Shown: in pieces, positions 1-64,000 of the stretch
Numbering within the stretch: position 1 is the stretch's first letter
Layout of the letters: every line of letters starts with the position of its first letter
Assembly (NCBI RefSeq): GCF_004801285.1
Contig: NZ_SSNY01000001.1
Location: 558,001-622,000, forward strand
Length of the DNA stretch: 64,000 nt
Reading direction: 5' to 3'
Source of the DNA: Ollibium composti
GTDB taxonomy: Bacteria; Pseudomonadota; Alphaproteobacteria; Rhizobiales; Rhizobiaceae
The notes under the pieces: model-generated
What the model saw: the letters and a program-made list of their open reading frames with translations, nothing else
The model's database searches: none
What the model was told of the DNA's origin: nothing
Made by a program: the position numbers and the translations under genes

Positions 1-128
1 CCTGTTCGCGGGCTGACGCCAATGCAGCAGGCAGGCGACGTCACGGATTTGCCCGCAGTGGCGGCACATTCAGGCAAGCGGACGGCAGGCAGGCGGACGG
101 CAGGCATCCGGACAATCGAGGGCGACAG

Positions 129-1268
129 GTGAACGAACTTTTGCATGCCCTCACGAGCACTGAGGGAATCCTGATCGGCACGCTGGTGCCGTTCCTGTTC
201 GTGCTGACGGTCGTCGTGTTCGTCCACGAGATGGGCCACTATCTCGTCGGCCGGGCTTGCGGCATCGGCGTCAACGCCTTCTCCATCGGCTTCGGCCCCG
301 AGTTGATCGGCTTCAACGATCGCCACGGCACGCGCTGGAAGCTGTGCGCCATCCCGCTCGGCGGTTACGTGAAGTTCGTCGGCGACATGAACGCCACGTC
401 GAGCCCGACCGATCCGGAGACCGCCGGGCTCAGCGAAGCCGAGCGCAAGGTGGCTTTCCACACCCAGCCGGTCTGGAAGCGCGCGGCTACGGTCTTTGCC
501 GGCCCGCTGTTCAACTTCCTGCTCACCATCGCCGTCTTCGCCGTCCTGTTCGCCGCCTATGGCCGCTACGTGGCGGAACCGATGGTGGCGTCGGTCACCG
601 CCGGCAGCCCGGCCGCGGAGGCCGGCATCATGCCCGGCGACCGGTTCGTCAGCGTCGACGGCGAGAAGGTGGAAACCTTCGCCGACGTGCAGCGCCTAGT
701 CTCGGGCCGTGCGGGCGACGCCATCACCTTCGTCATGCTGCGCGACGGCAAGGACGTCACCGTCGTCGCCACGCCAAGGCTGATGGAGCAGCAGGACGCG
801 CTCGGCAACAAGGTGCAGGTGGCCATCATCGGCGTGGTCAACAACCAGGAAGTCGGCCAGCCGCGCCTCGTCACCTATACGCCCGTCCAGGCGCTCGGCG
901 TCGCTGTGGAAGAAACCGGCCATATCATCGAGCGCACCGGGCAGTTCCTGAAGCGCTTCGCCGTCGGGCGAGAGGACAAGTGCCAGCTCGGCGGGCCGGT
1001 GAAGATCGCCGGCATGGCCGGGCAGGCCGCCAAGCTCGGTTTCGAGTGGCTGGTGCAGCTCGTCGCGCTGCTGTCGGTCGGCATCGGCATCCTCAATCTG
1101 CTGCCGATTCCACCGCTGGATGGGGGGCACCTGTTGTTCTACGCGGTGGAGGCCGTCATCCGGCGTCCGGTGTCGGAAAGGATGATGGAGGCGATGTATC
1201 GCACCGGTTTCCTGCTGGTGCTCGGCTTCATGGGGTTCGTTTTCTGGAACGATCTGTTTGGGTGCTGA
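129..1268 (+). CDS. rseP: RseP-type site-2 (intramembrane) zinc metalloprotease
   Basis: Membrane-embedded S2P/M50 protease of 379 residues, expected to cut anti-sigma factors or remnant signal peptides within the inner membrane. Zinc motif HEMGH at about residues 33-37 sits in the first hydrophobic segment. A PDZ domain covers about residues 140-215 (SPAAEAGIMPGD core). The second metal motif LDGGH lies near residue 330, followed by a last membrane segment. Start is GTG, chosen because the N-terminal hydrophobic segment needs it. It lies directly upstream of bamA, the standard alphaproteobacterial order. Length and motifs are normal for the family. Confidence 0.93.
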   Translation: MNELLHALTSTEGILIGTLVPFLFVLTVVVFVHEMGHYLVGRACGIGVNAFSIGFGPELIGFNDRHGTRWKLCAIPLGGYVKFVGDMNATSSPTDPETAGLSEAERKVAFHTQPVWKRAATVFAGPLFNFLLTIAVFAVLFAAYGRYVAEPMVASVTAGSPAAEAGIMPGDRFVSVDGEKVETFADVQRLVSGRAGDAITFVMLRDGKDVTVVATPRLMEQQDALGNKVQVAIIGVVNNQEVGQPRLVTYTPVQALGVAVEETGHIIERTGQFLKRFAVGREDKCQLGGPVKIAGMAGQAAKLGFEWLVQLVALLSVGIGILNLLPIPPLDGGHLLFYAVEAVIRRPVSERMMEAMYRTGFLLVLGFMGFVFWNDLFGC

Positions 1269-1487
1269 AATCATGAAGAAATTCGACTTCAGACCGTCGG
1301 TCGTTCAGCGCCCGTTTACCATGCCGGGGGATAGGCGTGACGCGAAAGCCACGCCGAACGGTGAAGTAAATACAAATTAACCAGAAGCCTTGCGTGTAGG
1401 GAAAATCCGGTTATTACGGTACGGGAAATAGACCGCACGTCCGGTTTTCTCGCCGTGGGGACTACGAGAAAAAGGTTCTTAAGCCCG

Positions 1488-3893
1488 ATGAAGGCAGTAT
1501 CCAAGCTTCTGAGCGCCGCGTCCGCGGCGGCCTTGTCCGCCGCTTTGGTTGTGCCGGGCGCTGTGGTCGTTCAGTTCGCCGCCGTTTCGTCTGCCGAAGC
1601 CGCGGTGGTCAGCCGGGTCGAGGTGCGCGGCAACACGCGCGTCGAGGCCGAGACGATTCGCAACTACATCCAGATCAAGCCGGGCAAGTCCTTCTCCAGC
1701 GGCGACGTCGACCAGGCCGTGAAGGCGCTGTTCGGCACCGGCCTGTTCTCCGACGTGCAGATCAACCAGGTCGGTTCGGCGCTGGTGGTCACCGTTTCCG
1801 AATACAAGGTCGTCAATCAGGTCCTGTTCCAGGGCAACAAGAAGCTCAAGGACGCGCAGCTCGCCAACACGGTGCAGCTGAAGCCGCGCAGCTCCTTCTC
1901 GCAGGCGACGCTCGATGCCGACGTCGAGGCGGTGAAGGCGGCCTATGCCCATATCGGCCGCGACGACGCCAATGTGACGACGCAGATCATGGATCTGGGC
2001 GACAATCGCGTGAACGTCGTCTTCAACATCAACGAAGGCGGCCGCACCAAGATCGCCGCCATCAACTTCGTCGGCAACCACGCCTATTCCTCGCGCCGGC
2101 TGGCCGACATCATCAATACCAAGCGCAGCAGCATGCTGTCCTTCATGCTGCGCGACGACGTTTTCGACGAGAACAAGCTGAAAGCGGACGAAGAACTGCT
2201 GCGGCGCTTCTATTACAACCACGGCTACGCCGACTTCCAGGTCGTCTCGGCCTTTGGCGAACTCAACGACCAGACCAACGAATACACCGTGACGATCACG
2301 GTCAATGAAGGCGATCGCTACACGTTCGGCGACGTCAGCGTCGACAGCACGATCCCGGAGCTCGATTCGAAGTCGCTGGAATCGGTGGTCGAATCCCGCA
2401 AGGGTGACGTCTACAGTGCCAAGGACGTCGAGAATTCCATCATCGCGCTGACCGAGAAGGTGGCGGGACAGGGCTACGCCTTCGCCCAGGTGACGCCGCG
2501 CGGCGACCGCAACTTCGAGAACCACACCATTTCGGTCGTCTACACCGTCGACCAGGGCACGAAGGCCTATGTCGAGCGGATCGAGATCCGCGGCAACACG
2601 CGCACGCGCGATTACGTGATCCGTCGCGAATTCGACGTGAGCGAAGGCGACGCCTTCAACCAGGTTCTCATCCAGCGCGCGAAGAAGCGGCTGGAAGCTC
2701 TCGATTTCTTTGAGAAGGTCGACATCTCAACCGCACCCGGTTCCGAGCCGGATCAGGTGGTTCTGGTGGTCGACGTGGTCGAGAAGGCCACCGGTGAATT
2801 CTCCATCGGCGCCGGCTATTCGACCGGCGGCGACACGCCCGGCGCGTCGATCCAGGGCTCGATCACCGAGCGCAACTTCCTCGGTCGCGGTCAGTTCATC
2901 CGCGTGTCGGCCGGCGGCGGCAAGCATTCGCGCGACTACGGTTTCTCCTTCACCGAGCCGTATTTCCTCGGGCAGCGCATCGCGGCCGGCTTCGACGTGT
3001 TCCGTTCGACGCGCGAATACGACGACTACGACGTCCAGACGACCGGCGGCACGGTCCGCTTCGGCCTGCCGATTACGAGCAACATCACCACGCAGGTCGC
3101 GTATAATATCTCGGAGGAGAAATACTCCTACGATGATAATTGTGACGCCAATGACGATGGTGTGCCCGATGCGGGCTGCTATGTTTCGAAAGCTATTCAG
3201 GACGGTATCGAGAACAGCCCGTGGCTGAAGTCGTCGGTCAGTGCCAACCTGATCTACAACACCATCGACGACACCAAGAACCCGCATTACGGCATCTACG
3301 CCAACCTGGGTGCGGAATTCGCGGGTCTCGGCGGCGACGCCAAGTACTACAAGCTGACCGCGCGCGCTTCGGTCTACCAGACGCTGTCAGAAGAGATGGA
3401 TATCGTCGGCCTCGTGTCGGGCGGCGCCGGTTACATCGCGGGCTATGGCGACAACGATCTGCGCGTTTTCGACCATTTCCAGAGCACCGACCGCATCATT
3501 CGCGGGTTCGATTTCAATGGCATCGGTCCTGCTGCCTACAAGAACGGCATCGACGGGGCGGCCGGCTACGATCATCTTGGCGGCACAACCTATTTCAATG
3601 CTTCGGTCGAAGCGCAGTTCCCGCTGCCGATCGTGCCGGAGAGCCTCGGTCTGCGCGGTGCCGTTTTTGCCGATGCCGCGACGTTGTACGGCAACAAGGT
3701 TGACCGTCATGTCGGGACCCCTGAAGAGTTCCAAATCGTTTCATCTGGGATGAAGTGGCGCGCCTCGGCCGGCGTCAGCCTGATCTGGGCGTCGCCTTTC
3801 GGTCCGTTGCGTGTCGACTATGCGGTCCCGCTGGCCAAGCAAGACACCGACGACGTGCAGGAATTCAACTTCGGCATATCGACCCGCTTCTGA
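1488..3893 (+). CDS. bamA: BamA outer membrane protein assembly factor
   Basis: Core of the BAM complex that folds and inserts beta-barrel proteins into the outer membrane. ATG at 1488 gives 801 residues and begins a clean signal peptide (Ala-rich hydrophobic stretch ending AEA about residue 37). A GTG at 1455 would add 11 polar residues in front of it and is less likely. Five POTRA domains follow (about 40-440; repeated VEVRGN/VEIRGN turns), then the 16-strand Omp85 barrel ending in a C-terminal Phe (STRF), the usual barrel signal. It lies between rseP and lpxD. The 219-bp gap upstream can hold its own promoter. Confidence 0.95.
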   Translation: MKAVSKLLSAASAAALSAALVVPGAVVVQFAAVSSAEAAVVSRVEVRGNTRVEAETIRNYIQIKPGKSFSSGDVDQAVKALFGTGLFSDVQINQVGSALVVTVSEYKVVNQVLFQGNKKLKDAQLANTVQLKPRSSFSQATLDADVEAVKAAYAHIGRDDANVTTQIMDLGDNRVNVVFNINEGGRTKIAAINFVGNHAYSSRRLADIINTKRSSMLSFMLRDDVFDENKLKADEELLRRFYYNHGYADFQVVSAFGELNDQTNEYTVTITVNEGDRYTFGDVSVDSTIPELDSKSLESVVESRKGDVYSAKDVENSIIALTEKVAGQGYAFAQVTPRGDRNFENHTISVVYTVDQGTKAYVERIEIRGNTRTRDYVIRREFDVSEGDAFNQVLIQRAKKRLEALDFFEKVDISTAPGSEPDQVVLVVDVVEKATGEFSIGAGYSTGGDTPGASIQGSITERNFLGRGQFIRVSAGGGKHSRDYGFSFTEPYFLGQRIAAGFDVFRSTREYDDYDVQTTGGTVRFGLPITSNITTQVAYNISEEKYSYDDNCDANDDGVPDAGCYVSKAIQDGIENSPWLKSSVSANLIYNTIDDTKNPHYGIYANLGAEFAGLGGDAKYYKLTARASVYQTLSEEMDIVGLVSGGAGYIAGYGDNDLRVFDHFQSTDRIIRGFDFNGIGPAAYKNGIDGAAGYDHLGGTTYFNASVEAQFPLPIVPESLGLRGAVFADAATLYGNKVDRHVGTPEEFQIVSSGMKWRASAGVSLIWASPFGPLRVDYAVPLAKQDTDDVQEFNFGISTRF

Positions 3894-3908
3894 TCGCCGC
3901 AAGGCGGT

Positions 3909-3935
3909 GCCTCCGGACCTCCCAGGCCCGGAGGC
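3909..3935 (+). terminator. GC-rich hairpin between bamA and lpxD
   Basis: GCCTCCGG pairs perfectly with CCGGAGGC around an 11-nt loop, 16 bp after the bamA stop. There is no T-tract, so it may be a pause, attenuator or mRNA-stability element rather than a full terminator. Confidence 0.35.
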
Positions 3936-3962
3936 GAGCGACTAGCTGGACATTGCTCGCGA

Positions 3963-5015
3963 ATGAAGGATCCGGTGTTCTTTGTGCCTTCACGCCGCTA
4001 TACGGTGGCTGAGGTCGCGAACCTGACCGGCTCGGAACTGTCCAATTCCGCCTATTCCGAAACCGTCATCGAAACCATCGCCTCAGCCGGCGACGGCGGC
4101 GGTTCTGCGCTCGTTTTCGTCGAGGGCAAGCGCAACATCGGCCTGATGGAGACGCTGCGCGCGGCCGCCGTTCTGTGTCCGCGCGAATTCGCCGACAAGG
4201 CGCCCACCGGCGTCGCCGTTCTCGTCAATCCGCGCCCGCAGCAGGCTTTCGCCATGGTCGGGCGGCTGATGTTCCCGGCCGCCGCCACGCCCGATACGCT
4301 GACGGCAGAGACGGGTGTTTCGCCGCGCGCCCATGTCGATGAAAGCGCTCATATCGAGCCGGGCGCGATCATCGAGGCCGGTGCCGTCGTCGGGCCGGAT
4401 GCGGCCATCGGCAGTGGCACCATCGTTGCGCCGAATGCCGTGGTGGGGCATTCGTGCCGCATCGGCCGCGACAGCTATATCGGGCCGAACGTCAGTGTCC
4501 GCTACGCCTTGATCGGCAACCGCGTCGTCATCCATGGCGGCGCCCAGATCGGCCAGGACGGCTTCGGTTTCGTCGGTGGCGCCAGGGGGCCGGAGCGGAT
4601 TCCGCAGATTGGCCGCGTCATCATCCAGGACGATGTCGAGATCGGCTCCAACACCACCGTCGATCGCGGCGCCATGGCCGACACGATCATCGGCGAGGGC
4701 ACCAAGATCGACAACCTCGTGCAGATCGCCCACAACGTGCGCATCGGTCGCGGCTGCCTCATCGCCGGGCATTGCGGCATTTCCGGCTCGGTCACCATCG
4801 GCGACTTCGTCATGCTGGGCGGGCGCGTCGGCATCGCCGACCACCTGACCATCGGCGACCGGGTGCAGGTGGCGGCGTCGGCCGGCCTGATGTACGACAT
4901 TCCGGCCGGCGAGCGCTGGGCGGGCCTGCCGGCCCAGCCGATGCGGGATTTCTTCCGCGAACTGTCGGCGATCCGCAACTTCACCAAGCACGGGAAGGGA
5001 GACAAGCATGGTTGA
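3963..5015 (+). CDS. lpxD: UDP-3-O-acylglucosamine N-acyltransferase LpxD
   Basis: Third committed step of lipid A synthesis: transfers a 3-hydroxyacyl chain from ACP to UDP-3-O-acylglucosamine in the cytoplasm. 350 residues: N-terminal uridine-binding domain (about 1-110), then a left-handed beta-helix of hexapeptide repeats (about 110-310, I-G-x-x-x-x periodicity), then a C-terminal helix. The family His is in the IAHN segment of the helix. It overlaps fabZ by 8 bp, showing translational coupling in the lpxD-fabZ-lpxA-lpxI-lpxB operon. Confidence 0.95.
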
Positions 5016-5472
5016 AGCGGCCGGCTCGACGCTCGAAGCGGTCGACATCGTGGGGCTGATGAAGCTTCTGCCGCATCGTTATCCGTTCCTGATGATCGAC
5101 CGCATCGTCGACATCGACGGCGACAATTCCGCTGTCGGCGTCAAGAACGTGACGATGAACGAACAATATTTCCAGGGCCATTTCCCGGGCCTGCCGGTGA
5201 TGCCGGGCGTGCTCATCGTCGAGGCGATGGCGCAGACGGCCGGCGCCATCTGCATCCGTGCCGCCGGCGTGGCCAAGCCTTCGCTGGTCTATTTCCTCAC
5301 CATCGACGGCGCCAAGTTCCGCAAGCCGGTGGTGCCGGGCGACCAGTTGCGCATTCAGGTAAAAAAGCTCAAGAAGCGCGGCAACCTCCTGAAGTTCGCT
5401 TGCGAGGCGATTGTGGACGGCGGCAAGGTCGCCGAGGCCGAAATTCAGGCGATGATGGTCGTCGACGAGTAG
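5008..5472 (+). CDS. fabZ: 3-hydroxyacyl-ACP dehydratase FabZ
   Basis: Dehydrates 3-hydroxyacyl-ACP in fatty acid elongation and so competes with LpxA/LpxD for hydroxyacyl-ACP. 154 residues with a single hot-dog fold. The catalytic pair is visible as His58 in GHFPG and Glu72 in the following helix ([10 protein letters not shown]). The start overlaps the lpxD 3' end, and lpxA begins 13 bp after the stop. Length and position in the lipid A operon are typical. Confidence 0.95.
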
Positions 5473-5485
5473 AGAACGGGTATCC

Positions 5486-6316
5486 ATGCAGGACCAGACA
5501 GTCATTCATCCCTCGTCCGTCATCGAGCCGGGCGCGCGGATCGGCAGCGGCGTGCGCATCGGCCCGTTCTGCCATGTCAGCGCCGATGCGGTGATCGGCG
5601 ACCGCGTCGAACTGATCGGGCATGTCTCGGTGCTGAACGCCACCACCATCGGCGAGGGCAGCAAGGTCTATCCGATGGCGACACTCGGCGCCCCGCCGCA
5701 GAACAACAAGCACACGGGTGGCCGCACCACGCTGATCATCGGCGCCAACTGCACCATCCGCGAAGGCGTGACCATGCACGTCGGCACCGATACCAGCCGC
5801 GGTGAGACGATCGTCGGCGATAACGGCAATTTCCTCGCCTATACGCACATCGCGCACGACTGCGTGGTGGGCAGGAACGCCACCTTCGCCAACGGCGCCA
5901 CACTGGGTGGACACTGCGAAATCGGCGACAACGTCAACATCGGCGGCCTGACCGCGGTGCATCAGTTCGTGCGCGTCGGCGACAACGCCTTCCTTGCCGG
6001 TTGTTCTGCCATCGTCGGCGATGTCATCCCCTACGGTCTGGCGTCCGGCAACCGGGCCAAGCTGCGCGGTTTCAACATCATCGGCCTGAAGCGTTCGGGC
6101 ATGCCGCACAGCGAACTTCACGCCATGCGCCGCGCCTACAAAATGATCTTCGACCATGCTCATCCCATGGCCGAGAACGTCGAAAAGGCGAGAGCTGAAT
6201 TCTCCGGTTCGCCGAACATCATGAAGATCGTCGATTTCCTCTCCACCCGTGAAAAGCGCTATTTTATTGTGCCGCCGCTGAAGGGTGGTGGCAGCGACGG
6301 CAATGACGAGGACTGA
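5486..6316 (+). CDS. lpxA: UDP-N-acetylglucosamine O-acyltransferase LpxA
   Basis: First step of lipid A synthesis: 3-O-acylation of UDP-GlcNAc with hydroxyacyl-ACP. 276 residues with hexapeptide repeats from residue 8 to about 190 forming the left-handed beta-helix, and an alpha-helical C-terminus containing HSEL. The catalytic base is His124 in THIAHD, equivalent to E. coli His125. Its 3' end overlaps the start of lpxI. Confidence 0.95.
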   Translation: MQDQTVIHPSSVIEPGARIGSGVRIGPFCHVSADAVIGDRVELIGHVSVLNATTIGEGSKVYPMATLGAPPQNNKHTGGRTTLIIGANCTIREGVTMHVGTDTSRGETIVGDNGNFLAYTHIAHDCVVGRNATFANGATLGGHCEIGDNVNIGGLTAVHQFVRVGDNAFLAGCSAIVGDVIPYGLASGNRAKLRGFNIIGLKRSGMPHSELHAMRRAYKMIFDHAHPMAENVEKARAEFSGSPNIMKIVDFLSTREKRYFIVPPLKGGGSDGNDED

Positions 6317-7202
6317 GGCGCAGCAAGGCCTGCAACTCGCATCCGGGGCAAGGCCCGGCATCGTCGCTGGTGGCGGCGTGCTTCCGCAGGCAGTGGCGCG
6401 GGCGCTCAAGGCCCTCGGCAGCGATCCTTTCGTGCTGATCCTGGAAGGCGAGGCCGAGCCGGGCACGGTGCTGGAGACGTGCGAGCACGAGACGCGCCCG
6501 CTGGAGGATATCGGCAAGCTCGTCAGCATATTGAAGCGCCATCGCGTCACCCATCTGGTGATGGCGGGCGAGATACGCCGCCGTCCGAAACTGTCGGCGA
6601 TACGCCCCAGCCTCGGCCTCGTCACCTTGCTGCCCAGCGTCATCGCGGGCCTCGGCAAGGGCGACGACGGGTTGCTCAGGCTGATCATGCGATGGCTGGA
6701 AAAAAGCGGCATCCATGTCGTCGGCGCCCACCAGATCGTGCCGGAACTGCTAGCCATGGAAGGGTCCTGGACGAAGGCGAGGCCGAAGGCTGCGGACTGG
6801 CGCGACATCGAGGCCGGACGCGCCGCCGCCGAAGCGATCGGTGCGCTCGACATCGGGCAGGGGGCCGTCGCCATCGGCGGCCGCGCCATCGCGCTGGAGG
6901 GCATAGAGGGCACCAACGGCCTGCTGGAGCGGGTGCGCGACCTGCGCGGCCATGGGCGGCTGGCGGGCAAGACGGGCGGCGTGCTGGTCAAATGCCTGAA
7001 GCCCGGACAGGAATTGCGCGCCGATCTGCCGACGGTCGGGCCGACCACCGTCGAGCTTGCGCATGCGGCGGGCCTGTCCGGCATCGCCGTGGAAGCAAGC
7101 CGCTCGCTGGTCATCGACGGGCCGGAGCTCGTCGCCCGCGCCGATGCGCTCGGCCTGTTCGCGCTCGGCTTGTCCGCGCGGGAGGATCGTCATGGCGGCT
7201 GA
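6303..7202 (+). CDS. lpxI: UDP-2,3-diacylglucosamine pyrophosphatase LpxI (DUF1009)
   Basis: Hydrolyses UDP-2,3-diacylglucosamine to lipid X; alphaproteobacteria use LpxI in place of LpxH. The ATG at 6303 gives 299 residues with a 14-bp overlap with lpxA. An ATG-equivalent at 6285 is possible but adds only six residues. N-terminal GIVAGGGVLP and the C-terminal GLSGIAVEA segment with a following Asp are family hallmarks. It overlaps lpxB by 11 bp, placing it between LpxA and LpxB chemistry. Confidence 0.92.
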   Translation: MTRTEAQQGLQLASGARPGIVAGGGVLPQAVARALKALGSDPFVLILEGEAEPGTVLETCEHETRPLEDIGKLVSILKRHRVTHLVMAGEIRRRPKLSAIRPSLGLVTLLPSVIAGLGKGDDGLLRLIMRWLEKSGIHVVGAHQIVPELLAMEGSWTKARPKAADWRDIEAGRAAAEAIGALDIGQGAVAIGGRAIALEGIEGTNGLLERVRDLRGHGRLAGKTGGVLVKCLKPGQELRADLPTVGPTTVELAHAAGLSGIAVEASRSLVIDGPELVARADALGLFALGLSAREDRHGG

Positions 7203-8373
7203 GCCGTTGAAGATCGCCATCGTCGCTGGCGAGGAATCGGGCGACCTGCTCGGCGCCGACCTGGTGCGCGCCTTGCGCAAGGCCACCGGACGCGAGGTGC
7301 GGCTGGTCGGCGTCGGCGGCCGGCATCTCGCCGGACTCGGCCTGCAGTCGGCCTTCGACGCGGGCGAGATCGCGCTGATCGGGTTGAGCGCCATCATCCG
7401 CGACCTGCCGCGGCTGATGCGCCGCATCGGCCAGGTGGCGAGCCTCGTGGCGCAGGAAAAGCCGGATTGCCTCGTCACCATCGACAGTCCGGATTTTTCG
7501 CTGCGCGTCGCCCGCAAGGTGCGCGCGGCCGCCCCCTCGATCCCGATCGTCCACTATGTCTGCCCGAGCGTCTGGGCCTGGCGGCCGGGGAGGGCGCCGG
7601 CGATGCGCCCTTATATCGACCGTATCCTGTGCCTGCTGCCGTTCGAGGCGAAGGAACTGGAACGGCTGGGCGGCCCGCCCGGCACCTTCGTCGGCCACCG
7701 GCTGACGCAGGACCCCGGCGTGCTCGCCGCCGCCGCCGAGCAGGCGAAGCCGCGCGACTTTTCGCTGGACCGCACCAAGACGCTGCTGATCCTGCCCGGC
7801 TCCCGGCGCGGCGAGGTGCGCCGCCTGATCGAGCCGTTCGGCGAAACCGTCGCCATCCTGGGCCGGCGTGGCCACAAGATGCGGCTCATCCTGCCCACCG
7901 TGCCGCATGTCGCCGATCTCGTCCGGTCCGCGACGGCGAACTGGAACGAACGCCCCGAAATCGTCATCGATCCGCAGGGCAAATGGCGCGCCTTCGGCCT
8001 GGCGGACGCAGCCCTGATCGCATCGGGCACCGTTTCGCTGGAACTGGCGCTGAGCGGCGTTCCGATGATCTCCTGCTACCGTTTCGATCCGGTCATGCAG
8101 GCGGTGCAGAGTCTGGTGAAAATCTGGACGGGGGTGCTGCCGAACCTCATCGCCGACCGGCCGGTGGTGCCCGAAAGCTACAACAGCTATGTGCGGCCGA
8201 TGTCGCTGGCGCGCTACATCGAGGGGCTGTGGAGCGACACGCAATTGCGTGGGTGGCAGAAGGACGGCTTCGCCGAAGTGCGCCGGCGCATGACGACGGC
8301 GAAACCGTCGGGCGAGATCGCGGCGGCGGCGGTAATGGAACTGGTGAAAGGCAGTAGGGCAGTGGGGCAGTAG
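7192..8373 (+). CDS. lpxB: Lipid A disaccharide synthase LpxB
   Basis: Condenses lipid X with UDP-2,3-diacylglucosamine to the lipid A disaccharide at the inner membrane face (GT19 family). ATG at 7192 is preceded by GGAGG eight bases upstream, giving 393 residues. N-terminal AGEESGDLLGADL, central PSVWAWR and the C-terminal SGTVSLELAL and VVPE segments are family signatures. The last codons (KGSRAVGQ) are written by an octamer repeat array that continues past the stop, so the C-terminal tail appears to have been created by repeat insertion. Confidence 0.94.
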   Translation: MAAEPLKIAIVAGEESGDLLGADLVRALRKATGREVRLVGVGGRHLAGLGLQSAFDAGEIALIGLSAIIRDLPRLMRRIGQVASLVAQEKPDCLVTIDSPDFSLRVARKVRAAAPSIPIVHYVCPSVWAWRPGRAPAMRPYIDRILCLLPFEAKELERLGGPPGTFVGHRLTQDPGVLAAAAEQAKPRDFSLDRTKTLLILPGSRRGEVRRLIEPFGETVAILGRRGHKMRLILPTVPHVADLVRSATANWNERPEIVIDPQGKWRAFGLADAALIASGTVSLELALSGVPMISCYRFDPVMQAVQSLVKIWTGVLPNLIADRPVVPESYNSYVRPMSLARYIEGLWSDTQLRGWQKDGFAEVRRRMTTAKPSGEIAAAAVMELVKGSRAVGQ

Positions 8374-8435
8374 GGCAGTAAGGCAGTCTGCGAAATTCCC
8401 TACTGCCTTACTGTCCTACCGCCTTATTGCCTTAC
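8351..8435. repeat. Inverted octamer-repeat array / bidirectional terminator between lpxB and gltA
   Basis: The left arm (8351-8387) is 4.5 tandem copies of GCAGTRRG. The right arm (8398-8435) carries four more copies in inverted orientation. The two arms can pair over about 37 bp around a 10-nt loop. The array starts inside the lpxB C-terminal codons and ends over the gltA stop codon, so it closes the convergent gene pair exactly. The function is inferred; the repeat itself is plain in the sequence. Confidence 0.75.
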
Positions 8436-9760
8436 CTCTTGGCGATCGGCACGTAGTCGCGCTCGGTGGCGCCGACATAGAGCTGGCGCGGGCGGCCGAT
8501 CTTCTGGTGCGGATCCTCGATCATTTCCTTCCACTGGGCGATCCAGCCGACGGTGCGCGCGACCGCGAACAGCACGGTGAACATGGTGGTGGGGAAGCCG
8601 AGGGCCTTGAGCGTGATGCCGGAATAGAAATCGACGTTCGGGTAGAGCTTCTTTTCGATGAAGTACTCGTCCGTCAGGGCGATCTTTTCCAGCTCCATGG
8701 CGATGTCGAGCAGCGGATCGTCCTTGATGCCGAGTTCGCCCAGCACCTCATGCGCCGTCTTCTGCATGATCTTGGCGCGCGGATCGTAGTTCTTGTAGAC
8801 GCGGTGGCCGAAGCCCATCAGGCGGAACGGGTCGTTCTTGTCCTTGGCGCGGGCGATGAACTCCGGGATGTGGTCGACATGGCCGATCTCGGACAGCATG
8901 TTCAGCGCCGCCTCGTTGGCGCCGCCATGCGCCGGACCCCACAGGCAGGCGATGCCGGCGGCGATGCAGGCGAAGGGATTGGCGCCCGACGAGCCGGCGA
9001 GCCGCACCGTCGAGGTCGAGGCGTTCTGCTCATGGTCGGCGTGCAGGATGAAGATGCGCTCCATGGCGCGCGCCAGCACCGGATTGACCTTGTATTCCTC
9101 GCACGGCACGGCAAAGCACATATGTAGGAAGTTGGCGGCGAAGGAGAGGTCGTTCTTCGGGTAAACGAAGGGCTGGCCGATGTGGTACTTGTAGGCCATC
9201 GCCGCGATCGTCGGCATCTTGGCGATCAGGCGCATGGAGGCGACCATGCGCTGGTACGGATCGGAGATGTCGGTCGAGTCGTGGTAGAAGGCCGACAGCG
9301 CGCCGACGACGCCGCACATCACCGCCATCGGGTGTGCATCGCGGCGGAAGCCGGAGAAGAACTTCGACATCTGCTCGTGCACCATGGTGTGGCGCGTGAC
9401 GCGATAGTCGAAATCGTCCTTCTGCGCCTTGGTCGGCAGTTCGCCGTAGAGCAGCAGGTAGCAGACCTCGAGGAAATCGCCGTGCTCGGCGAGCTGGTCG
9501 ATGGGATAGCCGCGGTGCAAGAGGATGCCGGCGTCGCCGTCGATATAGGTGATGGCCGATTCGCAGCTCGCCGTGGAGGTGAAGCCCGGATCGTAGGTGA
9601 AGGCGCCGGTGGTGGCGTAAAGCTTGCCGATGTCGATGACGTCGGGACCGACGGTGCCGCTTCGCACGCTCAGCTCATGCGTCTTGCCGTCGAATTCGAG
9701 CTTGGCGGACGACGGCTGGTTCTTGCCGTCGAATTCCAGTTTCGTCGCAGCTTCGGGCAT
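8432..9760 (-). CDS. gltA: Citrate synthase (type II, hexameric)
   Basis: Condenses acetyl-CoA with oxaloacetate in the TCA cycle. 442 residues from an ATG with AAGGAG six bases upstream (a GTG one codon earlier is also open). Active-site segments are visible: [37 protein letters not shown] and a C-terminal RPRQLYVG. Oddity: near the N-terminus KLEFDGK occurs twice 13 residues apart, which looks like a recent 39-bp tandem duplication in the leading segment. It is convergent with lpxB across a repeat array and not obviously in an operon. Confidence 0.96.
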
Positions 9761-9945
9761 CACAAACTCCTTATCGTTTCCTCACCGGGCGGCAAGGCGA
9801 ATTCCGCATCGCAGCAACCCGCCGAATGATCGGAAAAGCGTGCAGCGCAATCGCATCTGGATGGCTGGCCCTTATCTGGGTCCCCGCCTAATGTTGCACC
9901 GCAAAACGCTCCTTTCAATGTTAAACTTCTTGTGCCAGTTCGGCA

Positions 9946-11367
9946 TCAATCGATTTGATCGGAAATGCGGGCAAGACTTTCGTCGCGTCCCAGCACCGCC
10001 AGCACGTCGAAGACGCCCGGCGAGGTCGAACGGCCGGTGAGAGCGGCCCGCAGCGGCTGCGCCACCTTGCCGAGCTTCAGCCCCGCCTGTTCGGCATAGA
10101 CGCGCACCACCTGCTCGGCATTCGCCGCGCTCCAGTCGCCAAGCGCCTGCAAGCCGGGCAGGATGGCCTTCAGGATACCCCTGGCATCGGCATCGAGGAT
10201 CGCGGCGGCCTTCTCGTCGAGCGTGAGCGGCCGGTCGGCGACGATGAACCATGCACTGTCGGCGAGTTCCACCAGCGTCTTGGCGCGCTCCTTGAGGCCG
10301 GGCATGGCCTGGAGGAGCTGCGCCCTGGTCTTGTCGTTCAGCCTGTCCGCCAGCGCCTCGCCGTAGGGCAGGTGCGGCAGCGTCTCGATCAGGATCTTCG
10401 TCAGGGTCGCGTCGTCCATGGCGCGCATGTGGACGCCGTTCAGCGCCTCCAGCTTGGCGAAGTCGAAGCGCGCCGCGCCTTTGTTGACATCGACGATGTC
10501 GAACCATGAAATCATGTCGGCGATCGACATCACCTCGTCGTCGCCATGGCTCCAGCCCAGCCGGGCCAAGTAGTTGAGCAGCGCTTCCGGCAGGTAGCCC
10601 ATGGCGCGATAGGCCTCCACGCCCAGCGCGCCGTGGCGCTTGGAGAGCTTGGCGCCGTCGGCGCCGTGGATGAGCGGGATATGCGCCATCTTCGGCACGG
10701 CCCAGCCCATCGCCTCGTAGATGACGGTCTGGCGCGCGGCGTTGGTGAGATGGTCGTCGCCGCGGATGATGTGGGTGACGCCCATGTCGTGATCGTCCAC
10801 CACGACGGCGTGCATGTAGGTCGGCACGCCATCCGAACGCAGGATGATCAGGTCGTCGAGATCCTTGTTGGGAAAGCGCACCTCGCCCTGCACGAGGTCG
10901 TGCACCACGGTCTCGCCCTCGCGCGGCGCCTTGATGCGTACCGCACCTGGCACGCCCTTCGGCGCGTCGGCCGGGTCGCGGTCGCGCCACTGGCCGTTGT
11001 AGCGGGGTGGCAGGCCCTGTGCCCGCGCCGCCTCGCGCATCGCCGTCAGTTCCTCCGGCGTCTCGTAGGCGTAGTAGGCCTTGCCGGCGCGGACCAGCTC
11101 TTCGGCCACTTCGCGGTGACGCGCGACGCGCTGGAACTGGGAAACGGCGTCGCCGTCCCATGTCAGGCCGAGCCAGCTCAGGCCATCGAGGATGGCGGCG
11201 GTCGCCGCCTCGGTCGAGCGCTCGCGGTCGGTGTCCTCGATGCGCAAGAGCATCTTGCCGCCGGTATGGCGGGCATAGAGCCAGTTGAACAGCGCCGTGC
11301 GCGCCCCGCCTATGTGCAGGAAGCCGGTGGGCGAGGGGGCGAAGCGGGTGACGACCGTGTCGGACAT
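9946..11367 (-). CDS. gltX: Glutamyl-tRNA synthetase
   Basis: Charges tRNA-Glu with glutamate (class I). The ATG at 11367 gives 473 residues. HIGH-type motif FLHIGGART lies at about residues 15-25 and KMSKS-type LSKRHGA at about residue 250. The frame stays open far upstream, but those codons lie in the divergent promoter region shared with comEC and have no family similarity. The gene is alone on the minus strand here. Confidence 0.94.
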
Positions 11368-11464
11368 GGCGAAAAGCTCGGGCTTTGTGCGGATGCGGCG
11401 CCGGACTTTCCCGCGCCGCGCGTTCATGTAGCATAGGAGGTCCACGGCGCAAGGGGCAGGGCCG

Positions 11465-14050
11465 ATGGCCGGGCGGGACCGGGGAACGGAGCGCGGGAGA
11501 GGCGAAACGGACGGCGTCAATGAACGGGCGCTGTTTGCATCGCCGGACGCGCGCCTGTCAGCCGGCAGCGATCCTGCTTTGGAATCAGCTTTTCCCGGCC
11601 GACCCGACAATCCGGTGAAACCAGATGCCGCACTGTGGCGCTCTATAGTTGGTGACGAAGCCACGGCAGATCGGCCTGCGGTTGGCGATCCGGCGACGGG
11701 AGAGCTCCCGGTTTCGCCACGGCGGATGCCATCTGTCCGCTTGCCGTCCATCCGGCGACTGGCCCGCCGGTTGGCGCGTATTCCCTCGCCGCGTGGCGCG
11801 GCCGCCGGTTTGGCGGCAGCGGCCGCGACGGAACTGGATCGCGGCGTTGCCTTCCTGCTGGTGCCGGTGTTCCTGTCCGGCGGCGCGATCTTCTACTTCT
11901 CGCTCGCCGCCGAGCCCGGCTTTGTCCAGCCGATCGCCTGCGCCGTTGCCCTTGTCGTCGCGGTGCTGCTGGCGCGCCCGCGTCCACGCCTGCAGATGGC
12001 GCTGGCGGCCGCGCTTCTGGTGGCGCTGGGGGTGTTGTGCGCGAAGGTCGAAACCTGGCGCGCCTCGACCCTGATGCTCGGCGCGGAGGTGTCGACACGG
12101 CTGACGGGCCGCGTCGTCGCCATCGACGCCATGGCCAGCGGCCGCATACGACTCACCCTCGATGTCGTCTCCACCCGGCGCCCGACGCTGCTCTACCAGC
12201 CCGCGCGCGTGCGCCTTTCGGCGCGCGCAGTGCCCGCCGGGCTGGCAGCCGGCGATACTGTGAGCGGCTTCGTCCGGCTGTTGCCGCCGACCGGGCCGGT
12301 ACGGCCGGACAGCTACGACTTCTCCTTCGAAAGCTATTTCGACGGCATCGGCGCCAGCGGTTTCTTCCTCTCCAACCCCAAGCTGGAGAAAGCGGTGCCG
12401 GCATCGTTCGCGGCACGCCTGCCGGGGATGGTGGAACGCGCGCGCGACGCCATCGCCGAGCGCATCCGCGCCGCCATCGGCGGACCGGAGGGCGAGATCG
12501 CCGCGGCCCTCATGGTTGGCGTGCGCGCCGGCATTCCCGAATCCATCAACGAAGCGATGCGCAAGACCGGCATCTACCACATCATTTCGATTTCCGGCCT
12601 GCACATGGCGCTGGTGGCCGGCACGGTGATGGCCTTGCTGCGTGGCGCCTTCGCGCTGTTCCCGAATTTTTCCTCGCGCCGCCCGGTGAAGAAATATGCG
12701 GCGGGTGCGGCCTTGTTCGCCATCGCGGCCTACCTGTTCATCTCAGGCGTGGTCGTGGCGGCCGAGCGCAGCTTTATCATGCTGGCGGTGATGTTGACCG
12801 CCGTGCTGTTCGATCGCGCGGCACTGACCATGCGCAACCTTGCGATCTCGGCCATCGCCGTCGTCGTCGTGTCGCCGCACGAGGTGGTCGGGCCGAGCTT
12901 CCAGATGTCTTTCGCCGCCACCGCCGCCCTTGTCGGTGCCTATGCCGGCTGGAGCGACAGGCGGGCCGCGAGCGGCGGCGGCACGCCGCCGCCCAACCGT
13001 TCATGGTCGGGCGCCGTCGTGCACCGGATGGTGGCCGCGACCGCCGCCCTGGCGGTGACGTCCATCGTCGCCGGCAGTGCCACGACCCTCTATGCCATGT
13101 GGCATTTCCAGCGCGTCGCGCCGCTCAGCCTTTTCGCCAACCTGGCCGTGATGCCGATCGTCTCGGTGCTGGTGATGCCGTTCGCCGTGTTTGCCGCGCT
13201 AGCCATGCCGTTCGGAGCGGACTGGCCGTTTCTCTACGTCATGGGCAAGGGGCTGGCGGCGATGATCGCGATTTCCGGGTGGATCGCCGAGCGCTCGCCG
13301 CTCGACGCCGTCGGGCTGGTGTCTGTCCAGTCGGTCTTGCTGGTCACCGTCGCGCTGGTGATCGCCACCATGACGACGACGTGGCTCAGGCTGGCGGCGC
13401 TGCCCTTCGCGCTGGCCGGGCTGTTGACGATCCATCAGGTCAGGACACCGGACGCGCTGGTTTCCGAGGACGCGCGGCTGGTGGCGCTGCCGATCGGCGG
13501 CGGCGAGCTCGCCATCAACCGGGCGCGGCCGAACGAATTCACCTCAGACAACTGGCGGCGCGCGCTCGACGCCGAGACGCTGGTGAAACCCGAGGCGCTG
13601 AAAGGCAAGGACATGCGCTTCGTCACCACCGACGCCGCGCTCGATCTGCCACCCGGAACGCCGTTCCTGTGCGCGGGCAAGCTCTGTATCGCCCGCCACA
13701 CCTCCGGCGCTATCGTCGTGTGGGCGCAAAAAGTTGCCGATGCGCAGCCGGCCTGCGCCTATGCGGCGCTGATCGTCATCGCCGACGCGACCGCGAAAAA
13801 TCCCTGTCGGGATCTGCCCGTCGCCGTCGTCACCGCCAGCGACCTGGCGCGCTCCGGCAGCGCGGCCATTACGTTCGATCCGGTCGCGGCCGACCGGCCG
13901 CCGCAGGTCGGTTTCGCCGTCGAGGAAAACTATCGCCCATGGCATGCCCAACGCGCCTTTTCGCGCGAGGCGAGGGGACTGATGCCGTATCAGCGCAAGA
14001 CCGGCAACAAGAAACAGCAGCGGCGGAGGACAGGCTCACGGCCGGGATGA
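11465..14050 (+). CDS. comEC: ComEC/Rec2-type membrane protein
   Basis: Inner-membrane channel family for ssDNA uptake. 861 residues if started at 11465, but the first ~130 are low-complexity and the true start could be later. Then come membrane segments, a DUF4131-like region (about 200-330), and the competence domain with [11 protein letters not shown] and [14 protein letters not shown] (about 345-385) followed by many hydrophobic helices to about residue 660. The C-terminus (660-861) shows no HxHxDH motif, so a metallo-beta-lactamase nuclease domain seems to be missing, as in other alphaproteobacterial versions. Divergent from gltX. Confidence 0.85.
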
Positions 14051-14072
14051 CGGCGTCGGTGCCGCTGCTCCC

Positions 14073-14810
14073 TCAATACCGCCGGATCAGGCCGACCAGC
14101 TTGCCGCGCACCGAAACACGGTCAGGGCCGAAGATACGGGTTTCGTAGGCCGGGTTGGCGGCCTCCAGCGCGATCGAGGCGCCCTTGCGACGGAAGCGCT
14201 TCAGCGTCGCCTCCTCGTCGTCGACGATGGCCACGACGATCTCGCCCGGCGTCGCCGTATTGGCGTTCTTGATGATGACGGTGTCGCCGTCGAAAATGCC
14301 GGCCTCGATCATCGAATCGCCCTTCACCTCGAGCGCGTAGTGCTCGCCGCCGGAAATCATCTCGGGGGGGACGGTGATGGAATGAGTCCTGTGTTCGATC
14401 GCGGCGATCGGCACGCCGGCCGCGATCCGGCCCATGACGGGGATCGACACCGCCGAACCGGCGTCGTCATTGCCGGCGGCATGCAGGCGCTGCGCTTCCC
14501 TGGCGGGTCGTCCGGCGCCCGGACCGCCTTGCCCGAGGCCGCCCTGGATGACGCCCGGCGAAAACTTCCTCGCCGCGTTGAGGCCCGGCGCGATGGAATC
14601 GGGCAGCCGCAGCACTTCCAGCGCGCGCGCCCGGTTCGGCAGCCGGCGGATGAAGCCGCGCTCCTCCAGCGCCGTGATGAGCCGGTGGATGCCGGACTTG
14701 GAGGCAAGGTCCAGCGCTTCCTTCATCTCGTCGAAGGACGGGGGAATGCCGCTCTCCTTCAGCCTTTCATGGATGAACAGGAGAAGCTCGTGTTGCTTGC
14801 GTGTCAGCAT
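14073..14810 (-). CDS. lexA: LexA SOS repressor
   Basis: Represses the SOS regulon and self-cleaves when RecA is activated. The ATG at 14810 gives 245 residues starting MLTRKQHEL. Winged-helix DNA-binding domain covers residues 1-70. The catalytic peptidase domain (about 130-240) has a Ser within the GDSM segment and a Lys further on in the KNANT/VVAIVDD region. The linker is longer than in E. coli, as usual for alphaproteobacteria. An upstream frame extension has no family support. A LexA box lies 60-74 bp upstream, indicating autoregulation. Confidence 0.95.
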
Positions 14811-14869
14811 GGCGGACCCCCAGGCGCTCGAAACAGAATCGGAAAACAAACCCGGAACAAACACTATCT

Positions 14870-14884
14870 GTTCCAGTTGTGTTC
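14870..14884. promoter_or_regulatory. Alphaproteobacterial LexA box
   Basis: GTTCCAGTTGTGTTC matches the alphaproteobacterial consensus GTTC-N7-GTTC exactly. It lies between moeA and lexA, so it would control lexA itself. Confidence 0.85.
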
Positions 14885-14924
14885 CGCAACCGTTTAAAGT
14901 TTCATGAATGCCTTGACGATTTGT

Positions 14925-16130
14925 TCAGCGCAGCATCAGCACCGGGCAGGTGTCGCCCTCGGCGGCCGCCGGCGCGTGCGGCGCGCGCACGATCAGGCCG
15001 TTGGCGTCGGCCAGCTTGCGCAGCATCGAGGAATCCTGGATGCCGAAGGGCGTGGCGACGAGACGCCCGCCGTCTTCGCGCACGACCGCCCTGACGTAGT
15101 CCTCGCGGCGGTCGTTCTCCCGCATTGCGGCGCCGAGGTGGGCGATTCGGATATCTTGCGCGAAGGGACGGCCGCCGAGCTTCGCCAGAAGCGGTTTTAC
15201 GAAAAGCTGCGAGCACACCAGGCTGGCGACCGGATTGCCGGGCAGGCCGATGCAGCGGATGGCGCCCATGCGGCCGAACATCAGCGGCTTGCCGGGGCGC
15301 ATGGCGATCTTCCAGAAATCCAGCGTCATGCCTTCGCCGGTCAGCACGTCGTGGACGAGATCGTGGTCGCCGACGGAAGCACCGCCCAGCGTGACGATGA
15401 CGTCGGCGCCCGCCGCGACCGCTTGTCGGACCAGCGCCGCGATGGCCTCCTTGCGGTCGGCGGCGATGCCGAGGTCGAGCGCCGTAGCGCCCACCGAAGC
15501 GGCGGCGGCGGCGACGCCATAGGCATTGGAGGAGATGATCTGGTCGGGGCCGAGGGCGTCTCCGGGTGCCACCAGTTCGTCGCCGGTGGCGATGATGGCG
15601 ACCAGCGGGCGGCGCACCACCTCAAGACGCGGGTGGTTGGCGGATGCGGCGAGCGACAGTGCCGCCGGATCGAGCAAGCGCCCTTTTTCCAGAAGCAGGT
15701 CGCCCTCGCGGAAATCCAGCCCGGCGCGACGGATGTTGCGCTCGGCGGCGGTGGGCTCCAGCACCTCTATCGCGCCGTTGCCGAGAGCGCGCACGTTTTC
15801 CTGGATGACGATGGTATCGGCGCCGGCCGGCAGCGGCGCGCCGGTGAAGACGCGCACGGCCTGGCCCGGCCCGACCGTGCCGTCGAACGCGCGCCCGGCC
15901 GGGGCGGCGCCGATCACCGTCAGCCGGGCAGGGGCGGCGGCGACGTCGGCGGCGCGGGTGGCGTAGCCGTCCATGGCGGATGCGTCGAACGGCGGCTGCG
16001 TGCGGAGTGCTGCGACCGGTTCGGCCAGAACGCGGTCATGGGCTTCGTGCAGGGCCACGCTTTCTGCCGGCAGCGGCTCGACGCCGTCGAGTAGGCGGGT
16101 CAGCGCTTCCGCGACAGGCACCAGCGTCAT
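14925..16130 (-). CDS. moeA: Molybdopterin molybdotransferase MoeA (gephyrin-like)
   Basis: Inserts molybdate into adenylated molybdopterin in the cytoplasm. 401 residues with N-terminal MoeA domains I/II ([24 protein letters not shown] about 48-57), central MoCF-binding domain (TGDELV, SSNAYG, and [12 protein letters not shown] about 255-270), and domain IV at the end. Its 5' end overlaps the moaC stop by 4 bp, so it is translationally coupled at the end of ppiD-trpD-trpC-moaC-moeA. Confidence 0.94.
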
Positions 16131-16633
16131 CGGCCTGCTGCCCCGTCTTCGTCAGCTTTGTAGCTGCCGGACTTGCCGCCGGTCTTCTCGACCAGCCTGA
16201 TGCCGGAAATCGTCATGGCGCGGTCGACCGCCTTGGCCATGTCGTAGATGGTCAGGCAGGCGACGGACGCGGCGGTCAGCGCCTCCATCTCGACGCCCGT
16301 CTTGCCGGTGACGCGCGCCAGCGCCGTCACCTTCAGGCCGGGCAGCGCCTCGACCGGTTCGATGTCCACCGAAACCTTGGTCAGAAGCAGCGGATGGCAG
16401 AGCGGGATCAGTTCGTGCGTCTTCTTGGCGGCCATGATGCCGGCAATGCGCGCCGTGCCCAGCACGTCGCCCTTTTTCGCGTTGCCGGCCACGATGGTCG
16501 CCAGCGTCTCGGGCTTCATCGAGACGAAGCCTTCGGCGACCGCCGTGCGCTCGGTCTCGGCCTTGGCGCCGACATCGACCATATGCGCCTCGCCCTGGGC
16601 GCCGATATGGGTGAGGCCGGAAGCGCCGCCCAT
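16127..16633 (-). CDS. moaC: Cyclic pyranopterin monophosphate synthase MoaC
   Basis: Acts with MoaA in the first step of molybdenum cofactor synthesis. The ATG at 16633 gives 168 residues. Family motifs: [27 protein letters not shown] and [20 protein letters not shown]. It starts two bases after the trpC stop and ends overlapping moeA. The pairing of trp and moa genes in one operon is common in this order. Confidence 0.95.
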
Positions 16634-16635
16634 GG

Positions 16636-17451
16636 TCAGGCCTGCGCCGCTATCGCGGCATCGAGGCCGAGCAAGGCGCGGGTTGCCGTCGTCACGTCGG
16701 GCTGTCGCATCAGGCTTTCGCCGACGAGGAAGGTGCCGATGCCGACCTTTTCCAACCTGCGGCAATCGGCATGGGTGAAGATGCCGCTTTCGCCGACAAG
16801 CAGCCGGTCGGCCGGCACCAGCTTCGCCAGCCGCTCGGAGGTTTCCAGCGTCGTCTCGAAGGTGCGCAGGTTGCGGTTGTTGATGCCGATCAGGCGGGAC
16901 GACAGTTTCAGCGCCCGCTCGGTCTCGGCCTCGTCATGCACCTCGATCAGCGCGTCCATGCCGAGTTCGAGAGCCGCATCCTCCAGCGCGCGCGCCATGG
17001 CGTCGTCGACGCAGGCCATGATGATGAGGATGGCGTCGGCGCCCCAGGCGCGCGCCTCGTAGACCTGATAGGGGTCGAACAGGAAATCCTTGCGCAAGGC
17101 GGGCAGGGCGGTCGCCGCGCGGGCGGCGGTCAAAAATTCCGGCGCGCCCTGGAAGGAGGGCGCGTCGGTCAGCACCGACAGGCAGGCGGCGCCGCCGGCT
17201 TCGTAGGCGCGGGCCAGCGCCGGCGGGTCGAAGTCGGCGCGGATCAGCCCCTTGGATGGGCTCGCCTTCTTCACCTCGGCGATCAGAGCGAAGCGGCCCT
17301 GCGCGCGCTTGCGCTCGAGTGCCGCGCGAAAGCCGCGTGGGGCGTCGGCGTCCTTCGCCCGCGCCCTGATCTCGGCCAGCGGCAGGCGCGCCTTGGCGGC
17401 GGCGATCTCGTCGCGCTTGTAGGCTTCGATCTTTTTCAGGATGTCGGTCAT
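16636..17451 (-). CDS. trpC: Indole-3-glycerol phosphate synthase
   Basis: Closes the pyrrole ring in tryptophan synthesis. 271-residue monofunctional TIM barrel. Signature segments are [12 protein letters not shown] (about residues 52-63), [28 protein letters not shown] and LVGESGI. The start codon is three bases after the trpD stop, within the trpD-trpC-moaC-moeA run. Confidence 0.96.
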
Positions 17452-17454
17452 GGC

Positions 17455-18465
17455 CTATTCGTTCGACACCTTGACCAGCTTTTCCAGCACGGCATGCGCC
17501 TTGCCCGCGTCGATGGCCGCAGCGGCCGCGGCGATGCCGTCTTTCAGTGTCGCCGCCTTGCCGGCGACGACGAGGCCGGCGCCGGCATTCATCAGCACGG
17601 TGTCGCGATAGGCGCCCGGCTTGCCCGAGAGCACGCCGCGCAAGGCCTCTGCATTGTAGGCCGCGTCGCCGCCGCGCAACTCGTCCTTGGTGTGGCGCGA
17701 CAGGCCGAATTCCTCAGGCGTCAGCGTGAAGGTGCGGATTGTGCCGTTCGCCAGTTCGGCGACATGCGTCTCGCCGGTCGTGGTGATCTCGTCGTAGCCG
17801 TCGCCATGAACGACCCAGACATGATCGGAACCAAGCGCCTTGAGGGTCTCGGCCACCGGCTCCACCCATTCCGGTGCGAAGACGCCGACAAGCTGTCGGG
17901 CGACACCGGCGGGATTGGTCAGGGGACCGAGCAAATTGAAGATGGTGCGGGTGCCGAGTTCGACCCTGATCGGTCCGACATGCTTCATGGCCGGATGATG
18001 GTTCGGCGCGAACATGAAGCCGATTCCTGCCTTGCCGACGCAACGGCCGATATCTTCGGGAGGCTGATCCAATTTGACACCGAGCGCCGTCAGCACGTCG
18101 GCGGTTCCGGTCAATGAGGACAGGCCGCGGTTGCCGTGCTTGGCCACCGGCACGCCGCAGGCAGCGACGACGAAGGCCGAGGCGGTGGAGATGTTGACGC
18201 TGTGCGAGCCGTCGCCGCCGGTGCCGACGATGTCGACCGCGCCGGCGGGCGCCGTAACGCGCAGCATCTTGTCGCGCATGGTGGCGACGGCGCCGGAAAT
18301 CTCGTCGACGGTCTCGCCGCGCGCCCTGAGCGCCATCAGGAAGCCGCCGATCTGGCCCGGCGTCGCGTCGCCCGACATGATGATGTCGAATGCCTCGCGC
18401 GCCTCGGCGAAGGTGAGCGGGGAGCCTGCCGCAACCTTGGCGATATGCGGCTTCAGCGCGCTCAT
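17455..18465 (-). CDS. trpD: Anthranilate phosphoribosyltransferase
   Basis: Transfers phosphoribose from PRPP to anthranilate. 336 residues. PRPP-binding [14 protein letters not shown] lies at about residues 82-95, then KHGNRGLSS and the metal-binding E/D near MKHVGPIR. Its ATG overlaps the ppiD stop in an ATGA junction, so translation is coupled to the chaperone gene upstream. trpE/trpG are not in this window. Confidence 0.96.
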
Positions 18466-20348
18466 TGCTGCGCCTGTTCGACGGCGACCTGGTCGATGCG
18501 TACGTCGTACTGGGTTTGCAATTGCGCCACGAGCTCGTCGAGCAGATCGTCCGAAAGGCCGCCGGCGAAGGATTTCTGCGCATCCTCCGGAACGGAGCTT
18601 GCATCGGCGCCTGCCGGCTCGAACACCTCGGCGACCTTGAACAGGATCTCGCCGTCGCCGGTCGGGGAGGGCACGATGCCCGTGCCGCCTTCGCCGACGC
18701 CGAACATGATGGCGGCACCCGCCTTGCCGAAGTCGGCGTCGTCGGCCTCGCGCTTCAACCCGCGCTTGGTCTGCTTTTCCAGCTTCAGTTCGGTTGCCAG
18801 CGCGTCGAGCGACGTGCCGTCCTTGAGCCGCTTTTCCAGCTCGGCCGCCTTGGCGGAGAGCCGCTTGGTGGTTTCCTCGGCCGTCCAGTCGGCGGCGACC
18901 TTCTGGCGTACCTCGTCCAGCGTACGGTCGCGAGCGGGGGTCACCGAGACGACCTCGTAGAACAGGTAGCCGTTGTTCGCCGTGGTCAGTCCGTCGTTCT
19001 CGATGCCCGCTTCGGCGTCGAAGACGGCGCGGATGAGGGCGGCCGATTCCGGCAGGTCCTTGATGACGCTGCCGTCCGGCCGCTGGCCGGCGCGGTCGAC
19101 GGCGTCGACGGTGACGACCTTGAGCTTCAGCTTGTCGGCGGCCTCCTGCAGGGTCGCGCCGCCGGCGCGGGCGTCCTCATAGGAATCGTGCACATCGAGC
19201 AGGATGCGGTTGGCCTCGCCGAGCGCGATCTGCTTGCGGATTTCATCCGAGACCTCGGCAAGCGGCTTGACGACTTCCGGCGTGATGGCGGTGACGCGCA
19301 GCAGCACCGGGCCGAAGCTGCCCTGGACGACACCGCTGACCTGGTTGAGGCCGAGCGCGAAGGCCGCGTCGGCGACTGCCTTGTCTGCGATCTTGTCCTT
19401 CGACAGGGTGCCGAGCAAGGTGTCGGCCTCGGTCTTGCCCTGCGCCGTCGCGAGCTTGTCGAAGGTGCCGCCGGCCTTGAGCGAATCGAGCGCCGCCTGG
19501 GCCTCCTCGGGCGTCTTGAACACCAGCTGCTCGATCGTGCGGGTTTCCGGCGTCGTATAGCGCTCCTTGTTCTTCTCGTAGTCTTCCTGGACTTGGCTGT
19601 CGCTGATCGAGCTCAGGTCCATGATGTCCTCGGGCTCGAGGCGGACATAGGAGAACTTGCGGTATTCGGGAGCCGCATAGGTCTTCTTGTTTTCCTCGAA
19701 ATAGGCCTTCAGCACGTCGTCGCTCGGGGCCTCGATCGGCTCGACCATCGACTTCGGCAGCGAGAGGTAGTCGATCGTGCGGTCTTCGCCGCGATAGAGC
19801 GCCACGGCCTTGAGGAAGGTGTCCGGGGCCTTCAACCCGTCGGAGACGGCTTCGACGATCTGCTGGCGCACGGCGACCTGGCCGCGGTTCTTCAGATAAT
19901 CCTCCGGCCGCATGCCGACCTGCCGCAAGACATATTCGAACATCTGCCGGTCGAACTGGCCGTTCTGTCCCCGGAAGGCGGGGTCCTCGCGGGTCAGCTC
20001 GGCCAGCCGGTCCTTGGAGAGGCCGAGGCTCATCTTGCGTGCCTGCTCGTCGAGCACGGCGCCGGAGACGAGCTGCGCCAGAACCTGGTTGTCGATGCCC
20101 AGCGCCTTCGCCTGGTCGCGCGTCAGCCGCTGGCCGAACTGCTGCGACATGGCGTTGATCTGGCGGTCGTAGGCGAGGCGGTATTCGGTCACCGAAACGG
20201 AGGTGCCGCCGGCGGTGATGACCGACTCGTGGCCGGCGACGCCCGCTATGCGGCCGGAGATGCCCCAGACCGCGAAGCTGAGGACCAGGATCGACAGCAG
20301 GGTCTTGGCTACCCAGGTTCCTGCCGCGTTTCTCAAAGTTCCGAGCAT
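18462..20348 (-). CDS. ppiD: PpiD-type membrane-anchored peptidyl-prolyl isomerase
   Basis: Periplasmic foldase/chaperone anchored in the inner membrane. The ATG at 20348 gives 628 residues: one N-terminal membrane segment (about 13-33), a SurA-N/PpiD helical domain (40-240), a parvulin-like rotamase region (about 240-370, poorly conserved) and a C-terminal helical region. Head-to-head with tpiA and coupled to trpD by an ATGA overlap. Whether the parvulin domain is catalytically active cannot be told by eye. Confidence 0.9.
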
Positions 20349-20470
20349 GATGCCGTCCAAATTGCCTGTCGCCAAGCGCAATAGCGTCCTTCCTTTCCAG
20401 TGTCGATTGCTTTGTGACCTGTTTTTGGTAGTGAGGACGCTCGGCAAACGGCCATCGGAGACAACAGCCC

Positions 20471-21235
20471 ATGACACCCGGAATCCGCCCGCTCGTCGCC
20501 GGCAACTGGAAGATGAACGGCACCGGCGCCTCGCTGAACCAGCTTCTGATGATCGGCAACGGCTTCATGAGCGGCCTGGATGCCGAGACGGAAGCGCTGG
20601 TTTGCGTGCCGGCCACGCTCTTGACGCGGGCGGCGGAAATCCTGTCGCGCACGCCCGTCCATGTCGGCGGCGAGGATTGCCATGCCGAGGAGAGCGGCGC
20701 CCATACCGGCGACATTTCGGCCGAGATGCTGAAGGATGCCGGCGCCAGCCACGTCATCGTCGGCCACTCCGAGCGCCGCGCCGATCACGGCGAGGACGAC
20801 GCGACGGTGCATGCCAAGGCGGCCGCGGCCTGGCGGGCGGGTCTCGTCGCCATCATCTGCATCGGTGAGACGCGCGCCGAACGCGAAGCCGGCGCCACGC
20901 TCGACGTGCTGTCGCGCCAGATCGCCGGATCGGTGCCGGTGAGCGCCACCCCCGCCAACACGGTTCTCGCCTATGAGCCGGTCTGGGCGATCGGTACGGG
21001 CCTGACGCCGACCGCCGCCGACGTCGCCGAAGCGCATGCGCACATCCGGGCGCGGCTGGTGGAGAAGCTGGGGCCGGCGGCAGCGAAGATCCGCATCCTC
21101 TATGGCGGCTCGGTGAAACCGTCCAATGCGCGCGAACTGCTGTCGGTCGCCAATGTCGACGGCGCGCTGGTCGGCGGGGCCAGCCTCAAGGCCGCCGATT
21201 TCCTCGGCATCGCGGAATCCTATCAGGCCGTCTGA
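20471..21235 (+). CDS. tpiA: Triosephosphate isomerase
   Basis: Interconverts dihydroxyacetone phosphate and glyceraldehyde 3-phosphate. 254-residue TIM barrel. The substrate Lys is in AGNWKMNG (about residue 13), the catalytic His in VGHSERR (about 97), and the catalytic Glu in [11 protein letters not shown] (about 170). The phosphate-binding YGGSVKP is at about 215. Divergent from ppiD with a 122-bp shared promoter region. Confidence 0.97.
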
Positions 21236-21384
21236 GCCCATCCAGCGGCCCGCGCGGTTGCAAAGCCGCCCGACGGCCCCATATTCGGGGCACGGGCTTG
21301 GAAATGCCACGAAAGCATTGTATTGAGCCGCCTCCAATCGAGCGGCTGCGTTCGCGCAGGCCGGACGCCTTACCGGGATAGATA

Positions 21385-21927
21385 ATGGAAACCGTACTGA
21401 TCGTCGTCCATCTCATGGTCGTGCTCGCGCTTGTCGGCGTGGTGCTGCTGCAACGCTCCGAAGGCGGCGGGCTCGGCATCGGCGGCGGTTCCGGTTTCAT
21501 GACGGCGCGCGGCGCCGCCAACGCGCTGACGCGCGCGACGGCGATCCTGGCGACGATCTTCTTCGCCACCTCGCTTATCCTGTCGATGGTCGCCCGTTAC
21601 GGCGAAAAGCCCATCGACATCCTCGACCGGCTGCCGGCCGCCAGCCAGGACGGCTCGGGCCAGAGCAGCGGCGGCCAGAACGGTGGCGGCAAGGGCGTGC
21701 TCGACCAGTTGCCCGGCTCGACGGCTCCGGCCGCGCCCGCCAACCAGACGACGCCGCCGACCGACGGCGGTTCCGCCACCACCGCGCCGGCTCCGGCCGC
21801 CCCGGCCGAGCCACAGGCGAACGCGCCCACGATGGCACCGCAGGCTCCCGCCGCTCCGGCGAGCGAGGCTCCGGCCAACGACGGCGGCGCCATGAAGCCG
21901 GCCGCGCCGCAGGTTCCCAACCAGTAA
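21385..21927 (+). CDS. secG: Preprotein translocase subunit SecG
   Basis: Accessory subunit of the SecYEG channel. 180 residues: two membrane helices within the first ~75, separated by the typical SEGGGLGIGGGSGFM loop. Then comes a long low-complexity tail (about 85-180) rich in Ala, Pro and Gln, common in rhizobial SecG and probably disordered. Followed by a separate L,D-transpeptidase gene. Confidence 0.92.
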   Translation: METVLIVVHLMVVLALVGVVLLQRSEGGGLGIGGGSGFMTARGAANALTRATAILATIFFATSLILSMVARYGEKPIDILDRLPAASQDGSGQSSGGQNGGGKGVLDQLPGSTAPAAPANQTTPPTDGGSATTAPAPAAPAEPQANAPTMAPQAPAAPASEAPANDGGAMKPAAPQVPNQ

Positions 21928-22140
21928 CGGTTTATATCAGCCTGCCGAAATCTGTTGTCGTTTGAACACAGTCGCGGCAAATGCCGCGTTATCACAAAGA
22001 TTCGAACGGGTATGGCGGACCGGCGCGCTTGAGCGCCATCCGCTGATTCGACTATAGCTTGCCTGCGGCAGATCGGCTCCCTCGCGGGGGAGGCGGGGCT
22101 ATGCCGTGGGCAACACGCATATCTGATCGGATTTTTCGTC

Positions 22141-23250
22141 ATGCAGCTTCGCAGCTTCATTTTTGCCGGCTTCGCGGCCGCGCTTTTTGTCGGCGCGCCC
22201 GCTTACGCGGCCATGCCGTCCTCCACGGCTCCTCAGGCCGCATCGCAGACCGATGTCGTGCAGGTCGCGGCGAAAAGCCCGACCGCGGAACTGAAGCAGC
22301 TGAAAAAGAAGAAGAAGCCGACCGACGCGGATCTCGCCCGTATCGAGGAACTGGAAAAGCAGATCAAGGCCGAGCGGGCTGAAGCGAAGGTCAAGGCACT
22401 CGAAGCCCGGAAGCAGGCCATGCGCGAGGCGGCCAAAGCGAGGGCCGATGCCCGACGCGAGGCGTTTCTTGCCGGCAAGAACCAGAACACGACCGAAAAA
22501 GCGGTGAAGGCCGAGAAGAAGACGGCCAAGGTCGAGGCCGCGCGTCCGGCCGAGACCATCCAGGAAGCGGAAGAAGCCCTGCCGGCGGAGGCGATGAACG
22601 TCGCGCTGACCGGCAACAACGGCGAACTGCGTTCCGAATCGACGGCAACGGCGCCCCGGTCTTCGGGCGGCCTGTTCGCCGGCCTGTTCGGCGGCTCGTC
22701 GGCCTCCTCGATCTCCTACCTGCCGGAAACCCGCGCGCTGGACGCGGCGCTGGCCAAGAAGCAGGCCAAGAAGCCGTTCAAGGTGAAGCCGGAATTCGTG
22801 CCGCAGGAGGTGGACTTTTCGGGCTATGAGCCGGGCACCATCGTCATCAACACCACCGAGCGGCGGCTCTACCTGGTGGAATCGGCCTTCAAGGCGCGCC
22901 GCTACGCCATTGCCGTCGGCAAGGAAGGCCTGCAGTTCAAGGGTACAACGACCGTCGGCGACAAGCAGGAATGGCCGCGCTGGATTCCGACGAAGGAAAT
23001 GCAGGAGCGCGAACCCAGCCATTACGGCAAGTACAAGGACGGCATGCCCGGCGGCGGCGAGAATCCGCTCGGCGCGCGCGCCATCTACCTCTACCAGGGC
23101 AAGACGGACACGCATCTGCGCATCCACGGCACCATTGCGCCGCAGACCATCGGCACCAGCGCCTCGAACGGCTGCTTCCGCATGATCAACGAGCACGTCA
23201 TGGATCTCTACCGTCGCGTGAAGATGGGCACCAAGGTGGTCATCCTTTAG
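22141..23250 (+). CDS. L,D-transpeptidase (ErfK/YbiS/YcfS/YnhG family)
   Basis: Periplasmic enzyme that makes 3-3 peptidoglycan cross-links or attaches proteins to peptidoglycan. 369 residues: signal peptide ending AYA (about 22), a highly charged Lys/Ala/Glu coiled-coil stretch (about 50-145), and a YkuD catalytic domain (about 230-369). The domain contains the HGT segment and the catalytic Cys in ASNGCFRM. A strong terminator follows. Which cross-link it makes is unknown; rhizobial genomes carry many paralogues. Confidence 0.88.
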   Translation: MQLRSFIFAGFAAALFVGAPAYAAMPSSTAPQAASQTDVVQVAAKSPTAELKQLKKKKKPTDADLARIEELEKQIKAERAEAKVKALEARKQAMREAAKARADARREAFLAGKNQNTTEKAVKAEKKTAKVEAARPAETIQEAEEALPAEAMNVALTGNNGELRSESTATAPRSSGGLFAGLFGGSSASSISYLPETRALDAALAKKQAKKPFKVKPEFVPQEVDFSGYEPGTIVINTTERRLYLVESAFKARRYAIAVGKEGLQFKGTTTVGDKQEWPRWIPTKEMQEREPSHYGKYKDGMPGGGENPLGARAIYLYQGKTDTHLRIHGTIAPQTIGTSASNGCFRMINEHVMDLYRRVKMGTKVVIL

Positions 23251-23271
23251 GCAACGGAAAAACTGCGACAA

Positions 23272-23301
23272 GGGCCGGTGAACAGCCGGCCCTTTTGTTT
23301 T
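23272..23301 (+). terminator. Rho-independent terminator after the L,D-transpeptidase gene
   Basis: GGGCCGG pairs with CCGGCCC around a 7-nt loop and is followed by TTTTGTTTT. Confidence 0.85.
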
Positions 23302-23374
23302 GCTCATTCGACAGTGCCGGGAAAAACCTCAAGCGGCGGTTTTTCCACTGGCGGAATCGTTCCGGCCGCGTTAA

Positions 23375-25015
<1,641 letters not shown>

Positions 25016-25056
25016 GCACTCGACCAGCGTTCGATTTTCGTGGTATTTTGCGCCTT

Positions 25057-25257
25057 ATGGGAAAACTTGAGCAAATCACCAAATCCGTCGAGGCGCTCGA
25101 AGGCGATGATTTCAAGGAATTCGCCAAGTGGTTCGAGGAATTGCAGGCCGACCGCTGGGATCGTCAGATCGAAGCCGATGCCAAAGCGGGCAAGCTGGAC
25201 AGGCTCGTTGAAGAAGCAAAGCGCGAGATAGCCGCCGGCAAAACGCGGCCGCTTTGA
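25057..25257 (+). CDS. Antitoxin component of a small toxin-antitoxin pair
   Basis: 66-residue acidic, helical protein with the DRQIEADAKAGKLD segment and a basic AGKTRPL tail. I recognise this layout from antitoxins that precede RelE/ParE-type toxins in alphaproteobacteria. The stop codon overlaps the next start (TTGA), giving strict coupling. The DNA-binding fold is not obvious, so autoregulation is only presumed. Confidence 0.7.
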   Translation: MGKLEQITKSVEALEGDDFKEFAKWFEELQADRWDRQIEADAKAGKLDRLVEEAKREIAAGKTRPL

Positions 25258-25511
25258 AGCATCGGGCGACTGAATCTTTTTGGAAACGCTATGATGCGCT
25301 TCCGGATTCCGTGAAGATTCTAGCGGATAAGAGCTACGCGCTGCTTCAACACAATCCACGCTATCCAGGTTTGCACTTCAAGAAGATCGATTCCGAGCTG
25401 TGGTCTGTTCGTGTCGGGGTGGGTCACCGTGCCCTTGCGCTTCAAAATCCCGACGGATTCGATTGGTTCTGGATTGGCACGCACGCCGAATATGACAGGT
25501 TGATCGGTTGA
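25254..25511 (+). CDS. RelE/ParE-superfamily toxin-like protein
   Basis: 85 residues starting at a TTG that overlaps the antitoxin stop. The pattern of an N-terminal helix pair followed by a beta-sheet (LHFKKI, WSVRVGVGHRALAL, DWFWIGTHAEYDRL) is that of the RelE/ParE fold; the C-terminal HAEYDRLI is typical of ParE/HigB-like members. The target (ribosome-bound mRNA or gyrase) cannot be told. The spacing and order (antitoxin first) fit a type II module. Confidence 0.7.
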   Translation: MKHRATESFWKRYDALPDSVKILADKSYALLQHNPRYPGLHFKKIDSELWSVRVGVGHRALALQNPDGFDWFWIGTHAEYDRLIG

Positions 25512-25515
25512 GCCG

Positions 25516-26058
25516 ATGAGGACCTATGTCGCGCTTCTCTACAGCATCGTCCTGACGCCGCAGAAGCGGGTGGTGATGGCCGATCTTCGTGCCATGGCCG
25601 AAGGCCTCGGCTACGAGAATGTCCGCACGCTCGTCTCCAGCGGCAATCTGGTCTTCGACGCACCGGACACGGCGATTGCGGAACTGGAAAGCCGTCTGGA
25701 GGCGGCCTTTCCGAAAACTTTCGGCAGGCATGTCGACATCATCGTGCGCGACGCCGCCGACTGGCTGGCGCTGGCGGCGGCCAATCCTTTTCCCGAGGAT
25801 GCAAGCGCCACCCCGGGCCAGGTCGCCGTGCGCGTCATGCGCAATCCGGTTCCGGCGGACGCCGAGGCCCAACTGCGGCAGGCGGCGTCCGCGGACGAAA
25901 AATTCGCCATCGTCGACGGCGATCCGTGGATCGTCTTCTCTCGCGAAAGGCCGAATTCGCGGCTGCTGGCGGCCATGAACCACAAGCGCCTCGGCATCGG
26001 CACTTCACGCAACTGGAACACGGTGCGCAACCTGGCGTGGATGCTTTCGGAGACATGA
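25516..26058 (+). CDS. DUF1697 family protein
   Basis: 180 residues matching the DUF1697 pattern: N-terminal TYVALLYSIVLTPQKRVVMADLR, then LVSSGNLVFDAPD and a C-terminal GTSRNWNTVRNLAWM. No enzymatic function is established for the family. It begins four bases after the toxin gene, so it may be cotranscribed with the module by chance. A bidirectional terminator follows. Confidence 0.8.
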   Translation: MRTYVALLYSIVLTPQKRVVMADLRAMAEGLGYENVRTLVSSGNLVFDAPDTAIAELESRLEAAFPKTFGRHVDIIVRDAADWLALAAANPFPEDASATPGQVAVRVMRNPVPADAEAQLRQAASADEKFAIVDGDPWIVFSRERPNSRLLAAMNHKRLGIGTSRNWNTVRNLAWMLSET

Positions 26059-26061
26059 AAA

Positions 26062-26083
26062 GGGCGGCCGGAGCCGCCCTTCC
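26062..26083. terminator. Bidirectional terminator between DUF1697 gene and NCS1 permease
   Basis: GGGCGGC/GCCGCCC stem with a CGGA loop. On the minus strand it is followed by TTTT, on the plus strand by TTCC, so it best serves the minus-strand permease. Confidence 0.75.
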
Positions 26084-26100
26084 GTCGTTGTGAACGAGCC

Positions 26101-27570
26101 TCAGGCCCTCGCCGCCTTGGCGCCGGCGCCCAGTGCCGCCGTGCGCAGCACGTAATAGACGACGCCGGCGATGGCGACACCGAAGAACCAGCCGTAGACA
26201 CCCCACCAGGCCGGCAGCCAGTCGGTGAAGTTCGGCAGGATCGAGGAAAAGATCGCGCCGATGATCGCCGCGATGAAGGCGTTGACGTGCCAGCCGTTCT
26301 GGAAGCGGAACTCGCCGTCCTCCTTGTAGAGGCCGACGACGTCCAGCTCGCCTTTGCGGATCAGGTAGTAGTCCACCATCATGATGCCGAAGATCGGCCC
26401 CATCGTCGCGCCGATGGTGTTGACGAAGCTCGCCGCGCTGCCGTCCCACGGCGAGAAGGGATAGAGCACGAGCGCGATCAGAGCCGCGATGTAGCCGCCC
26501 CGCTTGAAGTTGATCTGCCGTGGGAAGACGTTGGAGAAGTCGAAGGCCGGCGACACGAAGTTCGCGACCACGTTGATGCCCAGTGTCGCCACCGCGAAGG
26601 TCAGCGCGGCAAGGGCCGCCAGGAACCAGTTGTCGAACTTGGCCGAGATCTGGTCGGGATGCAGCAGCACCTCGTGGTAGACGTCCCAGGCCGCGATGGT
26701 GGTGACGCCGGCGACCAGCGAGAACAGGATGAGGTTGATCGGCAGGCCCCACAGGTTGCCCTTGCGCAGTGCCGCCTTGTCGGGAGCGTAGCGGGCGAAG
26801 TCGCAGAAGTTCAGGTAAAGGGCCGCGAAATACGTCACCCAGATCGCCGCGACGGCCGCGAGCGAGCCGAACGAACCCGGCGTGCCGGGCACGCCTGCGT
26901 CCTTCGTCTTGTCAAGGAGCACGTCCATGGGAATGTCGCTGGTGACGGCGAAGGTGCCGGCCTTGACGCACAGATAGATGGCGAGGATCAGCATCATGAT
27001 CCACACCGCCGGGCCGGCCCAGTCCTGGAAGCGGCGCACCGTTTCCATGCCCTTGCTGATGATGAGCAGTTGCAGGCCCCACATCACCAGGAAGCAGATC
27101 ACGTCGAGCGTCGAGTGACCGAGCATGTGGTTGTTGGCGTGGAAGTCCGCGAACCATTGCGTGCGGGTGAGCAGCGCCACGATGGCGCCGGAGGCCGCCG
27201 CCGTCTGGGCGCCGTACCAGAAGCAGGCGACGATGGCGCGCACCAGCGCCGGAATGTTGGCGCCCCAGATGCCGAACGAGGCGCGCGCCAGAACGGGGTA
27301 GGGCACGCCGGTCTTGACGCCGGCATAGCCGACCAGGTTCATGAGGAAATAGATGATCAGCGAGCCGACGCCGATGGCGACGATGAAATTGACGAAGCCG
27401 CCGCAGAACAGGAACAGGCTGGCCGCGAGATAGTAGCCCCAAAGGCTGTGGACGTCGGACGTCCATACGTTGAAGATGGAGAACGGCCCCCAGTTGCGTT
27501 CCTTCGCCGGGGCGAGATCTTCGTTGTAAAGACCGGGGGATGCCCCCGGTATCATGTCGGTGGTCGTCAT
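26101..27570 (-). CDS. NCS1-family nucleobase/allantoin-type permease
   Basis: Inner-membrane symporter for purines, pyrimidines, hydantoins, allantoin or thiamine precursors. The ATG at 27570, with AGAAGGGG nine bases upstream, gives 489 residues. About 12 hydrophobic helices; family motifs NWGPFSIFNVWTSDVHS near the N-terminus and GANIPALVRAIVACFWYG about 105-125. The substrate is not readable from sequence, and no neighbouring catabolic gene helps. It stands alone on the minus strand. Confidence 0.88.
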   Translation of the reverse strand: MTTTDMIPGASPGLYNEDLAPAKERNWGPFSIFNVWTSDVHSLWGYYLAASLFLFCGGFVNFIVAIGVGSLIIYFLMNLVGYAGVKTGVPYPVLARASFGIWGANIPALVRAIVACFWYGAQTAAASGAIVALLTRTQWFADFHANNHMLGHSTLDVICFLVMWGLQLLIISKGMETVRRFQDWAGPAVWIMMLILAIYLCVKAGTFAVTSDIPMDVLLDKTKDAGVPGTPGSFGSLAAVAAIWVTYFAALYLNFCDFARYAPDKAALRKGNLWGLPINLILFSLVAGVTTIAAWDVYHEVLLHPDQISAKFDNWFLAALAALTFAVATLGINVVANFVSPAFDFSNVFPRQINFKRGGYIAALIALVLYPFSPWDGSAASFVNTIGATMGPIFGIMMVDYYLIRKGELDVVGLYKEDGEFRFQNGWHVNAFIAAIIGAIFSSILPNFTDWLPAWWGVYGWFFGVAIAGVVYYVLRTAALGAGAKAARA

Positions 27571-27966
27571 AAGCGGTCCCCTTCTGGTCGCGCGGCAGCG
27601 TGGGCCGCGCAAACGGAAAGGTACGCCTCACCTTAGGGAAGCGGAACCGATTTATTAAGGCCCTTTCACCTTAAAGATATTCAATGCGGAGCGGGCCTAT
27701 AGGCTTGTGGAAAAGTCCTGCCGCGCTCTCGCCCATTCGCCATCAGGGCGAAAGGCGGGGCTTCGGGAAAAAATCTGCCCGCACTTTATCCCCCTGCCTC
27801 CCATCTCACGCATACTCGATCCACCGTTTCCGGCGGGACCTGGTGCGCACCGGGTATCAGGCGGAGACGGCGGTGGCCTTGACGAACGGGGATCGGTTCC
27901 CGGATGCCGGGGAGCGTCCGACAGGCCCGACCCCGGCGGAAACGCGAGTCTCAAGGGGAGCGGAGA

Positions 27967-28083
27967 ATGACGCGCACACGCCCGAAGCCGCATTGCGGTA
28001 CGACGGACTGGGTGTATGAGGGTCGACTGGACGTCAAACACACCGGGCGGGGCGCGAGGATCGCGCCACGTACTATACAATAG
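27967..28083 (+). CDS. Possible 38-residue small protein
   Basis: ATG preceded by AAGGGGAGCGGAGA, a good ribosome-binding context. The product is very basic, contains CGTTDW and GRLDVK, and ends at a TAG inside the loop of the inverted repeat. I do not recognise it. It is short enough to be chance; the only supports are the ribosome-binding site and its position in an otherwise empty gap. Confidence 0.25.
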   Translation: MTRTRPKPHCGTTDWVYEGRLDVKHTGRGARIAPRTIQ

Positions 28084-28106
28084 AAGGCACGGCCTCGCGC
28101 CCCGCC
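28046..28106. repeat. 14-bp perfect GC-rich inverted repeat
   Basis: GGCGGGGCGCGAGG (28046-28059) and its exact complement (28093-28106) flank a 33-nt loop, 86 bp upstream of the VOC gene. It could be a stable RNA hairpin, a terminator for a leader transcript, or a regulator-binding structure. Confidence 0.7.
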
Positions 28107-28192
28107 TCCCGACTCAATGGCCAGGGCCGAAAGGCAGCGTGGCGACGGCACCTCTTGAACAGAGCTGGCACTTCGTGCACACGGAACCACCC

Positions 28193-29059
28193 ATGACCCA
28201 TCCACTCGACCATCTGGTTCTTCCCACGCGCGATCTCGAAACCGCGCGGGCACGGCTCGGTGCGCTGGGGTTCACGGTGGCGCCGCAGGGCACCCATCCG
28301 TTCGGCACGATCAATTGCTGCGTCTATTTCGGTGGCGGCACCTTCCTGGAACCGCTGGCGATCGGCGATGTCGACACGGCAGGGCAGGCGGCCGATGCCG
28401 GCAACGTCTTCGTCGGCCGCGACCGCACCTTTCGCACCCGCAACGGCGACGAAGGCTTTTCGGCCGTCGTATTCGGCACCGACGATGCCGACGCCGACCA
28501 TGAGCGCTATGTGGCGGCAGATATTTCCGCCGGCCAACGGCTCGATTTTTCACGACCTTTCGTCGATTCATCCGGCAAACAGGATACGGCGTCTTTTCGC
28601 CTCGCCTTTGCGGCTGCGCCCGACATGGCCGATGCTTTCACCTTTGCCTGCGAGCGCGCCAACGTGCCGAAGGTCGATCGCTCGGCATTGCAGACGCATG
28701 CCAACGGCGTATCCGCCCTCCGTGAGGTGGTGGGTGTCAGCGACGATATCCGGGGCAAACTGCGTCTGCTCGCCGAGGCCGCCGATGCCGCGGTCGACAG
28801 GGCTACAGGCGCCAGCCTCGAACTGCCCAATGCGCGTCTGTCTCTGATCGAGCCGGATGCCTTTGAACGCCGCTTCGGCCTGGCCGCGAAGTCTTCGCCG
28901 CTGCGGTTCGCGGCAATCGTCTTTGCCGCGTCGGACGTGAAGGGACTGGCGCGGCGCCTTGCCGAAGCCGGCATCGATCACCATTTCAGCGGCGCAAGCC
29001 TCATTGTCCCTCCTGCATTGGGGCAGGGCGCAGCCTTCGTCTTCGAGGAATCCGCATGA
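28193..29059 (+). CDS. VOC-family (glyoxalase-like) protein
   Basis: 288 residues from the ATG at 28193 ([20 protein letters not shown] is the standard first strand and helix of a glyoxalase-like domain). Upstream codons in frame cover the inverted repeat and are unlikely to be translated. Two VOC half-modules appear (1-150 and about 200-288). Candidate metal ligand His5 fits; the others are unclear, so enzymatic activity is unknown. The stop overlaps the kdsA start (ATGA). Confidence 0.75.
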
Positions 29060-29889
29060 ACCAGCCGAACCCTACCGTCACCGTCGGCAATGTCCGCTTC
29101 GACAACAACGCGCCGCTGGCGTTGATTGCCGGCCCATGTCAGCTCGAATCGCGCCAGCACGCATTCGACATGGCGGGCGCGCTGAAGGAAATGACGCAAA
29201 AGCTCGGTATCGGGCTGGTCTACAAATCGAGCTACGACAAGGCGAACCGCACCTCGTTGGGCGCCACGCGCGGTGCCGGCCTCGACGCCTCGCTGCCGGT
29301 CTTCGCCGATCTCAGGAAGGAGTTCGGCCTGCCGATTCTGACCGACGTCCACACTGCCGAACAATGCTCCATCGTCGCCGAGGTGGTCGATGTATTGCAG
29401 ATCCCGGCCTTTCTGTCGCGCCAGACCGACATGCTGGTGGCGGCCGCCAAAACCGGCAAGGTGGTCAACGTCAAGAAAGGTCAGTTCCTCGCACCATGGG
29501 ATATGAAGAACGTCATCGCCAAGGTGGTCGATTCCGGCAATCCCAACGTGCTGGCAACCGAGCGCGGCGCGTCGTTCGGCTACAACACGCTGGTGTCGGA
29601 TTTTCGTGCCCTACCGATAATGGCGGAGTTCGGAGCGCCGGTGATCTTCGACGCGACCCATTCCGTGCAGCAACCGGGCGGGCAGGGGGGCTCCTCTGGC
29701 GGCGAGCGGCGATTCGTGAAGACGCTTGCCTCCGCCGCCGTCGCAGTCGGCGTCGCCGGCGTGTTCATCGAGACTCATGACGACCCTGACAATTCCACAT
29801 CTTCGGACGGCCCGAACATGGTGCCGCTGAAGGACATGCCGGCGTTGCTCGAAAGGCTGATGGCGCTGGACCGGATAGTGAAGGCGTGA
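29056..29889 (+). CDS. kdsA: 3-deoxy-D-manno-octulosonate 8-phosphate synthase KdsA
   Basis: Makes Kdo-8-phosphate from PEP and arabinose 5-phosphate for lipopolysaccharide core. 277 residues, TIM barrel. Signatures: [63 protein letters not shown] and ETHDDPDN. Usually near pyrG and eno in this order, as here. Confidence 0.96.
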
Positions 29890-29963
29890 CCCGGCCGCCT
29901 TGTGACGAGCGGGCGCGAGCTATAGGCTGACCACGGGGGTTCAGCGAACAGCAGGAGCAAACC

Positions 29964-30167
29964 ATGTCCGTCGCCCGCGTCACCGAGATCACCTCGTCGT
30001 CGAAAGTCAGCTTCCAGGACGCATTGGAGAAAGGTGTCGAGCGTGCCAGCAAGACCTTGAAGAACGTCAAGGGCGCCTGGGTGCAGGAACAGAAGGTCGA
30101 GGTCGCCGACGGCAAGATCGTCGCCTACCGCGTCAATATGAAAGTGACCTTCGTCCTCGAGGAGTGA
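29964..30167 (+). CDS. Dodecin family flavin-binding protein
   Basis: 67 residues, the size of dodecin, with the family pattern VARVTEITSSS, SFQDALEKGVERASKTLKNV and a central WVQEQKVEV strand (Trp at about residue 38 stacks on flavin). It forms a dodecameric flavin store in known homologues. Preceded by AGGAG. Confidence 0.92.
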   Translation: MSVARVTEITSSSKVSFQDALEKGVERASKTLKNVKGAWVQEQKVEVADGKIVAYRVNMKVTFVLEE

Positions 30168-30238
30168 TCGGAAAGGGCGGAACTTTCGGCCATGCCCCTC
30201 ATTGTCGCTGCATGTTCAACGACAACGAGGAGACTGCC

Positions 30239-30604
30239 ATGACCACCCCTACCGGACATACCGAAGCCATCGCCGCCTCGCGCGTGATCGGCACGTCCGT
30301 CTACAACACGGCCGGCGAATCCATCGGCGAAATCGAGGACGTGATGCTCGATAAGATGTCCAACGGCATCATGTTCGCGGTCGTCGGTTTCGGCGGCTTC
30401 CTGGGCATGGGCGAGAAGTATCATGCCGTGCCGTGGTCCACGCTTGACTACGACAAGGACAGGGGCGGTTATGTCGTCCCCTTCTCCAAGGAACAGCTCA
30501 AGGCCGCACCCGCGCATTCGATCAACGAACTGACGGCCGGCGACGGCGAGACGGCGCGTGACGAATCCTACAGCTATTACGGCGTCCAGCCTTATTGGCA
30601 TTGA
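30239..30604 (+). CDS. PRC-barrel domain protein
   Basis: 121 residues from the ATG at 30239 (ACGAGGAG upstream). The PRC-barrel core is GTSVYNTAGESIGEIEDVML, then a Gly-rich FAVVGFGGFLGMGEKYHAVPW strand pair. Members of this soluble rhizobial group are often stress- or photosynthesis-associated; the role here is unknown. A terminator follows. Confidence 0.88.
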   Translation: MTTPTGHTEAIAASRVIGTSVYNTAGESIGEIEDVMLDKMSNGIMFAVVGFGGFLGMGEKYHAVPWSTLDYDKDRGGYVVPFSKEQLKAAPAHSINELTAGDGETARDESYSYYGVQPYWH

Positions 30605-30642
30605 CCATCTTATCCACGCCGTCTGGCGATGAGCGATACTGG

Positions 30643-30669
30643 AAAGGCCCTGCGGTATGCGGGGCCTTT
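30643..30669 (+). terminator. Terminator after PRC-barrel gene
   Basis: AAAGGCCC and GGGCCTTT form a stem around an 11-nt loop, with a short T run in the 3' arm. Confidence 0.7.
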
Positions 30670-30773
30670 CCTGCATCTGGAGCCCGTTCGACCCATGCCG
30701 TATCTTCCCGGGAACTTTCTAACGACCTCCATTATTTGCGCCCGCCGATTGCGTTTTGCGACGCTTTGGCTAA

Positions 30774-32087
<1,314 letters not shown>

Positions 32088-32115
32088 ACGGCCTGTTCCG
32101 GAACTCGGAGGAAAG

Positions 32116-32141
32116 GGCGGCTTTGCCGCCTTTTCTTTTTT
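32116..32141 (+). terminator. Rho-independent terminator after eno
   Basis: GGCGGC/GCCGCC stem with a TTT loop followed by TTTTCTTTTTT. Confidence 0.85.
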
Positions 32142-32205
32142 ACCCAGGCGCGTGATCCCGGCGTCCGTAACCGTCCATTAAGCAAGAATCTGCGAGAAAG
32201 GAGGG

Positions 32206-32544
32206 ATGAGAACCAGGGTCATGTGGACACGCCAGCACAAGCAGCGGAACATCGGTCGGCTGATCGTGCCGACATTGTGCGCGGCGGTCTTGGCCTATTT
32301 CGGCTTTCATGCTTATCATGGCGAATTCGGCATCTATTCCCGATACCGGATGCAGGCTCAGGTGGCCGATCTGCAGGCGCAGGTCGCCGCCATAAAGGGG
32401 CAGCGCATCGAACTGGAGCGGCGGGTGCAGCTCCTGCACGACGGCTCGCTCGAGAAGGACATGCTGGACGAACAGGCGCGGCGCGCCCTGAACGTCTCGC
32501 ATCCTGACGAAGTGACGGTCATGTTGCCGGGTTCGGGTAATTAA
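32206..32544 (+). CDS. FtsB/DivIC-like septum formation initiator
   Basis: 112 residues: cytoplasmic basic start, one membrane helix (about 20-37), then a periplasmic coiled coil (about 48-85: QVADLQAQVAAIKGQRIELERR, broken here in thought only as heptads) and the ARRALNVSHPDEV segment typical of the family. It would act with FtsL/FtsQ in the divisome. Located after eno, the classical place for ftsB. ATG 32221 is an alternative start. Confidence 0.85.
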   Translation: MRTRVMWTRQHKQRNIGRLIVPTLCAAVLAYFGFHAYHGEFGIYSRYRMQAQVADLQAQVAAIKGQRIELERRVQLLHDGSLEKDMLDEQARRALNVSHPDEVTVMLPGSGN

Positions 32545-32559
32545 CCGAATTCCGGTTAA
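32541..32559. promoter_or_regulatory. AT-rich palindrome upstream of pdhA
   Basis: TTAACCG/CGGTTAA arms with a 5-nt centre immediately at the ftsB stop. It could be a weak terminator or an operator for the pdh operon 160 bp downstream. Confidence 0.35.
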
Positions 32560-32719
32560 TCTTGCTAAGTTCCAATGATTTTAACCGTTTAGTCGCATGA
32601 CAGCCATGCATTTTTCCGCATTGGCGAACGTCTAAATTGCATGTTAGCGTGTCCTCAATCGACGGGGAGGCGAGACACTCCTCCGCAGTCCGCAAAGAGA
32701 CGCCAACAGGGAGTGATTG

Positions 32720-33757
32720 ATGGCTACCGCCGCCAGGAAAGCGCCTGCCAAATCGAAAGCCGACAGCAAATCGGCGCTGACGACCCCGAAGCCGGCAGAC
32801 TTCACCAAGCAACAGGAACTCGACGCCTATCGCGGCATGCTCCTGATCCGCCGCTTCGAGGAAAAGGCCGGCCAGCTCTACGGCATGGGCTTCATCGGCG
32901 GCTTCTGCCACCTCTACATCGGTCAAGAGGCCGTCGTCACCGGCATCAAGATGGCGCTCGTGGAGGGCGACCAGATGATCACCGCCTATCGCGACCACGG
33001 CCATATGCTTGCCATGGACATGAGCCCGCGCGGTGTGATGGCCGAGCTGACGGGCCGCCGCGGGGGCTACTCCAAGGGCAAGGGCGGCTCCATGCACATG
33101 TTCTCCAAGGAGAAGAATTTCTACGGCGGCCACGGCATCGTCGGCGCGCAGGTGTCGCTCGGCACGGGGCTCGCCTTCGCCAACAAGTATCGCGGCAACA
33201 AGAACGTCTCGGTCACCTATTTCGGTGACGGCGCCGCCAACCAGGGCCAGGTCTACGAGAGCTTCAACATGGCCTCGCTGTGGAAGCTGCCGGTCATCTA
33301 CGTCATCGAGAACAACCGCTACGCCATGGGCACTTCGGTGACCCGCTCCTCGGCCGAGACGGATTTCTCGCATCGCGGCGCGTCCTTCAGGATTCCCGGC
33401 ATCAAGGTGGACGGCATGGACGTGCGGGCGGTGAAGTCGGCCAGCGACATGGCGACGGAATGGTGCCGCTCGGGCAACGGCCCGATCATCCTCGAGATGA
33501 ATACCTACCGCTATCGCGGCCACTCCATGTCCGATCCGGCCAAATACCGCTCGAAGGAAGAAGTGCAGAAGATGCGCTCCGAGCACGACCCGATCGAGCA
33601 GGTGAAGGCGCGGCTCACGGAGAAGAAGTGGGCGAGCGAGGACGAGCTGAAGGCTGTCGACAAGGAGGTGCGCGACATCGTCGCCGACGCGGCCGACTTC
33701 GCCCAGACCGATCCCGAGCCGGACGCGTCCGAGCTCTGGACCGACATCACGCTGTAA
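32720..33757 (+). CDS. pdhA: Pyruvate dehydrogenase E1 component, alpha subunit
   Basis: Thiamine-diphosphate-dependent decarboxylation of pyruvate, with PdhB. The ATG at 32720 (CAGGGAG upstream) gives 345 residues. An Ala/Lys-rich lead (1-25) precedes the TPP fold; the TPP/Mg motif GDGAANQGQVYESFNMA lies near residue 170-187, the phosphorylation-loop-like YRYRGHSMSDP near residue 265. First gene of pdhA-pdhB-pdhC-SGNH-lpdA-glsB-lipA-ratA. Confidence 0.96.
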   Translation: MATAARKAPAKSKADSKSALTTPKPADFTKQQELDAYRGMLLIRRFEEKAGQLYGMGFIGGFCHLYIGQEAVVTGIKMALVEGDQMITAYRDHGHMLAMDMSPRGVMAELTGRRGGYSKGKGGSMHMFSKEKNFYGGHGIVGAQVSLGTGLAFANKYRGNKNVSVTYFGDGAANQGQVYESFNMASLWKLPVIYVIENNRYAMGTSVTRSSAETDFSHRGASFRIPGIKVDGMDVRAVKSASDMATEWCRSGNGPIILEMNTYRYRGHSMSDPAKYRSKEEVQKMRSEHDPIEQVKARLTEKKWASEDELKAVDKEVRDIVADAADFAQTDPEPDASELWTDITL

Positions 33758-33772
33758 GGGGAGGGCTAGGAT

Positions 33773-35173
<1,401 letters not shown>

Positions 35174-35191
35174 GCCGGCCGGGAGGGAACA

Positions 35192-36574
35192 ATGCCGATC
35201 AACATCACCATGCCGGCCCTGTCGCCCACGATGGAAGAGGGCAACCTCGCCAAGTGGCTGGTCAAGGAGGGCGACAAGGTTTCGCCGGGCGACGTGATCG
35301 CCGAGATCGAGACCGACAAGGCGACCATGGAGGTCGAGGCCGTCGACGAGGGCACGGTCGCCAAACTCGTCGTGCCGGCCGGCACCGAGGGCGTCAAGGT
35401 CAACGCGCTGATCGCCGTCCTTGCCGGTGAGGGCGAGGATGTCGGCGCTGCCGCCATGGGCGGCGGCGATGCGGCGCCGAAGGCTGAGGCAAAAGCCGAG
35501 GCTCCGAAGCAGGATGCCCCGAAGGCTGCACCCGCCGCCGCGCCGGCACCGGCCGCAGCGAGTGCCGCGCCTGTCGCGAACGGTTCTGCCAAGACACAGG
35601 GCGACGACAATCCATATCCCCATCGCACTTTCGCCTCGCCGCTGGCGCGTCGCATCGCCAAGGATGCCGGGATCGACGTAACGGCGGTTTCCGGTTCCGG
35701 CCCGCATGGCCGGGTGGTGAAGGCAGACGTCGAAGCGGCCATCGCCGGCGGCGGTGCCAAGGCGGCGCCTGCCGCCACGGCTGCGGCCTCCCCGACCGCT
35801 GCTCCGACCGCCGCTCCAAAAGCAATGTCGGACGACGCGGTGCTCAAGCTGTTCGAGCAGGGCTCCTACGACCTCGTCCCGCACGACAACATGCGAAAGA
35901 CCATCGCCAAGCGGCTGGTCGAGGCGAAGTCGACCATCCCGCATTTCTACCTGACGCTGGATTGCGAACTGGATGCGCTGCTGGCGCTACGTTCGCAGCT
36001 CAACGCCGCCGCCCCGACGAAGAAGACCGACAAGGGCGACGTGCCGGCCTACAAGCTGTCCGTCAACGACATGATCATCAAGGCGATGGCCATGGCGCTG
36101 ATGGCGGTGCCGGACGCCAACGCGTCCTGGACGGATGCCGCGATGGTCAAGCACAAGCATGCCGACGTCGGCGTGGCGGTGTCCATTCCGGGCGGGCTGA
36201 TCACGCCGATCATCCGCAAGGCCGACCAGAAATCGCTGTCGGCGATCTCCAACGAGATGAAGGACCTCGCCTCCCGCGCGCGCAACCGCAAGCTGAAGCC
36301 CGAGGAATACCAGGGCGGCACGACGGCCGTGTCCAATCTCGGCATGTTCGGCATCAAGGATTTCGCCGCGGTCATCAACCCGCCGCATGCGACGATCCTG
36401 GCGGTCGGCGCCGGCGAGCAGCGGGCCGTGGTGAAGAACGGCGAGGTCAAGGTGGCCACCGTGATGTCGGTGACGCTGTCGACCGATCATCGCGCCGTCG
36501 ACGGCGCGCTTGGTGCCGAACTGCTCGGCGCCTTCAAGACGCTCGTCGAGAACCCGATGGCGATGCTCGTCTAG
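35192..36574 (+). CDS. pdhC: Dihydrolipoamide acetyltransferase (E2 of pyruvate dehydrogenase)
   Basis: 460 residues: a lipoyl domain (1-80, [12 protein letters not shown]), a linker rich in Ala/Pro (85-140), a peripheral subunit-binding domain (about 145-185, SPLARRIAKDAGID ... GPHGRVVKADVE), a second Ala/Pro linker, and the acyltransferase core with catalytic STDHRAVDGALGAE at the C-terminus. Preceded by CGGGAGGG. Forms the core of the complex with PdhAB and LpdA. Confidence 0.96.
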   Translation: MPINITMPALSPTMEEGNLAKWLVKEGDKVSPGDVIAEIETDKATMEVEAVDEGTVAKLVVPAGTEGVKVNALIAVLAGEGEDVGAAAMGGGDAAPKAEAKAEAPKQDAPKAAPAAAPAPAAASAAPVANGSAKTQGDDNPYPHRTFASPLARRIAKDAGIDVTAVSGSGPHGRVVKADVEAAIAGGGAKAAPAATAAASPTAAPTAAPKAMSDDAVLKLFEQGSYDLVPHDNMRKTIAKRLVEAKSTIPHFYLTLDCELDALLALRSQLNAAAPTKKTDKGDVPAYKLSVNDMIIKAMAMALMAVPDANASWTDAAMVKHKHADVGVAVSIPGGLITPIIRKADQKSLSAISNEMKDLASRARNRKLKPEEYQGGTTAVSNLGMFGIKDFAAVINPPHATILAVGAGEQRAVVKNGEVKVATVMSVTLSTDHRAVDGALGAELLGAFKTLVENPMAMLV

Positions 36575-36584
36575 GGTCAGGCTG

Positions 36585-37232
36585 GTGAAGACGGTCCTCT
36601 GCTATGGCGACTCGCTGACCTGGGGCTTCAACCCCGAAGGTGGCCGTCATTCCCTTGAGGATCGTTGGCCGAGCGTCGTCCAGGCGGCACTGGGTTCGTC
36701 GGTGCAGGTCATCGCCGAGGGGTTGAATGGCCGCACCACCGCCTTCGACGAGTACGTGGCTGGCGCGGATCGCAATGGCGCGCGCATCCTGCCCACCGTC
36801 GTGATGACCCACACGCCCATCGATCTGATCATCTTCCTGCTCGGGACCAACGACATGAAGCCGTGGATCCACGGCAATCCGGTCGCGGCGAAGCAGGGGA
36901 TGCAACGGCTGATCGAGATCGTGCGCAGCCACGACTACGGGTGGCCGCCGCCGCAGATCCTGATCGTTGCGCCTCCTGTGGCAGGTCATACCGAAAATGC
37001 CGAGTACAGGGCGATGTTCGCCGGCGCTGAGGCGTCGTCGAAGCATCTTGCTCCACTCTTCGCCGCGCTGGCTGCGGAAACGGGCTGCGGCTTCTTCGAC
37101 GCCGCTGCGGTCGCGACGACCACGCCGCTCGACGGCATCCATCTCGACGCGAAGAACACGCGAAAGATCGGCGAGGCGCTGGCCCCGGTCGTCCGCGCAA
37201 TGCTGGAAACCAAGGAGACAAGCCGTGGCTGA
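36585..37232 (+). CDS. SGNH/GDSL-family hydrolase
   Basis: 215 residues from the GTG at 36585 (11 bp after pdhC). The SGNH blocks are visible: GDSLTWG (Ser at about 9), then GLNGR, FLLGTND and the C-terminal DGIHLDAKN with Asp/His. No signal peptide, so probably cytoplasmic esterase or arylesterase. The gene sits inside the pyruvate dehydrogenase operon and overlaps lpdA by 8 bp; its substrate and its link to the complex are unknown. Confidence 0.88.
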   Translation: MKTVLCYGDSLTWGFNPEGGRHSLEDRWPSVVQAALGSSVQVIAEGLNGRTTAFDEYVAGADRNGARILPTVVMTHTPIDLIIFLLGTNDMKPWIHGNPVAAKQGMQRLIEIVRSHDYGWPPPQILIVAPPVAGHTENAEYRAMFAGAEASSKHLAPLFAALAAETGCGFFDAAAVATTTPLDGIHLDAKNTRKIGEALAPVVRAMLETKETSRG

Positions 37233-38670
37233 GAATTACGACGTCATCATCATCGGCTCCGGCCCCGGCGGCTATGTCACGGCGGTGCGTTCGGCACAGC
37301 TCGGCTTCAAGACGGCGATTGTCGAGCGCGAGCACCTTGGCGGCATCTGCCTCAACTGGGGCTGCATCCCGACCAAGGCGCTGCTGCGCTCGGCCGAGAT
37401 CAAGCACTATGCCGACCATCCCGAAGCCTACGGGCTGAAGATCGGCGGGCCGGTGACGGCTGACACCGCCGCTGTGGTGGACCGCTCGCGCAAGGTTTCG
37501 CTCAGGCTCAACGGCGGCGTCGCCTTCCTGATGAAGAAGAACAAGGTGGACGTGATCTGGGGCGAGGCCAAGCTTTCCAAGCCGGGCGAGATCGTCGTCT
37601 CCAAGACCGCCAAGAAGGCGATGGAGCCGCAGCCGCCGGCGCCGAAAGGGACCAAGGGCGAGGGCACCTACACGGCCAAGCACATCATCCTTGCCACTGG
37701 CGCCAGGCCGCGCGTGTTGCCCGGCATCGAGCCAGACGGCAAGCTGGTCTGGACCTATTTCGAGGCGATGGTGCCGAAGGAGATGCCGAAGTCGCTGCTG
37801 GTGATGGGCTCCGGCGCCATCGGCATCGAGTTCGCCTATTTCTACCGCACCATGGGCGTCGACGTGACCGTGGTGGAGGTGATGCCACAGGTGATGCCGG
37901 TCGAGGACGCCGAGGTGTCGAAGTTCGCGCAGAAGCAGTTCGAGAAACAGGGCATGAAAATCCTGCTCGAAGCGAAGGTTACCAAGGTCGAGAAGGGCGC
38001 CAATTCGGTCACCGCCACCGTCGAGAAGAAGGACGGCTCGGTGGAGAAGATCACCGCCGACCGGATGATCTCGGCCGTCGGCGTGCAGGGCAACATCGAA
38101 GGTCTCGGGCTGGAGACGCTGGGCGTCAAGACGGACCGCGGCTGCGTGGTGGTGGACGGCCATGGCCGCACCAACGTGCCGGGCATCTACGCCATCGGCG
38201 ACGTCGCCGGGCCGCCGATGCTGGCGCACAAGGCCGAGCATGAGGGCGTCATCTGCGTCGAGACCATCGCCGGCGTTCCGGGCGTGCACGGGCTCGACAA
38301 GGGAATAATCCCCGGTTGCACCTATTGCAGCCCGCAGGTGGCTTCCGTCGGCCTGACGGAAGCGAAGGCCAAGGCGGAAGGCCGTGACATCCGCGTCGGC
38401 CGCTTCCAATTCGGCGCCAACGGCAAGGCCATTGCGCTCGGCGAGGACCAGGGCTTCATCAAGACCATCTTCGATAAGAAGACCGGCCAGCTTCTCGGCG
38501 CGCATATGGTCGGCGCCGAGGTCACCGAGCTGATCCAGGGCTATGTGGTGGCGATGAACCTGGAAACGACCGAGGAAGAACTGATGCACACGGTCTTCCC
38601 GCATCCGACGCTGTCGGAAATGATGAAGGAAAGCGTGCTCGACGCCTATGGGCGCGCGCTGAACGCATGA
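37225..38670 (+). CDS. lpdA: Dihydrolipoyl dehydrogenase (E3)
   Basis: Reoxidises lipoyl groups with FAD and NAD. The GTG at 37225, with AAGGAG eight bases upstream, gives 481 residues beginning AENYDVIIIGSGPGGY (FAD Rossmann motif). Redox disulfide is in GGICLNWGCIPTK. NAD-binding VMGSGAIGIEFAY lies at about 195, and the catalytic HPHPTLSE-type FPHPTLSE at the C-terminus. Longer open frame upstream overlaps the SGNH gene and is not family-like. Confidence 0.96.
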   Translation: MAENYDVIIIGSGPGGYVTAVRSAQLGFKTAIVEREHLGGICLNWGCIPTKALLRSAEIKHYADHPEAYGLKIGGPVTADTAAVVDRSRKVSLRLNGGVAFLMKKNKVDVIWGEAKLSKPGEIVVSKTAKKAMEPQPPAPKGTKGEGTYTAKHIILATGARPRVLPGIEPDGKLVWTYFEAMVPKEMPKSLLVMGSGAIGIEFAYFYRTMGVDVTVVEVMPQVMPVEDAEVSKFAQKQFEKQGMKILLEAKVTKVEKGANSVTATVEKKDGSVEKITADRMISAVGVQGNIEGLGLETLGVKTDRGCVVVDGHGRTNVPGIYAIGDVAGPPMLAHKAEHEGVICVETIAGVPGVHGLDKGIIPGCTYCSPQVASVGLTEAKAKAEGRDIRVGRFQFGANGKAIALGEDQGFIKTIFDKKTGQLLGAHMVGAEVTELIQGYVVAMNLETTEEELMHTVFPHPTLSEMMKESVLDAYGRALNA

Positions 38671-38747
38671 CGGGCCTGTGGCGGCAGGGGTGTTTGCCGG
38701 CCGCCCGTTGACCTATATCGGGGCGGCGGCTTGTGAAGGAGGCAGGA

Positions 38748-39032
38748 ATGGACCAGAGCGTCGGGATCATGGCCATGCCGGGCGTCGGCTTTTTCGGCAT
38801 GCTGGTGATCGGCTTCCTCGCCGGCTGGATCGCCGAGCGGTCGATGAACCGCGACCACGGCTTCCTGACGAACATCCTGGTCGGCATCGCCGGCTCCTTC
38901 GTGGGCGGCGGGCTGGCCAGCCTGCTCGACGTCCACTATCAGGGCTTTCTCGGCAACCTGCTCGTGGCCGTCATCGGCGCGATCGTCATCCTGTGGATTT
39001 TCGGCCGGGCCAAGGCCCGCGGAGTGAACTGA
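38748..39032 (+). CDS. GlsB/YeaQ/YmgE family membrane protein
   Basis: 94 residues from ATG 38748 (GAAGGAGG upstream). Three hydrophobic segments with the family patterns GFLAGWIAERSM, NILVGIAGSFVGG and LLVAVIGAIVILWI. Small stress-related inner-membrane proteins of unknown mechanism. Immediately followed by the lipA start codon. Confidence 0.88.
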   Translation: MDQSVGIMAMPGVGFFGMLVIGFLAGWIAERSMNRDHGFLTNILVGIAGSFVGGGLASLLDVHYQGFLGNLLVAVIGAIVILWIFGRAKARGVN

Positions 39033-40001
39033 ATGGTCACCGTACTCGACAGAACCGCTACCCCGGCCCCGCGTCCGCGCCACCCTGAAAAGGCGCACCG
39101 GCCCGACCAGGAAGTTCTGCGCAAGCCGGACTGGATTCGTGTGCGGGCGCCCGTCTCGAAGGGCTATGCGGAAACCCGCGAGATCGTGAAATCGCACAAG
39201 CTGGTGACGGTGTGCGAGGAAGCAGGTTGCCCCAACATCGGCGAGTGCTGGGACAAGAAGCACGCCACCTTCATGATCATGGGCGAGATTTGCACGCGCG
39301 CCTGCGCCTTCTGCAACGTCGCAACCGGCATGCCGCTGCCGCTCGACGCGGACGAGCCTAACCGTGTCGCCGATGCGGTGAAGACGATGGGGCTGAGCCA
39401 TGTCGTCATCACCTCCGTCGATCGCGACGACCTCGCCGATGGCGGCGCGGAGCATTTCGCTGAGGTGATCCGCGCCATCCGGGCGGCGACGCCATCCACC
39501 ACCATCGAAATCCTGACGCCGGACTTCCTGCGCAAGGAAGGCGCGCTGGAGGTCGTGGTGGCGGCCAAGCCCGACGTCTTCAACCACAATCTGGAGACGG
39601 TGCCGTCGAATTACCTCACCGTGCGGCCCGGCGCCCGCTATTTCCACTCGATCCGGCTGTTGCAGCGGGTGAAGGAGCTCGATCCGTCGATCTTCACCAA
39701 GTCGGGCATCATGGTGGGGCTGGGCGAGGAGCGCAACGAGGTGCTTCAGCTCATGGACGACCTGCGCTCGGCCAATGTCGACTTCATGACCATCGGTCAG
39801 TACCTCCAGCCGTCGAAGAAGCACCATCCGGTGGTGCGCTTCGTCACGCCGGACGAGTTCAAGTCCTACGAGACGGTCGGCAAGACCAAGGGATTTCTGC
39901 TCATGGCCTCGAGCCCGCTGACGCGCTCGTCGCACCACGCCGGCGAGGATTTCGCCCGCCTGCGCGCCGCACGCGAGGCGCAACTCGCCAAGTCGGCCTG
40001 A
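39033..40001 (+). CDS. lipA: Lipoyl synthase
   Basis: Radical-SAM enzyme that inserts sulfur into octanoyl-E2 to make lipoyl groups, which PdhB and PdhC carry. 322 residues with auxiliary cluster cysteines [12 protein letters not shown] (about 67-78) and the radical-[11 protein letters not shown] (CxxxCxxC, about 90-97). C-terminal [10 protein letters not shown] matches the family. It begins directly after the glsB-type gene stop. Confidence 0.96.
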
Positions 40002-40012
40002 GCGGCCGGCTG

Positions 40013-40462
40013 ATGCCGAAATTCGAGGCAACCCGCCGCGTCGCGCATACGCCCGAACAGATGTTCGATCTCGTCGCGGATGTGGAGAAATATCCTGAGT
40101 TCCTGCCCTTGTGCGAACGGCTCGCTGTGCGTTCGCGCAAGGAGCGCGACGGGCGCACAGTGCTCGTGGCCGACATGAGCATTGGTTACAAGGCGATCCG
40201 CGAGACTTTCACCACCCAGGTGCTTCTCAAGCCGGACGAGCGCATCATCGACGTCAAATACATCGACGGGCCGTTCAAGTATCTCAGCAATATCTGGGGG
40301 TTCGAGCCGGCCAGCGACGGCTGCTTCGTGCGCTTCTTCATCGACTACGAGTTCAAGAGCCGCATACTGGCGACGCTCATGGGCACGATGTTCGATCGCG
40401 CTTTCAGGATGTTTGCCGAAGCCTTTGAAAAAAGGGCGGACGTGATCTACGGCACGGATTGA
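40013..40462 (+). CDS. RatA/COQ10-family START-domain protein
   Basis: 149 residues, polyketide-cyclase/START fold: MPKFEATRRVAHTPEQMFDLVADVEKYPEFLP is the family opening, then WGFEP and FEFKSRIL-type strands and a C-terminal helix. Homologues are annotated as ribosome-association toxin RatA or coenzyme Q-binding COQ10; in alphaproteobacteria the Q-binding role is the more likely. Follows lipA by 11 bp. Confidence 0.88.
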   Translation: MPKFEATRRVAHTPEQMFDLVADVEKYPEFLPLCERLAVRSRKERDGRTVLVADMSIGYKAIRETFTTQVLLKPDERIIDVKYIDGPFKYLSNIWGFEPASDGCFVRFFIDYEFKSRILATLMGTMFDRAFRMFAEAFEKRADVIYGTD

Positions 40463-40465
40463 TCG

Positions 40466-40628
40466 GGTGCGTCCTTCGAGGCTCGCTCCGCTCGCACCTC
40501 AGGATGAGGAAGGTCTGTACGCTTCCCCGAAAAAACAAGGAATTCTTAGGCAACGACTATAAGAGGAGGCAAGGAACTAACCGCCCTCATCCTGAGGTGC
40601 GAGCGGAGCGAGCCTCGAAGGACGCACC
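40466..40628. repeat. 44-bp perfect inverted repeat between ratA and cinA
   Basis: The 44 bases at 40466-40509 are repeated in exact inverted orientation at 40585-40628, separated by 75 bp. The core is GGTGCGTCCTTCGAGGCTCG. The element starts just after the ratA stop and ends just before the cinA stop, so it separates two convergent genes. I recall similar palindromes as dispersed intergenic elements in Mesorhizobium and relatives. Confidence 0.9.
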
Positions 40629-40629
40629 A

Positions 40630-41151
40630 TCAATCTTCGTCCAGCGCCTTCAAGCCCATTTCCAGAGCGTGCCGAACCGTCTGGCGGCGGATGTAGTCGC
40701 GGCCGCGATTCTCGAAAGCGCGCTTTTCGGTCACGACCCGCTGTCCGGTCATCGCCAGGCCGAACCAGACCAGCCCGACCGGCTTGTCCGGCGAGCCGCC
40801 GTCCGGTCCGGCAATGCCGGTGACGGCGAGCGCGATGCCCGCATGGGAGCGGGCGAGCGCGCCGGCTGCCATTTCCTGCGCCGTTTCGGCCGAGACGGCG
40901 CCATGCGCGTCGAGCGTGACCGGAGAGACGCCGAGCAGTTCCATCTTGGCGTCGTTGGAATAGGTGACGAAGCCGCGGTCGACCATCGAGGACGAGCCGG
41001 GGATATCGGTCATCGCCGCGATGATCAGGCCTCCGGTACAGCTTTCCGCGGTCGCTGCAAGGATTTTGTGCTTCAGGCAAGCTTTGAGGAACTGGTCGGC
41101 GAGTTCGCCGATCTCCGATGCCTTCACTTCACCAACGCCCGCTTCGCTCAT
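40630..41151 (-). CDS. cinA: CinA C-terminal domain / NMN amidohydrolase-like protein
   Basis: 173 residues, only the C-terminal CinA domain (PncC-type nicotinamide-mononucleotide deamidase fold). Motifs: [60 protein letters not shown]. The ATG overlaps the ispDF stop (ATGA). Upstream in-frame codons belong to ispDF in another frame. Confidence 0.93.
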
Positions 41152-42380
41152 TCGGGAACCTCTCCTGGGTAGATGACGCTGGCCGTCGCGATTGCCGCGA
41201 TGCCTTCTTCGCGTCCTACAAAACCCAGTTTCTCGTTTGTGGTTGCCTTGATGGAGATGCGGTCGGGTGAAATCTTCAGCATTTCGGCCAGTGTGGTGGT
41301 CATGGCGGCGCGATGTGGGCCGATCTTCGGCGCCTCGCAGATCAGGGTGATGTCGGCATTGGCGATGCGGCCGCCGCGCCCGCGCACGATTGCTGCCGCA
41401 TGTTCGACGAACAGGTGCGAGGCCGCACCCTTCCACTGCGGATCGGACGGGGGGAAATGCGTGCCGATATCGCCGGCGCCGCAGGTGGCGAGCAGCGCAT
41501 CGGTCAGCGCATGCAGGCCGACATCGGCGTCGGAATGGCCGGAGAGGCGCTTGTCGTGCGCGATCCTGACGCCGCAGAGCGTCACGTGGTCGCCCGGCTC
41601 GAAGGCGTGCACGTCGTAGCCGTTGCCGGTACGGGTATCCGGAAAAGACGAGTGTCCGTGCCCGAGTTTCTGATCTGCCATGGCAATATCCCGCGCCCAG
41701 GTGAGTTTGACGTTGTCGGGCGAGCCGGCGACGAGCCGGACCGGCATATTCGCCCATTCGGCAATGGCCGAATCGTCGGTGAAGTCGGAACGGCCTGCCT
41801 GATGCGCCTTTTCGTGCGCGGCCAGGATCGGCGCGAAGGGAAAGCCTTGCGGCGTCTGTGCGCCGTGAAGGCCGGCGCGCGGCACCGTTGCGGCCACCGT
41901 GCCGTCATCGGCTTCGCGCTTCAGCGTGTCCGCGATGGGCAGGGCCGGCAGCGCACCTTCGTTCTCGCCGATGGCCGTGATGGTGCGGCCGATCAGGTCG
42001 GCCTCGACAAAGGGGCGCACGGCGTCGTGGATCAGCACATGCGTCGGATCGCGGCCGGCAAGCGCCAGAAGCCCCAGCCGCACCGACTGCTGGCGGGTCG
42101 CGCCGCCGACGACCGGCATGATGCGCTTTGCGTCGAGCCCGGCGGTCGCCTGCTGGAACAGTTCGCCATCGTCGGCATGGATGGCCACGGCAACCACATC
42201 GACCAGCGGGTGAGAGAGGAAAGCTTCGAGCGTATGGGCGATGACGGCGCGGCCGCCGATACGGCGGTATTGCTTGGGACCATCGCCCTGGCCGGCGCGC
42301 TCGCCCCGGCCGGCCGCGACGATCACCACTGCCACCTTCATGCGCTTTCCGTCCGTTTCGTTTTTGCTTGCCGGCGTCAT
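41148..42380 (-). CDS. ispDF: Bifunctional IspD-IspF (MEP isoprenoid pathway)
   Basis: 410 residues fusing 4-diphosphocytidyl-2-C-methyl-D-erythritol synthase (about 14-235; [17 protein letters not shown] and TPQGF) to 2-C-methyl-D-erythritol 2,4-cyclodiphosphate synthase (about 250-410; GNGYDVHAF with the metal Asp/His, then [18 protein letters not shown]). The fusion is usual in alphaproteobacteria. ATG 42341 ([11 protein letters not shown]) is an alternative start. Confidence 0.96.
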
Positions 42381-42519
42381 GGCGCAAGGCTTAGTCGGGG
42401 CGCCTGCCGAAAGCCAGCCCCTTCGCTTCGGGCGTACCGCTGCGGACTATTTTGCATTGCACAATTCAGAACTTCTGACTACACAATATGCAGACTGAAA
42501 ACATGCTTGGTTTTTGTGC

Positions 42520-43533
42520 ATGACCGAATTGGCGAGTTTGGCCGAACCGCTGGACGTTGGCGGTGTCTCTATCCGTAACCGGGTCTTCCTGGCGCCGATG
42601 TCGGGCGTCACCGACGAGCCGATGCGTCGCCGCGCCTATGCGCATGGCGCCGGGCTGGTTGTCTCGGAAATGGTGGCGAGCGGTGAGCTCGCACGAGGGC
42701 GACAAGGGTTTGACCTGCGCATCCGCCACTCCGGCCTGCCGGTGCATATGGTGCAACTGGCGGGCCGCGAGGCCGCGCATATGGCCGAGGCGGCGCGGAT
42801 CGCGGAAGGCGAGGGCGCCGATATCATCGATATCAACATGGGCTGCCCAGCCAAGAAGGTGACGGGCGGATACGCCGGCTCGGCGCTGATGCGCGATCTC
42901 GATCAGGCGCTGTCGCTGATCGAGGCGGTGATCGGCGTGGTCAAGGTGCCGGTGACGGTGAAGATGCGGCTGGGTTGGGATGAAACGGTGCTGAATGCGC
43001 CGGTCCTCGCGGCACGCGCGGAGCAGGCCGGCGTGAAGATGGTGACGGTGCATGGCCGCACCCGTTGCCAATTCTACAACGGCAAGGCGGATTGGGATGC
43101 GATCCGCCGGGTCAGGGAAGCGATCTCGGTTCCTCTCGTCGCCAACGGTGACGTCTGCTCCGCCGAAGATGCCGCTGTGATCCGCGAACGGTCGGGAGCG
43201 GATGCCGTCATGGTCGGCCGCGCGCATTACGGGGTGCCTTGGGCGGCCGGGGTAATTACAGGCGAGGCGGCAGATATCCCCGAAGCGGCCGGTGCGATGG
43301 CCGACTATGTCGTCGCCCATTACGAGGACATGCTGGCGCTCTACGGTATCGAAAGCGGGTTGCGGCAGGCGCGCAAGCATATCGGCTGGTATCTCGACCG
43401 CCATGCGGTCACGACTCCGCCGGAGCTGCGCAAGGCGATCCTCACATCGTTTGAACCGCAGCGCGTCGTTGCTGGAATCCGCGAGGCGTTTGCGCGCGCC
43501 GGAGATACGCCCGTGCTCAGGAGTGCGGCATGA
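42520..43533 (+). CDS. dusB: tRNA-dihydrouridine synthase (DusB/NifR3 type)
   Basis: 337-residue FMN enzyme that reduces uridines in the tRNA D-loop. The ATG at 42520 is preferred to TTG 42514. Signature [13 protein letters not shown], the catalytic Cys in [13 protein letters not shown] (about 105), and [12 protein letters not shown]. It is the first gene of dusB-ntrB-ntrC, overlapping ntrB by 4 bp; this link to nitrogen control is classical (nifR3). Confidence 0.95.
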
Positions 43534-44656
43534 ACGCGCCCGCGCAGGCTGCCGCCGTGGCGGACGCCGCCCAGATCGTGCTGAACACTATCCGCCGGCC
43601 GGTGATCATGGTCGGCCCGGATGGTCATGTGTCCTTCGCCAATGCCGACGCGGAGGATTTTTTCCGCTCCAGCGCGCCCATCCTTGCGCGCAACACGCTG
43701 GGACAGCTCATTCCCTTCGGCAGCCCGCTGCTGGCTCTGGTCGAGCAGGTGCGTGAGCGCCGGGCGCCTGTCAACGAGTATCGCGTCGACGTATCCTCGC
43801 CGCGTCTCGGCATCGAGAAGGTCGTCGATCTTTACGTGGCGCCGGTGCCGGAATTTCCGGGGTCCGTCGTGGTGATGTTCCAGGAGCGCTCCGTCGCCGA
43901 CAAGATCGACCGGCAGATGACCCATCGCGGCGCCGCGCGTTCCGTTACCGGACTGGCGTCGATGCTGGCGCACGAGATCAAGAACCCGCTTTCCGGCATC
44001 CGGGGTGCCGCGCAATTGCTGGAGCTTTCAGCCTCCGATGAGGACAGGGCGCTGACGCGGCTTATCACGGAGGAAACCGATCGTATCGTTGCCCTCGTCG
44101 ACCGCATGGAGGTGTTTTCCGACGAGCGACCGATCGACCGCTATCCCGTCAACATCCACGTCGTTCTCGATCATGTGAAGGCGATTACCAAAAACGGTTT
44201 TGGAAAGAAAATCAGGCTATTGGAGGATTATGATCCATCGCTGCCTCCGGTCTACGCCAATCGCGATCAGCTGATCCAGGTGTTCCTCAACCTGGTCAAG
44301 AACGCCGCCGAGGCGATCGGCGGCGATCCGCTGGGCGAGATCACGCTTTCCACGGCCTTCCGACCGGGCATCCGCATGTCGGTGCCGGGAACGCAAGACC
44401 GCGTATCCCTGCCGCTGGAATTCTGCGTGCACGACAACGGGCCGGGCGTCTCGGAGGATATCCTGCCGATCCTGTTCGATCCCTTCATCACCACCAAGCA
44501 GAACGGCTCCGGGCTGGGACTGGCACTGGTGGCCAAGATCGTCGGTGAGCATGGCGGCATCGTCGAATGCGATTCGACGCCTCGCGGCACGACCTTCCGC
44601 GTGCTGCTGCCGGCCTGGAAGGAGACGGGGCCCGGACCTGACACGGAGGATCGCCG

Positions 44657-44660
<4 letters not shown>
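43530..44660 (+). CDS. ntrB: Nitrogen regulation sensor histidine kinase NtrB
   Basis: Cytoplasmic kinase/phosphatase that sets the phosphorylation of NtrC in response to GlnB/GlnK. 376 residues: PAS domain (about 15-125), H-box [14 protein letters not shown] (His at about 151), N-box [12 protein letters not shown]-boxes DNGPGVSED and [13 protein letters not shown] overlaps with dusB before and ntrC after show full operon coupling. Confidence 0.96.
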
Positions 44661-46111
<1,451 letters not shown>

Positions 46112-46169
46112 ATACGACCGGAAAAGGCTTGGGATTAGCGGGCAAAAGATTTTGGCCGCTCGCCGCTTT

Positions 46170-46198
46170 GTTGCATAATCGCCACAATGCGTTGCATA
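46170..46198. promoter_or_regulatory. Pair of GTTGCATA direct repeats before ntrY
   Basis: GTTGCATA occurs at 46170-46177 and again at 46191-46198, 21 bp apart (two helical turns), across the ntrC-ntrY gap. Spacing suits a regulator dimer; no known box is matched. Confidence 0.3.
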
Positions 46199-48505
46199 GA
46201 TGTTACGCAGACCATGGCGACGAACGACAAGATGACGCTACAGGCTCCGACATTGGCCGGACCGCTTTTTCGCAAGGCAGGCAGCCGTGATCCACGGCGG
46301 CTGCTGGCCATGCCCGGCGTTATCGCGATCGCCGGCGCGCTGCTGACGGCGGCCGTTTCCTTCGCGATTCTGGTCGGCGTCACGCCGATCACGCCCGACG
46401 AATCGACCACGCTGGTGCTGATCGGCGTCAACGCCGTCTTCATCCTGTGCCTGATGGCGCTGATCGGCCGCGAAGTGCACCGCATCCTGATGGCGCGGCG
46501 TACCGGGCGGGCGGCGTCGCGCCTGCATGTGCGGATCGTCGCGATGTTCGCGCTGGTGGCCGCCATTCCCGCCATCATGGTGGCGATCGTCGCTTCGGTG
46601 ACGCTCAACATCGGCCTCGACCGCTGGTTCGAGATCCGCACCAAGACGATCGTCAATTCCTCGCTGTCGATCGCCGACGCCTATGTGCAGGAAAACGCCC
46701 GCAACCTGCAGGGCACGACGCTGTCCATGGCCTTCGACCTCGACAACGCCCGCCAGCTCTACGGTCTCGACCGCACCGGCTTCCTCGACCTGCTGAACAA
46801 GGAAGCCATCGGCAGAGGGCTGGCGCACGCGGCTCTGGTGAAGCCGGACGGCTCGTACGTCATGAGCGCCAAGACGAACACCGACTTCCCCATGCCCGAG
46901 CCGCCGGAAGGCTCGATCCAGGAAGCGGAGAACGGCCGGCCGCTGCTGATTGCGCCAGAAACCCGCAACATCATGGGCGCCATCATCAAGTTGAAGGAAC
47001 TGGACGGGCTGTTCCTCTACACGATCAAGCTGGTCGATCCCGAAGTGATCAAGGCGCGCGCCATCGTGCGGGCTAACACCGACGAATATCGCGGCCTTGA
47101 GAAGAACCGGCGCACCTCGCAGGTCGCCTTCGCGCTTCCCTATCTGTCGTTGACGCTGATCATCATCCTCTCGGCCGTCTGGACCGGTATCGCCGTGGCG
47201 GACCGGCTGGTGCGGCCGATCCGCCAGCTCATCGGCGCCGCCGACGAGGTCGCGACCGGCAATCTGGACGTCTCCGTGCCGGTGCGGCCTTCCGACGGCG
47301 ACGTGGCCTACCTCGGCGATACCTTCAACAACATGCTGCTCGAACTGAAATCCCAGCGCAACGAGTTGCTGTCGGCCAAGGACCTGATCGACGAGCGCCG
47401 TCGTTTCTCCGAAGCGGTTCTGGAAGGGGTGACGGCGGGCGTTATCGGCGTCGATTCCAACGGCACGATCACCATCGTCAACCGCTCCGCAGAGACGATG
47501 CTGGCCACCTCGTCTGCGGCGGCACTCGGCAAGAACCTGTCCGCCATCCTGCCGCATGTCGGGCGTGTGTTCGAGATCGGTCGCAAGTCTGGCAGGCCGG
47601 TCTATCGCGAGCAGGTCACCTTCTTCCGCACAGGGGCCGAGCGTACCTTCAACGTGCAGGTGACGGTGGAGCAGGCGGAGGGTGACGTCGACGACACTTC
47701 CTATGTGGTGACGGTGGACGACATCACCGATCTCGTACAGGCCCAGCGCTCGTCCGCATGGGCCGACGTGGCGCGGCGCATCGCCCACGAGATCAAGAAC
47801 CCGCTGACCCCCATCCAGCTGTCGGCCGAGCGCATCCGCCGCCGCTACGGCAAGGTCATCACCGAAGACCGCGAAGTCTTCGACCAGTGCACCGACACCA
47901 TCATCCGGCAGGTCGAGGATATCGGGCGCATGGTGGATGAATTCTCGGCCTTCGCGCGCATGCCGAAGCCCGAGATGAAAGCCATCGACCTGCGCGAGCC
48001 CCTGCGCGAGGCTTCGTTCCTGGTCGAAGTCAGCCGTCCCGACATTACCTTCGAGCGTGATTTCGGCGACGAGCCGCTCAAGGGCACGTTCGACAGCCGG
48101 CTTCTGGCGCAGGCTTTCGGCAACGTCGTCAAGAACGCCGCCGAGGCGATGGAAGGGATCGATTGGAAGGACGGCGACCGTGGCGTCATCCGGGTGCGGG
48201 CGCGGCGCGAGGGCGATGCCTATCGGGTCGACGTCATCGACAACGGCAAGGGATTGCCGCGCGAAAGTCGCCAGCGCCTGCTGGAGCCTTATATGACGAC
48301 GCGCGAGAAAGGCACCGGCCTCGGCCTCGCCATCGTCAAGAAGATCGTCGAGGACCATGGCGGGCGATTGGAACTCCACGACGCACCGGCGGATTTCCAC
48401 GGTGGGCGAGGGGCCATGATCAGCATGATCGTGCCCGCCGCAGCACCTGGCGCTGGGCGGAACACACAAGAACGAGAAACTGAAAAGGTCGACAATGGCG
48501 TCTGA
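46187..48505 (+). CDS. ntrY: Transmembrane nitrogen sensor kinase NtrY
   Basis: 772 residues (ATG 46214 would give 763). Several N-terminal membrane helices and a periplasmic/extracytoplasmic part (about 40-330), a HAMP domain (about 340-395, DRLVRPIRQLIGAADEV), PAS (about 410-520), then HisKA with [19 protein letters not shown] (His at about 534) and HATPase (VKNAAEAM, GTGLGLAIVKKI). Partner of NtrX, whose start lies inside its 3' end. Confidence 0.95.
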   Translation: MRCIDVTQTMATNDKMTLQAPTLAGPLFRKAGSRDPRRLLAMPGVIAIAGALLTAAVSFAILVGVTPITPDESTTLVLIGVNAVFILCLMALIGREVHRILMARRTGRAASRLHVRIVAMFALVAAIPAIMVAIVASVTLNIGLDRWFEIRTKTIVNSSLSIADAYVQENARNLQGTTLSMAFDLDNARQLYGLDRTGFLDLLNKEAIGRGLAHAALVKPDGSYVMSAKTNTDFPMPEPPEGSIQEAENGRPLLIAPETRNIMGAIIKLKELDGLFLYTIKLVDPEVIKARAIVRANTDEYRGLEKNRRTSQVAFALPYLSLTLIIILSAVWTGIAVADRLVRPIRQLIGAADEVATGNLDVSVPVRPSDGDVAYLGDTFNNMLLELKSQRNELLSAKDLIDERRRFSEAVLEGVTAGVIGVDSNGTITIVNRSAETMLATSSAAALGKNLSAILPHVGRVFEIGRKSGRPVYREQVTFFRTGAERTFNVQVTVEQAEGDVDDTSYVVTVDDITDLVQAQRSSAWADVARRIAHEIKNPLTPIQLSAERIRRRYGKVITEDREVFDQCTDTIIRQVEDIGRMVDEFSAFARMPKPEMKAIDLREPLREASFLVEVSRPDITFERDFGDEPLKGTFDSRLLAQAFGNVVKNAAEAMEGIDWKDGDRGVIRVRARREGDAYRVDVIDNGKGLPRESRQRLLEPYMTTREKGTGLGLAIVKKIVEDHGGRLELHDAPADFHGGRGAMISMIVPAAAPGAGRNTQERETEKVDNGV

Positions 48506-49856
48506 TATTCTCATCGTCGATGACGAGGAAGACATCCGCGAACTGGTCGCCGGTATCCTGAGCGACGAGGGACACGAAACCCGCACCGCGCACGATGCCG
48601 ACAGTGCGCTGGCCGCGATCGCGGAGCGCGCGCCGCGGCTGATCTTCCTCGACATCTGGCTGCAAGGTTCGCGTCTGGACGGGCTGGCGCTGCTCGACGA
48701 GATCAAGACCTTGCACCCGAACCTGCCTGTGGTGATGATTTCCGGGCACGGCAACATCGAGACGGCGGTATCGGCCATCCGGCGCGGCGCCTACGATTTC
48801 ATCGAAAAGCCGTTCAAGGCGGACCGTCTGATCCTTGTCGCCGAGCGTGCGCTGGAGACGTCCAAGCTCAAGCGTGAGGTGTCCGACCTCAGGCAGCGCA
48901 GCGGCGAGACGTTCGATCTGATCGGCATGTCCTCTGCGATGAGCCAGCTGCGCCAGACCATCGAGCGTGTCGCGCCGACCAACAGCCGCGTGATGATCGT
49001 CGGGCCGTCGGGTTCCGGCAAGGAACTGACCGCGCGCGCCATCCACGCGCTGTCGGCGCGCAAGAGCGGGCCGTTCGTGACGCTTTCGGCCGCGACCATC
49101 ACGCCCGAGCGCATGGAGATCGAGCTGTTCGGCACCGAATCCAACGGCACCGAGCGCAAGGTCGGCGCGCTGGAAGAGGCGCATCGCGGCATCCTCTATA
49201 TCGACGAGGTCGCCGACATGCCGCGCGAGACGCAGAACAAGATCCTGCGCGTGCTGGTCGAGCAGCAGTTCGAGCGGGTAGGGGGCACCAAGCGGGTCAA
49301 GGTGGACGTGCGCATCATCTCCTCGACCTCGCAGAACCTGGAGGCGATGATCGCCGAGGCCCGTTTCCGCGAGGACCTTTACCATCGTCTCGCCGTCGTG
49401 CCGGTGACGGTTCCGGGCCTTGCCGAACGGCGTGAGGATATTCCCTATCTGGTCGATAATTTCATGAAGCAGATCGCCCGCCAGACGGGCATTCGGCCGC
49501 GCCGCATCGCCGACGACGCGATGGCGGTGCTGCAGGCTCACAACTGGCCGGGCAACGTGCGCCAGCTTCGTAACAACATCGAGCGGCTGATGATCCTGAC
49601 GCGCAGCGACGACGTCGATGCGCCGATCACCGCCGATCTGCTCCCCTCCGAGATCGGCGACGTCATGCCGCGCACGCCCAACCAGTCGGACCAGCACATC
49701 ATGGCGCTGCCGCTGCGCGAGGCGCGCGAGCAGTTCGAGAAGGACTACCTTGTGGCGCAGATCAATCGCTTCGGCGGCAACATCTCCAAGACGGCCGAGT
49801 TCATCGGCATGGAGCGCTCGGCGCTGCATCGGAAATTGAAGTCGCTGGGGGTGTGA
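48495..49856 (+). CDS. ntrX: Nitrogen/redox response regulator NtrX
   Basis: 453 residues: receiver (Asp in LIFLDIWLQG), AAA+ domain (Walker A GPSGSGKE; Walker B GILYIDEVADMP) and Fis-type HTH (GNISKTAEFIGMERSALHRKL). The GAFTGA loop that contacts sigma-54 is absent (the corresponding stretch reads SNGTERKVGALEE), as known for NtrX, so it probably acts without sigma-54. It overlaps ntrY by 11 bp. Confidence 0.95.
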   Translation: MASDILIVDDEEDIRELVAGILSDEGHETRTAHDADSALAAIAERAPRLIFLDIWLQGSRLDGLALLDEIKTLHPNLPVVMISGHGNIETAVSAIRRGAYDFIEKPFKADRLILVAERALETSKLKREVSDLRQRSGETFDLIGMSSAMSQLRQTIERVAPTNSRVMIVGPSGSGKELTARAIHALSARKSGPFVTLSAATITPERMEIELFGTESNGTERKVGALEEAHRGILYIDEVADMPRETQNKILRVLVEQQFERVGGTKRVKVDVRIISSTSQNLEAMIAEARFREDLYHRLAVVPVTVPGLAERREDIPYLVDNFMKQIARQTGIRPRRIADDAMAVLQAHNWPGNVRQLRNNIERLMILTRSDDVDAPITADLLPSEIGDVMPRTPNQSDQHIMALPLREAREQFEKDYLVAQINRFGGNISKTAEFIGMERSALHRKLKSLGV

Positions 49857-49955
49857 GCGAACTGGGAGCCCTTTGCTGGCCTATCCGCTTCCACCTTGTC
49901 CCGTTTCACCCTATTCGCTACTCCCTATTCGCTATTCGTTCTCTCAGGTGAGTCC

Positions 49956-50819
49956 ATGCCGCGCATTGCCTATGTCAACGGACGCTATGTCGTCCATCGC
50001 GACGCCTGTGTGCATATCGAGGATCGCGGTTATCAGTTCGGCGACGGCGTCTACGAAGTCTGCGAGGTGACGCGGGGTTTCGTCGTCGATACGGTCCGCC
50101 ATCTCGACCGGTTGAACCGTTCGCTGAGCGAATTGTCGATGGCGTGGCCGATGGCGCGCAAGGCGCTGGTTGTCGTCATGCGCGAGGTGATCCGGCGCAA
50201 CGGGGTCGTCAACGGCCTCGTCTACGTGCAGGTCACGCGTGGCGTCGCCGGTCGCGATTTCGTCTTTCCATCGCCGGATACGCCGCCGTCGCTGGTGGTG
50301 ATCGCGCGCAAATTCAACATGGATGCGGTTGCCAAGCGGGTCGAGAACGGGCTGAAGGTCATCACCGTGCCGGAGAACCGCTGGGATCGCGTCGACATCA
50401 AGTCGACCGGCCTCTTGCCGAACGTACTCGCCAAGCAGAAGGCGAAGGAAGCGGGCTGCCAGGAAGCCTGGTTCATCGATACCGACGGCATGGTCAAGGA
50501 AGGCGGTTCGTCCAATGCTTGGATCGTCACCAAGGACGGCGTACTGGTGACGCGACCGGCCGACCACGGCATCCTGCGCGGTATCACCCGCACGACCATG
50601 TTCGACGTCGCCGAAAAGCTCGGGCTGAAGATAGAGGAGCGCAAGTTCTCGGTCGCCGAGGCCAAGGCTGCGCGCGAAGTGTTCATCAGTTCGGCAACGA
50701 CCATCGCCATGCCGATAGTTGAAATCGACGGCGCGACGATCGCCAACGGCCATCCGGGCTCCATTACACTTTCGTTACGGCAGGCGTTTTTTGACGTTGC
50801 GGAAAAAATTAAGGCCTGA
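49956..50819 (+). CDS. dat: D-alanine aminotransferase (class IV PLP enzyme)
   Basis: Interconverts D-alanine and D-glutamate with 2-oxo acids. The ATG at 49956 with TCAGGTGAG upstream gives 287 residues; 20 extra in-frame residues upstream come from a small repeat. Family blocks: DRGYQFGDGVYEV, the PLP Lys in DIKSTGLLPNVLAKQKA (about 145), and EGGSSNAWIV. Between ntrX and hfq, as in other rhizobia. Confidence 0.92.
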   Translation: MPRIAYVNGRYVVHRDACVHIEDRGYQFGDGVYEVCEVTRGFVVDTVRHLDRLNRSLSELSMAWPMARKALVVVMREVIRRNGVVNGLVYVQVTRGVAGRDFVFPSPDTPPSLVVIARKFNMDAVAKRVENGLKVITVPENRWDRVDIKSTGLLPNVLAKQKAKEAGCQEAWFIDTDGMVKEGGSSNAWIVTKDGVLVTRPADHGILRGITRTTMFDVAEKLGLKIEERKFSVAEAKAAREVFISSATTIAMPIVEIDGATIANGHPGSITLSLRQAFFDVAEKIKA

Positions 50820-50962
50820 TAACCGCTTAAGTGGAATGAACATCAATCTATCTCGTTCTGCTTGTCGTGAAGAACGACGAGGGGGTTTGTGCGCTTGACA
50901 TGCGCCCGGTATTTTGGCGCAGTGGCAGACAAATCGAAGGGGATCGGCGAAAGACCAGAACA

Positions 50963-51208
50963 ATGGCAGAGCGTTCTCAAAATCTTCAGGACTTGTTCCT
51001 GAACTCTGTTCGCAAGAGCAAGAATCCACTGACGATCTTTCTCATCAACGGCGTGAAGCTGACCGGTGTGGTGACCTCGTTCGACAATTTCTGCGTGCTT
51101 CTGCGCCGCGACGGTCATTCGCAACTCGTCTACAAGCATGCCATATCCACGATCATGCCGAGCCAGCCGGTTCAGATGTTCGATGGTGAGGAAAGCCAAG
51201 GCGGCTAA
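50963..51208 (+). CDS. hfq: RNA chaperone Hfq
   Basis: 81 residues; Sm1 motif [19 protein letters not shown] and Sm2 YKHAISTI. N-terminal [13 protein letters not shown] is the rhizobial NrfA/Hfq opening. Start chosen at ATG 50963. A TTGACA at 50895-50900 could be the -35 of an hfq promoter, though no good -10 follows. hflX follows directly. Confidence 0.97.
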
Positions 51209-52597
51209 TTGACATCACGTCATGACGAGGCGGACCGCGAGGCCCGCGCAAGATCGGCACAGGACAATGGCACGGACCGCAAGACGGCGATTCGCGCCGT
51301 GATCATCGTGCCGGTTCTGACGCGCCAGCCACGCGGCGAGGACGACGACGCCTCCCGCCCACGCCTTTCCCGTTCGGCCGATGCACGCCGCGACGAAGCG
51401 GTGGGGCTCGCCCGCGCCATCGACCTCGAGCCGGTCCACGCGGCCGTCGTCACGGTCAACGACCCGCGTCCGGCCACGCTTCTCGGCACCGGCAAGGTGG
51501 CCGAGTTCGCGGAAATCGTGAAGGACAGCAAGGCCGACCTGGTCATCGTCGACCATCCGCTGACGCCGGTGCAGCAGCGCAATCTCGAAAAGGAACTGAA
51601 CACCAAGGTGCTCGACCGCACCGGGCTGATTCTCGAAATCTTCGGCGAGCGCGCCCGCACGAAGGAAGGCGCCTTGCAGGTCGAGCTTGCGCATCTGAAC
51701 TACCAGAAGGGGCGGCTGGTGCGGTCCTGGACGCACCTCGAGCGCCAGCGCGGTGGCGCCGGCTTCCTCGGCGGTCCGGGCGAAACGCAGATCGAGGCCG
51801 ACCGCCGCGTCCTGCAGGACAAGATCGTCAAGCTGAAGCGCGAGTTGGAAACGGTGCGCCGCACCCGCGACTTGCACCGCGCCAAGCGCAAGAAGGTGCC
51901 GTTTCCGGTGGTCGCCATCGTCGGCTACACCAACGCCGGCAAGTCGACGCTGTTCAACCGGCTGACCGGGGCAGGGGTGCTGGCGGAGAACATGCTGTTC
52001 GCCACGCTCGACCCGACCTTGCGGCGCCTGCGTCTGCCGCATGGCACGCCTGTCATCCTGTCGGACACCGTCGGCTTCATCTCCGACCTGCCTACCCATC
52101 TGGTCGCCGCTTTCCGCGCCACGCTGGAAGAGGTGGTCGAAGCTGACCTTGTGCTGCATGTGCGCGACATTTCCGATCCCGATACGGCGGCCCAGGCCGA
52201 GGACGTGGAGCAGATCCTGGCCGATCTCGGCGTCGACGCGCAGGATTCCAAGCGTGTCGTCGAAGTGTGGAACAAGATCGACCTTCTGGACGAGGACCAT
52301 CGTGCCCGCCTGCTGGAAGACGATGCTGCGCGCAAGCGCCCGCCCGTTGCCATATCGGCGATTACCGGTGAGGGGCTGGACACGCTGATGGAGACGATCG
52401 AGGCGCATGTCTCGGGTGAACTCAGTCCGCTCACGGTGACACTGACGCCTGCCCAGCTCGGCCTGATCGACTGGCTCTACCGCAACGGCGACGTGACCCG
52501 CCGCACCGACAACGAGGATGGTAGCGTAACGCTCACGCTGCTTGCCACGCAAAACGCGCGCGAGGAGATCGAAAGCCGGCTGCGGGGCAGGGCATAG
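51209..52597 (+). CDS. hflX: GTPase HflX
   Basis: Ribosome-associated GTPase that splits stalled ribosomes. 462 residues if the TTG right after the hfq stop is used; a later start is possible. HflX N-domain has LLGTGKVAEFAE and the Gly-rich GGAGFLGGPGETQIEADRR; the G-domain has GYTNAGKSTLFN (G1), DTVGFI (G3) and NKIDLL (G4). Coupled to hfq. Confidence 0.93.
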   Translation: MTSRHDEADREARARSAQDNGTDRKTAIRAVIIVPVLTRQPRGEDDDASRPRLSRSADARRDEAVGLARAIDLEPVHAAVVTVNDPRPATLLGTGKVAEFAEIVKDSKADLVIVDHPLTPVQQRNLEKELNTKVLDRTGLILEIFGERARTKEGALQVELAHLNYQKGRLVRSWTHLERQRGGAGFLGGPGETQIEADRRVLQDKIVKLKRELETVRRTRDLHRAKRKKVPFPVVAIVGYTNAGKSTLFNRLTGAGVLAENMLFATLDPTLRRLRLPHGTPVILSDTVGFISDLPTHLVAAFRATLEEVVEADLVLHVRDISDPDTAAQAEDVEQILADLGVDAQDSKRVVEVWNKIDLLDEDHRARLLEDDAARKRPPVAISAITGEGLDTLMETIEAHVSGELSPLTVTLTPAQLGLIDWLYRNGDVTRRTDNEDGSVTLTLLATQNAREEIESRLRGRA

Positions 52598-52697
52598 AGC
52601 GGTTCTGATTTTAGCGGAATCGGCAGAACCCCTCTATCTCTTTGTTTTAGCCGCATTTCCGGACGCAAAACCGTTTCACGCTTTTGCTGGAAATGCT
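52598..52697. repeat. Dispersed Rhizobiales-type palindromic intergenic repeat
   Basis: Contains GGTTCTG/CAGAACC (52601-52607 and 52624-52630) and a second hairpin, GCATTTCC/GGAAATGC with inner CGCAAAA/TTTTGC. I recall this pair of palindromes as a multicopy intergenic element in Mesorhizobium and relatives. It separates convergent hflX and mazG and could end both transcripts. Confidence 0.6.
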
Positions 52698-53531
52698 CTA
52701 GCTGCCGCTTTTGCGGGCCTTGGCTTGCTGCCAGAGCGCTTCCATTTCCTCCAGCGTTGCCTCGTCGAGCGAGCTTCCGGACGCTTCCAGCGCCTGTTCG
52801 ACATGATGGAAGCGGGAGCGGAATTTCTCGTTGGTGCCTGAAAGGGCGGCTTCCGAATCGAGTTTCAGGTGACGGCCGAGGTTGACGAAGGCGAACAGCA
52901 CGTCGCCGAACTCGTCCTTGATCGCGGCCGTATCGCCGCCGGCCAACGCCTCGCGCAATTCGCCGATCTCCTCCTCGATCTTGTCGAGGATGGGTGCGGC
53001 CTCGTTCCAGTCGAAGCCGACGCGGGCGGCCTTTTCCTGGAGCTTCAGCGCTCGCGTCAGGGCAGGCAGGGCGACCGGCACCGAATCGAGAAAACCCTGG
53101 CCGTGATCCTCGGGATCGAGGCCGCGGGCGAGGCGGGCGGCGCGCTTCTCGGCCTTCTCCTCGGCCTTGATCTTTTCCCACATGCCCTTGGCCATGCCGG
53201 CGCTGCGCGCCTTATCGTCGCCGAAGACGTGCGGATGGCGGCGGATCATCTTGCCTGTGATCGCTTCGACGACATCGCCGAAGTCGAACTCGTCGATCTC
53301 CTCGGCCATGCGGGCGTGGTAGACGACCTGCAGCAGCAGATCGCCGGCTTCCTCGCGCAGGTTGTCGAGGTCGTTGCGAGCGATGGCGTCGGCGACCTCG
53401 TAGGCTTCCTCGATCGTGTAGGGCGCGATTGTGGAAAAGGTCTGCTCGACGTCCCACGGACAGCCGGTGCCCGGCGCGCGCAGCGCCGCCATGATCTCGA
53501 TCAGCCGGGAAATGTCGCGGGAAGGTTCCAT
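52698..53531 (-). CDS. mazG: Nucleoside triphosphate pyrophosphohydrolase MazG
   Basis: Hydrolyses NTPs, including aberrant ones, to monophosphates. 277 residues with two MazG domains: first (about 20-120) has the metal-binding EEAYEVADAI...EEAGDLLLQVVYHA (EExxE ... ExxD), second (about 170-260) EEEIGELREAL ... DEFGDVLFAFVNL. CPWDVEQTFSTIAPYTIEEAY is a family signature. Confidence 0.95.
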   Translation of the reverse strand: MEPSRDISRLIEIMAALRAPGTGCPWDVEQTFSTIAPYTIEEAYEVADAIARNDLDNLREEAGDLLLQVVYHARMAEEIDEFDFGDVVEAITGKMIRRHPHVFGDDKARSAGMAKGMWEKIKAEEKAEKRAARLARGLDPEDHGQGFLDSVPVALPALTRALKLQEKAARVGFDWNEAAPILDKIEEEIGELREALAGGDTAAIKDEFGDVLFAFVNLGRHLKLDSEAALSGTNEKFRSRFHHVEQALEASGSSLDEATLEEMEALWQQAKARKSGS

Positions 53532-53613
53532 CGGCGGATGCTATCGCGGCATCCACTGTCCGGCTATTGCGGACCGGAAGCGGCGGCCATGTTGTCCACA
53601 GCCGCCGCCGCTA

Positions 53614-54798
53614 TCAGTCAAGCACCGAGACGACGGCCTTGGCCAGCTCTTCCAGTCCGTTCTCCGGCAGGCCGGCGACGTTGATGCGGCTGTCGCTGAC
53701 CATATAGACGGCATGCTCCTCGCGCAGGCGCTGCACCTGGCTTTCCGTCAGGCCGAGGCGCGAGAACATGCCGCGATGGCCGGCGATGAAATCGAACCTG
53801 TCGGAGTTGGACTGGCGGCGCAGCGCCTCGGCGAAACGCTGCCTGAGCAAAAGCATGCGCTGGCGCATTTCTTCCAGTTCGGCCTGCCAGTCGGCGCGCA
53901 GGGCAGGGTCCTGCAAGACCATACGCACCGCGGCGGCGCCATGGTCCGGCGGCATGGAATAGAGCGTGCGCGCGCCGGCAAGCATCTGGCTCGAAGCGAT
54001 GTCGGCCTGTGCGGCATTCGCCGTCATGACCATGGCTGCACCGACGCGGTCGCGGTAGACGGCGAAGTTCTTCGAGCAGCTTGCCGCCACGACCATCTCT
54101 GGCACCTTGGCGGCGACGATGCGCAGGCCTTCGGCATCGGCATCGAGGCCGTCGCCAAAACCCTGATAGGCGATGTCGATGAACGGCAGCAGGTTCTTTT
54201 CAACCAGCAGGCCGGCAACGGCCGTCCACTGGCTGGCGTCGAGATTGGCGCCCGTCGGGTTGTGGCAACAGCCATGCAGCAGGATCACATCGCCTGCGGG
54301 CGCGCCCTTCAGCGCCGCCAGCATGGCGTCGAAACGAACGGTTCCGGTCTCGGCATCGAAATAGGGGTATTCCCGAACCTGGAGTCCCGCGGCGCGCAGG
54401 ATCGCGATGTGGTTCACCCATGTCGGGTCCGACACCCACACGGTCGCGTCAGGCCGGGCGTGCTTCAACAGTTCGGCGACAAGCCTGAGCGCGCCGGAGC
54501 CGCCCGGTGTCTGGGCGGCGCGGATGCGCGTCGTATCGGCGTTCGCGCCGAAGACGAGTTTGGCCATTGCCTCGTTGAAAGCCGTATCGCCGGCGAGCCC
54601 GAGATAGGACTTGCTGTCCTGATCGGCGAGCAGCCGCTTCTCGGCTTCGCGAACGGCACGCATGACCGGCGTCTTGCCGGCGTTGTCCTTGTAGACGCCG
54701 ACGCCGAGATCGACCTTGTTCGGGCGCTCATCGGCACGGTAGAGCCCGATCAGGGCCAGGATCTTGTCTGCGGGGGCGGGCTTCAGGTCTTCGAACAT
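53614..54798 (-). CDS. Aromatic/aspartate aminotransferase (class I)
   Basis: PLP enzyme transferring amino groups between aromatic or dicarboxylic amino acids and 2-oxo acids (TyrB/AspC group). The ATG at 54798 gives 394 residues. Family blocks: NKVDLGVGVYKD, GGSGALR, HGCCHNPTG, DIAYQGF and the PLP Lys in CSKNFAVYRDRVG (about 245). The prophage left end lies only 118 bp upstream, so transcription from the phage may affect it. Confidence 0.93.
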   Translation of the reverse strand: MFEDLKPAPADKILALIGLYRADERPNKVDLGVGVYKDNAGKTPVMRAVREAEKRLLADQDSKSYLGLAGDTAFNEAMAKLVFGANADTTRIRAAQTPGGSGALRLVAELLKHARPDATVWVSDPTWVNHIAILRAAGLQVREYPYFDAETGTVRFDAMLAALKGAPAGDVILLHGCCHNPTGANLDASQWTAVAGLLVEKNLLPFIDIAYQGFGDGLDADAEGLRIVAAKVPEMVVAASCSKNFAVYRDRVGAAMVMTANAAQADIASSQMLAGARTLYSMPPDHGAAAVRMVLQDPALRADWQAELEEMRQRMLLLRQRFAEALRRQSNSDRFDFIAGHRGMFSRLGLTESQVQRLREEHAVYMVSDSRINVAGLPENGLEELAKAVVSVLD

Positions 54799-54914
54799 GG
54801 AGAGGCTTTCAGCGTTCGGCGTTGCGTGATGGAGCGCCGGTTGGAGGCAGGGGCTTGATACGCAAATCGACGCGGTTGCGCCAGCGCCTTTGCGCCTCGG
54901 CTTCCTCATAGATC

Positions 54915-54943
54915 AAAGTCGCATAAGATAGAAATCGGAATTT
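54915..54943. other. attL: phage-host junction with hybrid dif-like site
   Basis: 54915-54932 (AAAGTCGCATAAGATAGA) is identical to 60764-60781. It supplies a XerC-type arm (AAGTCGCATAA) and 6-bp centre (GATAGA). The next 11 bases (AATCGGAATTT, 54933-54943) do not match a XerD arm (only GGAA and one T agree), so this half is read as phage-derived. Confidence 0.8.
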
Positions 54944-55066
54944 CAATGACTTAGTGACAGTAACCACCTGAATCTGATTTGGGTGTTACCTGTCAAGAAT
55001 GAAAAAACATTATCCCGACCATTAATATCAACATCCAGATCGCCACCGTTGACAACGTCTTATCCA
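54944..55066. promoter_or_regulatory. Phage non-coding region by attL, with candidate promoter and imperfect hairpin
   Basis: Contains a minus-strand TTGACA (54996-54991) pointing toward attL, and an imperfect inverted repeat around 54961-54991 (TAACCACC ... GGGTGTTACC). In the circular phage this strand would read through attP into the late genes. No clear -10 box was found. Confidence 0.35.
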
Positions 55067-55549
55067 TCACCCCCTCCGATCACACCACGGCACGAACCGC
55101 TTAACGCCGCCGCCCTTCGAGCGAGCGGCTTTCTTACTATCAGGACGTTCCTTGCAGTGTACACCGTCGCGCGCCTTTTCAGACGACTTCCTTGCGTCAG
55201 GCTCCTTGACTGCATGAACTAAAGATAGGTTTGAGCGGGTTCGCTGCTTTTCCAGCTTAAGAGTTTTCGGAGGGCTCCGCTTAGCAGCGGGAGAGGGTAG
55301 GGGCGACACCACAGGTTCGCGCAGGGATGACCGCACGGCTCCGCCGTTGATCCGGTCATGGTAAGAGCGATCCCTAGTCGGGATCGCCAGACGTTTCTTA
55401 GACGGGCTCTTGAGAGAAGGGGCGGACCATGCCAGCGGTGAGGCTACTCGCCCCGGCTCATTGCGAGATACCGGCCTTTTTGAATGAGGGCCGCTTGAGC
55501 GTCCCGCTGCCTTTGTTTCATGGCGTCGGGCCTTACTTTTTCGTGCCAT
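55067..55549 (-). CDS. Phage basic protein overprinted on the rep 3' end (VP5-like)
   Basis: 160 residues, very rich in Lys, Arg and Ser, with a C-terminal Cys-containing segment (VHCKERPDSKKAARSKG then RFVPWCDRRG). Start is backed by an excellent ribosome-binding site (GGGAGGTGA six bases upstream). The first 106 bp overlap rep in another frame, the compact style of microviruses. Probably nucleic-acid binding; in gokushoviruses the small VP5 in this place is linked to ssDNA synthesis. The assignment is inferred. Confidence 0.6.
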   Translation of the reverse strand: MARKSKARRHETKAAGRSSGPHSKRPVSRNEPGRVASPLAWSAPSLKSPSKKRLAIPTRDRSYHDRINGGAVRSSLREPVVSPLPSPAAKRSPPKTLKLEKQRTRSNLSLVHAVKEPDARKSSEKARDGVHCKERPDSKKAARSKGGGVKRFVPWCDRRG

Positions 55550-56523
55550 CCTAGGTCACCTCCCGTATCGTATGAGAACCACAGTCGGACGCCATCAACG
55601 TCCGACCAATAACAATTGACGTACTCGTCAAAGAACGGCTCCGTTCCGCCCGGAGGAGGAGCCCAAGGGACCGGCACGCGGGCGAGCCCCGCGAATTGTG
55701 GAAGCGTGACGCTTTCCACATAGCGTTCAAGGCCCTTGTTCAGCCAATGCCAGATGACGGGCGATTGCGGCGGCTCATCATTATATCGAGCCCGCCATGC
55801 TTCAACGAAGTACCGGCAGAAATTATCAGCCGTCTTGCCGCTCATCATGAACTGTATTGGCTTAGACGCCTCCCGGAACACCTTTACCGTTTTGCCCCTT
55901 GTCCCGTTTGGGACACGGCGCACATCAGAGAACGAGTAAAACAAATCTTGCGGTGCCAAGCCCGCATCGACGTACCTTTCCGCCAGATCGCGGAAATAGG
56001 CGTCTCCGAGGGGAGGCTTTTTCGAAGGCATCGGGCCGAAGCCCTGTCGGGCGTCGTCGCCCATGTCCTTTTGCAGATACTTGCAGGCGTAGCGGATCGC
56101 CTCCGGCGACACCTTGTCCCAATAGGACCAGCCGTGCGGCCAGTGCTTTTCCTTAAAGTTCTCACGGAGAACATGGTCGGGGACGTCGCCTTGCCAGTAC
56201 AGCACGATATGCCAGTGCGCACGGCCCTTTTTCGAGCCATACTCGCCCACGACGAAGTAGCGCACCGGATATCCATCGACGCGCAGGTACTTGAGGTACT
56301 TCTGCACGTCGGAATAGGTCAAAACCGCCGCCCTGATATGGTCGATACCGCCAATCGTCAGGTCTTCACCGTAGGTCAGCGTCACAACATGCGCCGCCGT
56401 GGCAGTTTTTCCCTCGGCAATGTTTCGACCGACCCAATCATCAACCTTGCGTTCCAAACATTGCCAGCATTTGCGACAGGCCACGAAACCAACGTCAGGG
56501 ACTTTGCTTGGATTGATGCACAT
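55444..56523 (-). CDS. Phage replication initiator VP4 (HUH endonuclease)
   Basis: Starts rolling-circle replication by nicking the phage origin. 359 residues. N-terminal CRKCWQC (C16, C19, C22) is the microvirus VP4 cysteine cluster. HUH metal motif is HWH at 103-105 inside GRAHWHIVLYW, preceded by RYFVVGEYGS. Catalytic Tyr region is RYACKYLQKD (Y145, K148, Y149, K152). Followed by a hydrophilic C-terminal half. Ribosome-binding site is weak. The 3' end overlaps the next gene by 106 bp. Confidence 0.92.
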   Translation of the reverse strand: MCINPSKVPDVGFVACRKCWQCLERKVDDWVGRNIAEGKTATAAHVVTLTYGEDLTIGGIDHIRAAVLTYSDVQKYLKYLRVDGYPVRYFVVGEYGSKKGRAHWHIVLYWQGDVPDHVLRENFKEKHWPHGWSYWDKVSPEAIRYACKYLQKDMGDDARQGFGPMPSKKPPLGDAYFRDLAERYVDAGLAPQDLFYSFSDVRRVPNGTRGKTVKVFREASKPIQFMMSGKTADNFCRYFVEAWRARYNDEPPQSPVIWHWLNKGLERYVESVTLPQFAGLARVPVPWAPPPGGTEPFFDEYVNCYWSDVDGVRLWFSYDTGGDLGWHEKVRPDAMKQRQRDAQAALIQKGRYLAMSRGE

Positions 56524-56553
56524 GGTTTTCGCGTCCTGTCACTAAATGCACAT

Positions 56554-56561
56554 TGGACCAA
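56554..56561 (-). promoter_or_regulatory. TTGGTCCA motif upstream of phage rep
   Basis: The 8-mer TTGGTCCA (minus strand) lies 31 bp upstream of rep and is repeated at 60742-60749, upstream of the late operon. It may be a shared promoter or operator element; it could also be chance. Confidence 0.25.
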
Positions 56562-56574
56562 GAGATGAGTGCTT

Positions 56575-56612
56575 GGCTGGCGAGAAAACTACTAGAGATT
56601 TTCTCGCCAGCC
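56575..56612 (-). other. 14-bp perfect hairpin between M15 peptidase and rep genes
   Basis: GGCTGGCGAGAAAA pairs with TTTTCTCGCCAGCC around a 10-nt loop, in the 99-bp gap before rep. It may be a transcription terminator with the U-rich side inside the stem, or the rolling-circle origin structure nicked by VP4. Confidence 0.7.
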
Positions 56613-56622
56613 GGGGAGGGCG

Positions 56623-57180
56623 CTACTTGCGCCCATCCCAGTCCTCGCCGTCCGCATAGGCGGCGCGGATCGCCCGCCAATGCGTCAACTCCCAATGGGC
56701 CGGGTCATAGAACTCCCAGTCACCGCCCCATGTGATTTGCAAGCCGGATTGCGCGGCCACCTCCTTTCCGAGGTGGCCGATAATCGCCCACTGCCTAGGC
56801 GTCAGAGCCCACGCTTTGGTGCCATGGACCAAGTCCACAGCCGCGCCATAGTTATGAGGGCTTTGCCCCGCGCGGGCCTTGCTATGGCCCGCACGGAACG
56901 CGGCGTTCTGGTCCGCAGACGTGCGGATGACCGTATGTGCCCAGAGAGGGATACCGAGCTTGAACGCGCGCTTTATTAGCCTTCGCTCAAATTCGAGAAT
57001 ATCCGGCTGCGCACCCGTCCGGTCTGCACGGCCTTGCTGGACCCCGTACGCTTCGGAGAAGCAGAACGAGCGGTCTATCATCCCGCGCAGCTCATCGGCG
57101 TAGGCGCTGCCCCCAAGCCCCGGAACAACGTCCGGGGCAGGGGGCGACGTGTCGAAGTCAGCTTGCCGCAGGTTCGCCAT
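56623..57180 (-). CDS. Phage M15-family peptidase (endolysin candidate)
   Basis: Cuts peptidoglycan peptides; likely releases progeny or aids entry. The ATG at 57180 (GGAGG eight bases upstream) gives 185 residues and a 23-bp overlap with the previous gene; an ATG-equivalent at 57321 would overprint 164 bp and lacks such a site. Zinc ligands read as His109 and Asp116 in SPHNYGAAVD and His162 in WGGDW then YDPAHWEL, the M15C (VanY/T5-endolysin-like) layout. No signal peptide, so a holin is needed. Confidence 0.88.
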   Translation of the reverse strand: MANLRQADFDTSPPAPDVVPGLGGSAYADELRGMIDRSFCFSEAYGVQQGRADRTGAQPDILEFERRLIKRAFKLGIPLWAHTVIRTSADQNAAFRAGHSKARAGQSPHNYGAAVDLVHGTKAWALTPRQWAIIGHLGKEVAAQSGLQITWGGDWEFYDPAHWELTHWRAIRAAYADGEDWDGRK

Positions 57181-57763
57181 CGTCCGAGCCTCCGGGCTCC
57201 GGTGCGGGTCCGGGTTCGCCTGCGACCGGTGCTGATACTTCTCCCGAACCAGCGCTTGCAGGCGCTCCCGTAGTGTCGGTGACGACTGTTTCGGCTGCAC
57301 GTGCTGCTTCCTCCTCCGCACGGCGGCGCTGATAGGCCGCCTCGATTTCAGCGGACTGCTGCGCCAGCCGCCGTTCCATGTTCTGGTTCATGAGGAACAT
57401 CATTTCTTCGAGTTCCGGGTTGCGGTGGCGGCGCTGCGCAATCTTCGTGAAGATCACAGGGTCAACCACCTCCGCATAGGCCGGTTCGGTCTCCGCAGAC
57501 TGGTAATAGACCTCGCCAACATCGGGTTCGGGGTAGACCGCATGGACCCCGGCAATCGAATATTCGATTGTCTCCCGGCCGGGCCCGGCGACCGCCAGCA
57601 GCCGCGGCCCATCGCCATTTTCAAGATAAAGCCGGGTCTTGTTTTCCAGCAGAAGGTTCAGGCGAACTCGCCGTTCACCATCGCCACCCGGCTTGTCGAA
57701 GTTAATCACTTCGCCGCTGTTCAAAAGCGTCCACCGAACAACGCTATCCATCTTGATCGTCAT
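57158..57763 (-). CDS. Phage protein, likely internal scaffolding protein (VP3-like)
   Basis: 201 residues: a beta-rich N-terminal part (1-95), a charged helical stretch predicted to be coiled-coil (about 112-155, NPELEEMMFLMNQ to RRRAEEE), and a Gly/Pro/Glu-rich acidic tail. Size, position in the capsid block and charged helices suggest the microvirus scaffold, but I see no decisive motif. Start has AAAGG upstream. The 3' end overlaps the peptidase gene. Confidence 0.6.
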   Translation of the reverse strand: MTIKMDSVVRWTLLNSGEVINFDKPGGDGERRVRLNLLLENKTRLYLENGDGPRLLAVAGPGRETIEYSIAGVHAVYPEPDVGEVYYQSAETEPAYAEVVDPVIFTKIAQRRHRNPELEEMMFLMNQNMERRLAQQSAEIEAAYQRRRAEEEAARAAETVVTDTTGAPASAGSGEVSAPVAGEPGPAPEPGGSDDGEPAAS

Positions 57764-57782
57764 TTCATGACCTTTAAGGTTG

Positions 57783-57806
57783 CCCGCTAGCGCCTCCGCT
57801 AGCGGG
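57783..57806 (-). terminator. Perfect 10-bp hairpin after the capsid gene
   Basis: CCCGCTAGCG and CGCTAGCGGG flank a 4-nt loop (GAGG on the minus strand), 26 bp after the VP1 stop. Intercistronic hairpins in this place set capsid to scaffold ratios in phiX174-type phages; here it has no U-tract. Confidence 0.6.
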
Positions 57807-57831
57807 TCAGTTGAACGAGAGAGGGGAGGGG

Positions 57832-59499
57832 TCAGGCCTTTTCGACGCGCTCTTGCGGAGCGACGGCCAGAACCTTTTCATAATCGTCGGTCGCCTCGAC
57901 CAGATGACCGCCGAACACCGTGTTGCCTTCGATGAACACGTCGCCCTGGGTGACCACTTCGAACGGGTCTTGATTGGTCACGACAAACGGCTTCGTGTGC
58001 ATCGTGGTGCACAGGTAGAAATCCGTCGACAGGGTAGGGTTCTGGGTCTCGACCGCCCAAATACGCTGGCGATCCTCATCAAAGCCCGCATCGACTTCGG
58101 GACGGTAGAACCGCCCGCCGACGCGCGGAGCGTCGATGTTCCAGCGAGCGTTCAGCGGCTCATAGCCGAACGTCGCGTCCGGTGCATCGTGGTCAACGTC
58201 GATACGACTATTCTTGACCACATCGACCTTTTCAGGATCGAGCGTATCGCGGAGATATTGCGGGAGCTGGTCCACCGACGTTGTGACCAGATACGGATCT
58301 TCCTGCCGCTCAAAAAGCTGATCGGGAGTAATCTCCGCAACCACCATGACGATGCCGCCCGTTCCGATACGCGGGGTCTGGATCGACATATCAACGAACG
58401 TCGCGCCGTTGACCACGCTTTCGGTCAGATTGCCAGCGTCAGAGGCGTAGCGTTTCGCCATGCCAAAGATCGTTGTCTTGTCGGCAAGCAGCATAGGCTG
58501 GGTCAGCGCCTGCTCCGGAATGGAAATACCATCCATCAGCAGATTGATGATCCAGTCATCATGCTGATTGTACTGCTGACGCAAACGGGCGAAGGCCTGT
58601 GTCTTGCGGGCAAGCTCGATATTGGACAGGGACACGGTAATACCGTTGTCCTGTAGCTCCGCCCAGATATCAGGCACGCCCTGCGCAGCGGCCCTTATGG
58701 CGACCGTCGACAGCCCCGTACCCGGCGCGTCTCCGTAACCGGATACCGCATAGCCAGCGGGATATGTTTCATACACGCCGCCGCCGCCGCTCTCGCGGCC
58801 GCCCATACCGGTTGACACCGGCTGCGCAGCGCCGGTCAGCGCAAGGCCTTTCACCGGCATCTTCGAGTTGACGACGTTAAGCGGGACCTCGCCGTCAATC
58901 ACCGCCTGATCGAAGTCAGGGACGATATGACGGAACTGTTCATGGGTCCAGAACGCCGGAGCCAGCGACGATTCGTAGATTTCCCGCAGCGCCAAATCGG
59001 GCGACCGGTTTTTGGCCCGAAAGTTCCAGATTGTATTGTACGCCTCGGCATACGCAGCGTTGACTACCTGCCCATCGCGAACATGCAGGCCCAAATGCCT
59101 ATAGACCGGGCGACTGCCAGCACCACCCGCCATAGGCCCGACCGAAAAGAACGGCACGACCGCCGCACCCTCAACCGGCGGCTTGCCCTCATATGAGCGG
59201 TTCAACTGATCCATCGACCCATTGAACCTTTCGAACGCGAGATTCGGGACCAGATAGGCCATGACGCGGACGTTCACCGCGTTCATGAGCACTTCCGCCG
59301 TTTCCATCATTTCGAAGGAGAAGCGGAGCCGACCGGACCGAATGCCGTCCTCTCGCAGAAGCGGGAAGGCGGCTATCGGCACCATCTTGCCAGCGGGGAG
59401 CGACGTGATACCGCGCGCCGACTGTCTGCGCATCGTGCGCGGCGTCCGCAACGGCTGTGTGTTCATACGCGCGTTGCTTATCGAGTTCGGAGCTTTCAT
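57832..59499 (-). CDS. Phage major capsid protein VP1 (Microviridae F-type)
   Basis: 555 residues, the size of microvirus capsid proteins. Typical features: N-terminal basic stretch, then RFSFEMMETAEVLMNAVNV, VMAYLVPNLAFERF, an insertion loop rich in Gly (about 245-275) where gokushoviruses carry the threefold protrusion, LARLRQQYN-like helix (about 320), and NPTLSTDFYL near the end. Start has AAGGAAG seven bases upstream, written in the codons of the preceding 27-residue gene, whose stop overlaps this ATG (ATGA). Confidence 0.92.
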   Translation of the reverse strand: MKAPNSISNARMNTQPLRTPRTMRRQSARGITSLPAGKMVPIAAFPLLREDGIRSGRLRFSFEMMETAEVLMNAVNVRVMAYLVPNLAFERFNGSMDQLNRSYEGKPPVEGAAVVPFFSVGPMAGGAGSRPVYRHLGLHVRDGQVVNAAYAEAYNTIWNFRAKNRSPDLALREIYESSLAPAFWTHEQFRHIVPDFDQAVIDGEVPLNVVNSKMPVKGLALTGAAQPVSTGMGGRESGGGGVYETYPAGYAVSGYGDAPGTGLSTVAIRAAAQGVPDIWAELQDNGITVSLSNIELARKTQAFARLRQQYNQHDDWIINLLMDGISIPEQALTQPMLLADKTTIFGMAKRYASDAGNLTESVVNGATFVDMSIQTPRIGTGGIVMVVAEITPDQLFERQEDPYLVTTSVDQLPQYLRDTLDPEKVDVVKNSRIDVDHDAPDATFGYEPLNARWNIDAPRVGGRFYRPEVDAGFDEDRQRIWAVETQNPTLSTDFYLCTTMHTKPFVVTNQDPFEVVTQGDVFIEGNTVFGGHLVEATDDYEKVLAVAPQERVEKA

Positions 59500-59579
59500 T
59501 TCTTGCTTCCTTTCTTGAAGCGTTTCAACAACTTACGAAGTTTCGCGCGGCGGCGCGCACATGCGCCGCAGCGGCTCAT
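59496..59579 (-). CDS. 27-residue basic phage protein (J/VP8-like DNA-packaging protein)
   Basis: Starts at an ATG overlapping the VP2 stop and stops overlapping the VP1 start, so it is locked between the two virion genes. The product is half Arg/Lys (ARRRAKLRKLLKRFKKGSKK) with two Cys near its start. This matches in size, charge and place the phiX174 J / gokushovirus VP8 genome-condensing peptides. The same codons supply the VP1 ribosome-binding site. Confidence 0.75.
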   Translation of the reverse strand: MSRCGACARRRAKLRKLLKRFKKGSKK

Positions 59580-60442
59580 TGGAAAACCGGATTGGTTTTG
59601 TAGGGCTTGCCCCAATTCGGGGTCACAAGCGGCGGAGGGGCGGGGCGAGGGCCATTCGGACCCCACTTTTTCGCCCAAGCGGCCTCATTTGCCGTGCGAT
59701 TGGCCGACAGATTGGCCGCAATATCGCGAGCGCCAGTGTACAGACCGTATATCCATTGCAGCGGCTCCGCATCGCCGTAACGCTGCTCCAACGCGTCCGC
59801 ATCGCGAACATTCGGGTCAACCACCCATGACTCCCATGGATTGGTGACCGTAGGGTCTTCGATCTTCGGAACACGCGGATTACCCGCCGACGCCGACAAG
59901 GCAGCAGGCTTGCCGGACGAACGCCGCTCCACTGCCCCGGCTTCATAGGTCGGGACGTTGAACGACCGTCGCGAGTAGCCTTCAGTTGAAGCGTTCAGGT
60001 TGCGGATTTGCGCTTGCACAAGCTGGTAGCTCGACTCCCGCGCCGCATCCGCGTACGGGTCGAAGTTTCCCAGCCAGTTTGCACCCGCCGACGACAAGCT
60101 TTCGCCGATATAGGCACCGGCTCCCGCCGTTGCCTGTTCAGCCACCGCTTGCTTGACAGGCGCTTGGCGGGAGAGGGGGGCGAAACCCGCAGCAGCGTTG
60201 TAGTTCGCCCCGCCGCCATTGCGCAGCGCAGTCAGCGGGTTGAAGCCCGCTTTCTCCGCATCCTCGACCAGATGCGAATAGACTTGGCGAGAATACGCCC
60301 GAGCCTCCGCCCGGTCTTCCAAGTCCCACGCGCGTTGCTGCGCAGCCGCTTCCTTGCTGTAAGCGTACTGCTGCTCAGCGGCAGCACGATCATTTTCAGC
60401 CTGCTGCTGCGCCTGCTTTTTCTTAGCGCTGGACGACAGCAC
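59576..60442 (-). CDS. Phage DNA pilot/minor protein VP2
   Basis: Delivers the ssDNA genome into the host. 288 residues from the first conventional start (GTG 60442): Lys/Gln/Ala-rich coiled-coil helix (about 6-60), a Gly/Ala-rich middle and a polar C-terminus. But in-frame codons upstream back to the amber codon at 60488-60490 read FIGALLGIGASIIGG, the hydrophobic Gly-rich start expected for VP2, and the only ribosome-binding site (GGGAGG) points to 60484-60487. The true start is therefore probably a non-ATG codon (ATC at 60484, 302 residues) or depends on the upstream gene. Confidence 0.85.
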   Translation of the reverse strand: MLSSSAKKKQAQQQAENDRAAAEQQYAYSKEAAAQQRAWDLEDRAEARAYSRQVYSHLVEDAEKAGFNPLTALRNGGGANYNAAAGFAPLSRQAPVKQAVAEQATAGAGAYIGESLSSAGANWLGNFDPYADAARESSYQLVQAQIRNLNASTEGYSRRSFNVPTYEAGAVERRSSGKPAALSASAGNPRVPKIEDPTVTNPWESWVVDPNVRDADALEQRYGDAEPLQWIYGLYTGARDIAANLSANRTANEAAWAKKWGPNGPRPAPPPLVTPNWGKPYKTNPVFQ

Positions 60443-60487
60443 ACCGCCGATAATGGACGCGCCGATACCGAGTAGGGCGCCGATGAA

Positions 60488-60679
60488 CTAGGCGCCCTCC
60501 CGTTTGTTCGCGCTGGAGAACAGCAAGTCCCACGCGACCAGAGACGCGGCGATCAGCGCATCGGTAATCTGATGGACCACAGGCCCGTCCACACCGCGCG
60601 CAATCAGCCAGACGGCCAATGCCGTTCCGGCTCTTTCAACCAGAGGTCGAACAATTGACCTGACCAACAACCCTTTCAT
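60488..60679 (-). CDS. 63-residue phage membrane protein (holin candidate)
   Basis: Two hydrophobic helices (about 17-29, AGTALAVWLIARG, and about 38-54) with a basic N-terminus and charged C-terminus: the layout of a class II holin. Strong ribosome-binding site AAAGGAG five bases before the ATG. It ends in TAG in the same frame as VP2. With the M15 peptidase it would form a lysis pair; no direct evidence. Confidence 0.65.
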   Translation of the reverse strand: MKGLLVRSIVRPLVERAGTALAVWLIARGVDGPVVHQITDALIAASLVAWDLLFSSANKREGA

Positions 60680-60692
60680 ATCTGCTCCTTTC

Positions 60693-60708
60693 GTGTCGCT
60701 TTCGACAC
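60693..60708 (-). promoter_or_regulatory. 6-bp hairpin before the first late phage gene
   Basis: GTGTCG/CGACAC with a 4-nt AAAG loop (minus strand), seven bases before the AAAGGAG ribosome-binding site; may protect or gate the mRNA 5' end. Confidence 0.45.
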
Positions 60709-60744
60709 TAAGTCGCAGAATTTCCTTTGCTATCTGACCTGTGG

Positions 60745-60760
60745 ACCAATCAAGATTGGT
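60745..60760. promoter_or_regulatory. 16-bp palindrome next to the XerC arm of attR
   Basis: ACCAATC-AA-GATTGGT, a perfect inverted repeat with a 2-nt centre, four bases from the XerC arm. Candidate repressor operator or accessory site for recombination. Confidence 0.5.
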
Positions 60761-60764
60761 ACAA

Positions 60765-60792
60765 AAGTCGCATAAGATAGATTATGGAACTA
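60765..60792. other. dif: dif site (XerC arm, centre, XerD arm) / attR
   Basis: AAGTCGCATAA (60765-60775), GATAGA (60776-60781), TTATGGAACTA (60782-60792): the 11-6-11 layout with GCATAA and TTATG flanking the centre, as in E. coli dif (GCGCATAA and TTATGTT). It is the chromosomal dimer-resolution site and, at the same time, the right phage junction. After integration a complete dif remains here. Confidence 0.82.
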
Positions 60793-60831
60793 AAGGATGG
60801 CCGAAACTGCTGGGGGTAGCGCCATCTTGCT

Positions 60832-60851
60832 GGTTGGTCGACTCGCCAACC
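60832..60851 (-). terminator. Weak hairpin after the ybaK-like gene
   Basis: GGTTGG/CCAACC stem with an 8-nt loop, 22 bp past the stop; no U-tract. Confidence 0.3.
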
Positions 60852-60873
60852 GGCATTTCGCCGACGCTATTGC

Positions 60874-61344
60874 CTATGCGCTCAGATCCGCCACCGTGGC
60901 GCGTGCCGCCGCGATGAGCGCGCTTGGCTCGGCTGCGAAGACGGCGTCGTGCGCGCCGGCCGCAGCCCACACGATATCGAAAGCCAGCAGCGACTTGTCG
61001 GCGAAGACCGGGATCGCGATGAGATGGCCAAGCGGCGAAACGCCGCCGATGGCAAAGCCCGTCTCGTCACGGATGTGACGCGGATCGGCGCGTTTCAGCG
61101 GCTCGCCGGCCAATTCCGCAGCCTTGGCCAGATCGAGTTGGTTGCTGCCGGAGACCAGAAACAGGAAGAGCTTGCCGCTCGTTTCGCCCTGGAACACCAG
61201 CGATTTGACGATCTGGGCGACCGTGCAGCCGCATTGCGTAGCCGCTTCCTCGGCCGTGCGTGTCGAAGCGCCCATGCGCCGAACCTCGATGGCGAGCCCG
61301 GCATCGGCGGCCGCCTGCGTCACGCGTTCGATGCTTCCAGCCAT
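60874..61344 (-). CDS. YbaK/EbsC-type aminoacyl-tRNA deacylase domain protein
   Basis: 156 residues with the YbaK fold: RTAEEAATQCGCTVAQIVKSLVF, then FLVSGSNQLDLAK and the Gly-rich GFAIGGVSPLGHLIAIPVFAD. Homologues remove mischarged amino acids from tRNA-Pro and relatives. Exact substrate unknown. First host gene to the right of dif, transcribed toward it. Confidence 0.88.
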   Translation of the reverse strand: MAGSIERVTQAAADAGLAIEVRRMGASTRTAEEAATQCGCTVAQIVKSLVFQGETSGKLFLFLVSGSNQLDLAKAAELAGEPLKRADPRHIRDETGFAIGGVSPLGHLIAIPVFADKSLLAFDIVWAAAGAHDAVFAAEPSALIAAARATVADLSA

Positions 61345-61359
61345 GAAGTTTCTCGTCCT

Positions 61360-62187
61360 TCACTCTGATTCATAAGGGATTTCGATTGTCATGCCGTCAT
61401 AGGCCGGTTCTACCTCGCTCGGCGTTTCCGCCATGACGGTCGCGTAGTCCAGCGGAACGTGCATGTGGGTCAGGACGGCTCGTTTCGGTGCCAGCCTGCC
61501 GATCCACTCCAGCGCTTCGCCGAGTGAGAAATGACTGGGATGCGGCTTATATTGCAGCGCATCGATCACCAGCACGTCGATCTCCGTCAGGCGCGGGGCG
61601 GTCGCGTCGGGAAAGGCGCTGACATCAGGACAGTAGGCCAGATTACCGATGCGGAAGCCGAGCGAGACGATGTCACCGTGGACCTGCGGCAGCGGCTCGA
61701 AGGTGAGGGGACCGCCCTCTCCTTCTATTGTCAGCAGCCGGTCGTGCTCGATCGTATGGGCCAGCAGGATCGGCGGATAGGAACTGCCCGGCGGCGTCTC
61801 GAAGCAATAGCCGAAGCCTTCGCGCAGCCGCGCCAGCGTCGGCCTGTCGGCATGGATATCCATCATCCTGCGCTGCTCCAGCACGAAGCTGCGCAGGTCG
61901 TCGATGCCGTGGATATGGTCGGCGTGCGGATGCGTGTAGATGACAGCATCGATGCGATCGACTTCGGCCATCAGCATCTGCTGGCGGAAATCCGGGCCGG
62001 TGTCGATGACGACGCGCGTGGTGCCGGTTGCCGAGACGCGCTCGGCCATCGCAGCGCAGCGCATGCGCCGGTTCTTCGGATTGGCCGGATCGCAATTACC
62101 CCAGTCGCCGGTGATGCGCGGCGTGCCGGGCGAGGAGCCGCAGCCAAGAATCGTCAGGCGCAGGCGATCTCTACCTTGGGCGACCAT
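61360..62187 (-). CDS. Metallo-beta-lactamase-fold hydrolase (PhnP-like)
   Basis: 275 residues from ATG 62187 (two bases after the tatD stop). MBL metal motif THPHADHIHG (about 85-95), an upstream LGCGSSPGTPRITGDWGNCD and the C-terminal LTHMHVPLDY. Homologues next to tatD and metG in Rhizobiales are annotated as cyclic phosphate phosphodiesterases (PhnP-like); the substrate here is unproven. Confidence 0.88.
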   Translation of the reverse strand: MVAQGRDRLRLTILGCGSSPGTPRITGDWGNCDPANPKNRRMRCAAMAERVSATGTTRVVIDTGPDFRQQMLMAEVDRIDAVIYTHPHADHIHGIDDLRSFVLEQRRMMDIHADRPTLARLREGFGYCFETPPGSSYPPILLAHTIEHDRLLTIEGEGGPLTFEPLPQVHGDIVSLGFRIGNLAYCPDVSAFPDATAPRLTEIDVLVIDALQYKPHPSHFSLGEALEWIGRLAPKRAVLTHMHVPLDYATVMAETPSEVEPAYDGMTIEIPYESE

Positions 62188-62189
62188 GC

Positions 62190-62999
62190 TCAGGCGCCCT
62201 GCCCGCCCGGTCCGGATATGGGCGGCTTCGGCATTTTTGAGAACAGCCGGAAGAAATTCTCCGTGGTGATCCGGGCGATCTCGTCGGCCGTGACGCCGAT
62301 CGTCTCGGCCAGCACCTTCGCCGTTTCCACCACGAAGGATGGTTCGTTGCGCTGACCGCGATGCGGCACCGGCGCAAGGTAAGGCGCATCCGTCTCGACC
62401 AGCAGGCGGTCGCGCGGAACCTGCGTCGCGATGGCGCGCAGCCCGGCGGAATTCTTGAAGGTCAGGATACCGGAAAAGGAAACGTAGCCGCCCAGCGCCA
62501 CGCCCACTTCGGCAAGCCGCCGCCCTGAGGAAAAGCAATGCAGGATGAAGGGGAAAGCCCCCTTCCCCGTTTCCTCCTCGAGGATGGCGGCGACGTCGTC
62601 GTCGGCGCTGCGCGCATGGATGACCAGCGGCAAGCCCGTCTCGCGAGCGGCAGCGATGTGGGTGCGGAAGCCGGCCGCTTGTGCGGCGCGCGGCGCGTGG
62701 TCGTAATGATAGTCCAGGCCAACCTCGCCGATGGCGACGACCTTCGGGTGCGCGGAGAGCCGCACAAGATCCTCGGCCGTGACGTCGAGTTCCTCGGCGG
62801 CGTTGTGCGGATGAGTGCCGACGGAGCAATAGACTACGTCGTAAGTGTCCGTGATTTCAAGGAGTTGTGAAAATCGCTTCACGCGCGTCGAGATCGTTAC
62901 CATGCGCCCGACACCAGCGGCGAGGGCGCGGGCGACGATCGCCGCCCGCTCCTCGGCAAAGTCCGGAAAGTCGAGATGGCAATGGCTGTCGACCAGCAT
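62190..62999 (-). CDS. tatD: TatD-family metal-dependent deoxyribonuclease
   Basis: 269 residues, TIM-barrel hydrolase. Metal ligands HxH in DSHCHLD (His6, His8), then GEVGLDYH (Glu), a VIHARSAD His, HCFSSG His and the Asp of ETDAPYLAP. The start shares one base with the metG stop (TGATG), so it is coupled to metG. Confidence 0.94.
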   Translation of the reverse strand: MLVDSHCHLDFPDFAEERAAIVARALAAGVGRMVTISTRVKRFSQLLEITDTYDVVYCSVGTHPHNAAEELDVTAEDLVRLSAHPKVVAIGEVGLDYHYDHAPRAAQAAGFRTHIAAARETGLPLVIHARSADDDVAAILEEETGKGAFPFILHCFSSGRRLAEVGVALGGYVSFSGILTFKNSAGLRAIATQVPRDRLLVETDAPYLAPVPHRGQRNEPSFVVETAKVLAETIGVTADEIARITTENFFRLFSKMPKPPISGPGGQGA

Positions 63000-64000
63000 C
63001 ACGCGCTCGCTTCCGGCTGCTCGACGTAACGCGGGAAAACCGGCTGCGGCGTCGGCAGAGCCGTTCCGGCAGTCAGGGCGTGGCCGGCTGCGACATGCTC
63101 GAACTGGCGCCTGCCGGCCGGCACCGCCAGCAGGTCGAGCAGCCTTTCCGCCGATCCGGGAATGTAGGGCTGGCAAAGGATCGCCACCCGCCGGATCGTC
63201 TCGGCCGTCGTCCACAGCACCGTTTCCATGCGCGCCGGGTCGGTCTTCTTCAGCGCCCACGGTTCCTGCGCGGCGAAATAGCGGTTGGCCTCCGCGACGA
63301 CGCCGAAGATGGCCGCCAGCGCGTGATGGATGCCCTGCTCCGCCATCGCCTCTCGCGCCGTGGCCAGCGCCGCCTCGGCCTGCGTCAGGATCGCCTTGTC
63401 GGCGTCGGCGAACTCGCCCTGTTTCGGCACGACACCGCCGCAGTTCTTGGCGATCATCGACAGCGAGCGCTGCGCCAGGTTGCCGAGGTCGTTGGCGAGG
63501 TCGGCATTGGTGCGGTTGACGATCGCTTCATGGCTGTAGCTGCCGTCCTGGCCGAACGGCACCTCGCGCAGGAAGAAATAGCGCACCTGGTCGAGCCCGT
63601 AATGCTCGACCATGGTGAACGGGTCGATGACGTTGCCGAGCGACTTCGACATCTTCTCGCCGCGGTTGAACAGGAAGCCATGGCCGAAGACGCGCTTCGG
63701 CAATTCGATGCCGGCCGACATCAGGAACGCTGGCCAGTAGATGGCGTGGAAGCGCACGATATCCTTGCCGATGATGTGGGCGTCCGCTGGCCAGAAACGC
63801 CATTTGTCAGCGTTTTCATCCGGATATCCGGCGGCCGTGATGTAATTCGTGAGGGCGTCGACCCACACATACATCACATGCTTTTCGTCGCCCGGCACCG
63901 GCACGCCCCAGTCGAAGGTGGTGCGCGATATCGACAGATCCTTCAGGCCGGCCTTGACGAAGCTGACGACCTCGTTGCGGCGCTCGGATGGGCCGATGAA
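62999..64000 (-). CDS. metG: Methionyl-tRNA synthetase, C-terminal part (truncated by window edge)
   Basis: Open to the right edge, so the N-terminal catalytic start is outside. Visible: [22 protein letters not shown] (catalytic core end), the KMSKS loop [15 protein letters not shown], and the alpha-helical anticodon-binding domain with [12 protein letters not shown]. No C-terminal tRNA-binding (EMAP-like) extension is present; the protein ends shortly after the helical domain. Confidence 0.95.

Follow-up and report, generated by a model that had tools for sequence, protein, structure and literature searches.

A complete-looking microvirus provirus in the dif site of Ollibium composti, likely inserted by the host XerC and XerD recombinases

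Within the 64-kb stretch of Ollibium composti DNA analysed here (the window), the block at 54933-60781 (5,849 bp, genes on the minus strand) is a complete-looking microvirus provirus, presumably of a phage with a tiny, single-stranded DNA genome. The provirus lies exactly in dif, the short site at which chromosome copies are unlinked, and we consider it very likely that the host recombinases XerC and XerD inserted it through a dif-like site in the double-stranded form of the phage. It is bounded by an 18-bp direct repeat, AAAGTCGCATAAGATAGA, whose copies at 54915-54932 and 60764-60781 are identical and spaced 5,849 bp apart. This repeat is one of three cases of exactly repeated 18-mers in the window, and its 15-base core occurs only twice in the 4.65-Mb genome (allowing up to 2 mismatches), both times at the provirus ends. 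The assembly has a single copy of the provirus, whose GC content is 59.3% versus 65.0% for the remainder of the window. All eight of its ORFs are free of internal stops, and Pfam and PHROGs searches found no integrase among them; repeat and ORFs together confirm the integrated microvirus of Hyphomicrobiales, with exact repeats and no integrase gene, that an earlier note had described.

The repeat is composed of the XerC arm and the central hexamer of dif. At the left junction (54916-54932, plus strand), the host XerC arm (54916-54926) and the hexamer GATAGA (54927-54932) are followed by the phage-side XerD arm, AATCGGAATTT (54933-54943, plus strand), in which four of the eight inner bases are as in TTATGGAA. 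The right junction (60765-60792, plus strand) joins the phage XerC arm, the hexamer and the host XerD arm into a complete dif; the right copy with its host flank shares 27 of 28 bases with the dif published for Mesorhizobium loti, and a search of the genome for CATAA-N6-TTATGGAA with at most one mismatch found this junction as the sole site. The phage site itself has an XerC arm matching at 8/8 bases, the same hexamer as the host dif and a poor XerD arm. It is the one dif-like site of the element (score 15.3; next best -1.2), and under a scoring matrix derived partly from sister dif sites it lies above the 99th percentile (7.7) of 300 shuffles, one of which scored 18.7.

Among the provirus genes, VP1, the major capsid protein (57832-59499, 555 aa), is assigned by PHROG and phage-record matches, and VP4, the HUH replication initiator (55444-56523, 359 aa), by Pfam, PHROGs and motifs (CRKC at residue 16, HWH at residue 103, YACKY at residue 145), with PHROG 942 (replication initiation, 9.9e-35) backing VP4 and PHROG 514 (major head, 9.1e-9) backing VP1. 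The Pfam matches above cut-off are REP_ORF2-G2P (2.9e-17) and Peptidase_M15_4 (5e-9). The M15 peptidase, a predicted endolysin (56623-57321; GTG start, true start unsure), carries HNYGAAVD at residue 156 and HWE at residue 209 and overlaps a VP3-like ORF of 201 aa (57158-57763), recognised by comparison with relatives, whose position suggests a scaffold role. Motif positions and family matches agree with the HUH protein, cysteine cluster and M15 zinc motif noted earlier. VP2 (59576-60442; GTG start, true start unsure) is a DNA pilot protein by similarity and resembles ORFs annotated as such in two relatives (L124 and L146). A J-like basic peptide had also been claimed, and the 60-aa ORF in question (59496-59678) is indeed conserved in relatives, but only over its final 27 or so residues, which alone probably make up the peptide. 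Two further conserved ORFs, beyond those listed earlier, are a basic ORF overlapping the end of VP4 (55067-55549; conserved tail CKxRP...GGG..KRFVPWC) and a small hydrophobic ORF of 63 aa upstream of VP2 (60488-60679). For the latter, holin was a weak guess that we set aside, with 2 of 18 members reaching a holin PHROG (best E 0.0039).

The host, likely a bacterium of the Mesorhizobium group, can be compared with its sisters at this locus. On the XerD side stand a beta-lactamase-fold gene, which we take to be phnP-like, tatD and metG (61360-63904, minus strand), the same genes that adjoin dif in sister genomes (16 of 18 by blastn, six of six longer regions). On the XerC side, an aminotransferase gene (53614-54909, minus strand) has its first ATG 6 bases off the left junction; no 3-kb sister locus contained it, and three of the six longer ones did, kilobases away from dif. 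Other mobile insertions between that gene and dif in sister genomes were considered and rejected: of eight ORFs scanned from three sisters, four matched Pfam families, none of them phage-named, and four had no match. The dif 28-mer is present in all 18 other genomes of the genus, and, in the comparison with sisters proposed in the earlier note, none of the eight phage proteins has a match in 24 loci around dif from these 18 genomes, and two provirus loci serving as positive controls both matched. The best matches to XerC (C6, 310 bits, below the cut-off of 335) and XerD (C5, 321 bits, below the cut-off of 330) in the host's own genome are different proteins, and among 14 control genomes the best match also falls below the curated cut-off in 12 for XerC and in 10 for XerD.

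The reading as an integrated microvirus had been staked on Microviridae similarity and on flanking repeats, and both were found: VP1 matches 73 phage records, 71 of them over at least 80% of the length, and all ten proviruses examined, the window's included, have paired dif-like borders with an identical hexamer in both copies (L174 and L083 are one and the same DNA, counted once). Dif-likeness was one of the guides used to locate the borders, so that their dif character is no independent finding; the identity of the two hexamers is. The other nine proviruses have VP1 sequences 48-72% identical to that of the window, and the ten together show six different hexamers. The inner bases of the host XerD arm match at 8/8 in all ten, the phage XerD arm being weaker in nine. 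Among these relatives, the poor phage arm of L139 is instead that of XerC, the XerC arms of both copies are weak in L081 and L082 (5-6/8), and L140 has reversed gene orientation and one stop in VP1. The same chromosomal phnP-like, tatD and metG genes adjoin six of the ten, and contigs bearing repC, which was searched for in five of the ten genomes, host two. In one of these two, the hexamer is CATCAA, that contig's own, versus GATAGA in the presumed chromosome.

We propose that host XerC and XerD would recombine dif with the dif-like site of the double-stranded phage form. With the crossover inside the hexamer, one end should carry a full dif, made of the phage XerC arm and the host XerD arm, and the opposite end a hybrid half-dif. 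These predicted products correspond to the junction sequences observed. Because insertion leaves a full dif, the host chromosome would still resolve its dimers. The hexamer shared by both copies predicts that the same enzymes could also excise the phage, with the half-dif at the left end perhaps making this rare. Once excised, the phage would begin rolling-circle replication through VP4, assemble its virion from VP1, VP2 and the J-like peptide, and breach the cell wall with the M15 enzyme; Xer catalysis, excision, virion production and lysis are steps that we infer. The intact genes and sites would fit the live or recently active phage of the earlier note. It is unlikely, though the least unlikely of the alternatives, that the provirus is an old Xer integration, now immobile and retained or decaying: the XerD arm at the left site is degenerate and the VP1 of L140 carries a stop, so decay does occur in this lineage, but here eight of eight ORFs are open, the XerC arm and hexamer are exact at both ends, and Tortoise microvirus 47, a free circular record, has the same XerC arm and hexamer.

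Far less probable is a one-way, CTX-like integration from folded single-stranded DNA, with attP a hairpin in the packaged strand. In the circular form attP does lie between the halves of an imperfect 20-nt inverted repeat, a folding z of -4.0 was obtained in the window for the stretch preceding the small ORF, and stems near attP lie above background overall (18 genomes, Fisher P 0.0016), driven by five relatives. However, the window stem nearest attP is at random level, 65% of places reaching the same, and the folding z averages -3.5 over 12 stretches with the site and -2.6 over 10 without it, the value for 63 random places being -2.7 (sd 1.65). The folding tests thus gave no support for such an attP in the window, and a single dif-like site in direct orientation, its hexamer matching that of the host, has no need of a hairpin. 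That an unrelated integrase or homologous recombination happened on a dif-like sequence is scarcely credible, given ten of ten proviruses in dif-like sites, with six hexamers each identical in both copies, and no integrase gene among the eight ORFs.

Insertion by XerC and XerD, the preferred reading, may extend to a wider group. A dif-like attP occurs at one fixed position in nine of 27 free relatives (L154 was counted as having it for its position, although 27 of 200 shuffles reach its score, and L125 as lacking it, as its match, reached by 2 of 200 shuffles, sits within a gene). Tortoise 47 and two Flyfo records have it at the same position, with GATAGA in two of the three. At that position it was not seen in the chicovirus branch; the site is absent in three Rhizobium records of this branch and present in two chaparrovirus records, and the chaparrovirus hexamer TCTGTC (GACAGA in the opposite reading) is that of none of the 57 dif-like sites which 47 of 81 genomes yielded. 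The hexamers by replicon, together with the lack of attP in the chicovirus branch, suggest a possible role of the hexamer in choosing the replicon and a loss of lysogeny in one branch. Tentatively, and at a little under an even chance, Xer lysogeny would be a trait of the lineage, the hexamer would address the replicon (GATAGA the chromosome; CATCAA, for example, repABC), a full dif would always be rebuilt for the host at one end, and chicoviruses would be virulent through loss of the site. This would give a testable rule for how integrase-less phages choose between chromosome and plasmids, and it predicts that, among cultured Rhizobium microviruses, chaparroviruses are temperate and chicoviruses are not.

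Sequence comparison makes the provirus a relative of the Rhizobium chaparro- and chicoviruses in the order Secretvirales; it joins a kind of temperate phage already known. The nearest record is Tortoise microvirus 47 (VP1 75% identical), followed by Flyfo microviruses Tbat2_105 (72%) and Tbat2_110 (68%); NCBI taxonomy leaves Tortoise 47 and Flyfo 105 unclassified. RHph_TM1_7A, with a VP1 46% identical to the window's, is there a Chaparrovirus (Chicoviridae, Secretvirales), and the two fall together within a 40-row set of the VP1 tree (SH-aLRT 99). The window VP1 is at least 30% identical to members of Secretvirales and Chicoviridae, 30% VP1 identity being the family threshold (PMC9239249), and the window has the gene order VP1-peptidase/amidase-VP4-VP2 described for Families 7 and 14 in the same paper, which appear to correspond to Secretvirales. 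VP1 and VP4 matches occur in all 24 loci compared and the M15 enzyme in 22. There are 73-74 VP1-related phage records, of which 27 were fetched. The first VP1 tree took 66 of 80 viral-contig loci, the careful tree kept 34 of its 101 rows, leaving out 64 viral-contig rows and three long-branch records, and L176 and L177, which came to light later, are absent from every tree. The suggestion that the gene set may define its own group does not hold: the provirus has the gene content and order of the Rhizobium and gut-metagenome (Tortoise and Flyfo) microviruses, and the VP1 trees agree; therefore the provirus forms no group of its own.

The Rhizobium chaparro- and chicoviruses (PMC9512667) share with the window the order VP1-VP3 like-endolysin-VP4-small ORF-VP2, at 46-51% identity in VP1 and 40-44% in VP4. 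They were published as plaque-forming isolates; the same paper names putative prophages of Mesorhizobium and Agrobacterium, and its main text makes no mention of Xer, a recombinase, an attachment site or an insertion site. Tortoise 47 and Flyfo Tbat2_105 and 110, also with the gene order of the window, are circles from animal faeces. The window VP1 shows a distant likeness (1e-6) to PDB capsid chains 9ffg and 9ffh, presumably the Ebor capsid. Ebor (Tainavirinae, Rhodobacter capsulatus) is, according to excerpts of PMC11980548, likewise an alphaproteobacterial microvirus with a lytic enzyme, but is inserted within the RuBisCO cbbII operon and has a putative methylase. The VGJ, TLC and CTX phages of Vibrio cholerae, as the available portion of PMC4246890 describes them, are also integrase-less single-stranded DNA elements at dif, but filamentous. 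With no integrase of its own and a position in dif with a dif-like attP, the window element is a putative IMEX, an integrative element that uses the host Xer enzymes. In the TLC class, attP has a poor XerC arm and XerD exchange comes first; the window XerC arm matches at 8/8, which sets this class aside here, while L139 does look TLC-like. The VGJ class, in which homology to dif is missing from the XerD side of the attP centre (PMC4246890, in part), was favoured first for the poor XerD arm and dropped because the hexamer is identical in both copies. The CTX class uses two inverted dif-like sites folding as single-stranded DNA (same portion of PMC4246890); the window has a single site, with an attP stem no better than random. 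Among other microviruses, the sections available place the enterogokushoviruses (PMC7062461) and the Bacteroidetes microviruses BMV (PMC3091885) at dif-like sites, in lineages and hosts other than those of the window microvirus; in E. coli, enterogokushovirus lysogeny is there reported to be abolished by xerC and xerD deletions. Both dif-using microviruses and rhizobial microvirus prophages are thus already in print, and a sharply bounded, intact-looking dif provirus from a soil group is now available beside them.

In the stretch at 54933-60781, eight ORFs on the minus strand, none interrupted by a stop, lie between two exact copies of AAAGTCGCATAAGATAGA. Pfam and PHROG searches recognise VP4 as the HUH Rep, a further product as an M15 peptidase and, with less support, VP1 as the major head protein. 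The integrated microvirus that an earlier note had claimed from the sequence is real, and that reading is correct in the main. GC content is 59.3% in the block versus 65.0% outside, and a 15-base core of the repeat, searched with two mismatches allowed, has no further occurrence in the genome (36 contigs, 4.65 Mb). Elsewhere in the window, exact 18-mers recur about 1.4 kb apart (33872-33985 with 35291-35404) and about 3.8 kb apart (43971-44317 with 47786-48150); of the 33 repeated 18-mers in the window, these two pairs account for 32.

The right junction, 60765-60792 (AAGTCGCATAAGATAGATTATGGAACTA), is identical at 27 of 28 positions to the dif of Mesorhizobium loti MAFF303099 as tabulated in PMC2731167 (Table 1), and it is the sole site found in the genome for CATAA-N6-TTATGGAA at one mismatch or fewer. 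In the left copy the XerC arm and the central hexamer are retained and then give way to phage sequence, AATCGGAATTT, so that the 18-bp repeat stops exactly where the XerD arm starts. In the host genome itself, XerC and XerD have different best matches, both under curated cut-offs. All 18 other same-genus genomes searched contain the dif 28-mer, with the hexamer GATAGA in 14, GATATA in three and GATAGG in one. On the XerD side, family matches indicate a beta-lactamase-fold gene, which we take to be phnP-like, followed by tatD and metG; these genes are kept in 16 of the 18 sisters (blastn, right flank) and in all six longer regions. The XerC side is less conserved, because those sister genomes lack its aminotransferase in the 1.5 kb next to dif, and only three of the six longer regions have it. 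In a comparison with sister genomes, as proposed in the earlier note, the phage proteins matched none of 24 sister loci and did match both provirus loci used as positive controls.

We examined ten proviruses (the one in the window, L081-L084, L138-L140, L176 and L177). VP1 was found in 4 of 397 genomes of the order and 4 of 146 of the genus, both counts including the window's own genome. The DNA of L083, from Mesorhizobium sp. GbtcB19, recurs unchanged in one genome of the genus search, which makes it likely that the host belongs to the Mesorhizobium group. In every provirus the hexamer is identical between the two copies (GATAGA in four, TATATA in two, and GATATA, GGTAGA, TGTAGA and CATCAA in one each) and the host XerD inner arm is matched 8/8, while the phage XerD arm is weaker in nine, the exception being L139, where the phage XerC arm is poor instead. 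Both copies have weak XerC arms in L081 and L082, and L082 is joined between VP1 and VP3 rather than before VP2, so its attP, the dif-like site of the phage, has moved. L140 carries its genes on the strand of dif, opposite to the other nine, and its VP1 has one stop. The phnP-like, tatD and metG genes adjoin six of the ten (window, L082, L083, L084, L140 and L176).

We searched for repC in five of the ten provirus genomes. L177 has CATCAA in both copies and lies on contig C4 of genome G536, which carries repC; in this assembly, with 4% contamination, three other contigs have dif-like sites: C1, presumably the chromosome, with GATAGA, and the likewise repC-bearing C3 and C8, with GATAGC and GATAGT respectively. 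L081, with TGTAGA, is on a repC-bearing Agrobacterium vitis contig, and in three further genomes (G000, G150 and G414) repC is on contigs other than that of the provirus. These few cases, in which the dif-like sites are only putative dif, suggest that the hexamer may select the replicon.

VP1 matches 73 phage records, 71 of them in alignments that cover 80% or more of it, with identities of 75% to Tortoise microvirus 47, 72% to Flyfo 105, 46-51% to the four Rhizobium phages compared and 37-45% to the two Roseobacter phages compared. In a careful VP1 tree of 34 rows, a six-row core (100/99) unites the window's VP1 with those of Tortoise 47, Flyfo 105, Flyfo 110, an Aquibium provirus and an A. 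vitis provirus, enclosed by a nine-row set (94/92). By the thresholds given in PMC9239249 (30% for family, 50% for genus), its VP1 is in the family range of RHph_TM1_7A and the genus range of Tortoise 47; the taxonomy dump assigns the chaparrovirus RHph_TM1_7A to Chicoviridae, order Secretvirales. Across 24 loci, VP1 and VP4 occur in all and the M15 enzyme in 22, VP2 has no match in L127, L139, L140, L142 and L144, and the order VP1-VP3-M15-VP4 is constant wherever the genes were found.

The small hydrophobic protein before VP2 (60488-60679), whose pattern PLxRRxGTA..GVPxDxAxQ is kept over 18 genomes, might conceivably be a holin partner of the M15 enzyme. The J-like peptide (59496-59678), matched in L084, L122, L123, L176 and L177, is likely about 27 aa long, starting at an internal ATG. 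A basic ORF (55067-55549, minus strand) overlaps the end of VP4 and has the conserved tail CKxRP...GGG..KRFVPWC; homologues occur in L081, L083, L084, L122, L123, L126-L128, L139, L149 and L151, and 16 relatives at E 0.001 were retrieved when 5.8 billion proteins were searched by a word-based method. The matching frame in L128, of the chicovirus branch, lies at about 4568-4720, where no CDS is annotated.

Among 27 free genomes, nine (L121-L123, L130, L146, L148, L150, L155 and L156) have a dif-like site with a score that no more than 1 of 200 shuffles attained, and all nine sites end 12-72 bases upstream of the small gene preceding VP2 (distances from the gene tables of the records, with the L122 gene start from tblastn). 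Weak sites in the same position occur in L141 (7/200) and L154 (27/200), L125 has a site within a gene (2/200), and in the other 15 the best score was reached by at least 16 of 200 shuffles. In the chicovirus branch, none of the seven labelled rows, L125 included, has a dif-like site at the usual attP position. On the careful tree the att labels require 4 changes versus a shuffled mean of 9.5, with 0 of 300 shuffles at 4 or fewer. Proviruses are att-positive by selection, so the count for free genomes alone is fairer: 20 rows, eight of them att-positive, give 4 changes versus a mean of 6.5, with 11 of 300 shuffles at 4 or fewer. Presence or absence of attP follows the VP1 lineage, with modest support. 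The VP1 tree pairs L140 with L156 (Tortoise microvirus 74) as sisters; in both, attP lies on the strand of the genes, has TATATA as its hexamer and is poor in its XerD arm. Dif-like sites with TATATA, judged by their scores (19.5-24.8), are also found in the viral contigs L065, L066, L061 and L062, relatives that may possibly be temperate too.

One paper reportedly named Occultatumvirinae and Tainavirinae. Integrase-less microviruses at dif were described in 2011 (PMC3091885), in 2020 together with xerC/xerD deletions (PMC7062461) and in 2025 for Ebor (PMC11980548), Families 7 and 14 appear as temperate phages in Hyphomicrobiaceae (PMC9239249), and putative rhizobial microvirus prophages are reported in PMC9512667. 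In a survey of literature listings we found no description of the att site of Rhizobium-lineage microviruses. As far as we searched, the exact chromosomal dif, the sharing of hexamers on different replicons and the way attP is distributed over the lineages go beyond what is in print for these known systems.
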